Positions 1 through 64,000 of a DNA stretch of 64,000 bases are shown one piece after another. The position numbers and the translations under genes are program-made. Origin of the DNA: Acidobacteriota bacterium. GTDB lineage: Bacteria; Acidobacteriota; Terriglobia; Bryobacterales; Bryobacteraceae. The stretch's first letter is position 1, and every line of letters starts with the position of its first letter. The stretch is from assembly GCA_016213725.1 (NCBI GenBank), contig JACQZS010000135.1:1-64000 (forward strand), in the 5' to 3' direction. A model generated the notes under the pieces. The model was not told the origin of the DNA. It saw nothing but the letters and a program-made list of their open reading frames with translations, and made no database searches.

Positions 1-9
1 ACCGCTTCG

Positions 10-17
10 CCGAGCTC
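10..17. repeat. Left target-site duplication of IS66 element (CCGAGCTC)
   Basis: Identical 8-mer at 2594-2601 directly outside the right inverted repeat. Confidence 0.93.
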
Positions 18-51
18 GTAAGCGTTCGGTCCCGGCCGTCTAGGCAGGCCG

Positions 52-507
52 GTGTGGTGCTGCGATGCTCGAAGTGGACATGCGATGGCGTGTCCTGGAG
101 AGCAGATGGACGGAGCGGGTCGGAGTTCAAGTACAAAATCAGCCGTGGTACCGGCTGGGACTGAGAAGCGCCGGCGGCGGTCGGTTGCGGAGCGGCGGCA
201 GATTGTGGAGGAAACGCTCCTGCCGGGCGCGTCAGTGGCGCGCGTGGCGCGAGCGCACGGGGTCAATGCGAATCAGGTCTTCTACTGGCGCGCGTTGTAC
301 CGCCGCGGGCGATTGGGCGGCGCGGCGCTGGTCGCGGTGACGCTGGCCGACACGACAGCCGAAACGATGGCACCGGCGCTGCCGGCGGAGCCTGTGTCCG
401 TTGAGCCGGGCACGATTCACATCCAGTTCCGCACGGCGCGAGTGCGCATCGAGGGCCGGGCCGACCCGGCTGTACTGCGGGCCGTGTTGGAGGCGCTGGG
501 CGGATGA
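52..507 (+). CDS. tnpA: IS66 TnpA-like accessory protein (start may be downstream)
   Basis: RRRSVAERRQIVEETLLPGASVARVARAHGVNANQVFYWRALYR helix-turn-helix typical of IS66 Orf1. Confidence 0.88.
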   Translation: MWCCDARSGHAMACPGEQMDGAGRSSSTKSAVVPAGTEKRRRRSVAERRQIVEETLLPGASVARVARAHGVNANQVFYWRALYRRGRLGGAALVAVTLADTTAETMAPALPAEPVSVEPGTIHIQFRTARVRIEGRADPAVLRAVLEALGG

Positions 508-851
508 TCGCGCCGCCGAGCGGGGCACACATCTGGCTGGCGGCGGGCAATACGGATCTGCGGCGCGGCTTCACGGGCTTGAGCGCGCTGGTGCAAACCG
601 TCCTGGAGCATGATCCGTTTTCAGGGCACGTCTTCGTGTTTCGCGGGCGTCGTGGTGATCTGATCAAACTGCTGTGGTGGGATGGCGACGGGCTGTGCCT
701 GTTTGCCAAGCGTCTGGAGCGTGGGCGTTTCGTGTGGCCACGGGCTGAAAACGGCACGGTGGCGCTGACGCGGGCGCAGCTTTCGATGCTGCTGGAAGGC
801 ATTGATTGGCGGCGTCCGGTGCGCACGGCGGCGCCGCAGATGGCGGTTTGA
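504..851 (+). CDS. tnpB: IS66 TnpB accessory protein
   Basis: WLAAGNTDLRRGFTGLSALVQTVLEHDPFSGHVFVFRGRRGDLIKLLWWDGDGLCLFAKRLERGRFVWP matches IS66 Orf2; overlaps tnpA by 4 nt. Confidence 0.95.
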   Translation: MIAPPSGAHIWLAAGNTDLRRGFTGLSALVQTVLEHDPFSGHVFVFRGRRGDLIKLLWWDGDGLCLFAKRLERGRFVWPRAENGTVALTRAQLSMLLEGIDWRRPVRTAAPQMAV

Positions 852-884
852 GAAAACGACAAAAACACGCGGAAATGTTCGATA

Positions 885-2468
885 TTGTGGCACCCGAATG
901 AGCCGCGCGCACGTCCATTGATTATGCCTGCCGCGCCCGCTCCGCTGCCCGATCTGAGCACGCTGGACGCGGCTGCGCTGCGGGCGCTGATCATCGAGCA
1001 ACACGCCCGGCTCATCTCGCGAGACACCGAGATTGAGAATCTGAAACTGCTCGTGCTGAAGCTCAAGCGGATGCAGTTTGGGCGCAAAAGCGAGAAGCTC
1101 GACAAGCAGATCGAGCAGCTCGAATTGCGCTTGGAAGAGCTGGAGGGCGAGCCACAGCCGGAGCCGGTTGTGTTTGAAACGGGCGTAGCCGGAAACGTTT
1201 CAAACAAGAAGCCCGCCCGTCGTCCGCTGCCGGAGCACCTGCCGCGTGAGATTGAAACGCATGCGCCGAGTGAGACCGCGTGCCCGGCCTGTGGTGGGGC
1301 GTTGAAGAAGCTCGGTGAAGACATCAGCGAAATCCTCGAATACGTGCCGGCGCAATTCAAAGTGATCCGCCAGGTGCGGCCGAAGCTGGCCTGCACAGCG
1401 TGCGACGCCATCGTGCAGGCGCCGGCGCCGAGCCGCCCGATCGAGCGCGGCCTGGCCGGACCGGGCCTGCTGGCGCACGTGCTGGTCTCGAAGTACGCGG
1501 ATCACTTGCCGCTCTATCGTCAGGCTGAAATCTACGAGCGCGCGGGGCTCGAACTGGACCGCTCGACGCTGGCCGATTGGGTGGGCGCGTCGAGCCGCCT
1601 GCTGGCGCCGCTGGTCGAGACGCTGCGGCGCTACGTGCTCGACACGCGGAAGCTGCACGCCGACGACACGCCGGTGCCGGTCCTGGCGCCGGGGACGGGT
1701 CGGACCAAGACCGGCCGGCTGTGGACCTACGTGCGCGACAATCGCGCCGCGGGCGACGCGCACGCGCCGGCCGTGTGCTTTGCATATTCGCCAAATCGCA
1801 AGGGCGAGCATCCGCAGGCGCATTTGAAGGACTTTCGCGGCACGCTGCAGGCCGACGCCTTCGCGGGATTCAATCCGCTTTACGAGCAGGCTGAGCGCGG
1901 CATCGTCGAAGCCGCCTGCTGGGCGCACGCGCGGCGCAAGTTTTACGATCTACAGCAAGCGCATGCGTCGCCGATCGCGGCCGAGGCCATCGCGCGCATC
2001 GGTACGCTCTACGCGATTGAAAGCGAGATCCGCGGACGCTCGCCCGATGAGCGGCGCCAGGTGCGTCAAGCACGTGCTCGCCCGCTGCTCGATTCGATGC
2101 ACGCATGGCTACAGGCGAAACTTGGCCAACTATCGAAGAAATCCGCTGTCGCGGCGGCGATCGGCTATGCCCTCGGGCGCTGGCCTGCGCTGACGCGCTA
2201 CTGCGATGACGGCCTTGTCGAGATCGATAACAACAACGCCGAACGGGCGCTGCGCGCCGTCGCACTTGGACGGAAGAACTATCTGTTTGCCGGCTCTGAC
2301 GCCGGTGGCGAGCGCGCCGCCGCGATCTATAGCCTGGTCGGCACGGCCAAACTCAACGGCCTCGATCCGGAGGCCTACCTGCGCGACGTGCTCACGCGCA
2401 TCGCCGGCCACCCGGTCAACCGTGTCGCCGAACTGCTGCCCTGGAACATGGCGAAGACGCCAGCCTGA
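885..2468 (+). CDS. tnpC: IS66 family transposase TnpC
   Basis: 527 aa; zinc-finger CPACGG, coiled N-terminus, [13 protein letters not shown] and [34 protein letters not shown] motifs. Confidence 0.96.
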
Positions 2469-2490
2469 GCCGTCACCGACCCATGCCAAA

Positions 2491-2520
2491 TGTGTCCACA
2501 TAACCTGCTATGTGGACACA
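2491..2520. repeat. Perfect 12-bp inverted repeat with 6-nt loop (TGTGTCCACATA-ACCTGC-TATGTGGACACA)
   Basis: Read directly; lies between tnpC stop and IS66 right end. Confidence 0.9.
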
Positions 2521-2593
2521 CAAACCTCACTCATAACGGCCTCGCGTGCCCCCATCCTCCTCCCGACCAGAACGGCCGACGCCGGACGCTTAC

Positions 2594-2601
2594 CCGAGCT
2601 C
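2594..2601. repeat. Right target-site duplication of IS66 element (CCGAGCTC)
   Basis: Identical 8-mer at 10-17 directly outside the left inverted repeat. Confidence 0.93.
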
Positions 2602-2700
2602 GCTGCCGCGAACAACCCCTCTGGCTGGGCGGGCATGCTGAAGGTGAAAACCCCCACTGGGGCGACTCTTGGCTACCTCTTGCTTTACAGCAACCCCTAG
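2602..2700 (+). pseudogene. 3' tail of the ORF interrupted by IS66
   Basis: Removing IS66 and one TSD copy joins CGC TTC GCC GAG CTC | GCT GCC GCG AAC ... = RFAELAAANNPSGWAGMLKVKTPTGATLGYLLLYSNP*. Confidence 0.6.
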
Positions 2701-2706
2701 CTATAG

Positions 2707-3807
2707 CTAGTTGACGGCCCACACATCGTATTCTGCAAGCGGCTTCGTACGTCGACGAAGGAACGCATCGGCTTGCCGCTTTCCCGATGCGGCAGTACCA
2801 GCTTGGATGATAGTTCTTATTCGCCAACCGCTACCCGAGAGCGAACTCTTAATGATGTCTAAGGGACTCGCCTTTCGATCGGAGATGCCACCGAAACGGA
2901 TCACCATGCGAGCATCGGAGGTGCAGACACGGGCCGCATTGCGCCAGACGGTCGCAAGGTCCGCAGCGAACGCCTCTGGACTCGAATGGACGACCTGATC
3001 CATGTTCGTATAGTCTACGGCAGCGGGGCCCCCAACAAACCAATTGCGGAGCCACTGATCTGGCCGGTAGGTTCGCATGCCGTAGTAGGGCGGCGATGTG
3101 ATGATCCATCGGAACTTGGCGCCCGGGGCTTCAGGTTGCATCGATTCTTGTTGCCTGCTATCCGCCAGCCGGCACTGGCCCACCCCCGTGGGCACTGCAG
3201 AGAAGTAACGTTTGGCGCGTCGCTCAATTACTGCCTTAGTATCCACGAATCGAGGTCTCTCGCCGCGTTCACGCCAGTATTTGATTGAATAGGCAGGCTT
3301 AGGCGCATACGTGCGCGGGCTTTGATTCGACAGATATCCTGGAAACGCTTTCTGCTGTGGACCGTGCAGTGCGCCCAAGATGATGCCGCGCAACGCGAGT
3401 CGAGCCTCCGTCGGGCCGTCTGCAAGGAATGCTTCACGCAGTCGACAAATGGCATCGAGTGTATCGCGATGGAAAGCCCACTCCCAAAACTCACCCTCGG
3501 GGATCAGCCGAGGAGGGGGGCCAGCCAGAATGCTGCGCAACTCCCGCATGATCTCAGGTACACTCGTTTCCACCAATTTGGCAGCCGTTATAGCTGCAGC
3601 AACAGGATTAGAGTCTATTCCGAGTGATGGCAGCCCGAAAATGCGAGCTGCAAGATTCGTGGTGCCGCGACCGCAGAACGGATCGAGGACCCGATCGCCC
3701 TGCGAAGCCCTCTTGCCGAGGATAGCCAGTGGGAAGTCAAGCGGGAACATCGTGAAATACGGACACAGTCCGTTCAAAGCCGCTTGCCCGTTGAACTGAG
3801 TTAGCAT
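2707..3807 (-). CDS. DNA methyltransferase (N4/N6-type, SPPY motif)
   Basis: DPFCGRGTTNLAARIFG (motif I) and ITSPPYYGMRTY (motif IV); ATG directly follows the HerA stop codon. Confidence 0.85.
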   Translation of the reverse strand: MLTQFNGQAALNGLCPYFTMFPLDFPLAILGKRASQGDRVLDPFCGRGTTNLAARIFGLPSLGIDSNPVAAAITAAKLVETSVPEIMRELRSILAGPPPRLIPEGEFWEWAFHRDTLDAICRLREAFLADGPTEARLALRGIILGALHGPQQKAFPGYLSNQSPRTYAPKPAYSIKYWRERGERPRFVDTKAVIERRAKRYFSAVPTGVGQCRLADSRQQESMQPEAPGAKFRWIITSPPYYGMRTYRPDQWLRNWFVGGPAAVDYTNMDQVVHSSPEAFAADLATVWRNAARVCTSDARMVIRFGGISDRKASPLDIIKSSLSGSGWRIRTIIQAGTAASGKRQADAFLRRRTKPLAEYDVWAVN

Positions 3808-5943
3808 CTATCGCTTCCTTCTGACGTAGCTGGTGTTGTTCTTGTTCTGGTTTCTGTAAGCTTCCCAGCTTTCATTCTGCGGCCCAAACACTCTGGTCAT
3901 CGCCTTAGCGACGAGTTGGTACGCGAGTTGGTTACGGTCATCCATCTCCGGTGGAAGGTGCTCCAGGAAGAACGCCTTGACCGATCCCCACGCAGCGCCT
4001 TCCGGGGAATCAATCTTGGCCATCAACTTCGAATCAGCCTGGAGCCGCCGGACCATTTCATCCTCAAGGTTCGCCATGACATCGACAGGCTCCGACTCTT
4101 CGGTGTCTGGAAACAGACTGCTCGGGGCCTCGCCGGTTGGTACCTGCACTGGGCCAACTGGTTGACGAGTGCCAGGGAAGGTCCTCCGAAGGGACTCTGC
4201 GTAGGTGTGACCCGGCGGCAAGTTGTACATCTTGTCGCGCATGGCGAAAAGCTTCTCAAAGGAGAGGACCCGCAGGCTTACGGGATACGGCTTGCCGCCA
4301 ACAGAGCTCCAAAACACGCCTTGGCCCGGAATTGGTTCGTTCAACAGTGAGCTCAGCAGGTCGTCACTAAAGTGGGCATTTGCCTTCTTGAGCGAAGTCA
4401 GATCCGCTGCGGAGAGCAGGTGAAAGATGAACCAATTATCGCCTTGGCTCAGAATCTCAACGGGGATACTGCCGGGCTGCTGCGTGATCAGGAGCGCGCC
4501 GAGATCATATTTCCGCCCCTCTTTGACCCACGCAACGTAAGGTTCCGACGCCGGCGCATTCTCGTTCAAAACAGACTGGGCCTCTTCGACTACCGCAATC
4601 GTCGGTATCGTCTTCGGGTCAGCAGCTGTGAACTCTTGCTGGTTCCGATCGAAGATCCTCCGGAGAATCAGGCCTGACAGGACGAGCGACTGGCCGCCGC
4701 GCATTTGCGATACGTCAATCACGCAGATCTTCCCCTCGGAGAGCGCGTGGACCAGCATGTCCATCAGTTGGCTGCTCTTGTCGTGGAGCATTCGGACAAT
4801 GGCGGTCATGTTTCCACGCGCAGCCAGGGCTTCAGCCTCTTGCCTCTGGGCATCCAGATCGAGCAAGTGGCAGATATCTTCAAGAGGAGTGGCGTTCCCA
4901 TTCGCGTCAATGAGGTTGACCAGAGACTCCCATCGCTCTTGCGACAATCCGCGGAGTTTCCTGACGTTTTGCTGTTCTTGACGCTCCGGTCCCAAAGCGA
5001 TGGCGATGACATCGCCTGGCCGCAGCCTCCGGATATCGAGCTTGATACCACCCGCTACAAACGATTGGTAGAACGGGCTGGGGTTCTTCCGCTCGGTGAA
5101 GACAACGAGTTTATCTTCCAAAGCAGGGACATCGCACAGCCCCGGCCTCCCCTTGTCATCGGGCCAGAAGTATTCGCCGTCAGGGTCGAAGATTACTGTG
5201 CCGACAGGCACCTGTTTTCCCGCGCGCTTGGTGACATGTGGAGTGGTCTCGTAGAGCTTGGCGAATAGCAGCTTGTTCAGATTCGACTTGCCAAATCCCG
5301 CGCGAGCAAAAACGAAGCTCCTGCGCGAGACGAGTGACTCCATTGGAAACCGGACAAGCACTTCTGGTTGCAGAATCTGCATCCAGTCCTGCGCCTCTAC
5401 CTGGGCATTTCCGCCAGCGTAGATGTACTCGCCGAACGCCAGGTGACCTATGGGCGCCCCCCCGATGTTGTGCCCGGCGATTTCCTGGAGAACGTCTTCT
5501 GAAGGGAAGGCGACCTTGCTTCCGACATGGGGCAAACGCCGATGGGAAGGGACGAACGTCAGTCCTTTCCCGTTCTTCCGGAGCACGCCGAGGACCCTGA
5601 TATTGACCCGGTATTTGAGGTACTGTTCCCGGAGGTCTTCGGGAATCGCGCGCTCCTCTCGTACCGCGCGAATGTTGAATTCCTCGCCAGACCCGAACGA
5701 CAACTTGCCCTCTGATGAGAAGGACGCGATGCGGCCGAGCACTGCCTCATCCGGAGTTTCGAGCTGCACGAGGAGGAACTGGCCGTGCATGGGGATGTTT
5801 TGAAACTCGTTACGGTAGGGCAGCACTAAGTCCGCGTGGAACTCGAGGCCCCCTTGCTGGAACCCGCGAAATATACCTACAACCTGGTCACGCGGAAAGA
5901 GTTGGAACTCGGTGGTTCTTGCCGTTGCTTGATTTTCGGGCAT
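3808..5943 (-). CDS. HerA-like ATPase/helicase (DUF87-type)
   Basis: SRRSFVFARAGFGKSNLNKLLFAKLY Walker A; TIAVVEEAQSVLN Walker B; GALLITQQPGSIP sensor region; 711 aa. Confidence 0.85.
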   Translation of the reverse strand: MPENQATARTTEFQLFPRDQVVGIFRGFQQGGLEFHADLVLPYRNEFQNIPMHGQFLLVQLETPDEAVLGRIASFSSEGKLSFGSGEEFNIRAVREERAIPEDLREQYLKYRVNIRVLGVLRKNGKGLTFVPSHRRLPHVGSKVAFPSEDVLQEIAGHNIGGAPIGHLAFGEYIYAGGNAQVEAQDWMQILQPEVLVRFPMESLVSRRSFVFARAGFGKSNLNKLLFAKLYETTPHVTKRAGKQVPVGTVIFDPDGEYFWPDDKGRPGLCDVPALEDKLVVFTERKNPSPFYQSFVAGGIKLDIRRLRPGDVIAIALGPERQEQQNVRKLRGLSQERWESLVNLIDANGNATPLEDICHLLDLDAQRQEAEALAARGNMTAIVRMLHDKSSQLMDMLVHALSEGKICVIDVSQMRGGQSLVLSGLILRRIFDRNQQEFTAADPKTIPTIAVVEEAQSVLNENAPASEPYVAWVKEGRKYDLGALLITQQPGSIPVEILSQGDNWFIFHLLSAADLTSLKKANAHFSDDLLSSLLNEPIPGQGVFWSSVGGKPYPVSLRVLSFEKLFAMRDKMYNLPPGHTYAESLRRTFPGTRQPVGPVQVPTGEAPSSLFPDTEESEPVDVMANLEDEMVRRLQADSKLMAKIDSPEGAAWGSVKAFFLEHLPPEMDDRNQLAYQLVAKAMTRVFGPQNESWEAYRNQNKNNTSYVRRKR

Positions 5944-5957
5944 TGGGGCTCCTGTCG

Positions 5958-7100
5958 TTAGCGGTATCGTCCTTGGGCTGGGTCGGCATCCTGGAGTTGG
6001 AACGCATCCAAAGTTCCGGCATCTACACCGAGACTGCCGCGAACGCCTTCATAGATAAAGTCCTGCAGGACATCAAAGTCGAAGTCAACCAGAGCCGCGT
6101 TCTCGTGGGCCTTCTGGAGACAACGCGGGTAGTGGGGCACGGGGAAGCCATTGATCGCATCAGCCAACATTGAGCCGAGTACAACCTGAGAATCCTTCAC
6201 CTGAGACAGAAAGATATCGACCGGCCAAATCGGGTCTCTACGCTGGGATCCAAACTTCACGAGGAACATCTTCCCACCGACGAATTTGTTGATCTCCCCG
6301 CCTTCGCCCGCACGATCGTCACCACGTGCGAACTCGGACCAAACGTATGCTTTCTCTTCCACGTCCCGCGGAACCTCGACGTAAGCCGGATAGTCACTCT
6401 GGAGCACGCCCTCGAGTGCCATCGCGAGGCGATAGCGGGAGAGAACCTTGCTGTGCTTCGCAACACCTGCCAGATAGATCCTCCGCCGGCTTCGTTCCCA
6501 TTGGGCCTCGATGCGGTCTTTCATGCCGGCGAGAAGCTTCGGGAAGAGGTCCCCGGCGAACACCTTACTGCGCAACAGGCCGTCGCACACGATGAGCGTG
6601 TCGGTACCGAAATCCTTCTTAAGGATCGAAAACAGGATGGCCCACTCCACCAGTTCCCGATAGACCTGCACCCAACTGGGTGACACGGGCTTGCCCTTTT
6701 GGCTTGGGCGGATCATGTGTGAGAGAGCCGGGAGGGTGCTGACGCCCAGATAGGACATCATTTCTCCCAGCGCAGTGCGAGCGGAGCCGTCACCATTGAA
6801 CTGCCGAGAGTCGAGTTTCACAATCTCGGTAGTCGGCGAGACTGCCTCCAGACAGTATTCGTTATCGCTGCTATCGACCACCCGGACCAACTGAACCAGG
6901 AACGGGTCGAACTGAAGCTGGTTATTGCCACCGTCCGTGCCGACGAGCGAAATGGATGTCGTTGCCCGGGGTTGAATTCGCCGGGTCGCACTTCTGAGCG
7001 GTCGAATTTCGGCGCGCAGGGTATCCAAAACGTCCTGATCCGCACCGATACAGTCGGCGATCGCGTCTTTCAGGTCCTTGATAGTTTCCGGATCAAACAC
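5958..7100 (-). CDS. NurA-like nuclease domain protein
   Basis: ISLVGTDGGNNQLQFDPFLVQLVRVVDS resembles the NurA DG-rich N-terminal motif; TLIVCDGLLRSKVF; 14 nt upstream of HerA in the transcribed direction; GTG start. Confidence 0.68.
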   Translation of the reverse strand: MFDPETIKDLKDAIADCIGADQDVLDTLRAEIRPLRSATRRIQPRATTSISLVGTDGGNNQLQFDPFLVQLVRVVDSSDNEYCLEAVSPTTEIVKLDSRQFNGDGSARTALGEMMSYLGVSTLPALSHMIRPSQKGKPVSPSWVQVYRELVEWAILFSILKKDFGTDTLIVCDGLLRSKVFAGDLFPKLLAGMKDRIEAQWERSRRRIYLAGVAKHSKVLSRYRLAMALEGVLQSDYPAYVEVPRDVEEKAYVWSEFARGDDRAGEGGEINKFVGGKMFLVKFGSQRRDPIWPVDIFLSQVKDSQVVLGSMLADAINGFPVPHYPRCLQKAHENAALVDFDFDVLQDFIYEGVRGSLGVDAGTLDAFQLQDADPAQGRYR

Positions 7101-7228
7101 TTGCCCTCCTGCCTTTGCACGAACCTGCGGTCGGCTCTGGTCTTGCGCTCCTCGAACATCGCGAGGACACGCTGTGTCCGTTCACGCTCGGCGGCGTTGA
7201 AGTCAAGCCATGCGAGGGTGGACTCCAT
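7067..7228 (-). pseudogene. Short ORF (MESTLAWLDFNAAERERTQRVLAMFEER...) resembling the N-terminus of DUF6361-family proteins; likely truncated
   Basis: 53-aa reading frame in the gap between the STAND and NurA genes; resemblance is from memory of the family N-terminus. Confidence 0.35.
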
Positions 7229-7242
7229 AGAATCTCAAGGCC

Positions 7243-9531
7243 TTACACCCTGGCTCCCCGACCTCTCGGGGCCGGAATCAGGAACGAGCCGTGCTTTTGG
7301 ATTAGGATCTGTCGCTGCCGCTCAACTTGAGGGTCGCCGGGGTGTTCCGCCTCCCAATCCTCAAGCCACCGATTTCGTTCGCGGGTGTCACCGAGCATAT
7401 CGAGGCAGATGACGGCCGCACAGTAAATGGCAGAGCTGATCGCTCGTTCGCCGCCGCTCAGTGCCTCGGGCGACTTGATATATGCCTTTGCGTCGTCAGC
7501 GGCCTCACGCCACATTTTTTCCGCTTTCTCCCGATGCATGCCCCGATGGAAATCAAAGCCAGCCTGCTTCTTGGCAAAGATCTTGCGCTCCATCACTTCA
7601 TAGAAATCCGGGAATACCTTGATGGCTCGATCGGCGACGGAGATTGCCCTGGACCATTCTTTCTCCCCGATCTCCATTCCAACCCACTGCAGGTACATGT
7701 CTCTGCGACCGCTCTTCAGCTTTGCGGCCGACTCGAATTGTGTCCGTGCGTCAGCCAGGCGGCCCATACGCTTATAGACGTAGCCGAGGAAACTGTGTAG
7801 ATCAGGGGCCTGTGGATACTTTTCGAGAGCTTCTAACAAGATCTGCTCCGACTCTTGGTATCGGTCCGCGTTCAGGCGAAGTTGGGCCTGTCGGATGAGT
7901 GCGCCCACCATGCCGGAAGCGACTTCGGGCATTTGTCCCCTGAGCATCTTGCTGGCGCGCTCAATCCGGGCATAGAAGTCACTCTGGCCCTCGACGAGCC
8001 GGACCAACTTCTTCGTGTTCAGGTTGATATCGAAGCGCTGTTCAGCTTCGATCACTTTGGGCTTGGGAAACAGGAATAGCGTCTGCAGCTCAGAGAGCGC
8101 CGAAAGCAGACGATCCTCCGACATTTCTAGAATGCTTTCGAGCTCAGCGTATGAAATCGGCCCGTCGGTTACGGCGGCGGCGACAAGGATCTTCTTCCCG
8201 TCCTGTGAGAGTCTTTCCATCTCCCTCTGCAGTGCGTACTTCCGGGCCTCGTCGCCACGACGTTCAGCCCATGTGCTCAGTGCTTTCTTGACATCAACGA
8301 TTCTTGTCAAACGCAGGAGATCATCCATGTAGAGCGGGGAACCGTCGGTCACCTTGACCAGCTCCGAGATTACCTGAGGTGTGAATTGCTGGCCGTCGAG
8401 CCCATAGAGATGGACCCGCGAGCGAATGAAGCTCTCTGCCTCGTCCTTCTCAAAGCCCTTCACCACGTAGCTGCGAACCCCAGGTATGTCACGCCGAGAG
8501 GTCAGCAGCACTGCCGACTGCGTGTGTGGGATTTCGTACGTGAACAGGCTGACCACATCGCTGTCTTCAAGAAGGGTGTCAATATCGTCGCCGACGATGA
8601 AGGCTGGATAGGAATTCAGGTAGTCTAGGAGGAGGCGCTTTCTCTCCTCGAAGGGTTTCGAGAAGTCGTCTGTAACCGCTCCGTATTCGGACAGCAAACG
8701 ATTGACGGCATCGTCGACTGTTGAGAAGTCGGGGGAATCGATGCTCACAACCTTACCTTCTTGGAACCGGCGGCGCTTCGCGCTGAGCCAGACGATGAGT
8801 TGGAAGCGCCCAGGAGCGTCGGCCAACTGCTGTGCATACCGGTAGGCTACAGCCGACTTGCCTTTGCCGCCGTCGCCAGCCAGGAGGCAACGACGGTTGT
8901 CCAACTGGTCGAAGTGCGACTTGACCTGCTCCAGCAACCCCGTCCGGCCGACGAACTCCATGTAGATCGAATCCTGCGGCGGCAGTTGCCGCAGGGCAGA
9001 TGCTCCCGCAGTTGGCCCCCCAGCCAGACTATCCCTCAGCTTGGCGAGTTCGGCGGCCTCAACCGACAGACCGAGCGCATCCAGAATCTGCTTAGCATCA
9101 ACCAAGAGGCCGAAAGCTTCATCGTAGGGAACCTCCTCCTCGACCGGGTGGGACAGAGGGTCACGACAGTCTTTCATCTGCTTGAGGTTGCCGAGGAGCT
9201 TACTCTTGACGGGACGGGGTTGAGTTGAGGGATGCCCCCCGTTGGCAGAGAAGATCTTATCGAAGAAGCGATCGAAGATTTCGAAGAAATGATTGACACC
9301 GAGAAGATCATAGTCGTCCCGGATTGTCGTCGCTGTCCCGCCGGTCTCCCGAGACTGAGTCGCGTTGGTCGCGGCTTTCGTCCAGCTCTCACCGAAGAGC
9401 CGCTTCATCTGCTGCAGGTGGTCGTTCGGAAAGGCTCGTGGCAGGCGCTCCCGAATAAAGCCAACCATGGCGTTGCGAAACACTCGCTGGATGCCTTGAT
9501 AACAGATCGCGTTATTGTCAAGCATTTGCAT
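7243..9531 (-). CDS. STAND/NB-ARC-type NTPase with N-terminal HEPN-like (Swt1-type) domain and C-terminal TPR repeats
   Basis: CLLAGDGGKGKSAVAYRYAQQL (P-loop), YPAFIVGDDIDTLLED (Walker B), DCRDPLSH (R-x4-H), TPR-like helices LLEALEKYPQAPDLHSFLGYVYKRMGRLADARTQFESAAKL; likely start ATG at 9531 sharing 1 nt with preceding stop (TGATG). Confidence 0.8.
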   Translation of the reverse strand: MQMLDNNAICYQGIQRVFRNAMVGFIRERLPRAFPNDHLQQMKRLFGESWTKAATNATQSRETGGTATTIRDDYDLLGVNHFFEIFDRFFDKIFSANGGHPSTQPRPVKSKLLGNLKQMKDCRDPLSHPVEEEVPYDEAFGLLVDAKQILDALGLSVEAAELAKLRDSLAGGPTAGASALRQLPPQDSIYMEFVGRTGLLEQVKSHFDQLDNRRCLLAGDGGKGKSAVAYRYAQQLADAPGRFQLIVWLSAKRRRFQEGKVVSIDSPDFSTVDDAVNRLLSEYGAVTDDFSKPFEERKRLLLDYLNSYPAFIVGDDIDTLLEDSDVVSLFTYEIPHTQSAVLLTSRRDIPGVRSYVVKGFEKDEAESFIRSRVHLYGLDGQQFTPQVISELVKVTDGSPLYMDDLLRLTRIVDVKKALSTWAERRGDEARKYALQREMERLSQDGKKILVAAAVTDGPISYAELESILEMSEDRLLSALSELQTLFLFPKPKVIEAEQRFDINLNTKKLVRLVEGQSDFYARIERASKMLRGQMPEVASGMVGALIRQAQLRLNADRYQESEQILLEALEKYPQAPDLHSFLGYVYKRMGRLADARTQFESAAKLKSGRRDMYLQWVGMEIGEKEWSRAISVADRAIKVFPDFYEVMERKIFAKKQAGFDFHRGMHREKAEKMWREAADDAKAYIKSPEALSGGERAISSAIYCAAVICLDMLGDTRERNRWLEDWEAEHPGDPQVERQRQILIQKHGSFLIPAPRGRGARV

Positions 9532-10439
9532 CACCCTTCGATGAACAACTGTTGCTGCTGTACCGGCTTGCCTCCGGTTCTTCGCCGATCCCGCGGTTCG
9601 AACCTGGTGTGCTCGGCCAGGCCCAGCAGAGCCTCCACTTGACCGGCGGCACGCATTACCTGGTACACGTCGATTTGGTCGATCGTGGTGTTGTCCCGGA
9701 CATAGTCCTTCAGATACGTCTCCGACGCAGACTGAACGCCGTTCCGAGCGCAAACGAGATACGCCACGGATTCGGCCTCGAGTTCTGCTTGTGTGTGGTC
9801 AGGTCGGGGACGCTCTGGCACGTTCAGCTTCTTGTCTGGCCCAAGATGACCGAGAAACAGGTGCGCCAACTCATGGGCCACCGTCGTGAACTGCACGGGT
9901 GGCTGGTGGTTGCGATTGACGTGCATCCGATACTCTGTGGCCTCTTTGTCGTCTGCGGGCCGCTTGATCACCCGGATGGAGCCCGCCCGCTGGTCGCCGG
10001 CGTCGACCAGACACCAATCGATGTTCTTCCGCCGAAGCGGTTCGGCGAAGGATGCGATTCTCTCCGCGTCGACCGGTCCCTGTGCGTAGAAGGAGAAGAC
10101 ATCTCGAGGCAGTTCGGCACCTTCCGTATCCACGACGTCATACACAAGTGCGACCGGCCCAAACGGCCACAGGATCAAGAGCGGACGCACGCCGTCCTTG
10201 GGTTTCCTTCCAAAACGAACCTGCCAGTCAAAGGCCGAAGCCGCGAAGCGCAAGCCGGGCTTCTGGACTTGGAGAAGCATGGCATTGAACGGTGCGAAGT
10301 TGCGCATCCGGGCCACGAACTCAAGCAGTTGCTGATAGTCCTTGCTCTTCGTGTAAAGCCGCGAGTCAGTTAGCAGCTGATCCAATAGGGACCGGGTGGC
10401 GTCGTTTTCGAAAGGGATCGATTGAGAATCGTTTTGCAT
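9531..10439 (-). CDS. ArdC-like N-terminal domain plus HExxH zincin (ImmA/IrrE/ArdC-type)
   Basis: LLEFVARMRNFAPFNAMLLQVQKPG (ArdC N-terminal-like), VAHELAHLFLGH (HExxH), AELEAESVAYLVC. Confidence 0.75.
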   Translation of the reverse strand: MQNDSQSIPFENDATRSLLDQLLTDSRLYTKSKDYQQLLEFVARMRNFAPFNAMLLQVQKPGLRFAASAFDWQVRFGRKPKDGVRPLLILWPFGPVALVYDVVDTEGAELPRDVFSFYAQGPVDAERIASFAEPLRRKNIDWCLVDAGDQRAGSIRVIKRPADDKEATEYRMHVNRNHQPPVQFTTVAHELAHLFLGHLGPDKKLNVPERPRPDHTQAELEAESVAYLVCARNGVQSASETYLKDYVRDNTTIDQIDVYQVMRAAGQVEALLGLAEHTRFEPRDRRRTGGKPVQQQQLFIEG

Positions 10440-10453
10440 TGTGGCTCAGCGCC

Positions 10454-13400
10454 TCATACCACCGCTTCCGCAGCACCTGGCAAGCCCAGCGCGGTCCTGA
10501 GCTGATCGACACACACCTGAGGGGTGCTGAAAATCTGTGGGCCAAGAAAGCGAAGGACTATCCATCCGTCGGCCTGGAGCAGGTTGGACTGGCGGCCGTC
10601 ATGTATGCGCTGGCGCAGCGAGGAGTGGAACTCCATGCCGTCGGCGTAAATCAAGATCCTTCGTGGTGTGGTGTAAGCAAAATCCGCTCGCGTCAGTAGT
10701 CTGCCTAGGCCATCGCGAACTTCATGCTGCTTCGCCGGCTCGGGGAGGCCGGCGGCACGTATCGCCCTGAGCAGGGCCAACTCAATCGGAGATTCACAGC
10801 CCTCGCGGCGCGCCTCCTCCCACTCCGGCCCTTCCGTTGGCACCGGGGCGACCGGCGTCGCAATCGGCGACAAACCGCTCGCGGCCGCGACGCGCAAGTA
10901 GGGCATCGCCAACCGCCAGTTCAGCAGACCGTGCACCCGCTGATTCCGATAGCTGCGGAGGCACCGGTAGCAGGACGCAGGACAGTCATGCCCATCAAGG
11001 TGGCGGATCGCTGCCTGCACGACCGAGTTGAACTCTCGCAAGAGCCCATCAATCACTCCGGCGCCGCCCAATACCTTGTCGGCGAAGAGGATCTCCAGCG
11101 CTCGCGACCGGCCATCGGCATCGCGCGCGGTAAGCACCATGACCTCAAGATCGTCATCGTTGAGTTCGAAGTGCTTCAGTGCCCCTTCCAGAAGCGCCGC
11201 ACCGATGGACCAAGCCCAGGACACGCCGTCTTCGTGTTGCTCGGCAAGTCCAGGAACAATCAGACGAAGAGTATCGGCCCTTCCCTGGTGCCCCAATACA
11301 ACTTCACGGGGTTCGCCGTTACAGCGCTGGGCATGGGGATCCTGGTCGGCGCGCGGATCGCGCGCTTGCCGCCGGCCCCGTTGCGGTTGACCCTCCGGAG
11401 GATGCACGGGACGAACCCACTCGCCACACGTGCCGCAGAGGCGGAATGGCTCGGGCCGCCCGCCGTTTCTTGGAGCGTCACCATCCGGGCTGTTGTCTAT
11501 GGAGCCGTGGTTGACCCACCAGATCTGCTCCTGCCGCCTTTTCTCGAGCCGCCAGGCACCCAGCGCCCATGCCTCGGCCGGCACATCCCGCTGAGGATGC
11601 GACCGCACATCGTACACCCCCTGTTGGCGCTCTTCCTCGCTGTCCGGCTCCACTTCGTCGAGCCAGGCCTGAAATGCCGCAGCATCCCACGCCTCCTGGT
11701 TCGCGCCTGACAGTTCCGCATTGCATCGACGGCAATTGTTGTTCGAAGCCTGCGCAAGCCCGCAAACGGGACACTCCGTATACACGAATCGTTCCGGGCC
11801 GCGTCCCGTGCCCAGCGCCCCGGGGCGGTTCAGTGCCAGACCGCGGACTCTCCAGCGGTGCCCCCGGGCGTAGACTGTCTGGCCGGGACAGAACTCTCGT
11901 TGCGCCTGCATCCTTCCGGCAAAGATAACGTCCGGGTCAAGACCCAGCGACAGAGACCCCGGGTCCCCGGGGAAGGCGTAACCCGGAAGCAGGCCGGCCT
12001 CAGCCAGAACTGTCGGCAGATAGGAGTACTTGTAGTCTGCGCGAAGCTTCTGGGCGAGACGCCGGTAGGATGCCTCCGTAATCTCCTCCGCGCGATTCAG
12101 CCCAACCCTCGTGCCGAGCTCACTCATTCGGCGCACAGCCTCGGCAATCAGGGCCCCACGTTGCTCGATCACACCACGCACGCGACGAGGAAACCCTGAA
12201 ACGACGGATTCCAACCATTTCGCCGTAACGCCCGGCACTGCCCCAAAGATCTCCTGAGCGCGAGCGCGTGCTGGCGGCGCGGCCTGTTCGAGTCGCTGGA
12301 CCAGGACGTTCATGTTGCTTTCGATCACGGTTCCACGATCCGTCAGTAACGGTTCGAGGTTGCTCGCGAATTCGAGGGCCGCCTCTTCCACCACCAGGCT
12401 ATTCACATGCCGTTCGATCGCCGCCAGATTCTCCAGATTGAACCGGGGCGGCGGGATCGCGCCGGAGATCACTTCGTCGGGGTGGTCGAAGAAGTAGCCA
12501 TCGTGCGGTGTGCCTCGGGCGAACCCAGCGATGATGCCCGTGCGCGTTTCTCGTCCCGTCCGGCCCGCCCGCTGTGCGTAGTTGGCGGGGCTGGGTGGCA
12601 CGTTGCGCATGGCCACCCCCTCCAGATCGCCGATGTTCACGCCGAGCTCGAGCGTCGGTGTGCAAACAAGAACATTCGGGCGCGGTGGGTTCTGCTTGAA
12701 GCCCTCCTCCGCTCGCAAACGTTCTTCCTCTGTAACGGCGGCGGAATGTTCGCCCGGCAATAGGGCCGGGGCGTAAGGCGCCGCAATCGAACGCGCATGC
12801 AGGTTTCGTTCTACTAAGGCGCCAGCGTAAACCTGCATGGTCCCGCTACATCGGGGTCGCGCGCACCCCGCCCCGATGGAGCCATTGGCCTCGATTCGGC
12901 CGCACACGACACAGCGCGCGTAGGTCCCGGCCACGCAGACTTCAATCACGTCGTGCCGTAGAAGCAGCCCTTCGGCTTCTCCCGCATTCCTGCCAATTCG
13001 ACCTCTCACCAGGAAACGGCCGCCCTCCAGCAGCCACCGCAACGCGGCGTCGAGTGACGCTTCCGTTGCCTGATCACCCAGGCTCTGCCGCCACACGCTC
13101 TGCGGACCAGCCGGCATGCCCGTCCGGTTCCAGCAACCGAAAAGCTTGTAGGTCTGCCGCTGTTCCGAGCTGAGTCCTGGATCACGGAACGCAACCGGAA
13201 TGCCGACTTCCCGCCCGGGGGTGATGTCATACTCCCGGGCCGTCGAGTCATTCCCTCGCAAATAGCGCCGCAATGCCTCGTGGGATACCGCACGCCGAGT
13301 TCGGAAGAGATCCAGCAATCGCTTCACCGCCGTCCGCGCGCGGCCCAAGTCGAGACCCTGCGTCCGAACGAGTTCAGCAAATTCCTCCCCTTCGAGTTCC

Positions 13401-15562
13401 TCGTCAAGGAGCGAATAGCGGATCTCCACCAATCCAAGCCGCTCCAGGCTCTGGCGGACGTTCGGGGCGATGACGAATTCATGCAGGAGTGCTCCGTCGA
13501 GCTTCCTTCTCCGCCGCTCCCGCTCATCCCGGCTGCAACGAGCCGTATAGTCCCCGGCCCCGACGTACTCCTCGTGGATGCGATCTTCCAGCCAGCGCAA
13601 GTCATGTGGCTGCGGCGCTCCCGCAAGCGACCCGTAGATGAACCGGCGGAGCCTCAGTAGCCTCTCCGCCCCTTCGATGAACCGTGCTTGGTGAGCAGCG
13701 TCCTGCCGGCTGTCGGTAAAGATCAGCAGTTTCCTCCGCTGCTGGGGAAGCTCGCGCAACAGAGTGCGTGAAACATGCGTGAGCGCGGAGGAATTCCCAA
13801 GGCTCACCGAGGTGATGACGTCGAAACGGCCGTACCGGCTCCGGCACACGGGGCAGTTAGTCCCGCGGCCGCGCAGCAAGCGCACCGGCCGGAGTGGCGT
13901 ACTGCAGCCACAAGCCCGTTCCTCTGGGTTCTCGGTCAGCACAAGACACTGCGGGCATAGCCAGTGCGTGGCATCGGGTACTTCTGGCTGAGCCGGTGCA
14001 TCGTCGCCGGCGCTCTCTTCGCCTTCTCCCTCCTCGGGGAGGTCCTCCGGCTCCACTTCAACCGTGGCACCGGGCGGGTCATAGACGAAAGTCGTTCTTC
14101 GGCTGGACCGCCGGGAGAGCCATGGCGCAAGAGCGGATGCGCCGCCGCTATAATCTTGCTCCCGCCCAACGAAAAAATCCCATCCACACGTGCGACACAG
14201 CGCGAGCGGCAACGACCGGCTGCCGCATGCGTCGCAGGTTTCCACGCCGGAGTCCAGCAGTTTCCCGCAGTCCGGGTTCGTGCAGCGCCAGAAGCGCGCC
14301 AAGCCGCGTAGGAAACGATGGACACGCGGGCGCAGGCGTAGCGGATTGTCGGGCGGGAGACACGGTCCGGCCAGAAGCGCCGCCTGGATTTCTCGTTCTA
14401 AGGCTTCCGGTGCAACTCCCTGTCGCTCCTGCCGCTCCGCCAGCCTATCCCTCACCCATGACACCGGCCGCGGCTCCTTCAGCCAATCGAGCAGCAGGTA
14501 GGGCAAGAGGCTAGACTCCCAACAAGCCTCGACCGTCGGGAGATCCTGCCTGGCCAACTTGCGGGCAAGCGACAGGACCCGTTGGTTATCGTCGGGGTCA
14601 AATCCTTGCAGGTCCTGGCCGGTGAGGTCAGGAGGAGGCGGGAGGCGCAGTCCTTCGGGAGGTTGTGGGACGATTGACTGCTCCCGAATCACCGCATCCG
14701 GCGGCGTCGGCTGTCCCGTCAGCCGAGTGAAAAAGTCAGCCACCCCCTGGCGCGGATCTCCGTCGCCGGATTGCAGTGTGGCGGAAGTACCAATGAAGAC
14801 CGGACTGGCTTGGCCGAGTGCGGCCCGGAGGCGCCGCAGAAGGCAGGCGACATCCGTCCCCAGAGCGCCCTTGTAGGTGTGCACTTCGTCCAGCACGATG
14901 AACCGAACCGCATGGTTCTTGAAGATGGCCCTGCCGTCGCCGCGCAGCAGCAGGTATTCGAGCATCCGGTAGTTGGTGAGCAGAATATCCGGAGGATGCG
15001 CGCGAAACTCAGCCCGGGTGAGACGTTCGTTATCGGGTATTCCCTCGGGGCGCTGGCCTGTCCATTGTCGAGTCTCCCCCGTGTAGACGCCGAAGCCTAC
15101 CTTTGTGCCGGTCAGCAATCGGCGGATTCGGTCGCGCTGGTCATTGGCCAGCGCGTTCATCGGATAGACGATCACGGCCTTCACCACGTCCGGCTGGGCC
15201 GCACGTAGGCAGTGGTCGATGATTGGCATCAAGAACGCTTCTGTCTTGCCCGACCCCGTCCCGGTTGCGATCACCGTAGGCTCGCCCGCCAGGATTCGCC
15301 GGGTGGCCGCCGCTTGGTGAGAGTACGGCGTCTCGGCGATGGCTCCGATGCGCTGGCGCGTTTCCGGCAATAGCTCCGTGAGCGCCGGGCCATTCGCGTA
15401 CGGCAGCGCCAGCGAGACAAACGGCTCCCGGGTGAGAAATCCCTCGCGCTCTACTGCCGTGCGGAAGTCCTGCTTCAACCGCTCCTGGCGCGGCGCGAAC
15501 GTGGTGGTCAGCAACTCCAGGTAATCCGTACGAAGTTGCTCGGCGATGCGGAGCGGGTTCAT
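10454..15562 (-). CDS. Very large DEAD/DEAH helicase with DUF1998 region (YprA/DruE/DrmA-B-like) and C-terminal DUF559/Vsr-like nuclease-like domain
   Basis: VIATGTGSGKTEAFLMPIIDHCLRA, LDEVHTYKG, RAGRTGRE; Cys clusters incl. CPASCYRCLRSYRNQRVHGLLNWRLA; C-term ESPIELALLRAIRAAG...LTRADFAYTTPRRILIYADGMEFH...DGWIVLRFLG; likely ATG at 15562 overlapping upstream stop (ATGA). Confidence 0.85.
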   Translation of the reverse strand: MNPLRIAEQLRTDYLELLTTTFAPRQERLKQDFRTAVEREGFLTREPFVSLALPYANGPALTELLPETRQRIGAIAETPYSHQAAATRRILAGEPTVIATGTGSGKTEAFLMPIIDHCLRAAQPDVVKAVIVYPMNALANDQRDRIRRLLTGTKVGFGVYTGETRQWTGQRPEGIPDNERLTRAEFRAHPPDILLTNYRMLEYLLLRGDGRAIFKNHAVRFIVLDEVHTYKGALGTDVACLLRRLRAALGQASPVFIGTSATLQSGDGDPRQGVADFFTRLTGQPTPPDAVIREQSIVPQPPEGLRLPPPPDLTGQDLQGFDPDDNQRVLSLARKLARQDLPTVEACWESSLLPYLLLDWLKEPRPVSWVRDRLAERQERQGVAPEALEREIQAALLAGPCLPPDNPLRLRPRVHRFLRGLARFWRCTNPDCGKLLDSGVETCDACGSRSLPLALCRTCGWDFFVGREQDYSGGASALAPWLSRRSSRRTTFVYDPPGATVEVEPEDLPEEGEGEESAGDDAPAQPEVPDATHWLCPQCLVLTENPEERACGCSTPLRPVRLLRGRGTNCPVCRSRYGRFDVITSVSLGNSSALTHVSRTLLRELPQQRRKLLIFTDSRQDAAHQARFIEGAERLLRLRRFIYGSLAGAPQPHDLRWLEDRIHEEYVGAGDYTARCSRDERERRRRKLDGALLHEFVIAPNVRQSLERLGLVEIRYSLLDEELEGEEFAELVRTQGLDLGRARTAVKRLLDLFRTRRAVSHEALRRYLRGNDSTAREYDITPGREVGIPVAFRDPGLSSEQRQTYKLFGCWNRTGMPAGPQSVWRQSLGDQATEASLDAALRWLLEGGRFLVRGRIGRNAGEAEGLLLRHDVIEVCVAGTYARCVVCGRIEANGSIGAGCARPRCSGTMQVYAGALVERNLHARSIAAPYAPALLPGEHSAAVTEEERLRAEEGFKQNPPRPNVLVCTPTLELGVNIGDLEGVAMRNVPPSPANYAQRAGRTGRETRTGIIAGFARGTPHDGYFFDHPDEVISGAIPPPRFNLENLAAIERHVNSLVVEEAALEFASNLEPLLTDRGTVIESNMNVLVQRLEQAAPPARARAQEIFGAVPGVTAKWLESVVSGFPRRVRGVIEQRGALIAEAVRRMSELGTRVGLNRAEEITEASYRRLAQKLRADYKYSYLPTVLAEAGLLPGYAFPGDPGSLSLGLDPDVIFAGRMQAQREFCPGQTVYARGHRWRVRGLALNRPGALGTGRGPERFVYTECPVCGLAQASNNNCRRCNAELSGANQEAWDAAAFQAWLDEVEPDSEEERQQGVYDVRSHPQRDVPAEAWALGAWRLEKRRQEQIWWVNHGSIDNSPDGDAPRNGGRPEPFRLCGTCGEWVRPVHPPEGQPQRGRRQARDPRADQDPHAQRCNGEPREVVLGHQGRADTLRLIVPGLAEQHEDGVSWAWSIGAALLEGALKHFELNDDDLEVMVLTARDADGRSRALEILFADKVLGGAGVIDGLLREFNSVVQAAIRHLDGHDCPASCYRCLRSYRNQRVHGLLNWRLAMPYLRVAAASGLSPIATPVAPVPTEGPEWEEARREGCESPIELALLRAIRAAGLPEPAKQHEVRDGLGRLLTRADFAYTTPRRILIYADGMEFHSSLRQRIHDGRQSNLLQADGWIVLRFLGPQIFSTPQVCVDQLRTALGLPGAAEAVV

Positions 15563-15984
15563 CGTTTCCTCCGGTAGTTCACAACTCCCCAGCACTGGCT
15601 TCGGGTGCGATGCTTGCCCTTGATGCTGACCTCTACATACTGCCAGTCCTTCTGGCCGCACTCTTGGACGTACCAAGTGATGAAGTGACGAAACAGCTCC
15701 GTGGCGCGCAACTCGCTGTCTTCAATCCCGTCAGCTTGATAAACCAGGACAACAGGTCCGTGCAGTATTTCGTCCTTCGTCAGTTGAGGCAGAAAACCCA
15801 CATCTCTCGTTATCAGCAACGCCTGACGACGAGAAGCTAAACGCCAAACAGCTTTATCAGCAATGCCACTTTCATGCTCGGCGATCCAATAGACTGAGTA
15901 CCCGAGTTGCTCGAGCGCGGTGACGATCTCCCGAGGTATGTTCTCGTCCGCGACAACTGATTTGGGCAGTGGCAAGGCTCTCAT
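15559..15984 (-). CDS. DUF5615-type PIN-like toxin
   Basis: SVVADENIPREIVTALEQLGYSVYWIAEHESGIADKAVWRLASRRQALLITRDVGFLPQ (ADEN...ITRD..F pattern); overlaps upstream and downstream genes by ATGA. Confidence 0.8.
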   Translation of the reverse strand: MRALPLPKSVVADENIPREIVTALEQLGYSVYWIAEHESGIADKAVWRLASRRQALLITRDVGFLPQLTKDEILHGPVVLVYQADGIEDSELRATELFRHFITWYVQECGQKDWQYVEVSIKGKHRTRSQCWGVVNYRRKR

Positions 15985-18900
15985 TCTCCTGACAGTGAAC
16001 GGAGCGCAGCGGCCAGATGCATTTCACTCAACTGCGGGAAGGACGCCGCGATCTCAGCAAACGTATGTCTTCCCAGTAATGAGCGAGCCTGAGCCAATTC
16101 AATCCGCGTACCTCGCAGTGTCGGAGACCCGCTGCAGATCTCCGGATTCCGTACAATCCACTCCTGCCAGTCAGGCGGCAGGTCAGGGGGTTGGTATGGG
16201 CCGTTCGGATCCCACTTCTTCGCCTTGCTCGGGATGTAGGCGATGGCGCCGCGGCGGTGGTACTCGGCGACGCGGGCTTCCAGGTTCCGGATGGGGCCCA
16301 TGCGGTAGGGGCAGGATTCGTCGTCGACCATGTTCACCTGAACTTCGTCGCGATACCAGGCGGCCAGATCCTCGGGCGGGGCGATGCCGCGGTGGTGGAA
16401 GTAGGCCAGCAGCGCGGTGTCGCGAGTGACGTAGGAGCGCGGTTCCAGTTTCGGCTTGCCCTCCTTGTTCCAGCGGACGAACAAGTCGTCCGGCAGCGAC
16501 GGCTGATCGCGGTCGAGGAGCGGGAAGGTGGTCAGGATGTAGCCGAACTCGGAGGGCGAGAGGTCGTAGAGACCGGCGACGATGGTGTCGATCTCGGCGC
16601 GCAACCGGGCGCGCTCCCGGAGGTCGACGGCGGGCTCGGCCAATTGGATTTCGGGCGTGATGGAGACGAGGCGCGCTGCGCGCGCAAGTGCATCGCTGAA
16701 GCCCGCAGATTCCTGCGGTGGACGGAGCAGTGGCCACGACTCGACGTAAAACAGGTTCAGGTGCGTTGAGATTTTCTGGCGGATGAGAAAGTCGCCAACC
16801 AGCGAGTTGGCGAATGCCAGCCAGACCAGGTGGCAGTTCGTGCCCGAGGTCATCACCGTTGGCACGGAGTTCCCAGCAGCCATTCCACTGGGCAGCAAAG
16901 TCGCCAGCGCCGACCGTTCGTTGGTCTGGCCTGTCACATCACAGAACCCTGCCCGCTCTCCGACCGGGTAATCTACTTCGTTGATGTAGAAGTGCGGGAC
17001 GAGCGATTTCTCGTTGAGCGCAAGATCCCGCCATTTTGCGCCGCGACCCTCGCCGGCTTCGTACGCCTTTGCCGCGTGATCGAATTGATGGACCATGCGC
17101 CCTTCGTAGAGCGGGACGTAGCGGGCACCGGGAACGACTGGCATTTCGTGTTCGTCCGCCGCGCGCGACCGCCGCAGGAAACCGGCAACTGACTGAACCC
17201 GCTGCCCACGATTGCCTTTCTTCTTGTCTTCGTCAAGTGGTTTCACTGAGGTGATCCGGTATTTCGTACCCTCCGGCACGATGTAGCGGATACCCGGAAC
17301 ATACTCAGCCGAATCTCCATACGATTCCGATGGTGGAGCGACGAAGACACTGCCTTCAGAGCGACAGTCATATTCCAGAAGCCAATCGCGACGCCGGAAG
17401 CGCCACGCGTCGTCCGTCATGTTCAGTTCGCGGTGGAATTCGACGTTCCATGCCCCCGGCCCCTCGAGTTTCTTGGACAAGGGCGGCACGGACCGGTAAA
17501 CACGCTCAACGAGGCCGCGTTCCTTGTCGTCCCGGAGTTCGGTGATGGACTGGTACACAGGACTTGTGAGATTGATGAACTCGCTCGTGATCCGGACCGA
17601 GCGAGCCCGACGTTCTTGCTCCGACAGAGTCAGGAATCCCTCGTTTCGGAGCATGAATGCGGCTGGGAAAGACTGCTTCTGGGTGCGCCTCTTTTCGAAA
17701 ACCAAGGTCAGGAACTTGAAACTGGGATGGATCTGGAAGAACCGTTTCCCCCAGTTCTCGAATGAGTAAATTGATTCGACAAGAGCCTCCGCGAAAAGGA
17801 GTCGCCTCAAACCCGTGGCTCCCTCGAGTGAGTAGAGACCAGCGGGCATCAGGATGGCGACATGTCCGCCTTCCCGAGAGAGTCTGTGAAAACGCTCCAA
17901 GAACAGTTTGAATAGATCGGGCTTGCCGCCAGTCTTCTCACCATTGACTTCGACCACCTGGTGCAAATACGCGCCGCCGCCGATTAGCAACTTCGCGAGA
18001 CTCGCCTCCAGTCCGTTGTAGGTCTCCCACCGCTCATGAGCCGCCGATCCCGGCGGTGCAAGCTGCGCGATTCGCCGCGCGAGAGTCTGCCCCTGAAAAT
18101 CACGAATTGCCGGGTCGTATTGGGCGAAGAACTCCTTTCTCTTTGGTTCCAACTTGTCCCACGGCGGATTCCCCACCATCGCGTCGAAGCCGGGGCGCAC
18201 GCGCCGCCGAATGCCCTGTCCTTCCATTTCCGGCTCGAAGAACAGTTCCGGGAATGCCAGCTCCCAACAGAAGGCGCGGACCTCCTTCCCCTTCGCGATG
18301 GCAACCGCCGCAGAAGTGCGGGTCTCGGCACTGACGTGGTGCTGGTCTTGAATCTCCTGCATCCAGCGATTGGCTAGCATCGGATCAGCTCCTGGGTCGT
18401 TACCGTCGAGAAATGCTCGGCCGATTCGCAGGTGGTGCGCCTCCACAAACTCCGCCAGTTCCTGTTGCATGGTCAGCCAGGCTTGCTGCTGATCCTCGAA
18501 GTCGCCGGGCTGTTCGGTTTCGAGCCTTTCGATCTCGCGCAAGTGGCGGAAGGCCCGAAGGAGACGGGCGTTCAGTTCGTCGCGGCTGAAGTAAAGCCCC
18601 AACCCGCCCTGCGCAGTCTCGTCGCCGGTCAGCGCCTTCTTCACCTTCTTCTGGTAAAACGTGCGCAGCAGGTCCTCCACCGTGATGCCGAGGAGCGAAT
18701 CGCCCGACACCAGGCGGTGATTGAGGAAGGTCAGCGGGTGGTCGGACGCGGCGGTGGCGAGCCACAGCGAAACGCGCGCCAGTTCCACCGCGAGCGGGTT
18801 CTTGTCCACACCATACAGGCAGTGGAAAGCCGCCAGGCGGCGGCAGGCGGCCAATTCGGCTGGCTCGTTGCCCCACACCCTCGACACTTCGGCGTGTATG

Positions 18901-20771
18901 CCCGCATCCAGCAACAGTTCGTGCGGATATGCGTCGCGCCCGGCAGCTTCGGCGCGTGACTTCTCTTCGGCGTACCGCGCGCGGTAAGCGGAGAGCAGGT
19001 GTTCGGCCAAGCGGCGGCATGCGCCTACCAGAAAGTGCCCGGAACCCATGGCCGGGTCGCAGACCGAGAGCTTCAGTATCTCTTCGGGCCGCTTGTCTTC
19101 CGCCAGAGGATCGACCGCGCGGCGCACCAGATATTCGACGAAGGCGCGATTAGTGTAGTAGGAGCCGGACTGTTTGCGGCCGAGCCCGGGGCGCAGCACC
19201 ACCGAGCCCACCGGAATCGGATTCGGCGCCTCAGGCGTCGCCGGCAGGACCCGGATCGGTTTCTTCTTGCCGGTGGCGACGGGTTCGACATCGGCTTCCT
19301 CGGCAGCTTCGTCTGCGTCGTCCTCCGATGGCTCGGCCGAATCGTCGTCTTCTTCGTTCTCTTCGAGTTCGAGCGTGGCTCCGCCCGTTTCGCCGCGGCG
19401 CTTGCGCAGGTCGGCGAGTTGGGATGCGGTCACCAGGACCACGTCCCCATCAAGCCGGATGCGCCACAGCGGACCGCTCTGCTCGTCCACCGCGTCGACG
19501 GTCCGTTCGAGCAGACCTTCGTAGAGAGATCCGAGTTGTTCGACGTCGAGTTCGCGGTAGGACAGCGTGACCTTGCCGCGCTTGGTCTGGACGTGGGTGA
19601 GCGCCTCCAGGACGTGGGCGACCGTGCGGTCGCCGAGACGCAAGTCGTCCAGTTCCGGATATTGGCAATCCGGATCACGATGCGGGTGGAAAAGGCCGCC
19701 GCCATAGGCGGGGATACGGCCTTCCGGACCGAGGTCTGCGCCGTCGCGTAGGAGGCGGAAGAGCGCGCGGAGGCTCAGTTCGTAGAAACCGCCGGCGGCC
19801 TCGGCGTTGACACGCGGGTCCGTGGCACGGTCCATCACGCGGCGGACCAGGCCGCGCGCGCCGGAGAGCGCGTATCCATCACGGTATGCCGGCATGTCGA
19901 GTGGCAGCAGGCCACGGGCCTCGGCGTAGAGGACGAACAGAATTCGGTAAAGGTACTGCAGCGCGCCCGCATGCAGGTGTTCCAGCAGCGCGCGGCGGCG
20001 CGAGGGATCTTCGAGGAACGGGGCGAGCGCTTCGTGGTTGGCGGGATGCGAGAGGGCTCCTTCGAGCAGGCGCTCCACGGCGGCGGGAACCTGCGAGCCG
20101 AGATTGTCGCCGACTTCCTGCTGGTGCTCGCGTCCTAGTCGGACCACCTCATCGAGCAGCGCAGGCGCGGAGGACCAGGCTTCGGCGCGCAGCAATCCCC
20201 AGATCAGGTTCCAGGCGTCGCGTGCGCCGGGGACGTCTCCCGCCAGGTCCAGCAGACTGAAAGCGAGGTGCGAGGAGACGAAACCTTCGCTGCGCCGGAC
20301 CAGGCGCAGTTCGTAGGCGTTCAGGAGAATGCCCCAGGTGAGACCTTCCTGTTCGAGGACGCGAACCAGGCTATGGGCGGGCGCGAACCGGCGATGCAGG
20401 CCTTCGGGCGGCAGGTCGAGAGAGGATTCGGCGGGCACAGACAGAACCCGGGCAACGATGTTCTTCCCGTCGTCGACCGAAAGCGTCTGACTGCCGTCCT
20501 CTTCGCCGAGACTGGTCGCTACGACCGACGGCTCGCCTAGTTCCCAGTTGAGAAGCCGAGCCAGCGGGTCCAGAAGAACGCGGCGGGTGACCCGGGCCTG
20601 GCGGCTGCCCCGCATTTCCCGGTGGGCGCCGCGCAAGGCGCTGCTAAATTCGCGCCAGGATCGGTCTGCGCCCGACGAATCCAGACGAGGTAGGAGCTTA
20701 CTGTCCGAAGGGAGGATGCGCCGGAGGAAATACTCACTGAAGGCGTCGCCTTGAACCTGAAAGGCCTCCAT
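15981..20771 (-). CDS. Type IIG/PglX/DrmMI-like adenine-specific DNA methyltransferase with C-terminal DUF433-like domain
   Basis: VCDPAMGSGHFLVGACRRLAEHLL (motif I), FDAMVGNPPWDKLEPKRKEFF (NPPW); C-terminal 66 aa WIVRNPEICSGSPTLRGTRIELAQARSLLGRHTFAEIAASFPQLSEMHLAAALRSL fits DUF433. Confidence 0.88.
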   Translation of the reverse strand: MEAFQVQGDAFSEYFLRRILPSDSKLLPRLDSSGADRSWREFSSALRGAHREMRGSRQARVTRRVLLDPLARLLNWELGEPSVVATSLGEEDGSQTLSVDDGKNIVARVLSVPAESSLDLPPEGLHRRFAPAHSLVRVLEQEGLTWGILLNAYELRLVRRSEGFVSSHLAFSLLDLAGDVPGARDAWNLIWGLLRAEAWSSAPALLDEVVRLGREHQQEVGDNLGSQVPAAVERLLEGALSHPANHEALAPFLEDPSRRRALLEHLHAGALQYLYRILFVLYAEARGLLPLDMPAYRDGYALSGARGLVRRVMDRATDPRVNAEAAGGFYELSLRALFRLLRDGADLGPEGRIPAYGGGLFHPHRDPDCQYPELDDLRLGDRTVAHVLEALTHVQTKRGKVTLSYRELDVEQLGSLYEGLLERTVDAVDEQSGPLWRIRLDGDVVLVTASQLADLRKRRGETGGATLELEENEEDDDSAEPSEDDADEAAEEADVEPVATGKKKPIRVLPATPEAPNPIPVGSVVLRPGLGRKQSGSYYTNRAFVEYLVRRAVDPLAEDKRPEEILKLSVCDPAMGSGHFLVGACRRLAEHLLSAYRARYAEEKSRAEAAGRDAYPHELLLDAGIHAEVSRVWGNEPAELAACRRLAAFHCLYGVDKNPLAVELARVSLWLATAASDHPLTFLNHRLVSGDSLLGITVEDLLRTFYQKKVKKALTGDETAQGGLGLYFSRDELNARLLRAFRHLREIERLETEQPGDFEDQQQAWLTMQQELAEFVEAHHLRIGRAFLDGNDPGADPMLANRWMQEIQDQHHVSAETRTSAAVAIAKGKEVRAFCWELAFPELFFEPEMEGQGIRRRVRPGFDAMVGNPPWDKLEPKRKEFFAQYDPAIRDFQGQTLARRIAQLAPPGSAAHERWETYNGLEASLAKLLIGGGAYLHQVVEVNGEKTGGKPDLFKLFLERFHRLSREGGHVAILMPAGLYSLEGATGLRRLLFAEALVESIYSFENWGKRFFQIHPSFKFLTLVFEKRRTQKQSFPAAFMLRNEGFLTLSEQERRARSVRITSEFINLTSPVYQSITELRDDKERGLVERVYRSVPPLSKKLEGPGAWNVEFHRELNMTDDAWRFRRRDWLLEYDCRSEGSVFVAPPSESYGDSAEYVPGIRYIVPEGTKYRITSVKPLDEDKKKGNRGQRVQSVAGFLRRSRAADEHEMPVVPGARYVPLYEGRMVHQFDHAAKAYEAGEGRGAKWRDLALNEKSLVPHFYINEVDYPVGERAGFCDVTGQTNERSALATLLPSGMAAGNSVPTVMTSGTNCHLVWLAFANSLVGDFLIRQKISTHLNLFYVESWPLLRPPQESAGFSDALARAARLVSITPEIQLAEPAVDLRERARLRAEIDTIVAGLYDLSPSEFGYILTTFPLLDRDQPSLPDDLFVRWNKEGKPKLEPRSYVTRDTALLAYFHHRGIAPPEDLAAWYRDEVQVNMVDDESCPYRMGPIRNLEARVAEYHRRGAIAYIPSKAKKWDPNGPYQPPDLPPDWQEWIVRNPEICSGSPTLRGTRIELAQARSLLGRHTFAEIAASFPQLSEMHLAAALRSLSGE

Positions 20772-20774
20772 GGG

Positions 20775-23753
20775 CTATCGCACCTCCTCAAGGATCGCGG
20801 CGGGAACTCGGAGTAACACTCCAAGCGGCTCCAGCGTGGGCTCGCCGAAGCTCATGCGGCGATCCAGAAGCGAGCGTTGAAACTCAGCGCGCTTGCGGTG
20901 GTCCTCCAGGCGTCTGTGAATGGAGGGCGGCATGACAGGCTGGCCGCCAAAAAGACGCCCTTGTTCAAGTTGGCGTTCGTAGTCGCCAAGGATCGCCTTC
21001 TTGGTGGCGTCGTCCCAGCGATCGATTTCCGCCTTTCGAAACTCCCGTTCCAATCCTCGAAAGGCGATCAACGACTCCCTCCAATCGGCCACTCTCCGCC
21101 GCGCCTCGTCCTCGGCAAGGCGACGGGCTTCCAGCCACCAGCCGCTGAAAAGGCGATCGAGGAGTTCGACGGGCACGTTGCCTGGGTGCGACTCCCGTGT
21201 GGCGGCATCATCGGCGGAGACGTCGCGAGAGACTACGAGCGTTGCCGACACCCGCACTGCCTCAAAGCGCTGAACCTGCGCACCCGTGCCGTCCTGCAGA
21301 GTCGCAAGGCAGGTAGCGATCAACTCGGGACCCGTCAAGTCCGGCGTGGCCACACAGGCCAGGCGGTGGTCATCGTCAGAACGGAATCGTGTTGCCCGAA
21401 CCCACCGGAGCGCTGCCTGAAAGAGTGGATGTTCTTCGTGCAACACTTCCTCGGGCGCAACCTCCTCCTCGCCTTGCCGGTAAGAGCCCGGGGGCAACAG
21501 CCGCTCATAAGTCGACTCGACTTCGTGGGAGCGCCATACAGGCGGTGTTACGACGCGTAGCGCGGAGCCGTTTCGTTGCACTGTGCCGCCGGCCGCTGTG
21601 ACGGCCCGCTGAAGGAAGACATCGAGCGCAACCCCTCGCTCCCTCTCGACGCGAACCGCGGCCTCGGCCCGATCCAACTCATCCTGGACGTCACCGCCTT
21701 CGCCGATCTGACGGCGGACGCGGGGATCTGCGGCGCGATTCAACTCATCGTCGATCTGCGCCTCCGCTTCTGCAATGGCCCGATGCAGGTCCGAAACAGG
21801 ACGGCTGAGTAGCTGCTCAATGCGCTCCGCCTGGATTTGTCCGAGTACGTCACCAACTGAACCCAGCTTTCTAAGTTGGGCCTCAATCTTCTGGACAAGC
21901 CTTTTGAGCACCTCGCCTTCATAGGAGTCCTCCGCATAGAGAAAGGCGATGACAGGAGCCTTGGTTTGGCCGTAGCGATCGATGCGGCCGTTGCGCTGCT
22001 CGAGGCGGTTTGGATTCCACGGAAGTTCGAAGTGGACCAGTTGGTGGCAGTGTTCGTGGAGGTTGAGACCTTCGCCCGCAACGTCGGTCGCCACGAGAAT
22101 CACAGCGTCTGGGGACGCAAACCGTGCCAGTGCTGCGCGTCGATCTTTGCGACTTGTGATGTCACCGGTCATTCTGACGATTTTCCCGGCATATCCAGCC
22201 TGCTCCAGGTGCTCGACAATGACGTCGACAGTGTCCGCGTACTCGCTGAAGACGATCACTTTGTTGGAGGCGTCCGTTGCGTGGAGCGCTTTGAGGTACT
22301 TCTCCAATTCAACAAGCTTGGATTCGGGCCCAATGCCGCAGGCATCCACCAGAGCTTCCAACTGCCCGATTCGATCCTCCTCTTCCTTGAGCCGGCGCAG
22401 CTCGCGACCGGTGCGTTGCATGGCCGACAGATAGCTGCGGTAGAGGTCGCGCTCCAGGCGGACCTGCGCTTCCTCCGGGATCGGTTCGCCCTTCTTCCAT
22501 GCCCGCAGGTGTTCGCGCCGGATCTCGATCTCAGCCAGAGTTTGGGCTAAGTTCTCCTTCCGCTGGAGAATCGTCTTGTGCAAGGCCGCCAAGGACGAGG
22601 CCGCCCGCTTGCGAAGAACCGTGGCAACGAGCCGGATCGATTCCCTGTCGGCTCGCAGAGCCTTCTCGGCCAGTTCGTCTAGAGAGGCTGCTTCATCCTG
22701 GACCGCCTGCTGCACCTTGAGCTCGGCCGCCGTGAAGGGAACTGGGACCGGCTGGACAGGTTGGCGTTCCACAAACTTCGGCTGACCATTGGGAAGCCGG
22801 ATGTGGCGCTTGAGCCGCCGGACCATGTGCTGGCGGTATTGCTCGAAACGCAGTTCCCGCCCGGGGATGACGAGGGAGGGCTCCAGCAGGGACAGGAGCG
22901 AAGAGAAATTCTCGTCGTAACCGTCATGCGGCGTGGCGGTGAGAAGCAGCAGCGCCCCCGTGTTTTCCGCCGCCAGCCATCGGGCAAGGCGATAGCGGTC
23001 GGTGAGGTCGTCGTCGCCACCGCCCGAAGCCAGATGATGCGCCTCGTCAATGATGATGACGTCCCATCGGCTGGCTGAAAGCTCCCGAAAGGCTCCTTCG
23101 CGCCGTTTGATGAAATCAATGGAGGCGATCACTCTCGGTTCGGCGCACCAGGGATTCGTACCGGCCTCGTACGCGCGCCGCGCCTCCGCAACTCCCTCAC
23201 TGTCGAAGATCTTGAACTGAAAACCAAACTTCGAGGCGAGCTCGGCCTGCCATTGCTCAACAATCGAAGCCGGGCTCACAATCAAGACGCGGGAGGCGCG
23301 CCGCCGTGCGTTCAATTCACGCAGGATCAAACCCGCTTCGATCGTCTTGCCCAATCCAACATCGTCAGCTACGAGGAGGCGGGGCCTCGGCAACTCCAGC
23401 GCCCGCAGTGCAGGCACCTGTTGATAAGGCTCGAACTCAATCCTCGATCGTGCAGAAGAAACCAGGCGGTCGTCGCCGGGAGCAAGCCCCAGGCGTATGG
23501 CGTCCATGAGAAGTTGGAAGCGCGCCAATCGCCCCGGGTGCGCCAAGTCCAGCTCGGGAATCTGGTCCGGCTGAACTGGCTCCAGCGGGTGGAGGACACA
23601 GATCTCGTCGTTTCGGAAGGGTTCCTCCAGCGCACGAAGCCGCAGGCGGTGAATTGTCTGTCCAGAATTCTGAGCGATCGGGTCGGCAGCGACTACCGTG
23701 TAGCGGTTGCCCCGGGCGAGGACCGTCGAACCCACTTGAAATTCCGTCTGCAT
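20775..23753 (-). CDS. SNF2/DEAH helicase, DISARM DrmD-like
   Basis: LLVADDVGLGKTIEAGLILRELNARR, VIIIDEAHHLASGG, LLTATPHDGYDENF, VATDVAGEGLNLHEHCHQLVHFELPWNPNRLEQRNGRIDRYGQ; 992 aa. Confidence 0.85.
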   Translation of the reverse strand: MQTEFQVGSTVLARGNRYTVVAADPIAQNSGQTIHRLRLRALEEPFRNDEICVLHPLEPVQPDQIPELDLAHPGRLARFQLLMDAIRLGLAPGDDRLVSSARSRIEFEPYQQVPALRALELPRPRLLVADDVGLGKTIEAGLILRELNARRRASRVLIVSPASIVEQWQAELASKFGFQFKIFDSEGVAEARRAYEAGTNPWCAEPRVIASIDFIKRREGAFRELSASRWDVIIIDEAHHLASGGGDDDLTDRYRLARWLAAENTGALLLLTATPHDGYDENFSSLLSLLEPSLVIPGRELRFEQYRQHMVRRLKRHIRLPNGQPKFVERQPVQPVPVPFTAAELKVQQAVQDEAASLDELAEKALRADRESIRLVATVLRKRAASSLAALHKTILQRKENLAQTLAEIEIRREHLRAWKKGEPIPEEAQVRLERDLYRSYLSAMQRTGRELRRLKEEEDRIGQLEALVDACGIGPESKLVELEKYLKALHATDASNKVIVFSEYADTVDVIVEHLEQAGYAGKIVRMTGDITSRKDRRAALARFASPDAVILVATDVAGEGLNLHEHCHQLVHFELPWNPNRLEQRNGRIDRYGQTKAPVIAFLYAEDSYEGEVLKRLVQKIEAQLRKLGSVGDVLGQIQAERIEQLLSRPVSDLHRAIAEAEAQIDDELNRAADPRVRRQIGEGGDVQDELDRAEAAVRVERERGVALDVFLQRAVTAAGGTVQRNGSALRVVTPPVWRSHEVESTYERLLPPGSYRQGEEEVAPEEVLHEEHPLFQAALRWVRATRFRSDDDHRLACVATPDLTGPELIATCLATLQDGTGAQVQRFEAVRVSATLVVSRDVSADDAATRESHPGNVPVELLDRLFSGWWLEARRLAEDEARRRVADWRESLIAFRGLEREFRKAEIDRWDDATKKAILGDYERQLEQGRLFGGQPVMPPSIHRRLEDHRKRAEFQRSLLDRRMSFGEPTLEPLGVLLRVPAAILEEVR

Positions 23754-23756
23754 AGG

Positions 23757-24995
23757 TTAATGTCTATCCCCCGTGAGCCCAGCCCGGTGAAGCAATTCAT
23801 TCATCTCGTCCGTTTGGACAGACAGCAGACTGGCGACTTCCATGAGTTTGGCGCGGGTAATCAGTTCGCGGCGGTATGCCTCCAGCGACAAGCCGAGAAC
23901 GCGATGCCGGAATCCATCCGCATCGTCGCTGCTGTCGGCGTCAGGCAGGTTTAGCAGGCGCCCCAATTCGAGCCCGGAACCAGCTTCGTCTGCTGACTTC
24001 AACTCATCCAGCTCCGCCTGTGTCAGCAGCTTGAGATTGCGAAGTCGAAAGAGCGCCGCCAGGCGGCTGACGCCGAAGTAATGTGCGAGGTGCACAACGT
24101 CATAGAGCTGAATGTCCTGGCTACCGGGTGCCGCGCGCCCCTCCGCCTGGACCGCCCCGGCTTCGTCGAACACCTGGGCAATCGCCCTGCTGGGCTGACC
24201 TTTGCCGAGGGCTGCGACGAACTGCCGGATCCCCTCAGGGGGCATGAGGAACGCGGCGGCGAAGGCATTCGCCCTGACTTCAATCAGGTCGTCACGCTCC
24301 GAGGAACGGGTAACGATGCCCTTCATGCGGCGGTCGAAAAGCACGTGCGCATACTCGTGCGCGAAGGAAAAACGGCGGCGCGCCGCGGCATGCGCCCGAT
24401 TCGCCACGATGAACAACCCAACGCTCTGGTTGCTGATGGTGATTCCCGAGATCTCCTCGGGAAGATCCACAATTCCAGTGCGAACTCCCTGGGTCTCCAG
24501 AAGCTCGGGCAGCGGCGGAGACGGCGCCCATCCCAGGCCTAGGCGCCGGCGTTCTTGCTCTGCTGCGCGCTCGCCCTGCTGGATCGCCTCCCATCGCGAA
24601 CGAGGTGCGGCTATCTGGTAGCTCACTGCACCCGCGAGGTCCCGATCGATGCCGAGCAAACCCTCGAGGTTGGTGACCTCGCGCCCCAGTGCAATGCACG
24701 CCCGCAGGCTGTCGGCAACGTCTTCGTGATTGGCGATTTCCGGCTCAGCGCGGAAGAGGACAGCGAGGGCGTCCTCCTCTTCGAAGGTATCGGCGACGAA
24801 CTCCCGGATGTCCCGCCCGAACAAGTAGGCGAGCTTGTCCAGTTCGATGGTGGTCACCGCCCGATTGCCCAGCTCCATCTGTGCCACAGTCGGCCGAGAA
24901 ACACCAAGTCGGCGTGCCACATCCTCCTGCGTCATCCCGCAGGCCTCGCGCGCCGTCCGTAGTCTCCGTCCCATTTCCTGAGCACTCACGGCCAT
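23757..24995 (-). CDS. XRE-family HTH regulator fused to ImmA/IrrE zincin domain
   Basis: RLRTAREACGMTQEDVARRLGVSRPTVAQMELGNRAV HTH; FSFAHEYAHVLFDRR (HExxH). Confidence 0.9.
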   Translation of the reverse strand: MAVSAQEMGRRLRTAREACGMTQEDVARRLGVSRPTVAQMELGNRAVTTIELDKLAYLFGRDIREFVADTFEEEDALAVLFRAEPEIANHEDVADSLRACIALGREVTNLEGLLGIDRDLAGAVSYQIAAPRSRWEAIQQGERAAEQERRRLGLGWAPSPPLPELLETQGVRTGIVDLPEEISGITISNQSVGLFIVANRAHAAARRRFSFAHEYAHVLFDRRMKGIVTRSSERDDLIEVRANAFAAAFLMPPEGIRQFVAALGKGQPSRAIAQVFDEAGAVQAEGRAAPGSQDIQLYDVVHLAHYFGVSRLAALFRLRNLKLLTQAELDELKSADEAGSGLELGRLLNLPDADSSDDADGFRHRVLGLSLEAYRRELITRAKLMEVASLLSVQTDEMNELLHRAGLTGDRH

Positions 24996-25043
24996 GGAAT
25001 GGTCCTTTCTGCCTGTTTCATCAATCAGATGCAGGTTATCACC

Positions 25044-25062
25044 CTTTACATGGATTGTAAAG
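25044..25062. promoter_or_regulatory. Inverted repeat CTTTACA-TGGAT-TGTAAAG in divergent promoter region
   Basis: Perfect 7-bp arms, 5-bp spacer; overlaps TTGTAA-N18-TATGAT (+) and TTTACA-N17-TAACCT (-) promoter-like elements. Confidence 0.65.
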
Positions 25063-25131
25063 ATACGGATCCGAGTGTTATGATTTGGTTTCCGCGTTGG
25101 CGGAACACAACCATCGATTCAGGGGTAGATC

Positions 25132-26325
25132 ATGCGGATGGAATTCACACCGCGCCACTTCCTTCGCCTTGTGTCGTCGCCGTTGTTGCGCGCGTACTTC
25201 GAGCAGCGTCGCCTGCTCGCTGATTTTGACTGGAACGGCCTGGGCGACGAGATGGAGCCCTTGTACGACGCCTGGATGGCACTCCCAGGCAAAGAGGGAC
25301 ACGCCTGCTGGGTGGACTTCGAGACGGCGTTCGGGCTTTTTTCGCGGCGCGGCATCCAGACCGTTCTGGATTCGGCTGGGAGTACCGCCGAGCGTGAGAA
25401 GGTGCTCTCAACGATGGGCAAAGGCAGCACGGCGGACAAAGTCTTTCGTGTGCTGCTCGATCATCCGGACGTATTCGCCGTGGCCCGACGGTTCGCCTGG
25501 GCGGACGGTCTCAAGCGGCATTGGCAACCCCGACAAGACCTGCCCGCGTCGGATCCCCAAATTGACGAGACGTCGCTGGCAGAGTTCAAGGAGGCCGTGG
25601 CAGCACGGTACCGTAGGCTGGACGGGCGTGGCGAGTACAGCACGGGCAGAGCGCATTGGCGTGGCGAGGCTCTGTACATCATGATCTACATCTCGGACCA
25701 CCCCGAAGCGGTGGAGGAGTTCGAAAACTCGGACGACCTAAAGCGGCAGACGCGCCAGCGCGCATTCGATGTCGTGTACCGGTACGAGCCCGCGAGCGGG
25801 GCCTTCGAGATGTACGCTGAGGGGGACAAGGAGTTCCGCCGGAGTCTGGCCCAGGATTTCGTCGATCGTGTTCTAAAACAACAAGTGAGCTTGCCGGTCG
25901 ACGAGGTACTCTCATTCGACATCGAGAAGTTCAAGGATCCGAACTTCCGTTTCGCCACCGATAGCATGGATGGAGTCAGGTCCATGGAACTCTGCGCCAT
26001 GCGGTTGGCGGCCGCAGGCGCCAATGGCGGGCGGATCACATTTGGAGCGCAGCCGCGCATCTCGAAGCCGCAACTGCACGACTTCATCAAGAGAGGTCTG
26101 AACGAGACCCACTTGCCGCTGAAGCAGCTGACAGTCGAGCATGTGACCATCAAGGCCCAGGTGGCCAACGGCAGCCGGCGGCCTGCCAGTGTCACCTTCA
26201 ACATCAGCGCCAGCAATACGTGCAATTTGAAGGACACGACGGAGCACAACAAGATCCGCACGTGCCTGAAACGGTCGGGAGTGATCCGTGGACAGTCCGC
26301 TGACGCAGCTTCTCAATCGAGCTGA
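25132..26325 (+). CDS. Uncharacterised protein, divergent from the array
   Basis: 397-aa ORF with promoter-like region upstream; no family recognised. Confidence 0.8.
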   Translation: MRMEFTPRHFLRLVSSPLLRAYFEQRRLLADFDWNGLGDEMEPLYDAWMALPGKEGHACWVDFETAFGLFSRRGIQTVLDSAGSTAEREKVLSTMGKGSTADKVFRVLLDHPDVFAVARRFAWADGLKRHWQPRQDLPASDPQIDETSLAEFKEAVAARYRRLDGRGEYSTGRAHWRGEALYIMIYISDHPEAVEEFENSDDLKRQTRQRAFDVVYRYEPASGAFEMYAEGDKEFRRSLAQDFVDRVLKQQVSLPVDEVLSFDIEKFKDPNFRFATDSMDGVRSMELCAMRLAAAGANGGRITFGAQPRISKPQLHDFIKRGLNETHLPLKQLTVEHVTIKAQVANGSRRPASVTFNISASNTCNLKDTTEHNKIRTCLKRSGVIRGQSADAASQSS

Positions 26326-27154
26326 TCTCACAGGACATGTCATCGGCTACGACGAGACGCGCCGATGGCCGGCCCAGGACCGCGATGCAATTCTACGTCT
26401 CGGCATCTTGCGGAAAGCTGCCGATGCGGAGTACGCCACCTGCGAGATCTGCGCGGACGGGGAGCCCTGCGATCTAATCCTGGACATCGGCCCTGACCCA
26501 CGCATCCACTGCCCACAACATGGCCTGGTGCGCATCGCGTGGGAGCGGCTCCAGCAGTGGGAGTTGGATTTCCAGAAGCTCGGCTTGTTTTTGATCGGGC
26601 AGCTTGGGCTGACCGGCGGGATGAACACTATTCCGCCGGGCCGGATCTGGCAACTTGGTCGCCGACAAGTGAGCGGCCGCACGGCGGAGTTCTTTCTGGT
26701 ACAGGGAATCGCCTGGCCGGATTCGCTTGACGTTCTGCGAGCGGCACCGAAGCTGGCGGGCTCGCCAGCGCCAATTATCGTGTGCCCGGATCAGCTGCCT
26801 CTGGAAGCCATGTGGCGGGAATCCGGCCGCGCATTTCTCCGGCTCACCGAATGGGCGCGCATCCACGACGGTCACCTCGTGGTCGACTTCGAGGCCTACG
26901 CCGACCTCTATCGCCAGACTGCCGAGGCTTTCGAGAAGCCTCTCACACCGACGCCGCCTGAAAGACGAGAGCGTCTCATTGAGGAGTTCTGTAAGACGCA
27001 CGGGTGCAAGGTCAAGCAGGTCTACACGTGGGCAGCCGTTGACCGGGGCGATCTGAACCGCTGGAAGAACGGCGACCCCACAATCCCAGACGGCGGCGAG
27101 CCCGCGATGCGAATCGAGCGCCTCCTTCAGTTGGACCAGCGGTCCAGGGCCTGA
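26288..27154 (+). CDS. Uncharacterised Cys-rich protein, possible C-terminal HTH
   Basis: CEICADGEPC...HCPQHG putative metal site; C-term CKVKQVYTWAAVDRGDLNRWKNGDPTIPDGGEPAMRIERLLQ; 38-nt overlap with preceding gene. Confidence 0.78.
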   Translation: MDSPLTQLLNRADLTGHVIGYDETRRWPAQDRDAILRLGILRKAADAEYATCEICADGEPCDLILDIGPDPRIHCPQHGLVRIAWERLQQWELDFQKLGLFLIGQLGLTGGMNTIPPGRIWQLGRRQVSGRTAEFFLVQGIAWPDSLDVLRAAPKLAGSPAPIIVCPDQLPLEAMWRESGRAFLRLTEWARIHDGHLVVDFEAYADLYRQTAEAFEKPLTPTPPERRERLIEEFCKTHGCKVKQVYTWAAVDRGDLNRWKNGDPTIPDGGEPAMRIERLLQLDQRSRA

Positions 27155-27226
27155 TTTCGCTCCCATCATTTTTCCCATCACTCCCAACATTGATCCCCAA
27201 CATACCCCCTGCCCGATCATGGGCGC

Positions 27227-27484
27227 GTGGAACCGAATCGAACAAGCGCGGAGAGCCGAGAAACAGGCGAGCCGACCATTCAAACACTGCTGGACGAGCG
27301 GGATGTGGCGCGGTGGATTCGCGTCTCCGTGGCCACGCTCCGGTACTGGCGCGGCGAAGGGAAAGGCCCCCGCTACCGCAAGGTCGGGCAACTGGTCCGC
27401 TATGCCCCATCGGACGTCCAGGACTGGCTGAACACCCGTCCCGCCGGCGGCGAGGGCGTGAGCGAGGAGGCTTCCCGTGCCTGA
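27227..27484 (+). CDS. AlpA/HTH_17-like DNA-binding protein (excisionase-like)
   Basis: LLDERDVARWIRVSVATLRYWRGEGKGPRYRKVGQLVRYAPSDVQDWL. Confidence 0.85.
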   Translation: MEPNRTSAESRETGEPTIQTLLDERDVARWIRVSVATLRYWRGEGKGPRYRKVGQLVRYAPSDVQDWLNTRPAGGEGVSEEASRA

Positions 27485-29141
27485 AGCCGCCTTCGCCGAT
27501 GTCGATGCCGGCCGCATTCTGCTGCGGGCCCCGTTCTCAAACTTGCTCATCTGCAAGCGGGTACCGGGCGCATCCTGGGACACCGCACGGCGCGTTTGGA
27601 CCTATCCCGCGACGCCGCAACACGCGCGCCTGATCCGATCCTCGATTCCGCGGCTTCAGGCCAGCTACAAATTCGCCGCACTTCTGGCCCCCAAGCCGGC
27701 GGCTGAAGCCCAGGTGCAACCGGCGCCGGCGCCGCCGACCCAGCCGGGGCCCACAATAGAACTCCCCGCCGGACTCAAAACCACGCCCTGGCGACACCAG
27801 ATCGATGCGTTTCGATTCGCCATGGAACGCCTGCTCCGTGGTGGCGGCGCCGCGCTTCTCGCCCTCGAGATGGGCGTCGGCAAGACGCTCGTCGCACTGA
27901 TGGTGCTGGCCGCGATAGCCGCCCGACGTATCCTCATCTGCTGCCCATTGCGCGTTGTGCCAGTTTGGGAGCAGCAGATCGAGCGCCACCTGGACCTCGC
28001 GCTGATCGTCGTGACCCTGGACGACAGCGCGGGCAGCGTCGCCAACAAGAAGAGACTCGCCGAGGAGAAACTCCGGCTCGCCGAGGCCACCGGGCGGCCG
28101 CTCGCCCTCATCATCAACTACGATTCTGTCTGGCGCGCGCCCTTTGCGGAGTGGGCTGAGCACCAGCAGTGGGACCTCATTATCGCCGACGAGTCGCACC
28201 GCCTGAAAGCACCTGGCGGCAAAGCCAGCCTGGCGTTCAAACGTCTGCGCTCCCGGGCCCGCGCGCGCCTGGCGCTCACCGGCACGCCGCTCCCGCACAG
28301 TCCGCTTGACGCCTATGCCCAGTTCCGCTTCCTGAACCACACCGTCTTCGGACCCTCCTTCGCCGCATTCCGGCAGAAGTACGCCGTCATGGGAGGATTC
28401 CAGCGCAAGCAGGTCACCGGTTTCCAGCAACTCGATGAACTCGAGGCGCTCATGAAGACCATCACCTTCCGCGTCTCGAAGGACGTCCTCGACCTGCCGC
28501 CTGAAACGCACGTGACCTATGAGTGCGAACTCTCCCCGGAAGCGCTCCGCGTTTATCGGGACCTCGAGCAGGACTTCGTCGCCGAGGTCCGTGATGGCCG
28601 GGTGACCGCCGCAAACGCCATGGTGAAGCTGCTGCGGTTGCAGCAGGTGGCCGGCGGCTGGGTGAAGACCGACGATGGCCAGTACCATCGCGTCGATTCA
28701 GCGAAGCAGAACCTTCTCGCGGACACGCTCGAAGACATCGGCCTCAACGAGCCGGTGGTCGTCTTCTGCAGATTCCACGCTGATCTGGATGCGGTTCATG
28801 AAGCCGCGAAGACCGCCGGGTTCGAGAGCCTGGAACTCTCCGGACGTCGCGACGAGCTGAAGCGCTGGCAGGACGGCGATGCCCAGGTGCTGGCGGTGCA
28901 GATCAGCGCCGGCGGCGTCGGCGTGGACCTCACCCGCGCCCGTTATTCCATCTACTTCTCGCTCAGCTTCTCGTTGGGCGAATACGACCAAGCCTTGAGC
29001 CGGGTTCACCGTCCCGGCCAAACGCGCCCCGTGGAGCACATCCACCTGGTGGCACGGAACACGGTGGATCGCAAGATCATGCGCGCACTCGAAAAGCGCG
29101 CCGAAGTCGTCGAGGCTATTTTGGCCGAGATCAAAGCCTAA
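27477..29141 (+). CDS. Phage/ICE-type SNF2-like DEAD helicase
   Basis: LLALEMGVGKTLVALMVLAAI, LIIADESHRLK, RARLALTGTPLPHSPLDAYAQFRFL, YDQALSRVHRPGQTRPVEHIHLVA. Confidence 0.9.
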   Translation: MPEAAFADVDAGRILLRAPFSNLLICKRVPGASWDTARRVWTYPATPQHARLIRSSIPRLQASYKFAALLAPKPAAEAQVQPAPAPPTQPGPTIELPAGLKTTPWRHQIDAFRFAMERLLRGGGAALLALEMGVGKTLVALMVLAAIAARRILICCPLRVVPVWEQQIERHLDLALIVVTLDDSAGSVANKKRLAEEKLRLAEATGRPLALIINYDSVWRAPFAEWAEHQQWDLIIADESHRLKAPGGKASLAFKRLRSRARARLALTGTPLPHSPLDAYAQFRFLNHTVFGPSFAAFRQKYAVMGGFQRKQVTGFQQLDELEALMKTITFRVSKDVLDLPPETHVTYECELSPEALRVYRDLEQDFVAEVRDGRVTAANAMVKLLRLQQVAGGWVKTDDGQYHRVDSAKQNLLADTLEDIGLNEPVVVFCRFHADLDAVHEAAKTAGFESLELSGRRDELKRWQDGDAQVLAVQISAGGVGVDLTRARYSIYFSLSFSLGEYDQALSRVHRPGQTRPVEHIHLVARNTVDRKIMRALEKRAEVVEAILAEIKA

Positions 29142-29161
29142 CCGGAGAAAGGACGCTCGCA

Positions 29162-29605
29162 ATGAACATCGAGCAGTTGAAGGAGTTCGTGTGCCTGGAG
29201 ACGCGCAAACGCGAACTCGACTCGGAACTCAAAGCAATCGCAGCGCGGATTGACGACCTGGAGCAGGCCCTCGTGCCGCAGTTCTTGGCCGACGGCGTGG
29301 CCTCGATGAAGGTCGACGGCCGGACGGTCTACATCGCGCAGGACATCCACGCCAGCCCGGTGAACGACCGCGCGGAGGTCATCTCGGCACTGAAGACCTC
29401 CGAACTCGGCCAATACGTGTCGGAGAACTACAACACGCAGTCGCTCCGCGCATTCGTGCGCGAGGTCGCCGATGAGGCGCGCCTGCGCTGCCAGCAGCAG
29501 AACCGGCTCTTCACGGAAGAAGAAGTCCGCACCGCATTGCCGTCGCCGCTCTGCGACGCACTCAAGGTTTCGTTCGTTCATTCCCTGCGCAGCAGGAAAG
29601 CCTGA
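29162..29605 (+). CDS. Phage-like hypothetical protein
   Basis: Coiled N-terminus RKRELDSELKAIAARIDDLEQ; good RBS spacing in replication module. Confidence 0.7.
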   Translation: MNIEQLKEFVCLETRKRELDSELKAIAARIDDLEQALVPQFLADGVASMKVDGRTVYIAQDIHASPVNDRAEVISALKTSELGQYVSENYNTQSLRAFVREVADEARLRCQQQNRLFTEEEVRTALPSPLCDALKVSFVHSLRSRKA

Positions 29606-29622
29606 CAAGGAGAAAACACAGA

Positions 29623-30366
29623 ATGTCCACCGAACTGATTCAGATCCAGACGCCCCGCGCTCTTTCTGCACTCGAAAGCAGCCTGGACGCCATCAACGAG
29701 GCCATCGCCACCAACATCAGTGGCGGCGGCATCACGGACTTCGACCTGCCCCGCGTGAAGATCTCGGGCGGCGCCAGCCCGCGCTGGATCGTCCCCACGC
29801 TCGAGGGCGAAGAGACACTGGCGCGCATCGACGGCGTCATCGTCTACGCGCGCGATACCCGGGTTTACTACAAAACCGCCTTCGGCAAGGGCAGCGGCAA
29901 GCAGCCGCCGGATTGCTCGTCGTCCGACGGCATCACCGGCAAGGGCAAGCCGGGCGGTGATTGCTCGCGGTGTCCGCTGGCTGAATACGGCAGTGCGGAA
30001 GAAGGCGCCGGCCAGGCCTGCAAGCAGGTGAAGCAGATCTTTGTGCTGCGCGGCGATCTGCTGTTGCCCGAGGTCGTGTCGCTGCCGCCCACCAGCCTCA
30101 AGGGCGCGCGGCAATTCTTCCTGAAGCTGACCACGCAGGGCATCCCGTACTACCAGGCCGTGATCGGCATGGAACTCGAAAAGGCACAGAACGCCGCCGG
30201 CATCCAGTACGGCAAGGCGCTGCTCAAGTTCGTGCGCCGCCTCACGCCGGAGGAAGCGGCACGCGCGCAACAGTACCACCAGCTTTGCCGGACACTCGCC
30301 GAGCGCGTGCCCACCGGCCTCGATCCCGAAGTGCGCGACCAGGGCGGAGACCAGGGGCCGTTCTAA
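29623..30366 (+). CDS. Phage-like hypothetical protein with possible zinc motif (ssDNA-binding-like by context)
   Basis: CSSSDGITGKGKPGGDCSRCPLAEYGSA...C. Confidence 0.7.
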   Translation: MSTELIQIQTPRALSALESSLDAINEAIATNISGGGITDFDLPRVKISGGASPRWIVPTLEGEETLARIDGVIVYARDTRVYYKTAFGKGSGKQPPDCSSSDGITGKGKPGGDCSRCPLAEYGSAEEGAGQACKQVKQIFVLRGDLLLPEVVSLPPTSLKGARQFFLKLTTQGIPYYQAVIGMELEKAQNAAGIQYGKALLKFVRRLTPEEAARAQQYHQLCRTLAERVPTGLDPEVRDQGGDQGPF

Positions 30367-30378
30367 GCGGAGGACGCC

Positions 30379-30600
30379 ATGTACCTCGCCACAATCCTGG
30401 TCATCGCGCTTTCGCTCTGGTTCGTGCACTGGCTGACGGACTCCGAGCGCCGCCCCCTCACCCTCTCCGCGGCCCGCCTGCTTCGGCGTGCGGGCCGCTG
30501 GCTCTGGGCCACCGGCGAAGCAGTGGAGGTCGGCTACTTCCACAAACGCCAGGTGCGCGACAGCATTCAGCTCGAACTCGAAGCGGGAAAACGGCCATGA
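30379..30600 (+). CDS. Small hypothetical protein with N-terminal hydrophobic segment
   Basis: MYLATILVIALSLWFVHWL; stop overlaps next start (ATGA). Confidence 0.6.
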   Translation: MYLATILVIALSLWFVHWLTDSERRPLTLSAARLLRRAGRWLWATGEAVEVGYFHKRQVRDSIQLELEAGKRP

Positions 30601-30908
30601 ACGATGCGCAACTGACGGACGAACTCGCCAGCCGGGTGATGGGTTGGAAGGTGGCCTCCGGCCGCTTCGTCAAGCCGAGCCGCAGTTGGATCCCCAAGTG
30701 GCGGTTCGCCCCGCTGGAACGCTTGGAGGATGCCTTCCTTCTCCTGGACACGGCGCGCGCGGCATACACTCTGTCGCGCAGCGCCGCCGGCGCCTTCACG
30801 GTTTCGGTCCGGATCAACCAGGGGCGCGGCGAGGCCTCCGGTGAGCCGAAGCCCCGGACGATCACGATCGCACTCGCGGAGGCTGCCGGAATCGAGGTGG
30901 GTCGATGA
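30597..30908 (+). CDS. Hypothetical protein
   Basis: MNDAQLTDELASRVMGWKVASGRFVKPSRSWIPKWRFAPL; ATGA overlaps both sides. Confidence 0.65.
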   Translation: MNDAQLTDELASRVMGWKVASGRFVKPSRSWIPKWRFAPLERLEDAFLLLDTARAAYTLSRSAAGAFTVSVRINQGRGEASGEPKPRTITIALAEAAGIEVGR

Positions 30909-31213
30909 GCCGTCACAATGATCCCCGCGAGTCCACATTGGTCCGGCAGATCGTGGCCGCCCTTCGGGCCATGCCCGGCGTCGTTGTGCGTAAGCGCCAC
31001 GGCAGCAGTTGGTCGGTGGCCGGCGACCCGGATCTCTACGGCTCCTACCGGGGACGGCATTTCGAGATCGAAGTGAAGCGCCGTGACGGCGAAGTCACCG
31101 ACCTGCAGCGGGCGCGCCTTCGCGATTGGGAACGGTCTGGCGCACGGGCGGGTGTGGCTCGCAGCGTCCCGGAGGCGCTCGCAGTGGTTGGCATTCCGGA
31201 GGCAACACACTGA
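30905..31213 (+). CDS. VRR-NUC domain nuclease
   Basis: ESTLVRQIVAALRAMPGVVVRKRHGSSWSVAGDPDLYGSYRGRHFEIEVKRRDGEVTDLQRARLRDWERSG. Confidence 0.85.
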   Translation: MSRHNDPRESTLVRQIVAALRAMPGVVVRKRHGSSWSVAGDPDLYGSYRGRHFEIEVKRRDGEVTDLQRARLRDWERSGARAGVARSVPEALAVVGIPEATH

Positions 31214-31692
31214 TGGCAGCGCCCTCGTACAGCCTCGATGCCTGGCGGCGTTTCCGCGAGCAAAAGGGGAGGCCGGAAACGCCCGCGAGTTCTTCGCCGG
31301 GAATCACTCTGGCGGACATCCCCGCCGACGCGGAAATGGATGACGGCATCGTCATCGGCTTCTGGAACGGCGAGCGGTTCGTGTCGTGGGAGAAGTGGCT
31401 CGCGACGGCGCCGATCACGGTGGATCCGGCGCCGGCGTCCCCGGCACTGCCCGAGGCCTCTGCATACCGTGCAACCTGCGGCAGCACTCCGGTGTGGCTG
31501 CGGAAGGATGGGGACCGCTGGCTGATGTTTGCCGGAACGCAGAAGAGCCGCCGGAGGGATTTCGCCTCGCCGTTTCTGGAACACGCGATCCGCACCGCGG
31601 AGGACTGGTACGGTCCAGCGGCCGACGGCTGGCACGCGGTCGAACGGGCGGTTGCACGGAAGGAGGAGGCACATGCCGATCCGGCCCAGTGA
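31213..31692 (+). CDS. Hypothetical protein (phage-like)
   Basis: MAAPSYSLDAWRRFREQKGRPETP...; lies between two recognisable nuclease genes with short overlaps. Confidence 0.6.
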   Translation: MAAPSYSLDAWRRFREQKGRPETPASSSPGITLADIPADAEMDDGIVIGFWNGERFVSWEKWLATAPITVDPAPASPALPEASAYRATCGSTPVWLRKDGDRWLMFAGTQKSRRRDFASPFLEHAIRTAEDWYGPAADGWHAVERAVARKEEAHADPAQ

Positions 31693-32068
31693 ACGCCACC
31701 GCTATCCGAAGGACTGGAAGTCAATCCGCCAGCGGATCCTCGAGCGCGCCGGACATCGGTGTGAGTTCTGCGGCGTCGAGAACGGGGCCATCGGCCGCCG
31801 GAAGCGCGACGGTAGCTTCGAACTCTTCCAGGGCATGGAAGTCGAGACGGCGGCGCTCGACGGCATCCGCCTCACGCGCATCGTCCTGACGATTGCCCAT
31901 CTCGACCACACGCCAGAGAACAATGCCAACGACAACTTGCGGGCCCTGTGCCAGCGCTGCCACCTGGCGCACGACGCCGCCGAGCACCAGCGAAACGCGC
32001 GGGATACCAGACACCGCAAGCTCGACGCGACCCGACCCCTGTTGGCCGGCCTGGAGACCACTCGATGA
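31673..32068 (+). CDS. HNH endonuclease
   Basis: CEFCG ... IAHLDHTPENNANDNLRALCQRCHLAHD. Confidence 0.88.
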   Translation: MPIRPSERHRYPKDWKSIRQRILERAGHRCEFCGVENGAIGRRKRDGSFELFQGMEVETAALDGIRLTRIVLTIAHLDHTPENNANDNLRALCQRCHLAHDAAEHQRNARDTRHRKLDATRPLLAGLETTR

Positions 32069-33801
32069 CAGATCCACGCAGCTTCCTACACAGCCTATTT
32101 GCGGAAAAGCCCGATGATGCCTATGTCCTGATCTGGACGCTGGCTGACAAGCGTTCGCACTGGTTTCGCGAGATCGATCGGGCAGCGGGATTCGTCGAGT
32201 CCGCGCGCGGCCGCGACATCTACGTCGGCGTCGGCTTGTCTCCGCAGGATTTCGGCCCATCGCGGCGCTGCCCATCAGACAGGGTCCTCGGCCTCGCAGG
32301 GTTCTGGGCCGATTTCGACCTGAAGTCGGAGGCGCACGCCAAGACCAAGCTTCCGACCTCCATCGAAGACGCACTCAGCGTTATCCCGCCCGCGATGTCG
32401 CCAACCGTGGTGATCGCCACCGGCAATGGCGCGCACGCCTGGTGGTTGTTCAAAGAACCCCTTGTATTCGACACCGTTGAAGAACGCCAGAGTGCAGCAG
32501 CGCTCATCGTGCGGTGGCAGACGTTGCTTCGTCTGAATGCCGCGGCACGCGGCTGGGCCTTCGACCGTTTGTCGGACCTGGCGCGGGTGTTGCGCATACC
32601 GGGAACGGTCAACAATAAGGACCCGAGAAATCCGAAGCCGGTCTCGGTTCACTCCAACGCCGGCCGCCGCTACAACCCGAGCGATTTTGCCGAGTTCCTG
32701 GACGGTCTAGGAATCCCCGACCCTGACGCCGAAGAGCGCGCGCGCCGCGAGTGGGCGGGCCGCATGGAAGACGCCCCGGTTGTCATCGACCTGAACGCGT
32801 CTGTGCCGGACGACCTCCTCAAGCGCTACATGGCCGCGGACATGCGCTTCAAGAACACCTGGCTCCGGCAGCGTCACGATCTCAGGGATCAATCGCAGTC
32901 GGGCTACGACTTGGCTCTGGCGGACTTCGGTGTCGATGCCGGCCTTGCGGACCAGCAGATTGTCGACTTGATCATTCACCACCGCCGGCTTCATGGGGAG
33001 CGTGCGCGCAGGAACGCCGACTACTTCGAACGCACGCTGGCGCGAGCGGCCGAACGGAAAGGCGGTGTTGATCCTTTCGCTCCTGAAACCGCCGCTGCAG
33101 ATCCTATCCAACCGCTCCAAAGTGACCCTCTACCCAAGCCGCCCGATCCTGAGCCGGATCCGGCAGCAGCCAAGGCCATCCTCTGCGAGCGTATCTCCCA
33201 GGCACTGGGAGTGCGGGTGCTCCGGCTTCTCAAGGTCACCGGCGAAGAGCCGACCTACGTGATGGAACTGGAGACCGCCACCATCAAGTTCTCCGGTGTC
33301 GGCAAGTTGATCGATCAGGCCAGCGTCCGCGTTGCCGTCGCCGCCGCCGTGAACCGCCTCATTCCTCGCATCAAGCCCAAAGCGTGGGAACGGTTGGCGC
33401 AGACTATGCTCGACGCGCTCACGGAACAGGAAGGTGGCGATGAAACCGACACCGTTGGTGTCACCAAGATGTATCTGACGCGCTATCTCACCGAGAGCGC
33501 CTTCATCCCCTCCATCGAAACTCAGCCGATTCAGTCGATCCGCAAACCCACGGTGATCGACGGCCACGTGGCCATTTCCGCCAGTGACCTTCAGATGCAC
33601 GTGAACAAGGCGTTCTTCCTCAGCCTCACGGTAAAAGCCATCGCGCAGATGCTCACAGTCCTGGGGGCTAAGAGCGTGCGCATCCGAGGCGCGCGGCTTC
33701 GAGACCAGAGCCGGTGGCTGTTGCCCAAAGACCTGTTCGATCTGGCGGACTTCACCGCGCCGCCTGCCAACGCTGAGGAGGTTTCCGATGAACGCGCATG
33801 A
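32065..33801 (+). CDS. RepB-like/archaeo-eukaryotic-type primase protein
   Basis: GFWADFDLKSEAHAKTKLPTSIEDAL ... VVIATGNGAHAWWLFKEPL ... DLARVLRIPGTVNNKDPRNPKPVSV; ATGA overlap with HNH. Confidence 0.8.
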   Translation: MTDPRSFLHSLFAEKPDDAYVLIWTLADKRSHWFREIDRAAGFVESARGRDIYVGVGLSPQDFGPSRRCPSDRVLGLAGFWADFDLKSEAHAKTKLPTSIEDALSVIPPAMSPTVVIATGNGAHAWWLFKEPLVFDTVEERQSAAALIVRWQTLLRLNAAARGWAFDRLSDLARVLRIPGTVNNKDPRNPKPVSVHSNAGRRYNPSDFAEFLDGLGIPDPDAEERARREWAGRMEDAPVVIDLNASVPDDLLKRYMAADMRFKNTWLRQRHDLRDQSQSGYDLALADFGVDAGLADQQIVDLIIHHRRLHGERARRNADYFERTLARAAERKGGVDPFAPETAAADPIQPLQSDPLPKPPDPEPDPAAAKAILCERISQALGVRVLRLLKVTGEEPTYVMELETATIKFSGVGKLIDQASVRVAVAAAVNRLIPRIKPKAWERLAQTMLDALTEQEGGDETDTVGVTKMYLTRYLTESAFIPSIETQPIQSIRKPTVIDGHVAISASDLQMHVNKAFFLSLTVKAIAQMLTVLGAKSVRIRGARLRDQSRWLLPKDLFDLADFTAPPANAEEVSDERA

Positions 33802-35485
33802 TGCTGTAGCAGCCGGGTCCCTCAACGACATCGGCGCCCTGGATCATTCCATCACCGCTGAATACCGTATCTTCGGGCCACCGGGAACCGGGAAGACCAC
33901 GAACCTAACCCGGCAGATCCGGCGCGCGGTTGAGCGCTTCGGAGCGGATTCGGTGCTGGTGACGAGTTTCTCCCGAGCCGCCGCCGCGGAACTCGCAGGC
34001 CGGGACCTGCCCATCAATCCCGACCGGATTGGAACACTCCACTCGCACTGCTACCACGCCCTCGGCGGGCCGGAGATCGCGGAATGCAACGTCGAGGAGT
34101 GGAACAAGGACAATCCACACCTTCAGATCACGCCGAAGAAGAAGCACGGGCGACTGGAGGGCGAAGAAAGCGGAGAGGACGAAGGCGGGGAGCAAGGCAA
34201 GGAAGGCGACGAGTGCCTCGAGCAACTGAACCGCTGGCGCGGCATGATGATCCCGCCTGAAGGCTGGCCCTCGGTGGTGCGGGAGTTCTCGGCCCGCTGG
34301 CGCGAGTACAAGGACGCCCATGGCCTGCTCGACTTCTGCGACCTGATCGATGTGGCCCTCCGCGACGTCTACATGGCCCCCAACCGCCCTTCGGTGATCT
34401 TCGCGGATGAAGCCCAGGACCTGAATCGGATGCAACTCACCCTCGTCCGCAAATGGGGCGAGCGGGCAAACTACTTTATCGTCGCTGCCGACGACGACCA
34501 GACCATCTACTCCTTCACCGGCGCGACACCGGAGGCGGTGCTCGACCCCGACATCCCGGCCGACCACAAGATCATCCTCAAGCAGAGCTACCGCGTGCCC
34601 AGGGCGATTCACGGCCCAGCCATGCGGCTCATCAAGCAAGTGACGCGCCGGCAGGAGAAGGACTACCTGCCGCGGCCGGAAGACGGCGAGTGCATCCGGC
34701 TCTCCACCGGGACGTACAGATCGCCGGAGTACTTCATCCTCAAGAGCGCACTTCAGCACCTGGAACGTGGCCAGACGGTGATGTTCCTCGCGGCCTGCGG
34801 CTATATGCTCCAGCCTCTGGTGGCTGTTCTTCGCAAGAACGCCATCCCGTTCCACAACCCGTATCGCAAGTCGAATGGCTTCTGGAACCCGCTGCGCATT
34901 GGACGTGGATCCACCCCAAGCCGCATCCTCGCGCTTCTGGTCGCCCATCCGGGCTTCGGTGACGGACGTCGGGACTGGACGATGGGCGACCTCGGGCTGT
35001 GGGCCGAATGGCTGACATCCGAGGGAGTTCTGAAGCGCGGCTCCAAGAAGAAACTGCAGAGCCTGCCGCCCAACGGCGACGTCACGATTGCGACTCTCGA
35101 TGAGCTCTTCGAGCCCTCGGCGCTCGAAGCCCTGCTTTCGACCTTCGATGGCGACTACCGCTCGCTGTTGGAGTGGTGGCGTCGGCGGGTGAACGCCTCC
35201 GTCTTCAAGCGAGTTCAGTTTCCCCTGGATGTGGCCGGCGCGCACGGCCCTGCTGCGCTGATCGACGTGCCCCGTGTCGTCGTCGGAACGATCCACTCCG
35301 TCAAGGGCGGCGAAGCCGACGTCGTTTACCTCTTTCCGGATCTCAGCGGTGAGGCAGACCGGCAGTATCAGAGGACGGGCCCGCCGCGCGACGCCGTGAT
35401 CCGGCAGTTCTACGTGGGAATGACCCGGGCGCGGCAGACGCTCTACATCTGCCCGATGGAAACCGGGATGGCGGTGCGGATATGA
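33788..35485 (+). CDS. UvrD/REP-type superfamily 1 helicase
   Basis: YRIFGPPGTGKTTNLTRQI, IFADEAQDLNRMQLTLVRKW, AADDDQTIYSFTGA, GTIHSVKGGEADVVYL, FYVGMTRARQTLYI. Confidence 0.93.
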   Translation: MNAHDAVAAGSLNDIGALDHSITAEYRIFGPPGTGKTTNLTRQIRRAVERFGADSVLVTSFSRAAAAELAGRDLPINPDRIGTLHSHCYHALGGPEIAECNVEEWNKDNPHLQITPKKKHGRLEGEESGEDEGGEQGKEGDECLEQLNRWRGMMIPPEGWPSVVREFSARWREYKDAHGLLDFCDLIDVALRDVYMAPNRPSVIFADEAQDLNRMQLTLVRKWGERANYFIVAADDDQTIYSFTGATPEAVLDPDIPADHKIILKQSYRVPRAIHGPAMRLIKQVTRRQEKDYLPRPEDGECIRLSTGTYRSPEYFILKSALQHLERGQTVMFLAACGYMLQPLVAVLRKNAIPFHNPYRKSNGFWNPLRIGRGSTPSRILALLVAHPGFGDGRRDWTMGDLGLWAEWLTSEGVLKRGSKKKLQSLPPNGDVTIATLDELFEPSALEALLSTFDGDYRSLLEWWRRRVNASVFKRVQFPLDVAGAHGPAALIDVPRVVVGTIHSVKGGEADVVYLFPDLSGEADRQYQRTGPPRDAVIRQFYVGMTRARQTLYICPMETGMAVRI

Positions 35486-36357
35486 ACCTCCGGACATTGA
35501 TCAAAAAGGGCCGCGTAGTCGATCCGCGTTCCCTTCAATCCTACGTGGAGCATCCGGACGGGCCACGCGCAATCACGCTCGACGGGATCGTTCTGGACGC
35601 GATGGACAGAAGCCGGATCCTCGTCAACATCCAGAGCGTGATCGACGACGTGTATGCGATGCCAACCGTTGCCGGGGAATGGTCGGTGGCGGCGTTGCTT
35701 GAGGAAATCACCACGACACCCAAGGCGCCGCCCGTACCTCCGTACAAGTTGATGTGGCTCGAGGGCCGCGTCGCGGGCGAGACGCCGGTGGCGCTCATGG
35801 TCGAGCGTTTCGACGTGCCGGATGGATTCCGGGTGGCGTGCCTCGTCTGGGGAACCACGAACACCGCGAATGCGGTCTGTATCGGTTGTGTCGGCTACTC
35901 AGTCGACAAGGAGGGCCGCGTCCCGAGGGACTCCGTTGTCTACGACCGCTTCACTCACCGGGAGGATTACGCCGTCACGGAGGAGATTGCGGTTCTGACG
36001 TGGAACGGCGCTCTCGTGGCCCACAGTCTCGCCAGGATGAACTGCCGCAACGTCGTCTTGCACGCGATCGCTTCGCCCAAGGTTTCGCGACGCCACCAGC
36101 GGGATCTTGTCCCGGCCACGGTGTGGCACGAGATCCGGATCACCAGCGTGCCGCAAATCCGGACAACCGGTCGTGGCGTCCTCGGCCGGGATGAATCCAA
36201 AATGCGCCGTTTTTGGGTGCGCGGCCATTACGCCGACTACCGCAACGGCGTCGGCCTGTTCGGCAATCCCAAGCTGCGCTGCGTCTTCTGGATCCCAGAG
36301 CACCAGCGCGGCAACGCGGAACTGGGCGATGTGATTCCGGAGTACATGCTGGCGTGA
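35482..36357 (+). CDS. Phage/ICE-type hypothetical protein
   Basis: C-terminal RRFWVRGHYADYRNGVGLFGNPKLRCVFWIPEHQRGN motif; ATGA overlap with helicase. Confidence 0.75.
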   Translation: MNLRTLIKKGRVVDPRSLQSYVEHPDGPRAITLDGIVLDAMDRSRILVNIQSVIDDVYAMPTVAGEWSVAALLEEITTTPKAPPVPPYKLMWLEGRVAGETPVALMVERFDVPDGFRVACLVWGTTNTANAVCIGCVGYSVDKEGRVPRDSVVYDRFTHREDYAVTEEIAVLTWNGALVAHSLARMNCRNVVLHAIASPKVSRRHQRDLVPATVWHEIRITSVPQIRTTGRGVLGRDESKMRRFWVRGHYADYRNGVGLFGNPKLRCVFWIPEHQRGNAELGDVIPEYMLA

Positions 36358-36381
36358 AGCCACGGCAATAGGACTTGAACG

Positions 36382-37755
36382 ATGCCTCGGAATGAAGTTA
36401 GCCTTCAGGCCCTGACTGGAGGCGTCAAGGTGAAACGGCGGGTACAGCATCCGAAGATTCACGAACGAAAGGACCGTGGAAGTTACTACTGGTTCTTCCG
36501 CTACTACGCCGACGAGATTCAGAGCGACGGTTCCGTGAAGACCTCCAGGAAGTTCCACATGCTGGGCCCCAGTCGTGGCGAGAACGCGATCGGCAAACGT
36601 GAGGCGGAGATCGAGCGCGACAAGTTCCTCGCCAAGCTGAATGCTCCAACGCAGGAAGCCGCCGTCGAACAAGTCCTGGCGACGGGGATTGCACTGTTCG
36701 GCGAGATCGCGAAGATGTACGAAGAGGGCTACCTCAGCCGCGAACACCAGATCAGCGTGGCGACCAGGGCCAAGGAGCTGTTCTACCTCCACAAGTACCT
36801 GATACCGCGGTGGGCCAAGTGCCGCCTGAACGAAATCAAACCCAAGGCCATCGAGGACTGGCTTCACACGACGTTCGACTCCTGGTACAGCATGCACGGC
36901 GTGCGCAACATCATGAGCCGGATCTTCTACTACGCCGAAGGCCACGGGCTTTGGGAAGAGGGCAAACGCAGTCCAGCCAGCCGAGCCAAGCTGGGCCGGA
37001 AACGGTACGCGTTCGAGCGGCGCATCCTGACTTTCGAGGAGACCGCAGGGGTGTTGGCTCGGATGGACGAGCCCAACAAACTCATCCTCGAAACCTGCAT
37101 CGCCACCGGCGCGCGCATCTCCGAGGTCCTTGGCCTGCAGTGGAAGCACGTGAACCTGGATGCCGGGACGGTCAAGATCGAACAGCGCGTCTGGCATCAG
37201 CATGTCGGCCGCCCAAAGACCGAAAACAGCCGGCGCGTGCTGGGTATCGGGTATCTGGCCGAGCGGTTTCGCGAAAGGGCCGCGGCCGAACGTGCCAAAC
37301 CCGAGGGTTGGGTCTTTCATCAGAAGTGGGCCCCGGACAGGCCAATGTGGGATTCGGCGGTCCGCGACGCGCTCCACCAGGCGGCGCGCGTGGAAGGTTG
37401 CGATTTCAAAGGCCTGGGACCTCACTCCTTCCGCCGCGCCAACATCACGTGGCGGCAGGAGGTCGGCGGCAGCGCCATCGAGGCGTCCAAGATCGCCGGT
37501 CACTCCAGCCTGGAAATGACGAGCGAGTACACCTTCGTGGCGCCGGAACGCCAGAACGAGCTGACTCGCCGCATCCAGGAGAGACTGGCAAACGCCGCCG
37601 CCAAGCCCGAGAAGACGACGACGGTCGAGGCGCCGCCTCCGGAACCGCCGCCACCACCGCCAGCAGCTCCGCCGCCCGCAACGGCGCCCACCCCAACGCC
37701 AGAGGCACCGCCCAGCCTGCTCGACACCTTGCAGGTGACGACGTTGGTGCAGTAG
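36382..37755 (+). CDS. Tyrosine recombinase/integrase with proline-rich C-terminal tail
   Basis: CIATGARISEVLGLQWKHV, LGPHSFRRANITWRQ, IAGHSSLEMTSEYTFV (R..HxxR..GH..Y). Confidence 0.93.
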   Translation: MPRNEVSLQALTGGVKVKRRVQHPKIHERKDRGSYYWFFRYYADEIQSDGSVKTSRKFHMLGPSRGENAIGKREAEIERDKFLAKLNAPTQEAAVEQVLATGIALFGEIAKMYEEGYLSREHQISVATRAKELFYLHKYLIPRWAKCRLNEIKPKAIEDWLHTTFDSWYSMHGVRNIMSRIFYYAEGHGLWEEGKRSPASRAKLGRKRYAFERRILTFEETAGVLARMDEPNKLILETCIATGARISEVLGLQWKHVNLDAGTVKIEQRVWHQHVGRPKTENSRRVLGIGYLAERFRERAAAERAKPEGWVFHQKWAPDRPMWDSAVRDALHQAARVEGCDFKGLGPHSFRRANITWRQEVGGSAIEASKIAGHSSLEMTSEYTFVAPERQNELTRRIQERLANAAAKPEKTTTVEAPPPEPPPPPPAAPPPATAPTPTPEAPPSLLDTLQVTTLVQ

Positions 37756-37989
37756 GCACTCCAGGTAGCAACTCTCAGAATCCAGACGACCACGGCCGTA
37801 TTCGACTACTCCACCCCATAAGCCCAAGAGCAAACGAAGAGAAGAGTTGGCATCACCCGGGCGCACGTGGCGTGATGTGGCAGGACCCGTTCCGAGCAAC
37901 TCGTTTCGAACTGACCAGCCCTCTCTCCTCACCTGATCGGTACAACCGCGCCATACGCCAGCAGCTAGAATACACATTCAGGAGCCCCA

Positions 37990-40848
37990 ATGCTGATTCT
38001 GCTCTCCTTCACAGAAGCTGCTGAGCGTCTGGGTATCCATCCTGACGAGTGCTTTGAGCTCGTCCAGAACGGCCAGCTGACGCCAATAAGGGTAGATCCG
38101 AATTGGTACATCGATGAGCGCGCTGTAGAAGAACTTCGCCGGAAGCGACAAGCCCCGACTCCAACCGACCCATACGCGATTGCTAATCAGTTCCTGTATC
38201 CAAGGACCCGGGCGTATGCTTCACTGACCAATAAAGAGTTCTCGGACCTTCTAAGCGAAATCAGCTCACTGCCACTCTGCGATACTGCCGAAAAGCGCGC
38301 TCAGCTAGAATCGAGCCGGCTTCTCGCAAGCCTTCCACTGCTCGCGAACGCGATTGGCAGAACCCTCGTGGGGGAGCCTGCCGATGATCGCAGGTCCCTC
38401 CACACTCAGAGATTGCGCGGGCTCTGGAGTGCCTGCGAACGGGTAGCAGGACCGGGACTCGATGGGCGGGGCTTTGCCGCCTTCCTGATCTCGGCATCCA
38501 AAGGTATGTCCGATGACCCCACCCTTCTTGTAGACATTGCCATGGCGGCGCAGAACCACGGCCGCGTTCCCGGCGACTTCGTCTGGAAAGATCCGACCGA
38601 GATGGAATCGAACCTCGTTGAGAGTGCACGTTACGCAATCCGGAATCAGGATCTCGCATTTCTGAAGCGATGCATTGCCGCCTCAACTTTACTGGGCGTG
38701 CGATTTCAATCGGGAACATGGTCGCTCCTGGCGAAGCACTGCGGCGAAGTGCCCGCACCCGACTCGCTGGAGTGCGTTTGGAGTTCTTCTGCCCCTTCGC
38801 ACAGCTCGTTTGGCGTACGCGAATGGAGAGCACTCATCAACGCCGCAGTGGAGTGTGACAACGTTGGTCTGGCTCGATCGATCTTCCTCGAGTGGGAGGC
38901 TAATGGGCTGATCGGCGCGAACGCTCTTCTCGGTGTTATGGCACAAGCATTCAAGGATCTCGGTGATGGGGGCCTCCTAAGTGAGGTCCTTGACCTGGGA
39001 GCGAAGGCCAAGGAACTCAGCTCCGCCACTTGGGGCAGCTTGTTTAACGCAGCTGGAGATCTCGATGATGAAGGCTCATCTTTGTACAGGCTTTGGACCT
39101 CATGCCGCGAGCAAAAGGCCAGCCTCGATGCTGGTGCACTGGGATCGTTGGCAGCGGCGAGTGGTACAGCACAACGGGGCGACATATTGACCGAGTGTTG
39201 GAATTCAGTAGTCGCATCGGAGGTAGAGCTGAATGCGATCGCTTGGGGTTCCTTCGCCTCAGCAGCGGGCGAATGCAGCGATGCAGCAATCCTGGAAAAG
39301 GTGTTTGAAGCCTGGTCGCCGACGACGGACACTCTTCAACGGGGGGAGCACGGGATCTGGGGGTCGTTCTTTCAGGCCGCCGCCACGCTGAAGCGCGCCG
39401 ACCTGCTACTTTCCTTTTTCGAAAAGCTCGAATCACTCGTTGATCACACCGTATTGCGGCACCGTGGGACGTTGGACCCCCTTCTTTGGTCGCTCAGTGC
39501 GCAACTGGACGACCGTGTTGTCGGCACTCGGATCCAAGATATGCTCTCAGGTGCAATACTTGACACCGAGCACTGCTTCGATGTTCTGACCTCGCACTCG
39601 CCGGCCGCCAGTTGGGATTCCAGCGGCCAATTCGAGGGCGCCGCACGTTGCCTAATGCGTTGGCTGATCAACCAGTCGTATCGGTCACCGGAACATTTCA
39701 TCGAGATCCTAGATCAATTCATCGATAGGCTATTTCAGATACGCCAAGACCGGACGAGGCTCTGGCATGCTTTAATAAGCCGCTCACAGGAGTCCTACGT
39801 CGGATGCCTTAGACGTCGCTGTCTTGAGCACCTTGGTCAGAGCTTCTCGTATCTCGATTCCCTGACCCCCACTGAGCTGGTAGCCGAACTCCGCAAAGCA
39901 AATAGCGGTGTCGTTGCCCGGATCGTCGACTTTCTCCAGACCGGTCTTGCACAGGTTCTTCCTGGCACGGAAAGTCAATGCACGTCACTAGACGACGAGC
40001 AGAGAAAAGTGGTCAACTACTTGGTCCAAAATCAGCGGACTTTCCTGCAGAGCCACGTCCGGGAGGATCCGGCCGCCTTCTTTGAGACTACCTTCAGCCT
40101 CGTTCAGTCTGCGAATCTTGCGGCGGTGTCCTCAAGCATCGCGAGGCACTTTCTCTTCTGTCTCATCCGTGAAATGTCCGCTGCTGTTTGGGAGGAGCTC
40201 TTCGAACCATTCCGGAAGGGTGTGCACAGCGCAAAGAACACTTTTATCCAACAATTCTCAGCCGTGCTTAACAAGGATGACCTGCCGGCACACTTCGCCG
40301 AAGAGGTCGCCGCGAACGCCCGCCGCTTCCTTCGCGACCTGGGCCACGCTTTGCGTGAATCAGCACCGCGCGAAGCGAAGGCCATCAATGTTGCCTTTGA
40401 TGTACTGGTCCATCTTGTCGGACAGCGCGGGCGCCTTCCCACCACAAAAATCAACGTTCCGCGTCCTTTCTGTATCGCCGCGTGGGATGGTGCTAAACGC
40501 GAGATCATCATCCCGTTGCTTAAGGAGCTCAGGTCCAATGCCGAGACTGCCCTCCGACGGTTGCCGTCGGATCAGCAATTCTTCGAGGTTTCACTCGGTG
40601 AGGCCTCCGGCGAAGAAGAAGGCTACGCCGTACTGACCGTCGCCAACGCATGGGGTGGTGGCGGCTCAGCGTCAGAGTACTCTACCGGGATCGGACTTGG
40701 AGCCATCCAGCGATGGGCAAACCGGTTAGAGTACAAGGGAAAGATCGGTTTTGCTGTTCCTGATCAGGAGATCCGGACGCAGCAATCGTTTTGGGTGTGG
40801 CGCGTCTACCTGCACCTTCCCGAACTCGAAGCCGAGTCGGCCTTATGA
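37990..40848 (+). CDS. HTH-like N-terminus + PPR-like repeats + C-terminal GHKL-type ATPase domain
   Basis: About 35-aa repeats (REWRALINAAVECDNVGLARSIFLEWEANGLIGA; ATWGSLFNAAGDLDDEGSSLYRLW; IAWGSFASAAGECSDAAILEKVFEAW); N-box LLKELRSNAETAL and G-box YSTGIGLGAIQRWANRL. Confidence 0.7.
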   Translation: MLILLSFTEAAERLGIHPDECFELVQNGQLTPIRVDPNWYIDERAVEELRRKRQAPTPTDPYAIANQFLYPRTRAYASLTNKEFSDLLSEISSLPLCDTAEKRAQLESSRLLASLPLLANAIGRTLVGEPADDRRSLHTQRLRGLWSACERVAGPGLDGRGFAAFLISASKGMSDDPTLLVDIAMAAQNHGRVPGDFVWKDPTEMESNLVESARYAIRNQDLAFLKRCIAASTLLGVRFQSGTWSLLAKHCGEVPAPDSLECVWSSSAPSHSSFGVREWRALINAAVECDNVGLARSIFLEWEANGLIGANALLGVMAQAFKDLGDGGLLSEVLDLGAKAKELSSATWGSLFNAAGDLDDEGSSLYRLWTSCREQKASLDAGALGSLAAASGTAQRGDILTECWNSVVASEVELNAIAWGSFASAAGECSDAAILEKVFEAWSPTTDTLQRGEHGIWGSFFQAAATLKRADLLLSFFEKLESLVDHTVLRHRGTLDPLLWSLSAQLDDRVVGTRIQDMLSGAILDTEHCFDVLTSHSPAASWDSSGQFEGAARCLMRWLINQSYRSPEHFIEILDQFIDRLFQIRQDRTRLWHALISRSQESYVGCLRRRCLEHLGQSFSYLDSLTPTELVAELRKANSGVVARIVDFLQTGLAQVLPGTESQCTSLDDEQRKVVNYLVQNQRTFLQSHVREDPAAFFETTFSLVQSANLAAVSSSIARHFLFCLIREMSAAVWEELFEPFRKGVHSAKNTFIQQFSAVLNKDDLPAHFAEEVAANARRFLRDLGHALRESAPREAKAINVAFDVLVHLVGQRGRLPTTKINVPRPFCIAAWDGAKREIIIPLLKELRSNAETALRRLPSDQQFFEVSLGEASGEEEGYAVLTVANAWGGGGSASEYSTGIGLGAIQRWANRLEYKGKIGFAVPDQEIRTQQSFWVWRVYLHLPELEAESAL

Positions 40849-42584
40849 CGCCACCCAGTGGGTGTAGAGTCCTTATACTCGATGATGACGTTGGCTACGC
40901 ACTGCGGGTCGCGGTTGAGTTGACGAAAGTCGATCCGGTCCTGCTGGGCGGTGCAGTCCTTGAAATCACGCTCTGCAACAACGCCTGTTACATTGCTGAA
41001 TGCGTGAAGCAGCGTGAGCCTCGCTGGGATGTCGTGCTAGGGGACGTCTTCATGTGCAGGCCCAGTCGGACGCCTGCTTCTCCCCGCTCTCCTTCTGTGG
41101 TGCCTGTGACTCGGGAGCTAGATGGGCAGAAGTTCACTTCTCTCGAGTATGACTACCGCTGGAACAAAACATCGGCATCCGCACGCAGCGATGAAGGGGG
41201 CTTCCTTGTAGCGGATGCAATCCTTGAGGCCAGATCCAGTTCCGCGTCGCCGCAGGAGACCACATTGGTGCTGATCTCATCGGTCTTGAGCGGCCGCGAG
41301 CGCCGTCGGCTTCATAAGTATCTCTCGGAATCCGACGGGTACATCCGATACTTCGACAAGGCCGAGTGGGACACAGCGGGTGGCGGCCCAGTTCTGCTTT
41401 CCGCCCGGCTCTTCAAATGGGCACTGGTAGATGAGATAACCTGGCGATTCTCTCGGCGCTTGGGTGGGCTCCAGCATCCAACCCCGCGGCTGCCGCTACT
41501 CGCGACGTCTCCTGCGATGCAGGAGGCTCAAGTTCGGGCGGCGCGGCTGGCCGCAGATCGCAGTGTCAGGACGATTTTCATATCAGGTCCGGTTGGATCC
41601 GGAAAGAAGACAATCGCTGCGGACATTGCCTTTCGCCGCTGTCAGCTCCTAGCTGGCTCGCCCAGGGTGCTTTCCATCGTCGCACGAGGGTTGGATGTTG
41701 AGAAAGTGAGAGCCGAAGTTTCCGCCGCTGCACTTCCAACTGTTCTGTCGGTCGATGAGATCACGGAGTTGTCGCCGACGGCGCAGCTCAAGTTGGAGGA
41801 ACTTGTTACAGGCGCGGGCACCTTGGTGGAATTGGCATTGCTTTTATCTCGCCACCAGGTCGGTTACCTGAAGAAGCTTTGTGAACAGGGGCTCCTGCTG
41901 GATGTGTGGCTGAAGCGCGCCATTTCTGATTTCATCGTTTTGCGGCCACTTGAAGAACGGCGCGAGGACATTACCGCTCTGGCGTCTGCTGTGGCTTGGT
42001 CTGTGCGCCCAGGTCTTTCTCTGAGCAGCGACGCTCTTGACTGGTTGCAAGAGCGAAGTTGGCCACTCAACGGAGCTCAGTTAGCCGCCGTCGTTAACGA
42101 TGCTTCACGGATGTGTGCCGCGGCGATTGTTAACGCCACCGACGTTTCCGAGGCGTATCGCAGGGTCGCACTGGAACTGAATCTACCCACTAACGTGGAC
42201 GCGGGTCCCGCTTCGGCTTTTGCGGCATTAACGGCGCCGGGACGAAAGCGTCGCACTGCCGAGGAGAAGCAGGCGATTATTGACTTCCACAGAAGAGTCA
42301 ACCAGGAAATCCGCGAGTTGGCGAGGGAGTTGAAGTTCAATCACGACTTGACCTTGGACGATCTGCGCCGCATGAAGCCGGATCTGCAACTCTGGCAGAT
42401 CAGCCAAGCCGACCGGCTGAAACAGATATTCGACAGATGGCGCGGTGACCTAAAGAGGAATGCGCGTGTGGATGTTGCTGAAATTGTTGACAACATTGTC
42501 TTCCCGCTACATGGTCTGACATCCTCCTCGAACATTAAGAAGTTCAAAAGAGAGTTGCGCCAGTCCAAGCACCCCTCAACATAG
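40845..42584 (+). CDS. REC-like receiver + AAA+ ATPase (NtrC-like core)
   Basis: CRVLILDDDVGYALRV...WDVVLGDVFM (receiver-like), TIFISGPVGSGKKTIAADIAF, LPTVLSVDEITELSPTAQLKLEELV; ATGA overlap with upstream gene. Confidence 0.75.
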   Translation: MTPPSGCRVLILDDDVGYALRVAVELTKVDPVLLGGAVLEITLCNNACYIAECVKQREPRWDVVLGDVFMCRPSRTPASPRSPSVVPVTRELDGQKFTSLEYDYRWNKTSASARSDEGGFLVADAILEARSSSASPQETTLVLISSVLSGRERRRLHKYLSESDGYIRYFDKAEWDTAGGGPVLLSARLFKWALVDEITWRFSRRLGGLQHPTPRLPLLATSPAMQEAQVRAARLAADRSVRTIFISGPVGSGKKTIAADIAFRRCQLLAGSPRVLSIVARGLDVEKVRAEVSAAALPTVLSVDEITELSPTAQLKLEELVTGAGTLVELALLLSRHQVGYLKKLCEQGLLLDVWLKRAISDFIVLRPLEERREDITALASAVAWSVRPGLSLSSDALDWLQERSWPLNGAQLAAVVNDASRMCAAAIVNATDVSEAYRRVALELNLPTNVDAGPASAFAALTAPGRKRRTAEEKQAIIDFHRRVNQEIRELARELKFNHDLTLDDLRRMKPDLQLWQISQADRLKQIFDRWRGDLKRNARVDVAEIVDNIVFPLHGLTSSSNIKKFKRELRQSKHPST

Positions 42585-42846
42585 TCCGATTCGGAACAAC
42601 AAAATCCCGCCATGGCGGCACAACGCCAACGGCCGGTGTTGGTACCCGGCTGGGTGCAAATCGAACCGTCAGTTGAGGCCGGACCGGGCTGACTGCGGAG
42701 CTGAGCCCTTCCAGTAGTACCCCTCAGTACCCCCAACGTACCCAGAAGTCGTTTTGTTGCATAGCCTTGAAGTACCCCGCCCGCTCCGCCGCACACTGGG
42801 CCTGTAAGGACTCCGGCGGAGCCGGGAGCGGCCGACGGCGTCCCGG

Positions 42847-44106
42847 TTGAACGCTCCCAAATTCAGAAAAGGGGGTCTGAGGACGATGCCAAACGGATTT
42901 GAACAGCTATTGGGTTCCACCTCGCTGTGGATCTACGTCGCGGTGTTCGGGACGGCAGTCTTAGAGGGTTTCGTGCTGACGACTTTCGCAATCAACGGGA
43001 CGATCGGGTTTGTCGCGCTCGGCGGCCTGCTGGCGAAAGGGTACCTCAATCCACCGGCGGTTGTCGCCTCCATCTACTTCGGGACCATGGTGGGCGACGG
43101 ATTGACCTTTATTCTTTCGACGCGGTTACAGCGGATTCGCGCAATCGCTCGACATCAGCGGAGAATTGAAAAATACCGGATGCCGCTCGTGCAGCGCCCG
43201 TTCCGGTTCCTTGTGTTGTGCCATCTGACGCCGTACCTCAAGGGCGTGAGTGCATTGCTGGCCGGCGGCGTGTTGCCGTGGCGCACGTGGATCCGGGCAG
43301 AGGCTGTGGGGGCGTTTTGCGGCACGCTGCTTTTTACGGGCCTGGGCGCCCTGGGCACCACAGTCGTCCTGAACGCTCGTCACCAGAACGCGGCCAGCGC
43401 TTCGTCCGGTTTCGCCGTGCTGGTGGCCGTGGTGGTGATATGGATGCGCGCGTTGCGGCCCTGCCGGATTGCCGGGATTTGCGAAACCCGGTCGGACCCA
43501 CGGTTGAGGGGAAGGAACTGGAAACGACTTTTCTTTGTCGTTTACTACCCATTCTGGAAACCGATCCGAATGGTCGAGGCGGCGCTGCGCCTGTTGCCAA
43601 CGCGTTCTTGCCGCCCGGACCTCGCGCAATCGTTTCCTGACGCCATGCCGGGTGACATCTTTCTCGTTCGGCTACACGCGCCGGCGCCTTGGGGCAAGTG
43701 GGCGCACACGGCGATCGCGATCGATCGGGACCGTTTCTGTCATGGCTTCGGGAAGGTGATTACTGAACACCAGTTTGACGGTTTCCCCGTGCGGTACACG
43801 ATCGCGCACCTGCGGGTCAAGTGTACGCCAGAGGAGGCGGCGCGCGCGGCATCTGCCGCGGCTCAGATGATCGGCAGGCCTGTCTCAATTTTGGCGCGCC
43901 CGGGCGACACCTCCAAATTCAGCTGCACCTCGCTCGCGTGCTACGCCTACTCCTCGGTCGGCATCACGCTGGGCCCGGAGAATACCGGGCGCGTCGTCCC
44001 GGACGATCTCTTCCGCTCGCCGCAAGTGGAATTGATCCGATTGGTCTTCACGGAAGGCCGGATGGAGCGCAAAGGAGCTGATCATGCTGAGCAGCAACTC
44101 GTTTGA
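42847..44106 (+). CDS. DedA-family membrane protein fused to permuted-papain (YiiX/NlpC-P60-like) domain (start possibly 42886)
   Basis: Hydrophobic DedA-like segment VLEGFVLTTFAINGTIGFVALGGLLAKGYL...GTMVGDG; PFRFLVLCHLTPYLKGVSALLAGG; then MPGDIFLVRLHAPAPWGKWAHTAIAID...FSCTSLACYAYSSVGI. Confidence 0.78.
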   Translation: MNAPKFRKGGLRTMPNGFEQLLGSTSLWIYVAVFGTAVLEGFVLTTFAINGTIGFVALGGLLAKGYLNPPAVVASIYFGTMVGDGLTFILSTRLQRIRAIARHQRRIEKYRMPLVQRPFRFLVLCHLTPYLKGVSALLAGGVLPWRTWIRAEAVGAFCGTLLFTGLGALGTTVVLNARHQNAASASSGFAVLVAVVVIWMRALRPCRIAGICETRSDPRLRGRNWKRLFFVVYYPFWKPIRMVEAALRLLPTRSCRPDLAQSFPDAMPGDIFLVRLHAPAPWGKWAHTAIAIDRDRFCHGFGKVITEHQFDGFPVRYTIAHLRVKCTPEEAARAASAAAQMIGRPVSILARPGDTSKFSCTSLACYAYSSVGITLGPENTGRVVPDDLFRSPQVELIRLVFTEGRMERKGADHAEQQLV

Positions 44107-45514
44107 TGCTGAGCGTTGTCAGCACGTCGCTGAGGGTCTCCGTAGGGTGGGCTACCACCCTGCGGAGGCCGCCGGCGCACGCAGCGCCACGTGGCGCGTC
44201 TCACCTAAGCCGCTCACGTTGCCGCACGGGTACGTCGAGTGGCTCCAAACGCTCGGCCGGCATCTACACGCGTTCAATCGTGCCCTCGACGACCTCTATC
44301 TCGATAGTGTGTGTGGGCGCGAGCCGGAATGGATCGCTCGCTACCTGGAACAGGGTAAGCCGGAAAGCCTGGTGCGCTACGGCCGGACGCGTCAGGTTAG
44401 GAGATCCTGCCCGACAGTCATCAGGCCGGATGTCATCCCCACGCCGACGGGCATGTTGATCACGGAACTCGATGCAGTTCCCGGCGGGATGGGGATCATC
44501 GCCTGCCTGTACGAGATCTACCGAGCGCTGGGATTCCACCTTATCGCAGATGACGTACCACTTCCCGGCGCATTTGCAGCCATGGTGGAAGCCGTTGCCG
44601 GCGCGGAGGCTCCGCGTCTGGCGATCGTGGTGTCGGACGAATCCGCCTCGTATCGATCGGAAATGGCGTACTTGGCGGAAAAGCTGACGGAGTATGGTAT
44701 ATCGGCGCGAGCGGTGGCGCCGGAGGATCTCCGCTACTCCGACTCCAGCGTGGCGGTGGAAGGCGCATCCGGCGAAGTCGAAGTCGATGTGGTGTACAGA
44801 TTCTTCGAGCTCTTCGACTTGCCCAACGTCGCCAATGCGGAACTGCTGATGCGGCTCAATGCGAGGAACCGCGTTGCGGTCGTGCCACCGTTCCGTGCGT
44901 TCTTCGAGGAGAAACTGGCGATGGGCATGTTACACCACCCGGTTCTCGCACCTCGATGGGAAAAAGGACTGGGCAACGCAGGATTTACCTTCTTGAAGGA
45001 GTGCTTTGCGCCGACGTGGATCCTCGACCCGGCCCCCGTGCCGCCGTATGCGGCGATTCCGGGGCTCACCGCAGGCGGCGCGGCGGTGAACTCGTGGGAC
45101 CGGTTGAAAGACCTTGGGCGCAGGCAACGGGAGTTCGTCATCAAGCCGTCCGGTTTTTCGGAACGCGCCTGGGGGAGCCGCGGCGTGATCGTCGGCCACG
45201 ACATCTCTACTCCCGAGTGGAATGCGGCGCTGGAACAGGCGCTCGCCAGTTTCGTGGAGACGCCGCATGTTCTGCAGGAGTTCCGGACGGGCCGGCAGTT
45301 CGAGGGCCTGTTCTACGACACAGCCGCCGGCGCGATGCGCACGATCCCGTGCCGAGCGAGGCTGTCGCCGTATTTCCTCGCAACGGACGAAGATATCAGA
45401 CTCACGGCCGTAATGGCGACGTTGTGCCCCCTCGATAAGAAAAAGATCCACGGCATGCCCGAAGCGATTATCGTGCCTTGCGCAGTGGAGGAAACGGACG
45501 GTACCGAGCTGTGA
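44084..45514 (+). CDS. ATP-grasp-like protein
   Basis: REFVIKPSGFSERAWGSRGVIVGHD (ATP-grasp-like), VLQEFRTGRQFEG; start overlaps DedA gene by 23 nt. Confidence 0.55.
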   Translation: MLSSNSFDAERCQHVAEGLRRVGYHPAEAAGARSATWRVSPKPLTLPHGYVEWLQTLGRHLHAFNRALDDLYLDSVCGREPEWIARYLEQGKPESLVRYGRTRQVRRSCPTVIRPDVIPTPTGMLITELDAVPGGMGIIACLYEIYRALGFHLIADDVPLPGAFAAMVEAVAGAEAPRLAIVVSDESASYRSEMAYLAEKLTEYGISARAVAPEDLRYSDSSVAVEGASGEVEVDVVYRFFELFDLPNVANAELLMRLNARNRVAVVPPFRAFFEEKLAMGMLHHPVLAPRWEKGLGNAGFTFLKECFAPTWILDPAPVPPYAAIPGLTAGGAAVNSWDRLKDLGRRQREFVIKPSGFSERAWGSRGVIVGHDISTPEWNAALEQALASFVETPHVLQEFRTGRQFEGLFYDTAAGAMRTIPCRARLSPYFLATDEDIRLTAVMATLCPLDKKKIHGMPEAIIVPCAVEETDGTEL

Positions 45515-46995
45515 ATCTAATCAAGTCACTTCCCGCTTCGGCACCACCCGTACTAGTCGCACACCAGCCGTATGAGTATCGGCGCCGACAGGTCGAAGAA
45601 CCCGATTGGAGGCGCCTGCCGGGGTACGCACATGTCTCCCGCACCGAGTGGCGCGATGCTACATGGCAGCGCAGGAACTCCGTCACCAGCGTGACAGGGC
45701 TATTAAGCGTCTTCGGCCGCTTTCTTCCGGCGGATCTCGCACGATCGATCGAAGCCGACCGCAGGCAACTGGCTACGATGGGCATGCGCGTCACGCCACA
45801 GGCTCTGAACACGATGGACGAGCGCAATCTCTGGGACGATCCGATCCGTCGGTACGTGTTGCCGGCCGCCGCTGACCGTGAGCCCGTGTGGCATACTCAT
45901 CCGGAAGCGCGGCGCGACAGCCTGCGTGAAACAGAAATGTCGGTGGTCGAGGGGCTGGTATGGCGGTACCCTACGAAAGCCCTCATCGAACTGGCGGCCA
46001 GTTGTCCCCTCTACTGCGGCCACTGCACCCGGATGGACCTGGTGGGTCCGGACGTGCCCGCCGTCACGAAGCGGCGGCTGGGCCTCCGACTGAACGAACG
46101 GCTCGATGGCATCTTTTCCTTCCTGGCCGCCACGCCGTCCATCCGCGACGTGGTGATCTCCGGGGGTGACATCTCGAATGTGTCGCCGGAGCTCCTGGAG
46201 GCCTTCGTGACGCGGCTCTTGGCGATCAGCCACATCCGAAGCTTCCGTCTGGCGACGAAGGCGGTCGTTGCCCTGCCTCAGTACTTTTTCCAGGATTCCG
46301 TGCTGCGGACCCTCGAGCGTATCGCGCGTCGCGCCCGATCGGCGAACGTGGACATGGCCGTTCACACGCACTCGAACCACGTGGCTTCCATCACGCCGCT
46401 GGTTTGCGAAGCTGCCGCCAGGCTCTACGACGTCGGCATTCCGGTCATTCGCAATCAGGGCGTCCTGATGCGCACAATCAACGATTCGGCCGCCGCGCTG
46501 CTCGACCTCTGCTTCGCGTTGCTCGACGCGTGCCGAATCACTCCCTACTACTTCTATCAGTGCGACATGATCCCGCACGGCGAACACTGGCGTATCTCCC
46601 TTCACCAGGCACAGCAGATTCAATCCGAGATCATGGGCTATCTGCCGGGCTTCGCCACCCCTAGGATCGTGTGCGATGTCCCGTGTCTTGGCAAACGCTG
46701 GGTCCACCAAGCAGAGTCCTACGACCGCGTGCTTGGCATCTCGTACTGGAGCAAGAATTACTGGACAACGATTGACAACCTGGATGAGGTGGCTCCTACT
46801 CAGCACAAGTATCTCTATTTCGATCCGATCGTCGAGTTGCCCCCAGATGGCCAGAGGTATTGGGAACTTAAGCAGGAACGCGACGGTCTTGTCGGTTTAG
46901 CCGGCGTGGGTGGGGCTTCGAACCGTCAACCTCTCGCACGGGCAGAGGACCACGACGGACACAATCAAAAGCAAGGACCTTGGCGCATCCGCTGA
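45511..46995 (+). CDS. Radical SAM lysine 2,3-aminomutase/KamA-EpmB-like protein
   Basis: ELAASCPLYCGHCTRMDLVG (CxxxCxxC), VVISGGDISNVSPELLEAFVTRLLAISHIRSFRLATKA, IRNQGVLMRTINDSAAALLDL; GTG start overlapping previous stop (GTGA). Confidence 0.88.
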   Translation: MNLIKSLPASAPPVLVAHQPYEYRRRQVEEPDWRRLPGYAHVSRTEWRDATWQRRNSVTSVTGLLSVFGRFLPADLARSIEADRRQLATMGMRVTPQALNTMDERNLWDDPIRRYVLPAAADREPVWHTHPEARRDSLRETEMSVVEGLVWRYPTKALIELAASCPLYCGHCTRMDLVGPDVPAVTKRRLGLRLNERLDGIFSFLAATPSIRDVVISGGDISNVSPELLEAFVTRLLAISHIRSFRLATKAVVALPQYFFQDSVLRTLERIARRARSANVDMAVHTHSNHVASITPLVCEAAARLYDVGIPVIRNQGVLMRTINDSAAALLDLCFALLDACRITPYYFYQCDMIPHGEHWRISLHQAQQIQSEIMGYLPGFATPRIVCDVPCLGKRWVHQAESYDRVLGISYWSKNYWTTIDNLDEVAPTQHKYLYFDPIVELPPDGQRYWELKQERDGLVGLAGVGGASNRQPLARAEDHDGHNQKQGPWRIR

Positions 46996-47350
46996 GTTTT
47001 GGGCAGCCCTTTGCGAGTCAACGGGGTTGCCATTGATCATGAAACACTCGTTCCCCGAAGAAGACCTCGTGCGCCGTCTGCGAAGTCGTTCCACGGCCCG
47101 GCCGCGGCCCGCCTTGAGTCGTACGCCGACGGGCAGGACTGACACCAGTCACTCGTTTCACTGCAAGTGCCGTTTTCAGCAAATGCTGAAAACCCGAATC
47201 ACATCGCAGGGGCAGCATGGGCGCTCTGTATAGGAGGAGAAGATCCTGTCAGACTTTCCGAGGGCGAGTACAACCGCGCGCGTGCGCGTAGCAGACGTGG
47301 GTCCACGGGTGGAAACTGTGGCGATTTCCTTGGCCGAAGTGGTCCGAAAC

Positions 47351-47410
47351 TGGAGTCAGTTCGGAGTCCACTTCGCCTCCGGGGTGGCCCTGGAGACCAA
47401 CTGGAGACCA
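47351..47410. repeat. Four (T/C)GGAG(T/A)C(C/A)(A/G) repeats in two 11-bp-phased pairs
   Basis: TGGAGTCAG 47351, CGGAGTCCA 47362, TGGAGACCA 47391, TGGAGACCA 47402. Confidence 0.8.
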
Positions 47411-47475
47411 AAACCGTTGCGGCTAAGTCTTGTGTTTTCAGTCAGCGGTCGCTGTAAGTGATTGATTTTCGCCCG

Positions 47476-47520
47476 TTGGGGTGCAAGAGGTCCCGGGTTC
47501 AAATCCCGGCGGCCCGACCA
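47476..47520 (+). other. tRNA-Pro(GGG) 3'-end fragment (positions ~32-76), probable att core
   Basis: TTGGGGTGCAAGAGGTCCCGGGTTCAAATCCCGGCGGCCCGACCA: anticodon GGG in loop, T-arm CCGGG-TTCAAAT-CCCGG, acceptor 3' strand and CCA; no matching 5' half or anticodon 5' stem. Confidence 0.88.
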
Positions 47521-47567
47521 AACTTCTCAAAGAGTTACAGACCCCACCACCCTCCCACACCTCCCGC

Positions 47568-47598
47568 TGGAGTCCATTTGGAGTCCAAACGGAGTCCA
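47568..47598. repeat. Three (T/C)GGAGTCCA repeats with 11-bp period
   Basis: TGGAGTCCA 47568, TGGAGTCCA 47579, CGGAGTCCA 47590. Confidence 0.85.
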
Positions 47599-47936
47599 CG
47601 CCTCGCGGTACCCATCGCCTTTTCGACGGCTACCACGACCAGCACTGTGCTATCAACGGCTTGGTATCCATGGGGTGCAGGGGTGCCATCAACGAGGCCT
47701 TGTTCGCTGGTGGAGAAAACATTCAATCGCTCATAGGGGAACAGCTACCAGAGCCCCGGACGGGGGCACCAGCCGGCCTCCCTCGAAGCGCTGATCCTCC
47801 CTGGGGCCCTATCGCGTTTGCTGTTCCGAGGGGCCGATACTCGTTTACCGCGCCCGGTCGCGATACAGCCAGATATGGGCAAGCGCATCGTCTCCTGCAA
47901 ATTGTCTTAGCTTCTCGATAAACTGCGACTTGGACG

Positions 47937-49055
47937 ATGGGTATCGACCTCATCATCGGCATTGTCGGCTCGATCATCGCTGCCACCTTGATCGCGCTCA
48001 TGAAGTTCGGGATGAAAGACCACCTGCAGCGAAGAATGACGAGTCTGCGCACGAGGTGGATGTCACCGCTGCGGGTCGTTCTGGAGCGGAAAGGCACAGA
48101 TGCAGTGTCAGCGAAGCTCGTGACGTGGCTGAAAGAAGACCAGTACCAGCAAGGACCACGGGCGGGCCAATTCGGCAAACGCCAAGACATTGCCGAGACG
48201 ATTCGATTCGACCCAAACGAATCACCCCGTTTGAAGCCGAGGCTGTATCAGACGAGTTGGGCATGCATTGCGTTACGAAAACACAGTCTGTTGCCGGCCG
48301 CGCTCGAAAGGGCTCGCATCAGTCTGGAACGATTGATGGTCACGGGTTCCGTAATGGCGGTGATGCCGGCAAAGCGACCAGAGAAAGTTGAGGCGAAAGT
48401 TTCGGTTCGTCATACGCTGCGAGCAGCGCACACTCTCATGGTCTTGGTTCCAGGGTCACAACTCGCTACCTCCGTGTTGCGGAAGATGCTTGATCCCGGA
48501 TCACGCTGGGAATGCAAAGATGGCGGCTGGCCGCAGCACGAGTCGGCGCGCCCGTCCTCGGATCTCTGGGCATCGGTATACGCAATCGACTTTCTCGACT
48601 ACGTGCACACCAATTGCCCCGGGATGGCTCTGGCTGAGATGAGCGTGCTTAGTCCACTGCAAAGGACGGTGGCGCACCTTGCGCGGGAATGGCAGCGGAA
48701 CAGGTGGGCGTATCAAGGTGCGCCTGCCGCTGAGAATGTAATCCATATCCTGAATTGCGTGGCATTGGTGCTCAAGCGCTTGGAGCCGGAACTCCTTCGA
48801 AATGTTACCCACTTCATTGAACAGTGGATCACGGCTGAGCATCACGTGTCTGCGGCATATCTCAGAGAATGCGAGACCATCCAGTTGGGAGCCGCGTCGG
48901 CGCGATTCGCGTATTTCTGGTTCCTTGTAGACCGGAACGGCGAACGCTGGCGCACTCTGTATCAAGATGCCATCGAGCACTTCGAACTTGGGATGGATGC
49001 TTCTGACGTAGCTTTCCTGCTAGATCTGACAAATTCGATTAAGCACACCTCATAA
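47937..49055 (+). CDS. Hypothetical protein, N-terminal TM segment, possible alpha/alpha-toroid (prenyltransferase/cyclase-like) fold
   Basis: IIGIVGSIIAATLIALMKFG TM; ECKDGGWPQHESARPSSDLWASVYAIDFLDYV. Confidence 0.6.
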   Translation: MGIDLIIGIVGSIIAATLIALMKFGMKDHLQRRMTSLRTRWMSPLRVVLERKGTDAVSAKLVTWLKEDQYQQGPRAGQFGKRQDIAETIRFDPNESPRLKPRLYQTSWACIALRKHSLLPAALERARISLERLMVTGSVMAVMPAKRPEKVEAKVSVRHTLRAAHTLMVLVPGSQLATSVLRKMLDPGSRWECKDGGWPQHESARPSSDLWASVYAIDFLDYVHTNCPGMALAEMSVLSPLQRTVAHLAREWQRNRWAYQGAPAAENVIHILNCVALVLKRLEPELLRNVTHFIEQWITAEHHVSAAYLRECETIQLGAASARFAYFWFLVDRNGERWRTLYQDAIEHFELGMDASDVAFLLDLTNSIKHTS

Positions 49056-49319
49056 CGCGGTTTCGAAGACGAGGCGGATTCTTGAAAGTCGTTGAGCCGT
49101 GTGACTCTCAATCGACAACGCGCAGCCCCGGTTGGATCCTTAGATGATTCTTCTGTTGACGACACGAATCGCCGCCTGGTATTCATCGGCTGAACGCTGA
49201 ACACGGCGTTCCCCCAGAGGCGAGCGGGGCCTCTCGAAACTGCCCGCATCCCCAACACAAGAGAGCCGGGACTCTCGTGAAACTCCATCCCGCATTCGCG
49301 TCCGTACCCGTGTCTTCCC

Positions 49320-49640
49320 ATGCAGACCGAGATCCCGCTCTACAAGGCCGTCGGTGAACTCTGCGACCGGATCACTCCGGCGCGCATGGCCCGCCTGGAG
49401 AAGCTCGATCTGATCCAAATCGTCCGCCACAAGAAGGGGCACGTGAGCCGGCGCATCGTGCGGCAGCGTCCGGGCCATCCGCCGCCGGCGCGGCTGACTG
49501 ACTACATCGGCACGCGCTACAGCTTCCGCGAGCACCTCGAGAACGGGCACATCTGCTGGCGGCTACGGCGACTCGGGCGTGAGCATGAGTTGCGGCCGAT
49601 CTTCCTGCAGGTGGTGACGGGCTGCCTGGCGCGATCGTGA
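49320..49640 (+). CDS. Hypothetical protein
   Basis: 106-aa ORF, isolated; weak support. Confidence 0.35.
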   Translation: MQTEIPLYKAVGELCDRITPARMARLEKLDLIQIVRHKKGHVSRRIVRQRPGHPPPARLTDYIGTRYSFREHLENGHICWRLRRLGREHELRPIFLQVVTGCLARS

Positions 49641-50400
49641 TGCAATCCTGGGTCCTTCCTGGGCGGCGCGGCGGCGGGTGGAATGGTGCCACGATTTCGC
49701 CAGCGTCACGGGCTGAAATAGGTTGCCCGGTTGCCGGTTGCCACCCCAGGCGCTGATTCCGGAGATTTCTCATGGTCGACTCCCCTTCTGGAACAACAAG
49801 CGGCGGCGCGTCGAAGCAACGTACCTGAACTGTACCGTGACCCGATTGCACATCAGTGAATCACTCCCGCGGGATGAAAGAAGGGCGCAGGATTGCCGGG
49901 CCGAGAAGCGGCGCGAGAACTGATCCGGCTCCTCGCTCCAACGGCGCAGCGGGCGCCTCAGAACGCTGGGGGATAGGCACCTGCATTGGGTGCAGCTGAG
50001 CCAAGCGAAGTGGTTAGCCGCAGATTTTGAAACTGTGTTATGCGACGTGGGCGGAGGCAGGAACACCCGCGGGTGCAACCAGTAGGGGCCGAACCTGCCT
50101 CATGTGGATTCGGGGCGGAGGAACTCATTTGGCTTGAATAATATACGATCCTGCAGTATGATTCCGGTGGTATCCGGTGGTGTCCGGCGGGGACTGAAAT
50201 GTCACCTGGATTCTTTTGCAACTTCGTGGCTAAACTTGGCAGTCTGATGCGGATTCTGATCCGACTGGCAAAAAGCTGGAACCAAATTTCAGAAGCGTTG
50301 ACTCCCGTGTGCCGATCCAGTATACTCGCGTACCAGCCGAACCTCTTTAACTGGGGTGACGGTGGAGGCAGACTCGCTGAAGTGATGTGAAGGAGGAGGA

Positions 50401-53400
50401 ATGCTCAAACAACTCCGTTTGATGTTTGCAGTGGCACTGTTTCTGGCCTCGATGGCCAGCGTAAATGCCCAAGATGTCCGTGCCACGATCCTAGGGTCGG
50501 TCACCGACGGTTCCGGCGCAGCGGTGACGGGTGCGAAGGTCCGGGTGACATTCCTGGAACGCAACACGACCGTCGAAGTGGAATCGAACGAAACCGGCTC
50601 ATTCGCGACTCCATTCCTGACGCCCGGCATGTACCGGGTAGAGGTGGAAGCCAAGGGGTTCCAGAAGTATGTCCGCGAGAACATGCAATTGCAGGCGCAG
50701 GACCGTGCTCGCTTGGACATCAAGCTCACTCTGGGTGAGCTTACGCAGAGCGTGAGCGTCAGTGGTTCTGCGACTCAGCTCGAGACGGAGACGGCCAGCC
50801 GGTCGCAGGTAGTAGCGAGCGAGATCATCGCCAACTTGCCGACGCAAGGCCGCAACCCGTTCCAGATTGCCTGGGCGGCTGCAGGCGTGGTGAAGAGCGG
50901 TTCGTGGCGCTACCTCCGGTCGTTTGACATCGGCGGCACGACAGGCATTTCAATCAATGGCGGACGTGAAGGCCAGAATGAAGTCCTGCTGGACGGTATC
51001 AGCAATGTGCGCGCGGAATGGACCGTGATCAGCATTCCCACCACGGAGTCGGTGCAGGAGTTCAAGGTTCAGGCCAATACCTACGATGCGCAGTATGGGC
51101 GCACCTCGGGCGGCGTGATCACAATGGTGACCAAGGGCGGCGGCAACGACTTCCACGGCACGATGTTCGAGTACTTCCAGAACGACAAGCTGAACGCCAA
51201 TCAGAGTGAGCTGAACCAACCCGCCACCGTGGCCGGCGTTTATTATCCCAACGGCCGCAAGCCGCCAAACCACATCAACCAGTTCGGCGCCACCGGATCC
51301 GGCCCGGTTTACATTCCGAAACTTTTCAACGGCAAGAACCGCGCATTCTGGATGCTCTCCTGGGAGAGCATGCGGCAGCGTTCAGCCGACCCGGATGTGA
51401 AGACCTTCCCCATTCCTGAAATTCGGGGCGGCAACTTCTCGCAACTGTTCAACGCAGCGGGCCAGCAGGTGCAGATCTACGATCCGCTGACCACGAAGTC
51501 CGACGGCACGCGCACGCCGTTCGCGGGTAATATCATTCCCTCGAACCGTTTGGACCCCATCGCCCTCAAGCTCATGACGTTCTACCCGCAGCCGACGGCA
51601 CAGGGCAGCGGCCCGGCGCGCATCAACAACAATCCCTATCCGTCCATTTGGCGCGCCAGCTTCGATCAATTCGTAGGCCGCGCGGACGTCGTCGTCAATA
51701 CAAAGAACAACGTGTTCTTCCGCTACAACCAGAATCCATTCAGCGAATACCGCGCCGTGGTGTTTGGACTCGACAATCCGGCGGAGCCCACGGGTAACGC
51801 TCCGTTGCTGCGCAACGGACGCAACATCATGATGAACTGGACGTCCACGATCACCCCCACCGCCACGTTCGACCTGCGCTTCGGCCTAAATCGTTGGGAA
51901 GAGGCGGGAGGCAGCACGATCGGCGCCGGCTACGATCCGAAACAACTCGGCTTCGACCCCGGCCTGGTGAACCAGTTCACCGCCTACCAGTTCCCGGCGA
52001 TCAACATGGAAGGCTACCAGAACATGGGCGCCAACGCGGTGAGCCCGGGCATCCGCGACACTTATAGCTTGCAGCCCAACTTCAACAAGATCATGGGCAA
52101 GCACTTTCTGAAGATGGGCGCCGAAGTTCGCCGTTACAACCGAGCCAACTCCGGCGGCGGCTATCCTTCCGGAAACTACACCTTCAACAAGAACTGGACA
52201 CAGGCGGTGTCGAACCGTGCCGATGCGACGTCTGGCAACGGTTATGCGACCCTCCTATTGGGCTACGCCAGTTCGGCATACGTCCAGAAGACGATTGACC
52301 CTTACTACCGGCACTACTACTATGCCGGCTTCTTCCAGGACGACTGGAAGGTGAACCACCAGCTGACTTTGACCTTCGGAGTGCGCTGGGACGCCGAATC
52401 CGGCAACGTGGAGCGCTACAACCGAATGGTGAACGGCCTGGACTACAACGCCGCCAGCCCGATTGCGAACCAGGTTACCGGGCTCAACCTCATGGGCGCC
52501 ACACTTTTCGCGGGTTACAATGGAACGCCTCGTTCCCTGATCGATACTCCCTTGACGAGCTGGCAGCCCCGCGTCGGCGCAGCCTACAAGCTGAAGGACA
52601 CCTGGGTGCTCCGCGGCGGATACGGGCTCTATTACATGGGTGAGGACAGCATCGGTTCCACCAATGGCTTCAGCCGCCAGACCGACGCCATCGTTACCAC
52701 TGGAGACCTCACGCCGTACCCGGGCCTTAAGCTCGCCAACGAGTTCATCGCCTTGCCGGGTGGTAAGCTCCTGGATCCTATCGGGACATCCAAGGGCGCC
52801 AGCAGCTTCCTTGGCGAGTCGATTGCGTCGTTCAAGAGGAACCGTGCCCTGCCGCACGTCCACACGTACTCCTTCGACATTCAGAAGGAAATCAAGGGCG
52901 GAATGCTGATTGAAGTCGGCTATGCCGGCAACACGGCCCGTAACCTGCAGGTGGTGGGAAACAACTTCGTCCTGAACTACGTTCCCACCAGCCAGCTGGG
53001 CCGCCGCACCTCCACCGGCGCCATCGACACCGCCTACTACACGGCCCTGGTGCCCAACCCCATGGCCGGGCTGATCCCCAATAACGCCACGCTCAACGGC
53101 AGCACCATCCAGCGCCAGATCCTCTGGCGGGCCTACCCGCAGTTCAGCGATCCCAGGGCATATGATGTTCCGGTCGGCCGTGCGCAGTTCCATGGCATGA
53201 GCGTGAAAATCACCAAGCGGCTTTCGCACGGCCTCAGCTTCCTGTCGAGCTTCTCGATTGGCAAGAACCTGCGCCAGACCCGGCCACTCAACGCTCAGGA
53301 CTTCTCGCTAGCCACCTGGGAAAGCACCCCGCTGGTCAAGGAGCCCGATCAGAACATCGACACGCCGCGCAAGTTCGCCATCGCTGGTATCTACGAACTC

Positions 53401-53901
53401 CCGTTTGGTCACGGCCGCCGTTTCGCCGGCGACGCCAAGGGCTGGGTGGATCAGGTGATTGGCGGCTGGCAGGCCAACTTCAATGTGACCTACCAGGTCG
53501 GCTGGGTCGTTGACTACCCCAATGCCCCGCAAAACGCTCCCGGCAGCGCCAAGCTCGAGAATCCGACCAACAAACAGTGGTTCAACACTTCGCTCTGGAA
53601 GACCTCTTCCGGCACGCCGGTGGCCACGCAGGAGCCCTTCACGCTGCGCACCTTCCCCTTCCTGTTCAGCGACGTTCGCCGGCCGGGCTACAAGAACTGG
53701 GACTTCTCGCTCTCCAAGATCTTCCCGATCACGGAGCGGCTGCACCTCCAGTTCCGTGCCGAAGCCGTCAACATCATGAATCACCCGTGGTTCGCCGACA
53801 TGGCTTCCACGGACGTAACCAACGCCGCTTTCGGGCAGTTGAATACGACGCAGCGCAACCTCCCGAGGTTCGTCAAGCTCGGGCTGCACCTGACCTTCTA
53901 G
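50401..53901 (+). CDS. Large TonB-dependent receptor with N-terminal carboxypeptidase-regulatory-like domain (Oar-like)
   Basis: Signal peptide; ATILGSVTDGSGAAVTGAKVRVTFLERNTTVEVESNETGSFATPFLTPGMYRVEVEAKGFQ; plug DGISN, beta-barrel repeats; AGGAGG RBS before ATG. Confidence 0.92.
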   Translation: MLKQLRLMFAVALFLASMASVNAQDVRATILGSVTDGSGAAVTGAKVRVTFLERNTTVEVESNETGSFATPFLTPGMYRVEVEAKGFQKYVRENMQLQAQDRARLDIKLTLGELTQSVSVSGSATQLETETASRSQVVASEIIANLPTQGRNPFQIAWAAAGVVKSGSWRYLRSFDIGGTTGISINGGREGQNEVLLDGISNVRAEWTVISIPTTESVQEFKVQANTYDAQYGRTSGGVITMVTKGGGNDFHGTMFEYFQNDKLNANQSELNQPATVAGVYYPNGRKPPNHINQFGATGSGPVYIPKLFNGKNRAFWMLSWESMRQRSADPDVKTFPIPEIRGGNFSQLFNAAGQQVQIYDPLTTKSDGTRTPFAGNIIPSNRLDPIALKLMTFYPQPTAQGSGPARINNNPYPSIWRASFDQFVGRADVVVNTKNNVFFRYNQNPFSEYRAVVFGLDNPAEPTGNAPLLRNGRNIMMNWTSTITPTATFDLRFGLNRWEEAGGSTIGAGYDPKQLGFDPGLVNQFTAYQFPAINMEGYQNMGANAVSPGIRDTYSLQPNFNKIMGKHFLKMGAEVRRYNRANSGGGYPSGNYTFNKNWTQAVSNRADATSGNGYATLLLGYASSAYVQKTIDPYYRHYYYAGFFQDDWKVNHQLTLTFGVRWDAESGNVERYNRMVNGLDYNAASPIANQVTGLNLMGATLFAGYNGTPRSLIDTPLTSWQPRVGAAYKLKDTWVLRGGYGLYYMGEDSIGSTNGFSRQTDAIVTTGDLTPYPGLKLANEFIALPGGKLLDPIGTSKGASSFLGESIASFKRNRALPHVHTYSFDIQKEIKGGMLIEVGYAGNTARNLQVVGNNFVLNYVPTSQLGRRTSTGAIDTAYYTALVPNPMAGLIPNNATLNGSTIQRQILWRAYPQFSDPRAYDVPVGRAQFHGMSVKITKRLSHGLSFLSSFSIGKNLRQTRPLNAQDFSLATWESTPLVKEPDQNIDTPRKFAIAGIYELPFGHGRRFAGDAKGWVDQVIGGWQANFNVTYQVGWVVDYPNAPQNAPGSAKLENPTNKQWFNTSLWKTSSGTPVATQEPFTLRTFPFLFSDVRRPGYKNWDFSLSKIFPITERLHLQFRAEAVNIMNHPWFADMASTDVTNAAFGQLNTTQRNLPRFVKLGLHLTF

Positions 53902-53918
53902 TTCGATCTGTTTCCGGC

Positions 53919-53953
53919 AAAAAGGAGGCCCCTAACCGGGGCCTCCTTTTTCT
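53919..53953 (+). terminator. Intrinsic terminator after TonB receptor
   Basis: Perfect 14-bp stem AAAAAGGAGGCCCC-TAACC-GGGGCCTCCTTTTT followed by T-rich tract. Confidence 0.95.
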
Positions 53954-54018
53954 TTCCTCTCTCACTGGATTGATGGGTGCGCCAGGGTTATGTGGAGGGA
54001 CGCAGGGGGCCTGCGAGC

Positions 54019-56025
54019 TTACTTCCAGATGGGGACTCCGAGTTCGGAGAAGCGGGCGGCCCCGTTGAGGAAGTGGGCGGTGATCCAGAAGACGGTCCAG
54101 GCTTCGTGATAGCCTCCGCGCATTTCAGTGATCGCAACGTCGCGGCCGAGCTGGGCGTAGTTGGTCTGCTGGAGTTGCTCGCCCTGGCTGCCGTGGGGGT
54201 CGATGATCTGGCCGGCGGAGCGGTACATGACGAGGGCGAGCTGGCGGAGGTCGGCGCGGTTGTCGATCTGGCCGAGGCGGTAGACGTCGGGCGCGGTGAG
54301 GGCGCCCCAGACGTCGAGGTGCTGGTTCTGGACGGAGACGGAGGTCCCGCCGCGAGTTCGGGCGCGATGATCGGTGAGGCGGCCGGCGGGCTCGGGGACG
54401 TCCCAGACGTAGGTGTAGGTGAGCATGACGTCGGCGGCGTGGCGGGTCCAGCGGAGATGTTCGGGGGAACGGGTGAGTTCGTAGAGTTCGAGAAAGCCGG
54501 CGAAAGCGAGGGCGGCGCCCTCTTTGTCTTCGCAGGAGGCGTCGGAGGTGCCGCCCCAGTAGGGCTCGGACATGTTGAAGTGGCGCTGGGCGTAGTGCCG
54601 GGCGGCGGCGCGGCCGGCCTGGCGGTAGCGGGGGTTAGAGAAGAGCACGGAGGCTTTAATGAGCGGGGCGATGAGGGAGGCCTCGTTGGTGGAGCGGGGA
54701 TGCCAATTGGAATCGAGGATGCGGGCGGAGTGGACATCGGCGGCGTGCTTCAGGAACTCCTCCCACCTGGCGGTCTTCAGGCCGCGCGTGCGGCCGGCGG
54801 CGATGGCGCGGGCGATGGTGAGCATGGCCTGGCCCTGGTTGAGGAACTCCTGGCTGTGCCACTGCTTCTTGCTGAGGTCGTACCAGGTGTGGAAGCCGGC
54901 GTCGTAGAACTGGGCGGTGGAGAGGAAGTCGAGTGATTTCTGGACGTACGTCAGGGCTTTGGAATCGTTGAGGCCGGGGGCGAGGATTTGAAGAGCGTAG
55001 CCGAGAGCTTCAGCCTGGCCGGTCCAGCCCATGACTCCCTGGGTGCGATCGACGTACTTCTGGAATATCGCGTAGTCGGAGGTTTCGCGCCAGCGCGTGA
55101 GGGCGTAGCGGTACTTGGCGCGGACGATTTCAGGGATGGCGGGAAGGTCCTCGGCGTAGAAGGGCTTGAAGAGGGCGATGGAACTGCGGACGGAGGTTTG
55201 GAAGGCGCTGCCGGGCTGCGTGACGGGGAAGGCTTCGAGATAGAAAGACTTTTCGACAACGGCATTGGGCGGGAGGTTCAGATAGGCGTTGTCGTAGGGG
55301 ACGAAGCTGCGTTGGGCGGCTTTGATGACGGAGCGTTTGCCGTTGGAGGCGCAGGGGCCGGAGAGGGCGGTGAGTTCGGTGGCGCCTTGCTGAGCGATGA
55401 CGCCGAGGGACCACCACTGGTCGTGCAGGTTGGCGTAAGGGACGGGGGAGGGGATGGTGTGGAGTGAGGCGCCCCAGAGCTTCGCGCCGCGTTGGAGTTC
55501 AAGCGAGGCGAAGGGCATGGGGTAGCGGTGCTCTTCATAGATGGACTCTTCGCCGGGCCTGCCGGTGGAGACGGGGGTGCGGCCGCTGCGGGCGCCAGAG
55601 GGATTGCCGAAGTAGAGGATGCCGGGCAGGACGGGCTGCGCGGATTCAGACGGGGCCATGAAGCGGACGGAGAGGGTGGCCTGACTGAGGGGCTGCTTGC
55701 CCTTCCAGGTGAAGCGGCGCAGGCCGCGGACGAGGCCATTTTCGAGGCGGTAGGCGTCTTCGAGCTGAAGGGTTCCGCCGCAGGCGCTGAGTTCGCCTTT
55801 GAGGATGGTCCATTCGCCGGCGGTGAGGGTTTGCGTGGGGGAGGCGTGGTGCCAATCGGCGGGCCAGCCATCGCGCCAGGCGCAGGAGACAGACCAGAGA
55901 CCTTCGGCGGGCGACTCTGCGACCACTTCCGCGCCGGCTAGAACTTGGACGCGGTTGTTTGCGATGCGGAAGTCGGCGGCCGGCAGGAGGCCGGCAATAA
56001 GGAGGACGGAGGGGCGGAGTCGCAT
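54019..56025 (-). CDS. Secreted hypothetical protein, possible six-hairpin glycosidase-like fold
   Basis: Signal-like MRLRPSVLLIAGLLPAAD; SQATLSVRFMAPSE, YALTRWRETSDYAIFQKYVDRTQGVMGWTGQAEALGYALQILAPGL helical repeats. Confidence 0.7.
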   Translation of the reverse strand: MRLRPSVLLIAGLLPAADFRIANNRVQVLAGAEVVAESPAEGLWSVSCAWRDGWPADWHHASPTQTLTAGEWTILKGELSACGGTLQLEDAYRLENGLVRGLRRFTWKGKQPLSQATLSVRFMAPSESAQPVLPGILYFGNPSGARSGRTPVSTGRPGEESIYEEHRYPMPFASLELQRGAKLWGASLHTIPSPVPYANLHDQWWSLGVIAQQGATELTALSGPCASNGKRSVIKAAQRSFVPYDNAYLNLPPNAVVEKSFYLEAFPVTQPGSAFQTSVRSSIALFKPFYAEDLPAIPEIVRAKYRYALTRWRETSDYAIFQKYVDRTQGVMGWTGQAEALGYALQILAPGLNDSKALTYVQKSLDFLSTAQFYDAGFHTWYDLSKKQWHSQEFLNQGQAMLTIARAIAAGRTRGLKTARWEEFLKHAADVHSARILDSNWHPRSTNEASLIAPLIKASVLFSNPRYRQAGRAAARHYAQRHFNMSEPYWGGTSDASCEDKEGAALAFAGFLELYELTRSPEHLRWTRHAADVMLTYTYVWDVPEPAGRLTDHRARTRGGTSVSVQNQHLDVWGALTAPDVYRLGQIDNRADLRQLALVMYRSAGQIIDPHGSQGEQLQQTNYAQLGRDVAITEMRGGYHEAWTVFWITAHFLNGAARFSELGVPIWK

Positions 56026-56038
56026 GGCGAGTGATGAG

Positions 56039-57445
56039 TTATTGAGGAAGGACGGTGATAATGACTCGGCGGTAGCGGGTGAGGCGCGGCGTTCCGTTGT
56101 CGGTGACGGCCAGAACAATGTGGATGGTTTCCGGCTTGGCGACGTTGGGCGCGGTGAAGGAGGCCAGGGGCTTGTCGAGGTCTTCGATGACGAGAGCGAG
56201 GGGGGTGCGGGAGTTGGAGATGGGGACGGTGGAGGGCTCGGGGTAGTAGATCCACTGGTAGGAGAGGGTGTTGTTGTCGGGATCGGAGGAGCCTTCGGCG
56301 CTGAGGCGGACGCGTTCGCCGGAACGGGCGGTGAGGCGGTCTGAATGGTTGAGGGCAGCGGCAGGCGGATGGTTGGCGGCGGCGAAGGGTTTGATGGTCC
56401 AGTCCATGCGCGCGGAGAAGTCGTTCTGAAAGGCCTCGCGCCAGCGCCAGATGGTGACTTTGTTGCCGGAGTGCCACTTGCCGTCGATGCCTTGGGCTTC
56501 GTCTTCGGCGTCGGACCAGAAGGGGCGGGTTTCGGGCTCGATCAGCCACTTGCGCATGCGGGGCGTGTAGAACTCGTAGCGGCCGCCCCAACTGCCCCAG
56601 TCGGGGTGTTCGGGGTTGCCGAGGCCGTTCTGAATGAGGAAGAGGAACGACGGGGTGTCGCCTTCCATGAGGAACTTGGTGATGGGGTAGAGGGCGCCGA
56701 GGGGGCCTTTGGCGCGGACATGGGTATCGAGCCAGGGGTTGTCGACGATGGTGAAATCGGCGCCGGCGAAGCGGCCATGGAAGTTGTCGCCGCTGATGGC
56801 GGACCAGGTGGCGTGGTGGTAGGCTCCGGCGGCATGGTAGCCGGGGCTGGCGACGTAGAAGAGACTGGGGAAGGTCTTGCGGAGCCAGGGGCCGCTGTCG
56901 TCCTGATCGGAGATGGTGTAGACGCGGAGTTTTGCGACGAACTTTTGGAGGTCTTCTGGAGAGCGTGTTTGGCGGATTTTGTAGAGAGCCTGGGCGAGGC
57001 AGTTGGGTCCGCCCCAGACGACGACCCAGACGGGGCGGGGGTCGTCGCGGTCGACGACTTCGATGATGCGGTCTGAGCCGGGGGAGTCCATGTCTTTGCC
57101 GACGGCGTTCATGCCGAAGGCGGGGCGGCCGTCGCGGATGACGGATTGGAGGTAAGCCTCAGTGGGAAAGCCAGGTTCGTGCAAGATGAGGTTGTCACGG
57201 ACCCTGCCATAGGCTGCGACGATTTCGCGAATGTGAGCGGAGGCGGTGCGGGTGCGCTGGTGGACTGAGGTGGTGGCGACGACGGCTTCGACGTCGAAGT
57301 GGTTGGAGTAGACAAGGAAGCGCACCATGGATTGGGTGTCGTCGGGCTCGTTCTCGATATCGGTGAGGACGACGACGCGGGGTTTGGACGGGGCGGCGAC
57401 GGCGATGCAGGAGGCCAGGAAGAGAAGCGAGACAGCGAGTTTCAT
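56039..57445 (-). CDS. DUF1593 (nucleoside hydrolase-like) secreted protein
   Basis: [57 protein letters not shown]; Ig-like C-terminus. Confidence 0.88.
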
Positions 57446-57452
57446 GGGGGTG

Positions 57453-58730
57453 CTAGTTGGATTTGGGCTGAGCGCAGCGAGCGATACGGGCGGCGAAGTC
57501 TTTCAGGAATTCGGCGCGCCATTGGTTGACGGATTTTGCGCCGGGGTAGACGCCTTCGGCGAGCGCGGGATCGGGCGAGTCGATCCACCAGTTGGGATGG
57601 ATGGTGGACGGCAGCGAGGTCTTCTCGGGCGGCGGAGGAACGGCGGTGAACCTGCCCTGGATGCCATCGAGGGCGGGGAAGTCGCTCTTGACGGCAAAGG
57701 ACCAGGCCTTGGCATCGCGCGGAGAGAAGCGGAAGCGGAGGGTGTTGCCATCGAGGGCGGCTGGAGTGTTGATGCGATTGTCTACGACCACGCGGACGGA
57801 GTGCCGTGCGGTGAAGCCGTCGGGTACGGCGATGGCGTACTCCACAACGCCGAAGACTTCTGCATGATCGGCTTCTGTGGTCCAGCGGGTGAAGACGGTC
57901 TTGCGATGGTCCCAGATGCGAGCGTAGCTGCCGCCCCAACTGGGAGCGGCGGGGTTTTCCGGATCGCCCTTGAGGAGGAAGTTGACGGAGGGGGTGTCGC
58001 CCATCTTGATGGCGCCCTTGAGGAGAGAGGCGAAGAAGGAGCCGAGGGCGCCGCGGCCGGCGACGTAGGCGGAGACGAACGTGGAGTTGCCGAGGTCGCC
58101 GGATTGATCGCCGCCCACGAAGTAGCCGCGGTAAGTTGCATTCGATTCGACGATCCAGAGCTTGGGGTGATTCTGTTCGATGTAGTTGTAGGCGTGGACA
58201 CTCCACATTTTGTTGGGGCCGCCGATGAAGTAGACGCGGAGTTTGGGGAGGATGTCGGGGGCGTCGTGGAGGGCCTGGGCGAGGTCTTCGATACCGCCCC
58301 AGACGAGGACGTAGAGGGGGCGGGGGTCTGGCTTGCGGGCGCACTGGACGATCCAATTGGAGCCATCGGTAGCGGCGCCGAAGCCGGCGGGGCCGGGACT
58401 ATCGAATGCGCCCTGTTTGGAGATGGAGCGGAGGGTGGCGGGCGCGGGATAGCGGGCGGACCAGGTCTTGAGCTTGGGGTAGTCCTGCTGGTAGAGATCG
58501 ATGACCTGAAGGATGTGTTGGAGGCGGCCGGGGCCGTAGGGAGAGGAGACGATGCCTTCGACGTCGAACGAGTCGGCGTAGAGGAGGAAGTGGACCATGG
58601 ACTGGAAATCGTCGGGGTCGGTGCCGCCGATATCGGAGGAGACCAGGACGCGGTGGCGGTGGCCGGAGAGGGCGCCGCGGTCGGCCGCGGAGAGAAGAAT
58701 CGGCAGGATGAGGAGGAAAAGGAACTTCAT
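57453..58730 (-). CDS. DUF1593 (nucleoside hydrolase-like) secreted protein, second copy
   Basis: [56 protein letters not shown]; likely start [16 protein letters not shown]. Confidence 0.88.
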
Positions 58731-58779
58731 GGCGCAGCCTGAGGAGAGCATACCGGGTTGGAGCCACACGAGAGAAGCC

Positions 58780-59345
58780 CCTTGCGGGACCGGTGGGTTT
58801 CTGAGTGGTTTGGACTGGAATGACCAGACCTTCGATGAAGCGGGTGGCGGAGGGGGTGACGGCGAGGAGGTTGGAGTCGTTGATGGTGTATTCGTTGCGG
58901 TTGAGGTAGGACTGGAAGCAGTCTTTCTGGCCGACGGCGGGGTCGAAGTGGTTGTTCATGCCTTCTTCGGTGCCGAAGCCAGGGGTGTTGGTGGCTTTGG
59001 GGTACAGCTTCACGTAAGAGGCGTAAACGGGGTCGAGGACGGGAATGCCTTTGTTGCCGGGGAAGGGGGTACGGACAACGCGGGCGTCCTCGTGGCGGGC
59101 GGAGTGGGGGTCGCAGATGGTGGATTCGACGGTTTTAAGCGCTTGGCCGACTTCGAGGGTGAAATTGACGACGGGGCGCGTTCCGGCAGTGAGGGCCAAT
59201 CCGGTACGGTGCGCCTTCTTGAAGTCGTTGGCCTCCACGGCGACTGTGTAGGCACCCGGGCTGAGAAGCGGCACTTCTTAGAAACCGGTAGCCGTATCCA
59301 GTACAGCGAACCCACGAGATGCGAGCGTGGCACTCAGGCAGGCGT
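58780..59345 (-). pseudogene. Remnant of an Oar-like TonB-dependent receptor gene
   Basis: VLDTATGF*EVPLLSPGAYTVAVEANDFKKAHRTGLALTAGTRPVVNFTLEVGQALKTVE, in-frame stop, then jump to barrel-like DPVYASYVKLYPKATNTPGFGTEEGMNNHFDPAVGQKDCFQSYLNRNEYTIND. Confidence 0.75.
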
Positions 59346-59521
59346 GATTCAAGAAGCTTGGCCATATTCCGGCGTTCTGTCGCACGACTTTCCGCCTCGC
59401 GGAATTCCGGGGAGTTTGGGATGAGAGCGGGCTCTTCCCGCCATAGGGAATTGCCCGGCTGCCCCGATGTTCAAGTTGCATTCCGAGCCCAATGCGATGG
59501 AATAGAAGGACGAGGCGATGC

Positions 59522-60217
59522 ATGCAACATAGATTGGCTCTGCTTCATACAAGTCCGGTGCTGGTGCCGGTGTTCGATGGCTTGTGCCAGCAGGTACTGC
59601 CTGAGGTGGAGAGATACCACATGGTAGACGAGAGCCTGATCCGAAACACAGTCCGGGCGGGGCGACTTGAGAAGCCCACTATCCGGCGGCTAGTGGCGGA
59701 GATTGGCGTGGCCTTCGAAGGCGGAGCGACAGCCGTGTTTGTGACGTGTTCGTCGATTGGCCCCGGGGTGTCAGCGGCCAGGCAACTCTACGAAGAGCCG
59801 ATATTTCGGATTGACGAGGCGATGGCAGCGAAGGCCGTTACAATGGGCTCCCGGGTAGGGGTGCTGGCGACGGTGCGGACGACCCTGGAGCCGACGGTGC
59901 AACTGATCCGCGACTCTGCGAAAACAGCTGGCACGGTGGTGACCGTGGAGGCAGGACTGTGTGAGGGGGCGTTCGACGCCGTGCTGGCGGGCGATGGGGC
60001 AGGCCACGACCGGATTGTGAGGGAGGGGTTGATGCGGCTGGCCGGACTGGCGGACGTAGTCGTGCTGGCGCAGGCTTCGATGGCGCGGGTGATTGAGAAC
60101 ATTGCAGAGGGCGAATTGAAGGTGCCTGTGTTGACGAGTCCGATGTTGGCTGTGCAGCAGATCCGGGTGGCTCTTGGATTGAGCCGAGCGCAAGTCCCGG
60201 TGGGTGTTTCCGCATAG
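59522..60217 (+). CDS. Asp/Glu/hydantoin racemase-family protein
   Basis: LALLHTSPVLVPVFDGLCQQVLPEVE; VFVTCSSIGP; DVVVLAQASMARV; VPVLTSPMLAVQQI. Confidence 0.82.
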   Translation: MQHRLALLHTSPVLVPVFDGLCQQVLPEVERYHMVDESLIRNTVRAGRLEKPTIRRLVAEIGVAFEGGATAVFVTCSSIGPGVSAARQLYEEPIFRIDEAMAAKAVTMGSRVGVLATVRTTLEPTVQLIRDSAKTAGTVVTVEAGLCEGAFDAVLAGDGAGHDRIVREGLMRLAGLADVVVLAQASMARVIENIAEGELKVPVLTSPMLAVQQIRVALGLSRAQVPVGVSA

Positions 60218-60242
60218 GCGGGGCGGCGCAGCCGTGGGCTTC

Positions 60243-61511
60243 ATGAAGACACGCAATCTTGTCCTGGCTCTGTTGGTGCTGCTGTCGGTGATCACGTTTC
60301 TCGACCGTCTGGCGATAGCGGCGGCGGGGCCGAGGATGCAGCAGGAGTTGGGCCTGGATCCCAAGCAATGGGGTTGGATTCTGGGAGCATTTGTCCTGGC
60401 ATACGGGGTCTTCGAGATCCCGACAGGCGCGATGGGCGACCGGATGGGACAGCGACGGGTGATCACGAGAATCGTGGTGTGGTGGTCAGTCTTCACCGCG
60501 CTGACAGGAGCGGTGAGCGGGTTTGTGCCGTTGCTGGCGACGCGGTTTCTCTTTGGCGCCGGAGAGGCTGGCGCCTACCCCAACATGGCGGCCAGCGTGG
60601 CGCGGTGGTTTCCACGAATGGAGCGGGCGCGGGCGCAGGGGTTCGTGTGGGGCGGCAGCAGGGCCGGCGGCGCACTGGCGCCGCTGCTTGTAGTTCCCTT
60701 ACAGGCGCGCTTCGGCTGGAGGGCGTCGTTCTGGATTCTGGGCGTGATCGGGGTTGCATGGGCATCTGTCTGGTGGTGGTGGTACCGCGACTTGCCTGCT
60801 CAGAGCGGCCGCGTGTCCGAAGAGGAACTGGCGGAAATCGGGTCGTCGAGCAACGCTGAGACGCATGAGGCGGCGCCCTGGGGGCGGCTACTGCGCAGCC
60901 GCCAGTTGTGGCTCATTCTGGGCATGTACTCGTCGTATGCGTGGAGTTCGTGGTTCTACTTTTCGTGGCTGCACACCTACCTGGTGCGAGGGCGAGGATT
61001 CAGTTATGACCAGATGGCGGTGATCTCTGCGCTCGCTTTCGCGTTCGGCGCTGCGGCGAACCTGGCGGGGGGGTATGTGGGGGATCTCGCGGTTCGCAAA
61101 CTGGGGGTGAAACGAGGCCGGCGGATGATCGGCTGCGCGAGTTTGAGTGCGGGGGCAGTCCTGCTGCTGGCGACGGCGCTGACACGGGACCAGGTGTCAG
61201 CAACGGTCCTGATTTCACTGGGGCTGGGAGTGACGGACCTGATGCTGCCTTCGGCATGGGCGACCTGCGTGGACATCGGCGGAAGGTATACGGGCACCGT
61301 GACAGGCGCGATGAATTCAGCCGGGCAGTTGGGGGGCTTCCTGTGCACGGTGCTCTTTGGCTACATCGTTGCGCTGAGCGGGAGCTATGATCTCCCGTTA
61401 GTCGTGATTGCGGCGATGCTCACGTTGAGTGCGGTGCTGTTTTCGCGCATCGACTCATCACGGCCGCTGTTTGAGGAGGCCGAGGCCACGGCGAACGGCG
61501 GACGGGATTAG
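60243..61511 (+). CDS. MFS transporter (anion:cation symporter-like)
   Basis: SVITFLDRLAIAAAGPRMQQELGLDPKQWGWILGAFVLAYGVFEIPTGAMGDRMGQRRVI; 12-TM hydrophobic pattern. Confidence 0.9.
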   Translation: MKTRNLVLALLVLLSVITFLDRLAIAAAGPRMQQELGLDPKQWGWILGAFVLAYGVFEIPTGAMGDRMGQRRVITRIVVWWSVFTALTGAVSGFVPLLATRFLFGAGEAGAYPNMAASVARWFPRMERARAQGFVWGGSRAGGALAPLLVVPLQARFGWRASFWILGVIGVAWASVWWWWYRDLPAQSGRVSEEELAEIGSSSNAETHEAAPWGRLLRSRQLWLILGMYSSYAWSSWFYFSWLHTYLVRGRGFSYDQMAVISALAFAFGAAANLAGGYVGDLAVRKLGVKRGRRMIGCASLSAGAVLLLATALTRDQVSATVLISLGLGVTDLMLPSAWATCVDIGGRYTGTVTGAMNSAGQLGGFLCTVLFGYIVALSGSYDLPLVVIAAMLTLSAVLFSRIDSSRPLFEEAEATANGGRD

Positions 61512-62674
61512 GCCATCAGCGGAGACGAGTGAGCGGGGATGGCGGGATTCTGGCCGTCGAGGGGATAGACGAGATCCACGTTTTGCGTGGTGAGCAGCTT
61601 GTGTTTGGCGAATACGGCCGAGGGAACGGGTTTGCCGTCGAGGATGTTAATGGCGAGGCGGACCAGATCCTCGCCGTAACGTTCTGGGAAGTAGGCAACG
61701 GAACCGACGAGGCGCGTATTCTTGCGGCGTAGTTCATTGCGGGCCTCGAGGGTTCCGTTTTGCCCGACGACGGCGCAGAGGTGGCCGACCCCAGCCTCTT
61801 CAAAGCCGCGGAGCGCAGCGAGGGCGCACATGTCGTTGACAGCGCCGACCAGAGTCCTCTTGGGCTTGGAGCGCGCGATGAAGCGGCGGACGACGCCAAG
61901 AATCTGTTCGAAGTCGCCTTTGCCATCGAGATGAATGGGGTTGAGCCGGTCGAAGCCCGGCAACTCCGTACGCAGTCCTTCCACGGTGCCTGTGATTCGG
62001 AGGCCGGGCAAGGGGCCGGCGATCGGAAGTTCCAGTAGAAGGAGTTGCTCGGCGCCCTCCGGCCATTGCTTTTTGGCCCAGCGGCCGAGTGCACGGCCCG
62101 CGATGAGGCCTGCCTCGTAGTTGTTTGCTCCGTAGTACGTGGCGCCTGGGTGGGGGATTTCGATGGCGATGACAGGGATGTTCGCTTCGAGGAAGCAGGC
62201 GGCGATGCTAGGGGCGACGCGTTGGTAGGTTTGGAATTCCAGAACGAGATTGACCCGCTCCCGCACGAGGTGTTCCGCATTGCGGAGGGCCTCGCGGGCG
62301 CTATAGCGGTTGTTCACCATGATGAGGTGAATGCGGTCATTGGCGGCGGCAGCCCGCTGCAGGCCCTCGCTGACCGTTTGAGAAAAGACCGAATTGGCCT
62401 GCGCCGCGAAGCCGAGGCGGATGCTCTGCGAAAACCCGGTACGGACCAGGCAGCGGTACTCGCCCCGCGCCACGCGCTCCATAATGCCGCCTTGCACAAG
62501 GCTGGTAAGGAGGCGGAAAGCGGTGGTGCGCGACAGGCCGGTGCGATTGACCACGTCAGCGAGTTGGAGAACTTCACCCTCTCTGCGGAAGCACTTCAGG
62601 ATCCCACAGGCCCGGACAACAGCCTGGGCAGCGTTCCGATCGCGGTTCTGGACGTTGGTGACGGGAGTTTGCAT
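61508..62674 (-). CDS. Transcriptional regulator: IclR-type HTH + periplasmic-binding-protein-like sugar-binding domain
   Basis: AVVRACGILKCFRREGEVLQLADVVNRTGLSRTTAFRLLTSLVQGGIMERV; IHLIMVNNRYSAREALRNAEHLVRERVNLVLEFQ...IPVIAIEIPHPGATYYGANNYEAGLIAGRAL. Confidence 0.88.
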   Translation of the reverse strand: MQTPVTNVQNRDRNAAQAVVRACGILKCFRREGEVLQLADVVNRTGLSRTTAFRLLTSLVQGGIMERVARGEYRCLVRTGFSQSIRLGFAAQANSVFSQTVSEGLQRAAAANDRIHLIMVNNRYSAREALRNAEHLVRERVNLVLEFQTYQRVAPSIAACFLEANIPVIAIEIPHPGATYYGANNYEAGLIAGRALGRWAKKQWPEGAEQLLLLELPIAGPLPGLRITGTVEGLRTELPGFDRLNPIHLDGKGDFEQILGVVRRFIARSKPKRTLVGAVNDMCALAALRGFEEAGVGHLCAVVGQNGTLEARNELRRKNTRLVGSVAYFPERYGEDLVRLAINILDGKPVPSAVFAKHKLLTTQNVDLVYPLDGQNPAIPAHSSPLMA

Positions 62675-62989
62675 GTCGAATGGCCGGCTGGATTCAAGTC
62701 TCGTACTCGTCGACTATTGTATGCTGGCTTCCCGCATTACGGAATCGCTATTCGCGTCGGCGGGAAGGCGCAGGCGGAGAAGAAGAGCCCCAGGCCCTAA
62801 GCGGAATTGATGAGGCAGGCAGCAAGGCGAGGCGGAAGAACTGGATTGACGGGGCAGATGGCAGGGTGCGGCGTTGAGTTTCAGGTCAGGATAACCATGC
62901 ACTCCATCGATTCAGCTCCCGAAGGATCAGTTGCCGCGGCGGCAGCCGCTGCCAGTCTGGCACAAAGGGTGAGATGCCACAGTTAGCGG

Positions 62990-63360
62990 ATGGTCTACGC
63001 CGCGAAACTCGGACATCCGGACCGCCACAAGCTGCCGGGCGTGGAGGCGAATATAGGGCCGCTGGGCTATGGACTGCCGATTGCGGTGGGCGCGGCTAAG
63101 GCGGCCAAGCTGAAGGGGGAACGGTGGCGCACATTCGTGATGACCGGCGATGGCGGCATCTCACTTCCAACTGGATAACTTGGCCCTAATGGCAGACAGG
63201 AGCCGCTTGCAGCAGGGGGGCGAAACGGGGCGCACGATCACGATGGAGCCTCTCGCGGAGTGGTTCCGGGCATTTGGCTGGGCAATGCGAGAGGTACATG
63301 GTAACGACCACTCTGAGTTGGTGCAAACGTTCAGCGGCCTTCCTTTCGAAATGGGCCGGC
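62990..63360 (+). pseudogene. Transketolase (N-terminal TPP domain) fragment with internal deletion/frameshift
   Basis: GVEANIGPLGYGLPIAVGAAKAAKLKGERWRTFVMTGDGG, then frame change to SHFQLDNLALMADRSRLQQGGETGRTITMEPLAEWFRAFGWAMREVHGNDHSELVQTFSGLPFE. Confidence 0.85.
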
Positions 63361-63488
63361 TGAACTGCGTGATAGGGCGGGCACAGTTTGAGGAGGGAAG
63401 TGAAAGGATGACCGTTCCACAGATAGAGCGTGTTGAAGCGGTTTTCGAGCAGGAAGTATGGCTCACCCCCTGTGTTGAGAAGTCTCTA

Positions 63489-64000
63489 TTACTGCGTGTT
63501 CGTGCTGAGGCCGCGTTTCTGGATCAGCGGAGCCACGGAAGGCTCGCGGCCCCGGAAATCCTTGTACATCTGCATGGCGTCTTCGCTGCCGCCGCGCTCC
63601 AGTATCCTGGTGCGGAATGCGCGAGCCAGATTCGGATCGAACAGATTGCCCTTTTCCTTGAAGGCCTGGTAGGCGTCACTGTCGAGTACTTCACTCCAGA
63701 TGTAGCTGTAGTAGCCGGCGGCGTAGCCGGAGGCGAAGATGTGCTGGAAGTACGTGCTGCGGTAGCGCGAGTAAATTTCAGGCAGCAGGCCGATTCTCGA
63801 GAGCGCGGCCTTTTCGAATCCGGCGGCGTCGGTCTTCGGCTCCGACTTGATGGTGTGCCATTCCATGTCGAGCAGAGAAGCGGCCAGGTACTCGACGGTG
63901 AGGAAACCTTGGTTGAACTTGCCGGCGCGATCGATCTTGGCGAGTAGTTCGGGGGGAATGGGTTTGCCGGTCTGATAGTGCTTCGCGAATGTAGACAGGA
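63489..64000 (-). CDS. M3-family metallopeptidase (Dcp/oligopeptidase-like), C-terminal part, truncated by window end
   Basis: VEYLAASLLDMEWHTIK...YFQHIFASGYAAGYYSYIWSEVLDSDAYQAFKEKGNLFDPNLARAFRTRILERGGSEDAMQMYKDFRGREPSVAPLI. Confidence 0.9.
   Translation of the reverse strand, partial: LSTFAKHYQTGKPIPPELLAKIDRAGKFNQGFLTVEYLAASLLDMEWHTIKSEPKTDAAGFEKAALSRIGLLPEIYSRYRSTYFQHIFASGYAAGYYSYIWSEVLDSDAYQAFKEKGNLFDPNLARAFRTRILERGGSEDAMQMYKDFRGREPSVAPLIQKRGLSTNTQ

Follow-up and report, generated by a model that had tools for sequence, protein, structure and literature searches.

A HEPN-STAND-TPR protein, predicted to be an NLR/Avs-like immune sensor, encoded within an ARMADA-like operon of an Acidobacteriota bacterium

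We analyzed a 64,000-nucleotide stretch of contig JACQZS010000135.1 from an Acidobacteriota bacterium of the Bryobacteraceae (assembly GCA_016213725.1), referred to here as the window. A 762-residue HEPN-STAND(NB-ARC)-TPR protein (P0001) is encoded at 7243-9531 on the minus strand. It is probably a single-protein NLR/Avs-like immune sensor that is carried as an accessory of an ARMADA-like operon and would serve there as an autonomous fall-back. The open reading frame is intact (762 codons; ATG at 9531, stop at 7243-7245) and is supported by full-length homologues. The N-terminal all-helical domain (residues 1-172; 9016-9531) is a predicted Swt1-like HEPN ribonuclease effector based on hhalign, Pfam matches of homologues, and AF2 modeling, and it contains the R-x4-H motif RDPLSH with R123 and H128 (residues 123-128; 9148-9165). 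It is followed by an NB-ARC/STAND NTPase domain identified by Pfam and Foldseek (about residues 192-424; 8260-8958) with the Walker A motif (P-loop) GDGGKGKS (residues 219-226; 8854-8877) and the Walker B motif GDDID (residues 314-318; 8578-8592). The C-terminal TPR superhelix (residues 539-747; 7291-7917), a predicted sensor, is covered by Pfam TPR families and by AF2 helices with high pLDDT. Using Pfam on P0001, we found matches to NB-ARC (1.1e-6), TPR_14 (1.6e-7), and several TPR families in all. A first-pass annotation had proposed a HEPN-STAND-TPR gene at this location; the open reading frame, the three motifs, and the TPRs are all where it placed them, and conservation, a profile match, the STAND motifs, and Pfam support the identity that it gave.

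For the HEPN assignment, we did not rely on the bare R-x4-6-H motif. Such a motif is present in 57% of shuffles of the 174-residue N-terminus (R[NDH]x3-5H in 11%), and the motif alone was therefore rejected as evidence for HEPN. The evidence consists instead of the invariance of the motif in nine family proteins together with a profile match to the Swt1-type HEPN domain. Among the nine proteins (P0001 included) that carry a readable N-terminal domain, just 15 of 174 alignment columns are invariant, and these include R123, D124, H128, and P129. Conservation of the R/H pair in homologues was a check set beforehand, and both R123 and H128 are kept in all nine proteins, as is the polar residue after the motif arginine (D124). 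The spacing is R-x4-H in six proteins and R-x5-H in three (L076, L079, and L080; Chloroflexi/Dehalococcoidia), which have one extra residue and stay within the R-x4-6-H definition. When the family profile of the N-terminal domain was aligned to that of the Swt1-type HEPN using hhalign, we obtained a probability of 95.4 (P = 1.9e-8) and a score of 53.2, while the highest of 200 column shuffles scored 21.1 and the reversed profile 13.5; the alignment of the real profiles places RDPLSHP over RNRWAHQ, i.e., motif on motif. In a Pfam search of residues 1-172 of P0001 with all 24,736 models, HEPN_Swt1 was the sole family (13 bits, E = 0.13), which by arithmetic corresponds to about 5e-6 for a single family named beforehand, and HEPN_Swt1 matches three of the nine family members with a best E value of 3.7e-5. 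P0001 on its own reached 13 bits against PF18731, which is under the cut-off, and a narrow HMM of the DUF499-type HEPN gave 1.5 bits with P0001 alone, lower than shuffled sequences; the HEPN call thus rests on the family profile.

The first-pass annotation had also named a four-helix HEPN fold as a check. The AF2 model of the N-terminal domain is all-alpha (pLDDT 80.5, pTM 0.80) with the motif directly ahead of the helix at residues 136-152, while Foldseek searches of the PDB and of viral structures with the isolated domain found no significant match and no HEPN structure among the matches listed. A HEPN fold is, therefore, compatible with the model and unproven. We note that the acidic residue preceding the motif in the Swt1-type HEPN (E81 of the Swt1 set; E-x3-[KR]) is not conserved and is a Lys in P0001, and that D72 and D75 are other acidic residues invariant in the N-terminal domain of the family.

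The remainder of the protein is a STAND-TPR chassis. Walker A (invariant except for S/T at its last position), Walker B (DD-x-D; D315, D316, and D318), the sensor 1 motif TSR, and the GxP-type motif SPL are all invariant in the nine proteins. Using Foldseek with the full-length AF2 model (pLDDT 79.8, pTM 0.36), we recovered the STAND-TPR protein 6mfv as the top match (E = 5.6e-11) together with CED-4, Apaf-1, and plant resistosomes. Global TM-scores are low (0.22-0.25 for 6mfv), which is to be expected given the uncertain domain arrangement of the modeled chain.

To find homologues, we used an alignment that included three distant plasmid NB-ARC proteins (L033-L035). This query identified 21 loci among 84,980 species, while single-sequence searches of genome contigs, viral contigs, and phages with P0001 detected no homologue. 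Ten loci (L073-L082) belong to the same family as P0001; their proteins are 33-61% identical to it over most of the length, the N-terminal domains of the homologues are 30-61% identical, and several phyla are represented. These ten loci are mostly from Acidobacteria and Chloroflexota. L082 shares the NTPase-TPR chassis and has a CHAT domain in the N-terminal slot (4e-6), and distant NTPase-TPR relatives carry TIR_2 (L003) or Schlafen AlbA_2 (L036) in the same slot. The presence of TIR, CHAT, or Schlafen domains in relatives identifies this slot as an effector slot, and such an exchange of heads on an NTPase-TPR chassis is what is typically seen at the effector position of STAND immune proteins, which have a tripartite layout (PMC12931631). 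A second group of relatives (L033-L035 and L084-L093) has the motif RN.[VT]MH 103-105 residues ahead of the P-loop; its HEPN domain gave no above-chance direct alignment to that of P0001, and assignment to the same subfamily was rejected.

Five of the ten family loci have a neighbor that matches PADLOC models, comprising a UG19 DRT, a type IIG enzyme, a CBASS 2TM effector, and MADS-like genes. Specifically, the gene for the closest homologue (61% identity; L073, 6551-8686, minus strand) is divergent from an adjoining gene for a UG19-type defense reverse transcriptase (2.7e-158), L075 has a type IIG enzyme gene on one side and an SNF2-PLD helicase gene on the other, L078 lies near a CBASS 2TM effector, and L081 and L082 lie near MADS-like genes. 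Other family loci have metabolic neighbors, i.e., a molybdopterin oxidoreductase at L076 and a semialdehyde dehydrogenase at L080. Based on these defense neighbors and on the operon in the window, in which a start/stop overlap ties the gene into the surroundings of an ARMADA core, the family is linked to defense, yet it is also found outside ARMADA. Three of the ten family members are interrupted: L077 (10001-12316) by in-frame stops, L079 (10001-13592) as a gene in two halves separated by an antisense ORF, and L081 (4767-7054) by a frameshift. These interruptions reflect either decay or assembly errors in metagenome-assembled genomes. No PADLOC model matches P0001, and no Avs model matches the family. 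Our search of the literature returned no phage-defense assay of the HEPN-STAND-TPR family.

The P0001 gene is part of an operon of co-directional genes on the minus strand that spans 24995 to 2707, in which neighboring genes are at most about 15 bp apart except for 142 bp ahead of the NurA-like gene. In the order of transcription, the operon encodes an HTH-M78 regulator (23757-24995; Pfam M78 5e-17, HTH_3 7e-14), an ArmA-like (DrmD/BrxHII) SNF2 helicase (20775-23753; PADLOC DrmD 1e-141), an ArmB-like (PglX/DrmMI, Eco57I) methylase with a C-terminal DUF433 (15981-20771; PADLOC DrmMI and Pfam), a DUF5615 PIN-like protein between ArmB and ArmC (15559-15984; Pfam 2e-13), and an ArmC-like YprA/DruE-family helicase with an MrfA zinc domain (MZB) and a C-terminal Vsr-type nuclease (10454-15562; PADLOC DruE 1e-124, Pfam MZB and MTES_1575). 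The Vsr-type match of the ArmC-like protein to MTES_1575 (residues 1661-1730) has an E value of 2.9e-4, which is under Pfam's own cut-off. These genes are followed by an M78/ImmA-type zincin gene (9531-10439; Pfam 6.5e-6) whose stop codon overlaps the ATG of the HEPN-STAND gene in the sequence TGATG, the HEPN-STAND gene itself, a gene for a NurA-like nuclease (5958-7100), a gene for a HerA-type translocase (3808-5943; Pfam DUF87 3e-19), and, last, a gene for an N6/N4-type DNA methylase (2707-3807; Pfam 7e-11). The NurA-like nuclease was assigned based on its position before HerA; a Pfam search of its product gave no match, and a stand-alone relative lies beside HerA in another genome (G132).

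Several additional features of this operon and its borders were observed. It contains two M78 (ImmA/IrrE-type) proteins, one of them HTH-fused (9531-10439 and 23757-24995); relatives of the M78 zincin (31-33%) occur in two other ARMADA-like loci, M78 proteins are also found in the ARMADA-like loci L043 and L044, and such operons may be under the control of a protease-regulator pair. A conjugative plasmid of Cupriavidus encodes a protein with 55% identity to the M78 zincin of the window (L045, 15402-16250), located alone after a Tn3 transposase gene. The DUF433 at the end of the ArmB-like methylase (5e-8) is overlapped by the DUF5615 PIN-like gene (15559-15984 and 15981-20771, minus strand), and the two resemble a toxin-antitoxin pair whose antitoxin has become part of the methylase. 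DUF433 is missing from the methylases of L042, L043, and L044. A 52-codon ORF between the HEPN-STAND and NurA-like genes (7073-7228, minus strand) has similarity to the first part of DUF6361 (E = 0.0085) and may be what is left of a lost gene. Finally, the operon is bordered at its downstream end by IS66-like genes (52-2468), recognized from their ORFs.

The ARMADA core consists of a BrxHII/DrmD-like helicase, a PglX-like methylase, and a YprA-like helicase with a C-terminal Vsr-type nuclease (PMC12458937). The operon in the window has the same three large genes in the same A-B-C order, including the Vsr-type nuclease on the YprA homologue, and the "restriction-type operon" of the first-pass annotation can thereby be sharpened to an ARMADA-like one. 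It differs from ARMADA in having the M78, HEPN-STAND, NurA-like, HerA, methylase, and DUF5615 genes instead of ArmD; downstream of ArmC, there is no gene for the GajB-like helicase with a RelE-like domain that represents ArmD in ARMADA Type II, and the operon is thus not of that type. The main text of PMC12458937 does not mention HEPN, HerA, NurA, or M78. HEPN-STAND, NurA-like, and HerA genes are all absent from ten other ARMADA-like loci, some of which lie on short contigs, and we therefore rejected HEPN-STAND as a conserved ARMADA subunit. Conversely, none of the ten family loci is in an ARMADA operon. Because the pairing is lacking in both sets of loci, P0001 is most likely an autonomous sensor that was captured into the operon.

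Proteins with a HEPN-STAND-TPR(-S1/CSD) architecture have been described before (Anantharaman et al. 2013, PMC3710099), and the new part here is its placement in an ARMADA-like operon. P0001 shares with the published proteins the N-terminal HEPN, the STAND NTPase, and the TPRs but has no C-terminal S1/cold-shock domain; in the 2013 table, "STAND-ATPase, TPR, S1" HEPN fusions are listed as mostly active. The HEPN domain of P0001 matches the Swt1-type domain of DUF499 ATPases, in contrast to that of the second group of relatives, which does not align directly. DUF499/Hma (BREX-related type 1) HEPN-ATPases have the closest HEPN profile and also occur within R-M-like operons, whereas the ATPase of P0001 is an NB-ARC with TPRs and not DUF499/BrxC-like. 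P0001 shares a STAND core and a TPR sensor with PDB entry 6mfv, the description of which names no HEPN effector. With Avs (AVAST) proteins, it shares an N-terminal effector, a STAND NTPase, and a C-terminal repeat sensor (PMC12931631), and to this extent the label "Avs-type" of the first-pass annotation describes the layout; membership of Avs proper was rejected, as neither P0001 nor the family matches a PADLOC Avs model, and P0001 also differs in its NB-ARC-type NTPase and in having a HEPN effector rather than the Sir2 of Avs5.

In the most likely mechanism, the TPR superhelix of P0001 would bind a phage-derived (or damage) trigger, upon which the NB-ARC/STAND NTPase would change state and oligomerize. 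The clustered N-terminal HEPN domains would then cut RNA via R123 and H128, and this cleavage would halt translation or kill the cell. Co-transcribed with the ARMADA-like operon, the HEPN-STAND gene would serve as an independent backup to direct DNA restriction and not as a subunit of the restriction system.

It is unlikely, although conceivable, that P0001 is wired into ARMADA, guarding the helicase/methylase complex or sensing the DNA intermediates of ARMADA or its inhibition by phage proteins, with the HEPN RNase firing only once restriction has failed. The tight operon, with its TGATG overlap and short gaps up to the 142-bp interval, favors such wiring, as do published proposals in which HEPN is the effector of last resort, made for R-M-like BREX-related systems (PMC12839542) and for R-M operons (PMC3710099); the lack of the gene at the ten other ARMADA-like loci argues against it, as does the location of all ten family loci outside ARMADA operons, even if L075 is flanked by type IIG enzyme and SNF2-PLD helicase genes. 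The "second, suicidal layer" of the first-pass annotation is, accordingly, plausible and fits these proposals, while dedicated coupling finds no counterpart at either set of loci (0/10 each). Less likely still is that the operon represents an ARMADA variant that incorporates an NLR-type suicide module. In it, HEPN-STAND and the co-transcribed M78 zincin, perhaps with DUF433-DUF5615, would sense failure or blockage of the core and shift the response away from restriction toward an RNA-cleaving shutdown.

We also consider it doubtful that a degenerate HEPN or another helical bundle, with an adaptor or oligomerization role and no RNase activity, makes up the N-terminal domain. The Foldseek result lends no support to a HEPN fold, and catalytically inactive members of the Swt1 family are known (PMC3710099), but R123 and H128 are invariant in a domain in which most residues vary, and relatives carry enzymatic effectors in the same slot. 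Least probable among the alternatives is a role in non-defense signaling for the gene, which would then be carried passively in a defense island. STAND-TPR regulators also occur outside immunity, and the metabolic neighbors at L076 and L080 as well as the three broken homologues would fit such a role; against it stand the effector-type N-termini throughout the family, the defense genes adjoining half of its loci, and the location of the gene within a defense operon here.

P0001 belongs to a defined family that is absent from PADLOC. A single NTPase-TPR chassis bears HEPN heads in this family and CHAT, TIR, or Schlafen domains in relatives, so that the swapping of effectors on an NLR-like sensor of bacteria can be tested directly. 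ARMADA Type II is reported to act without abortive infection (PMC12458937), and the HEPN-STAND gene could therefore add a suicidal layer. With ARMADA reported to protect without cell suicide, the placement of this gene provides a concrete case in which to ask whether one transcript combines restriction and suicide as layers.
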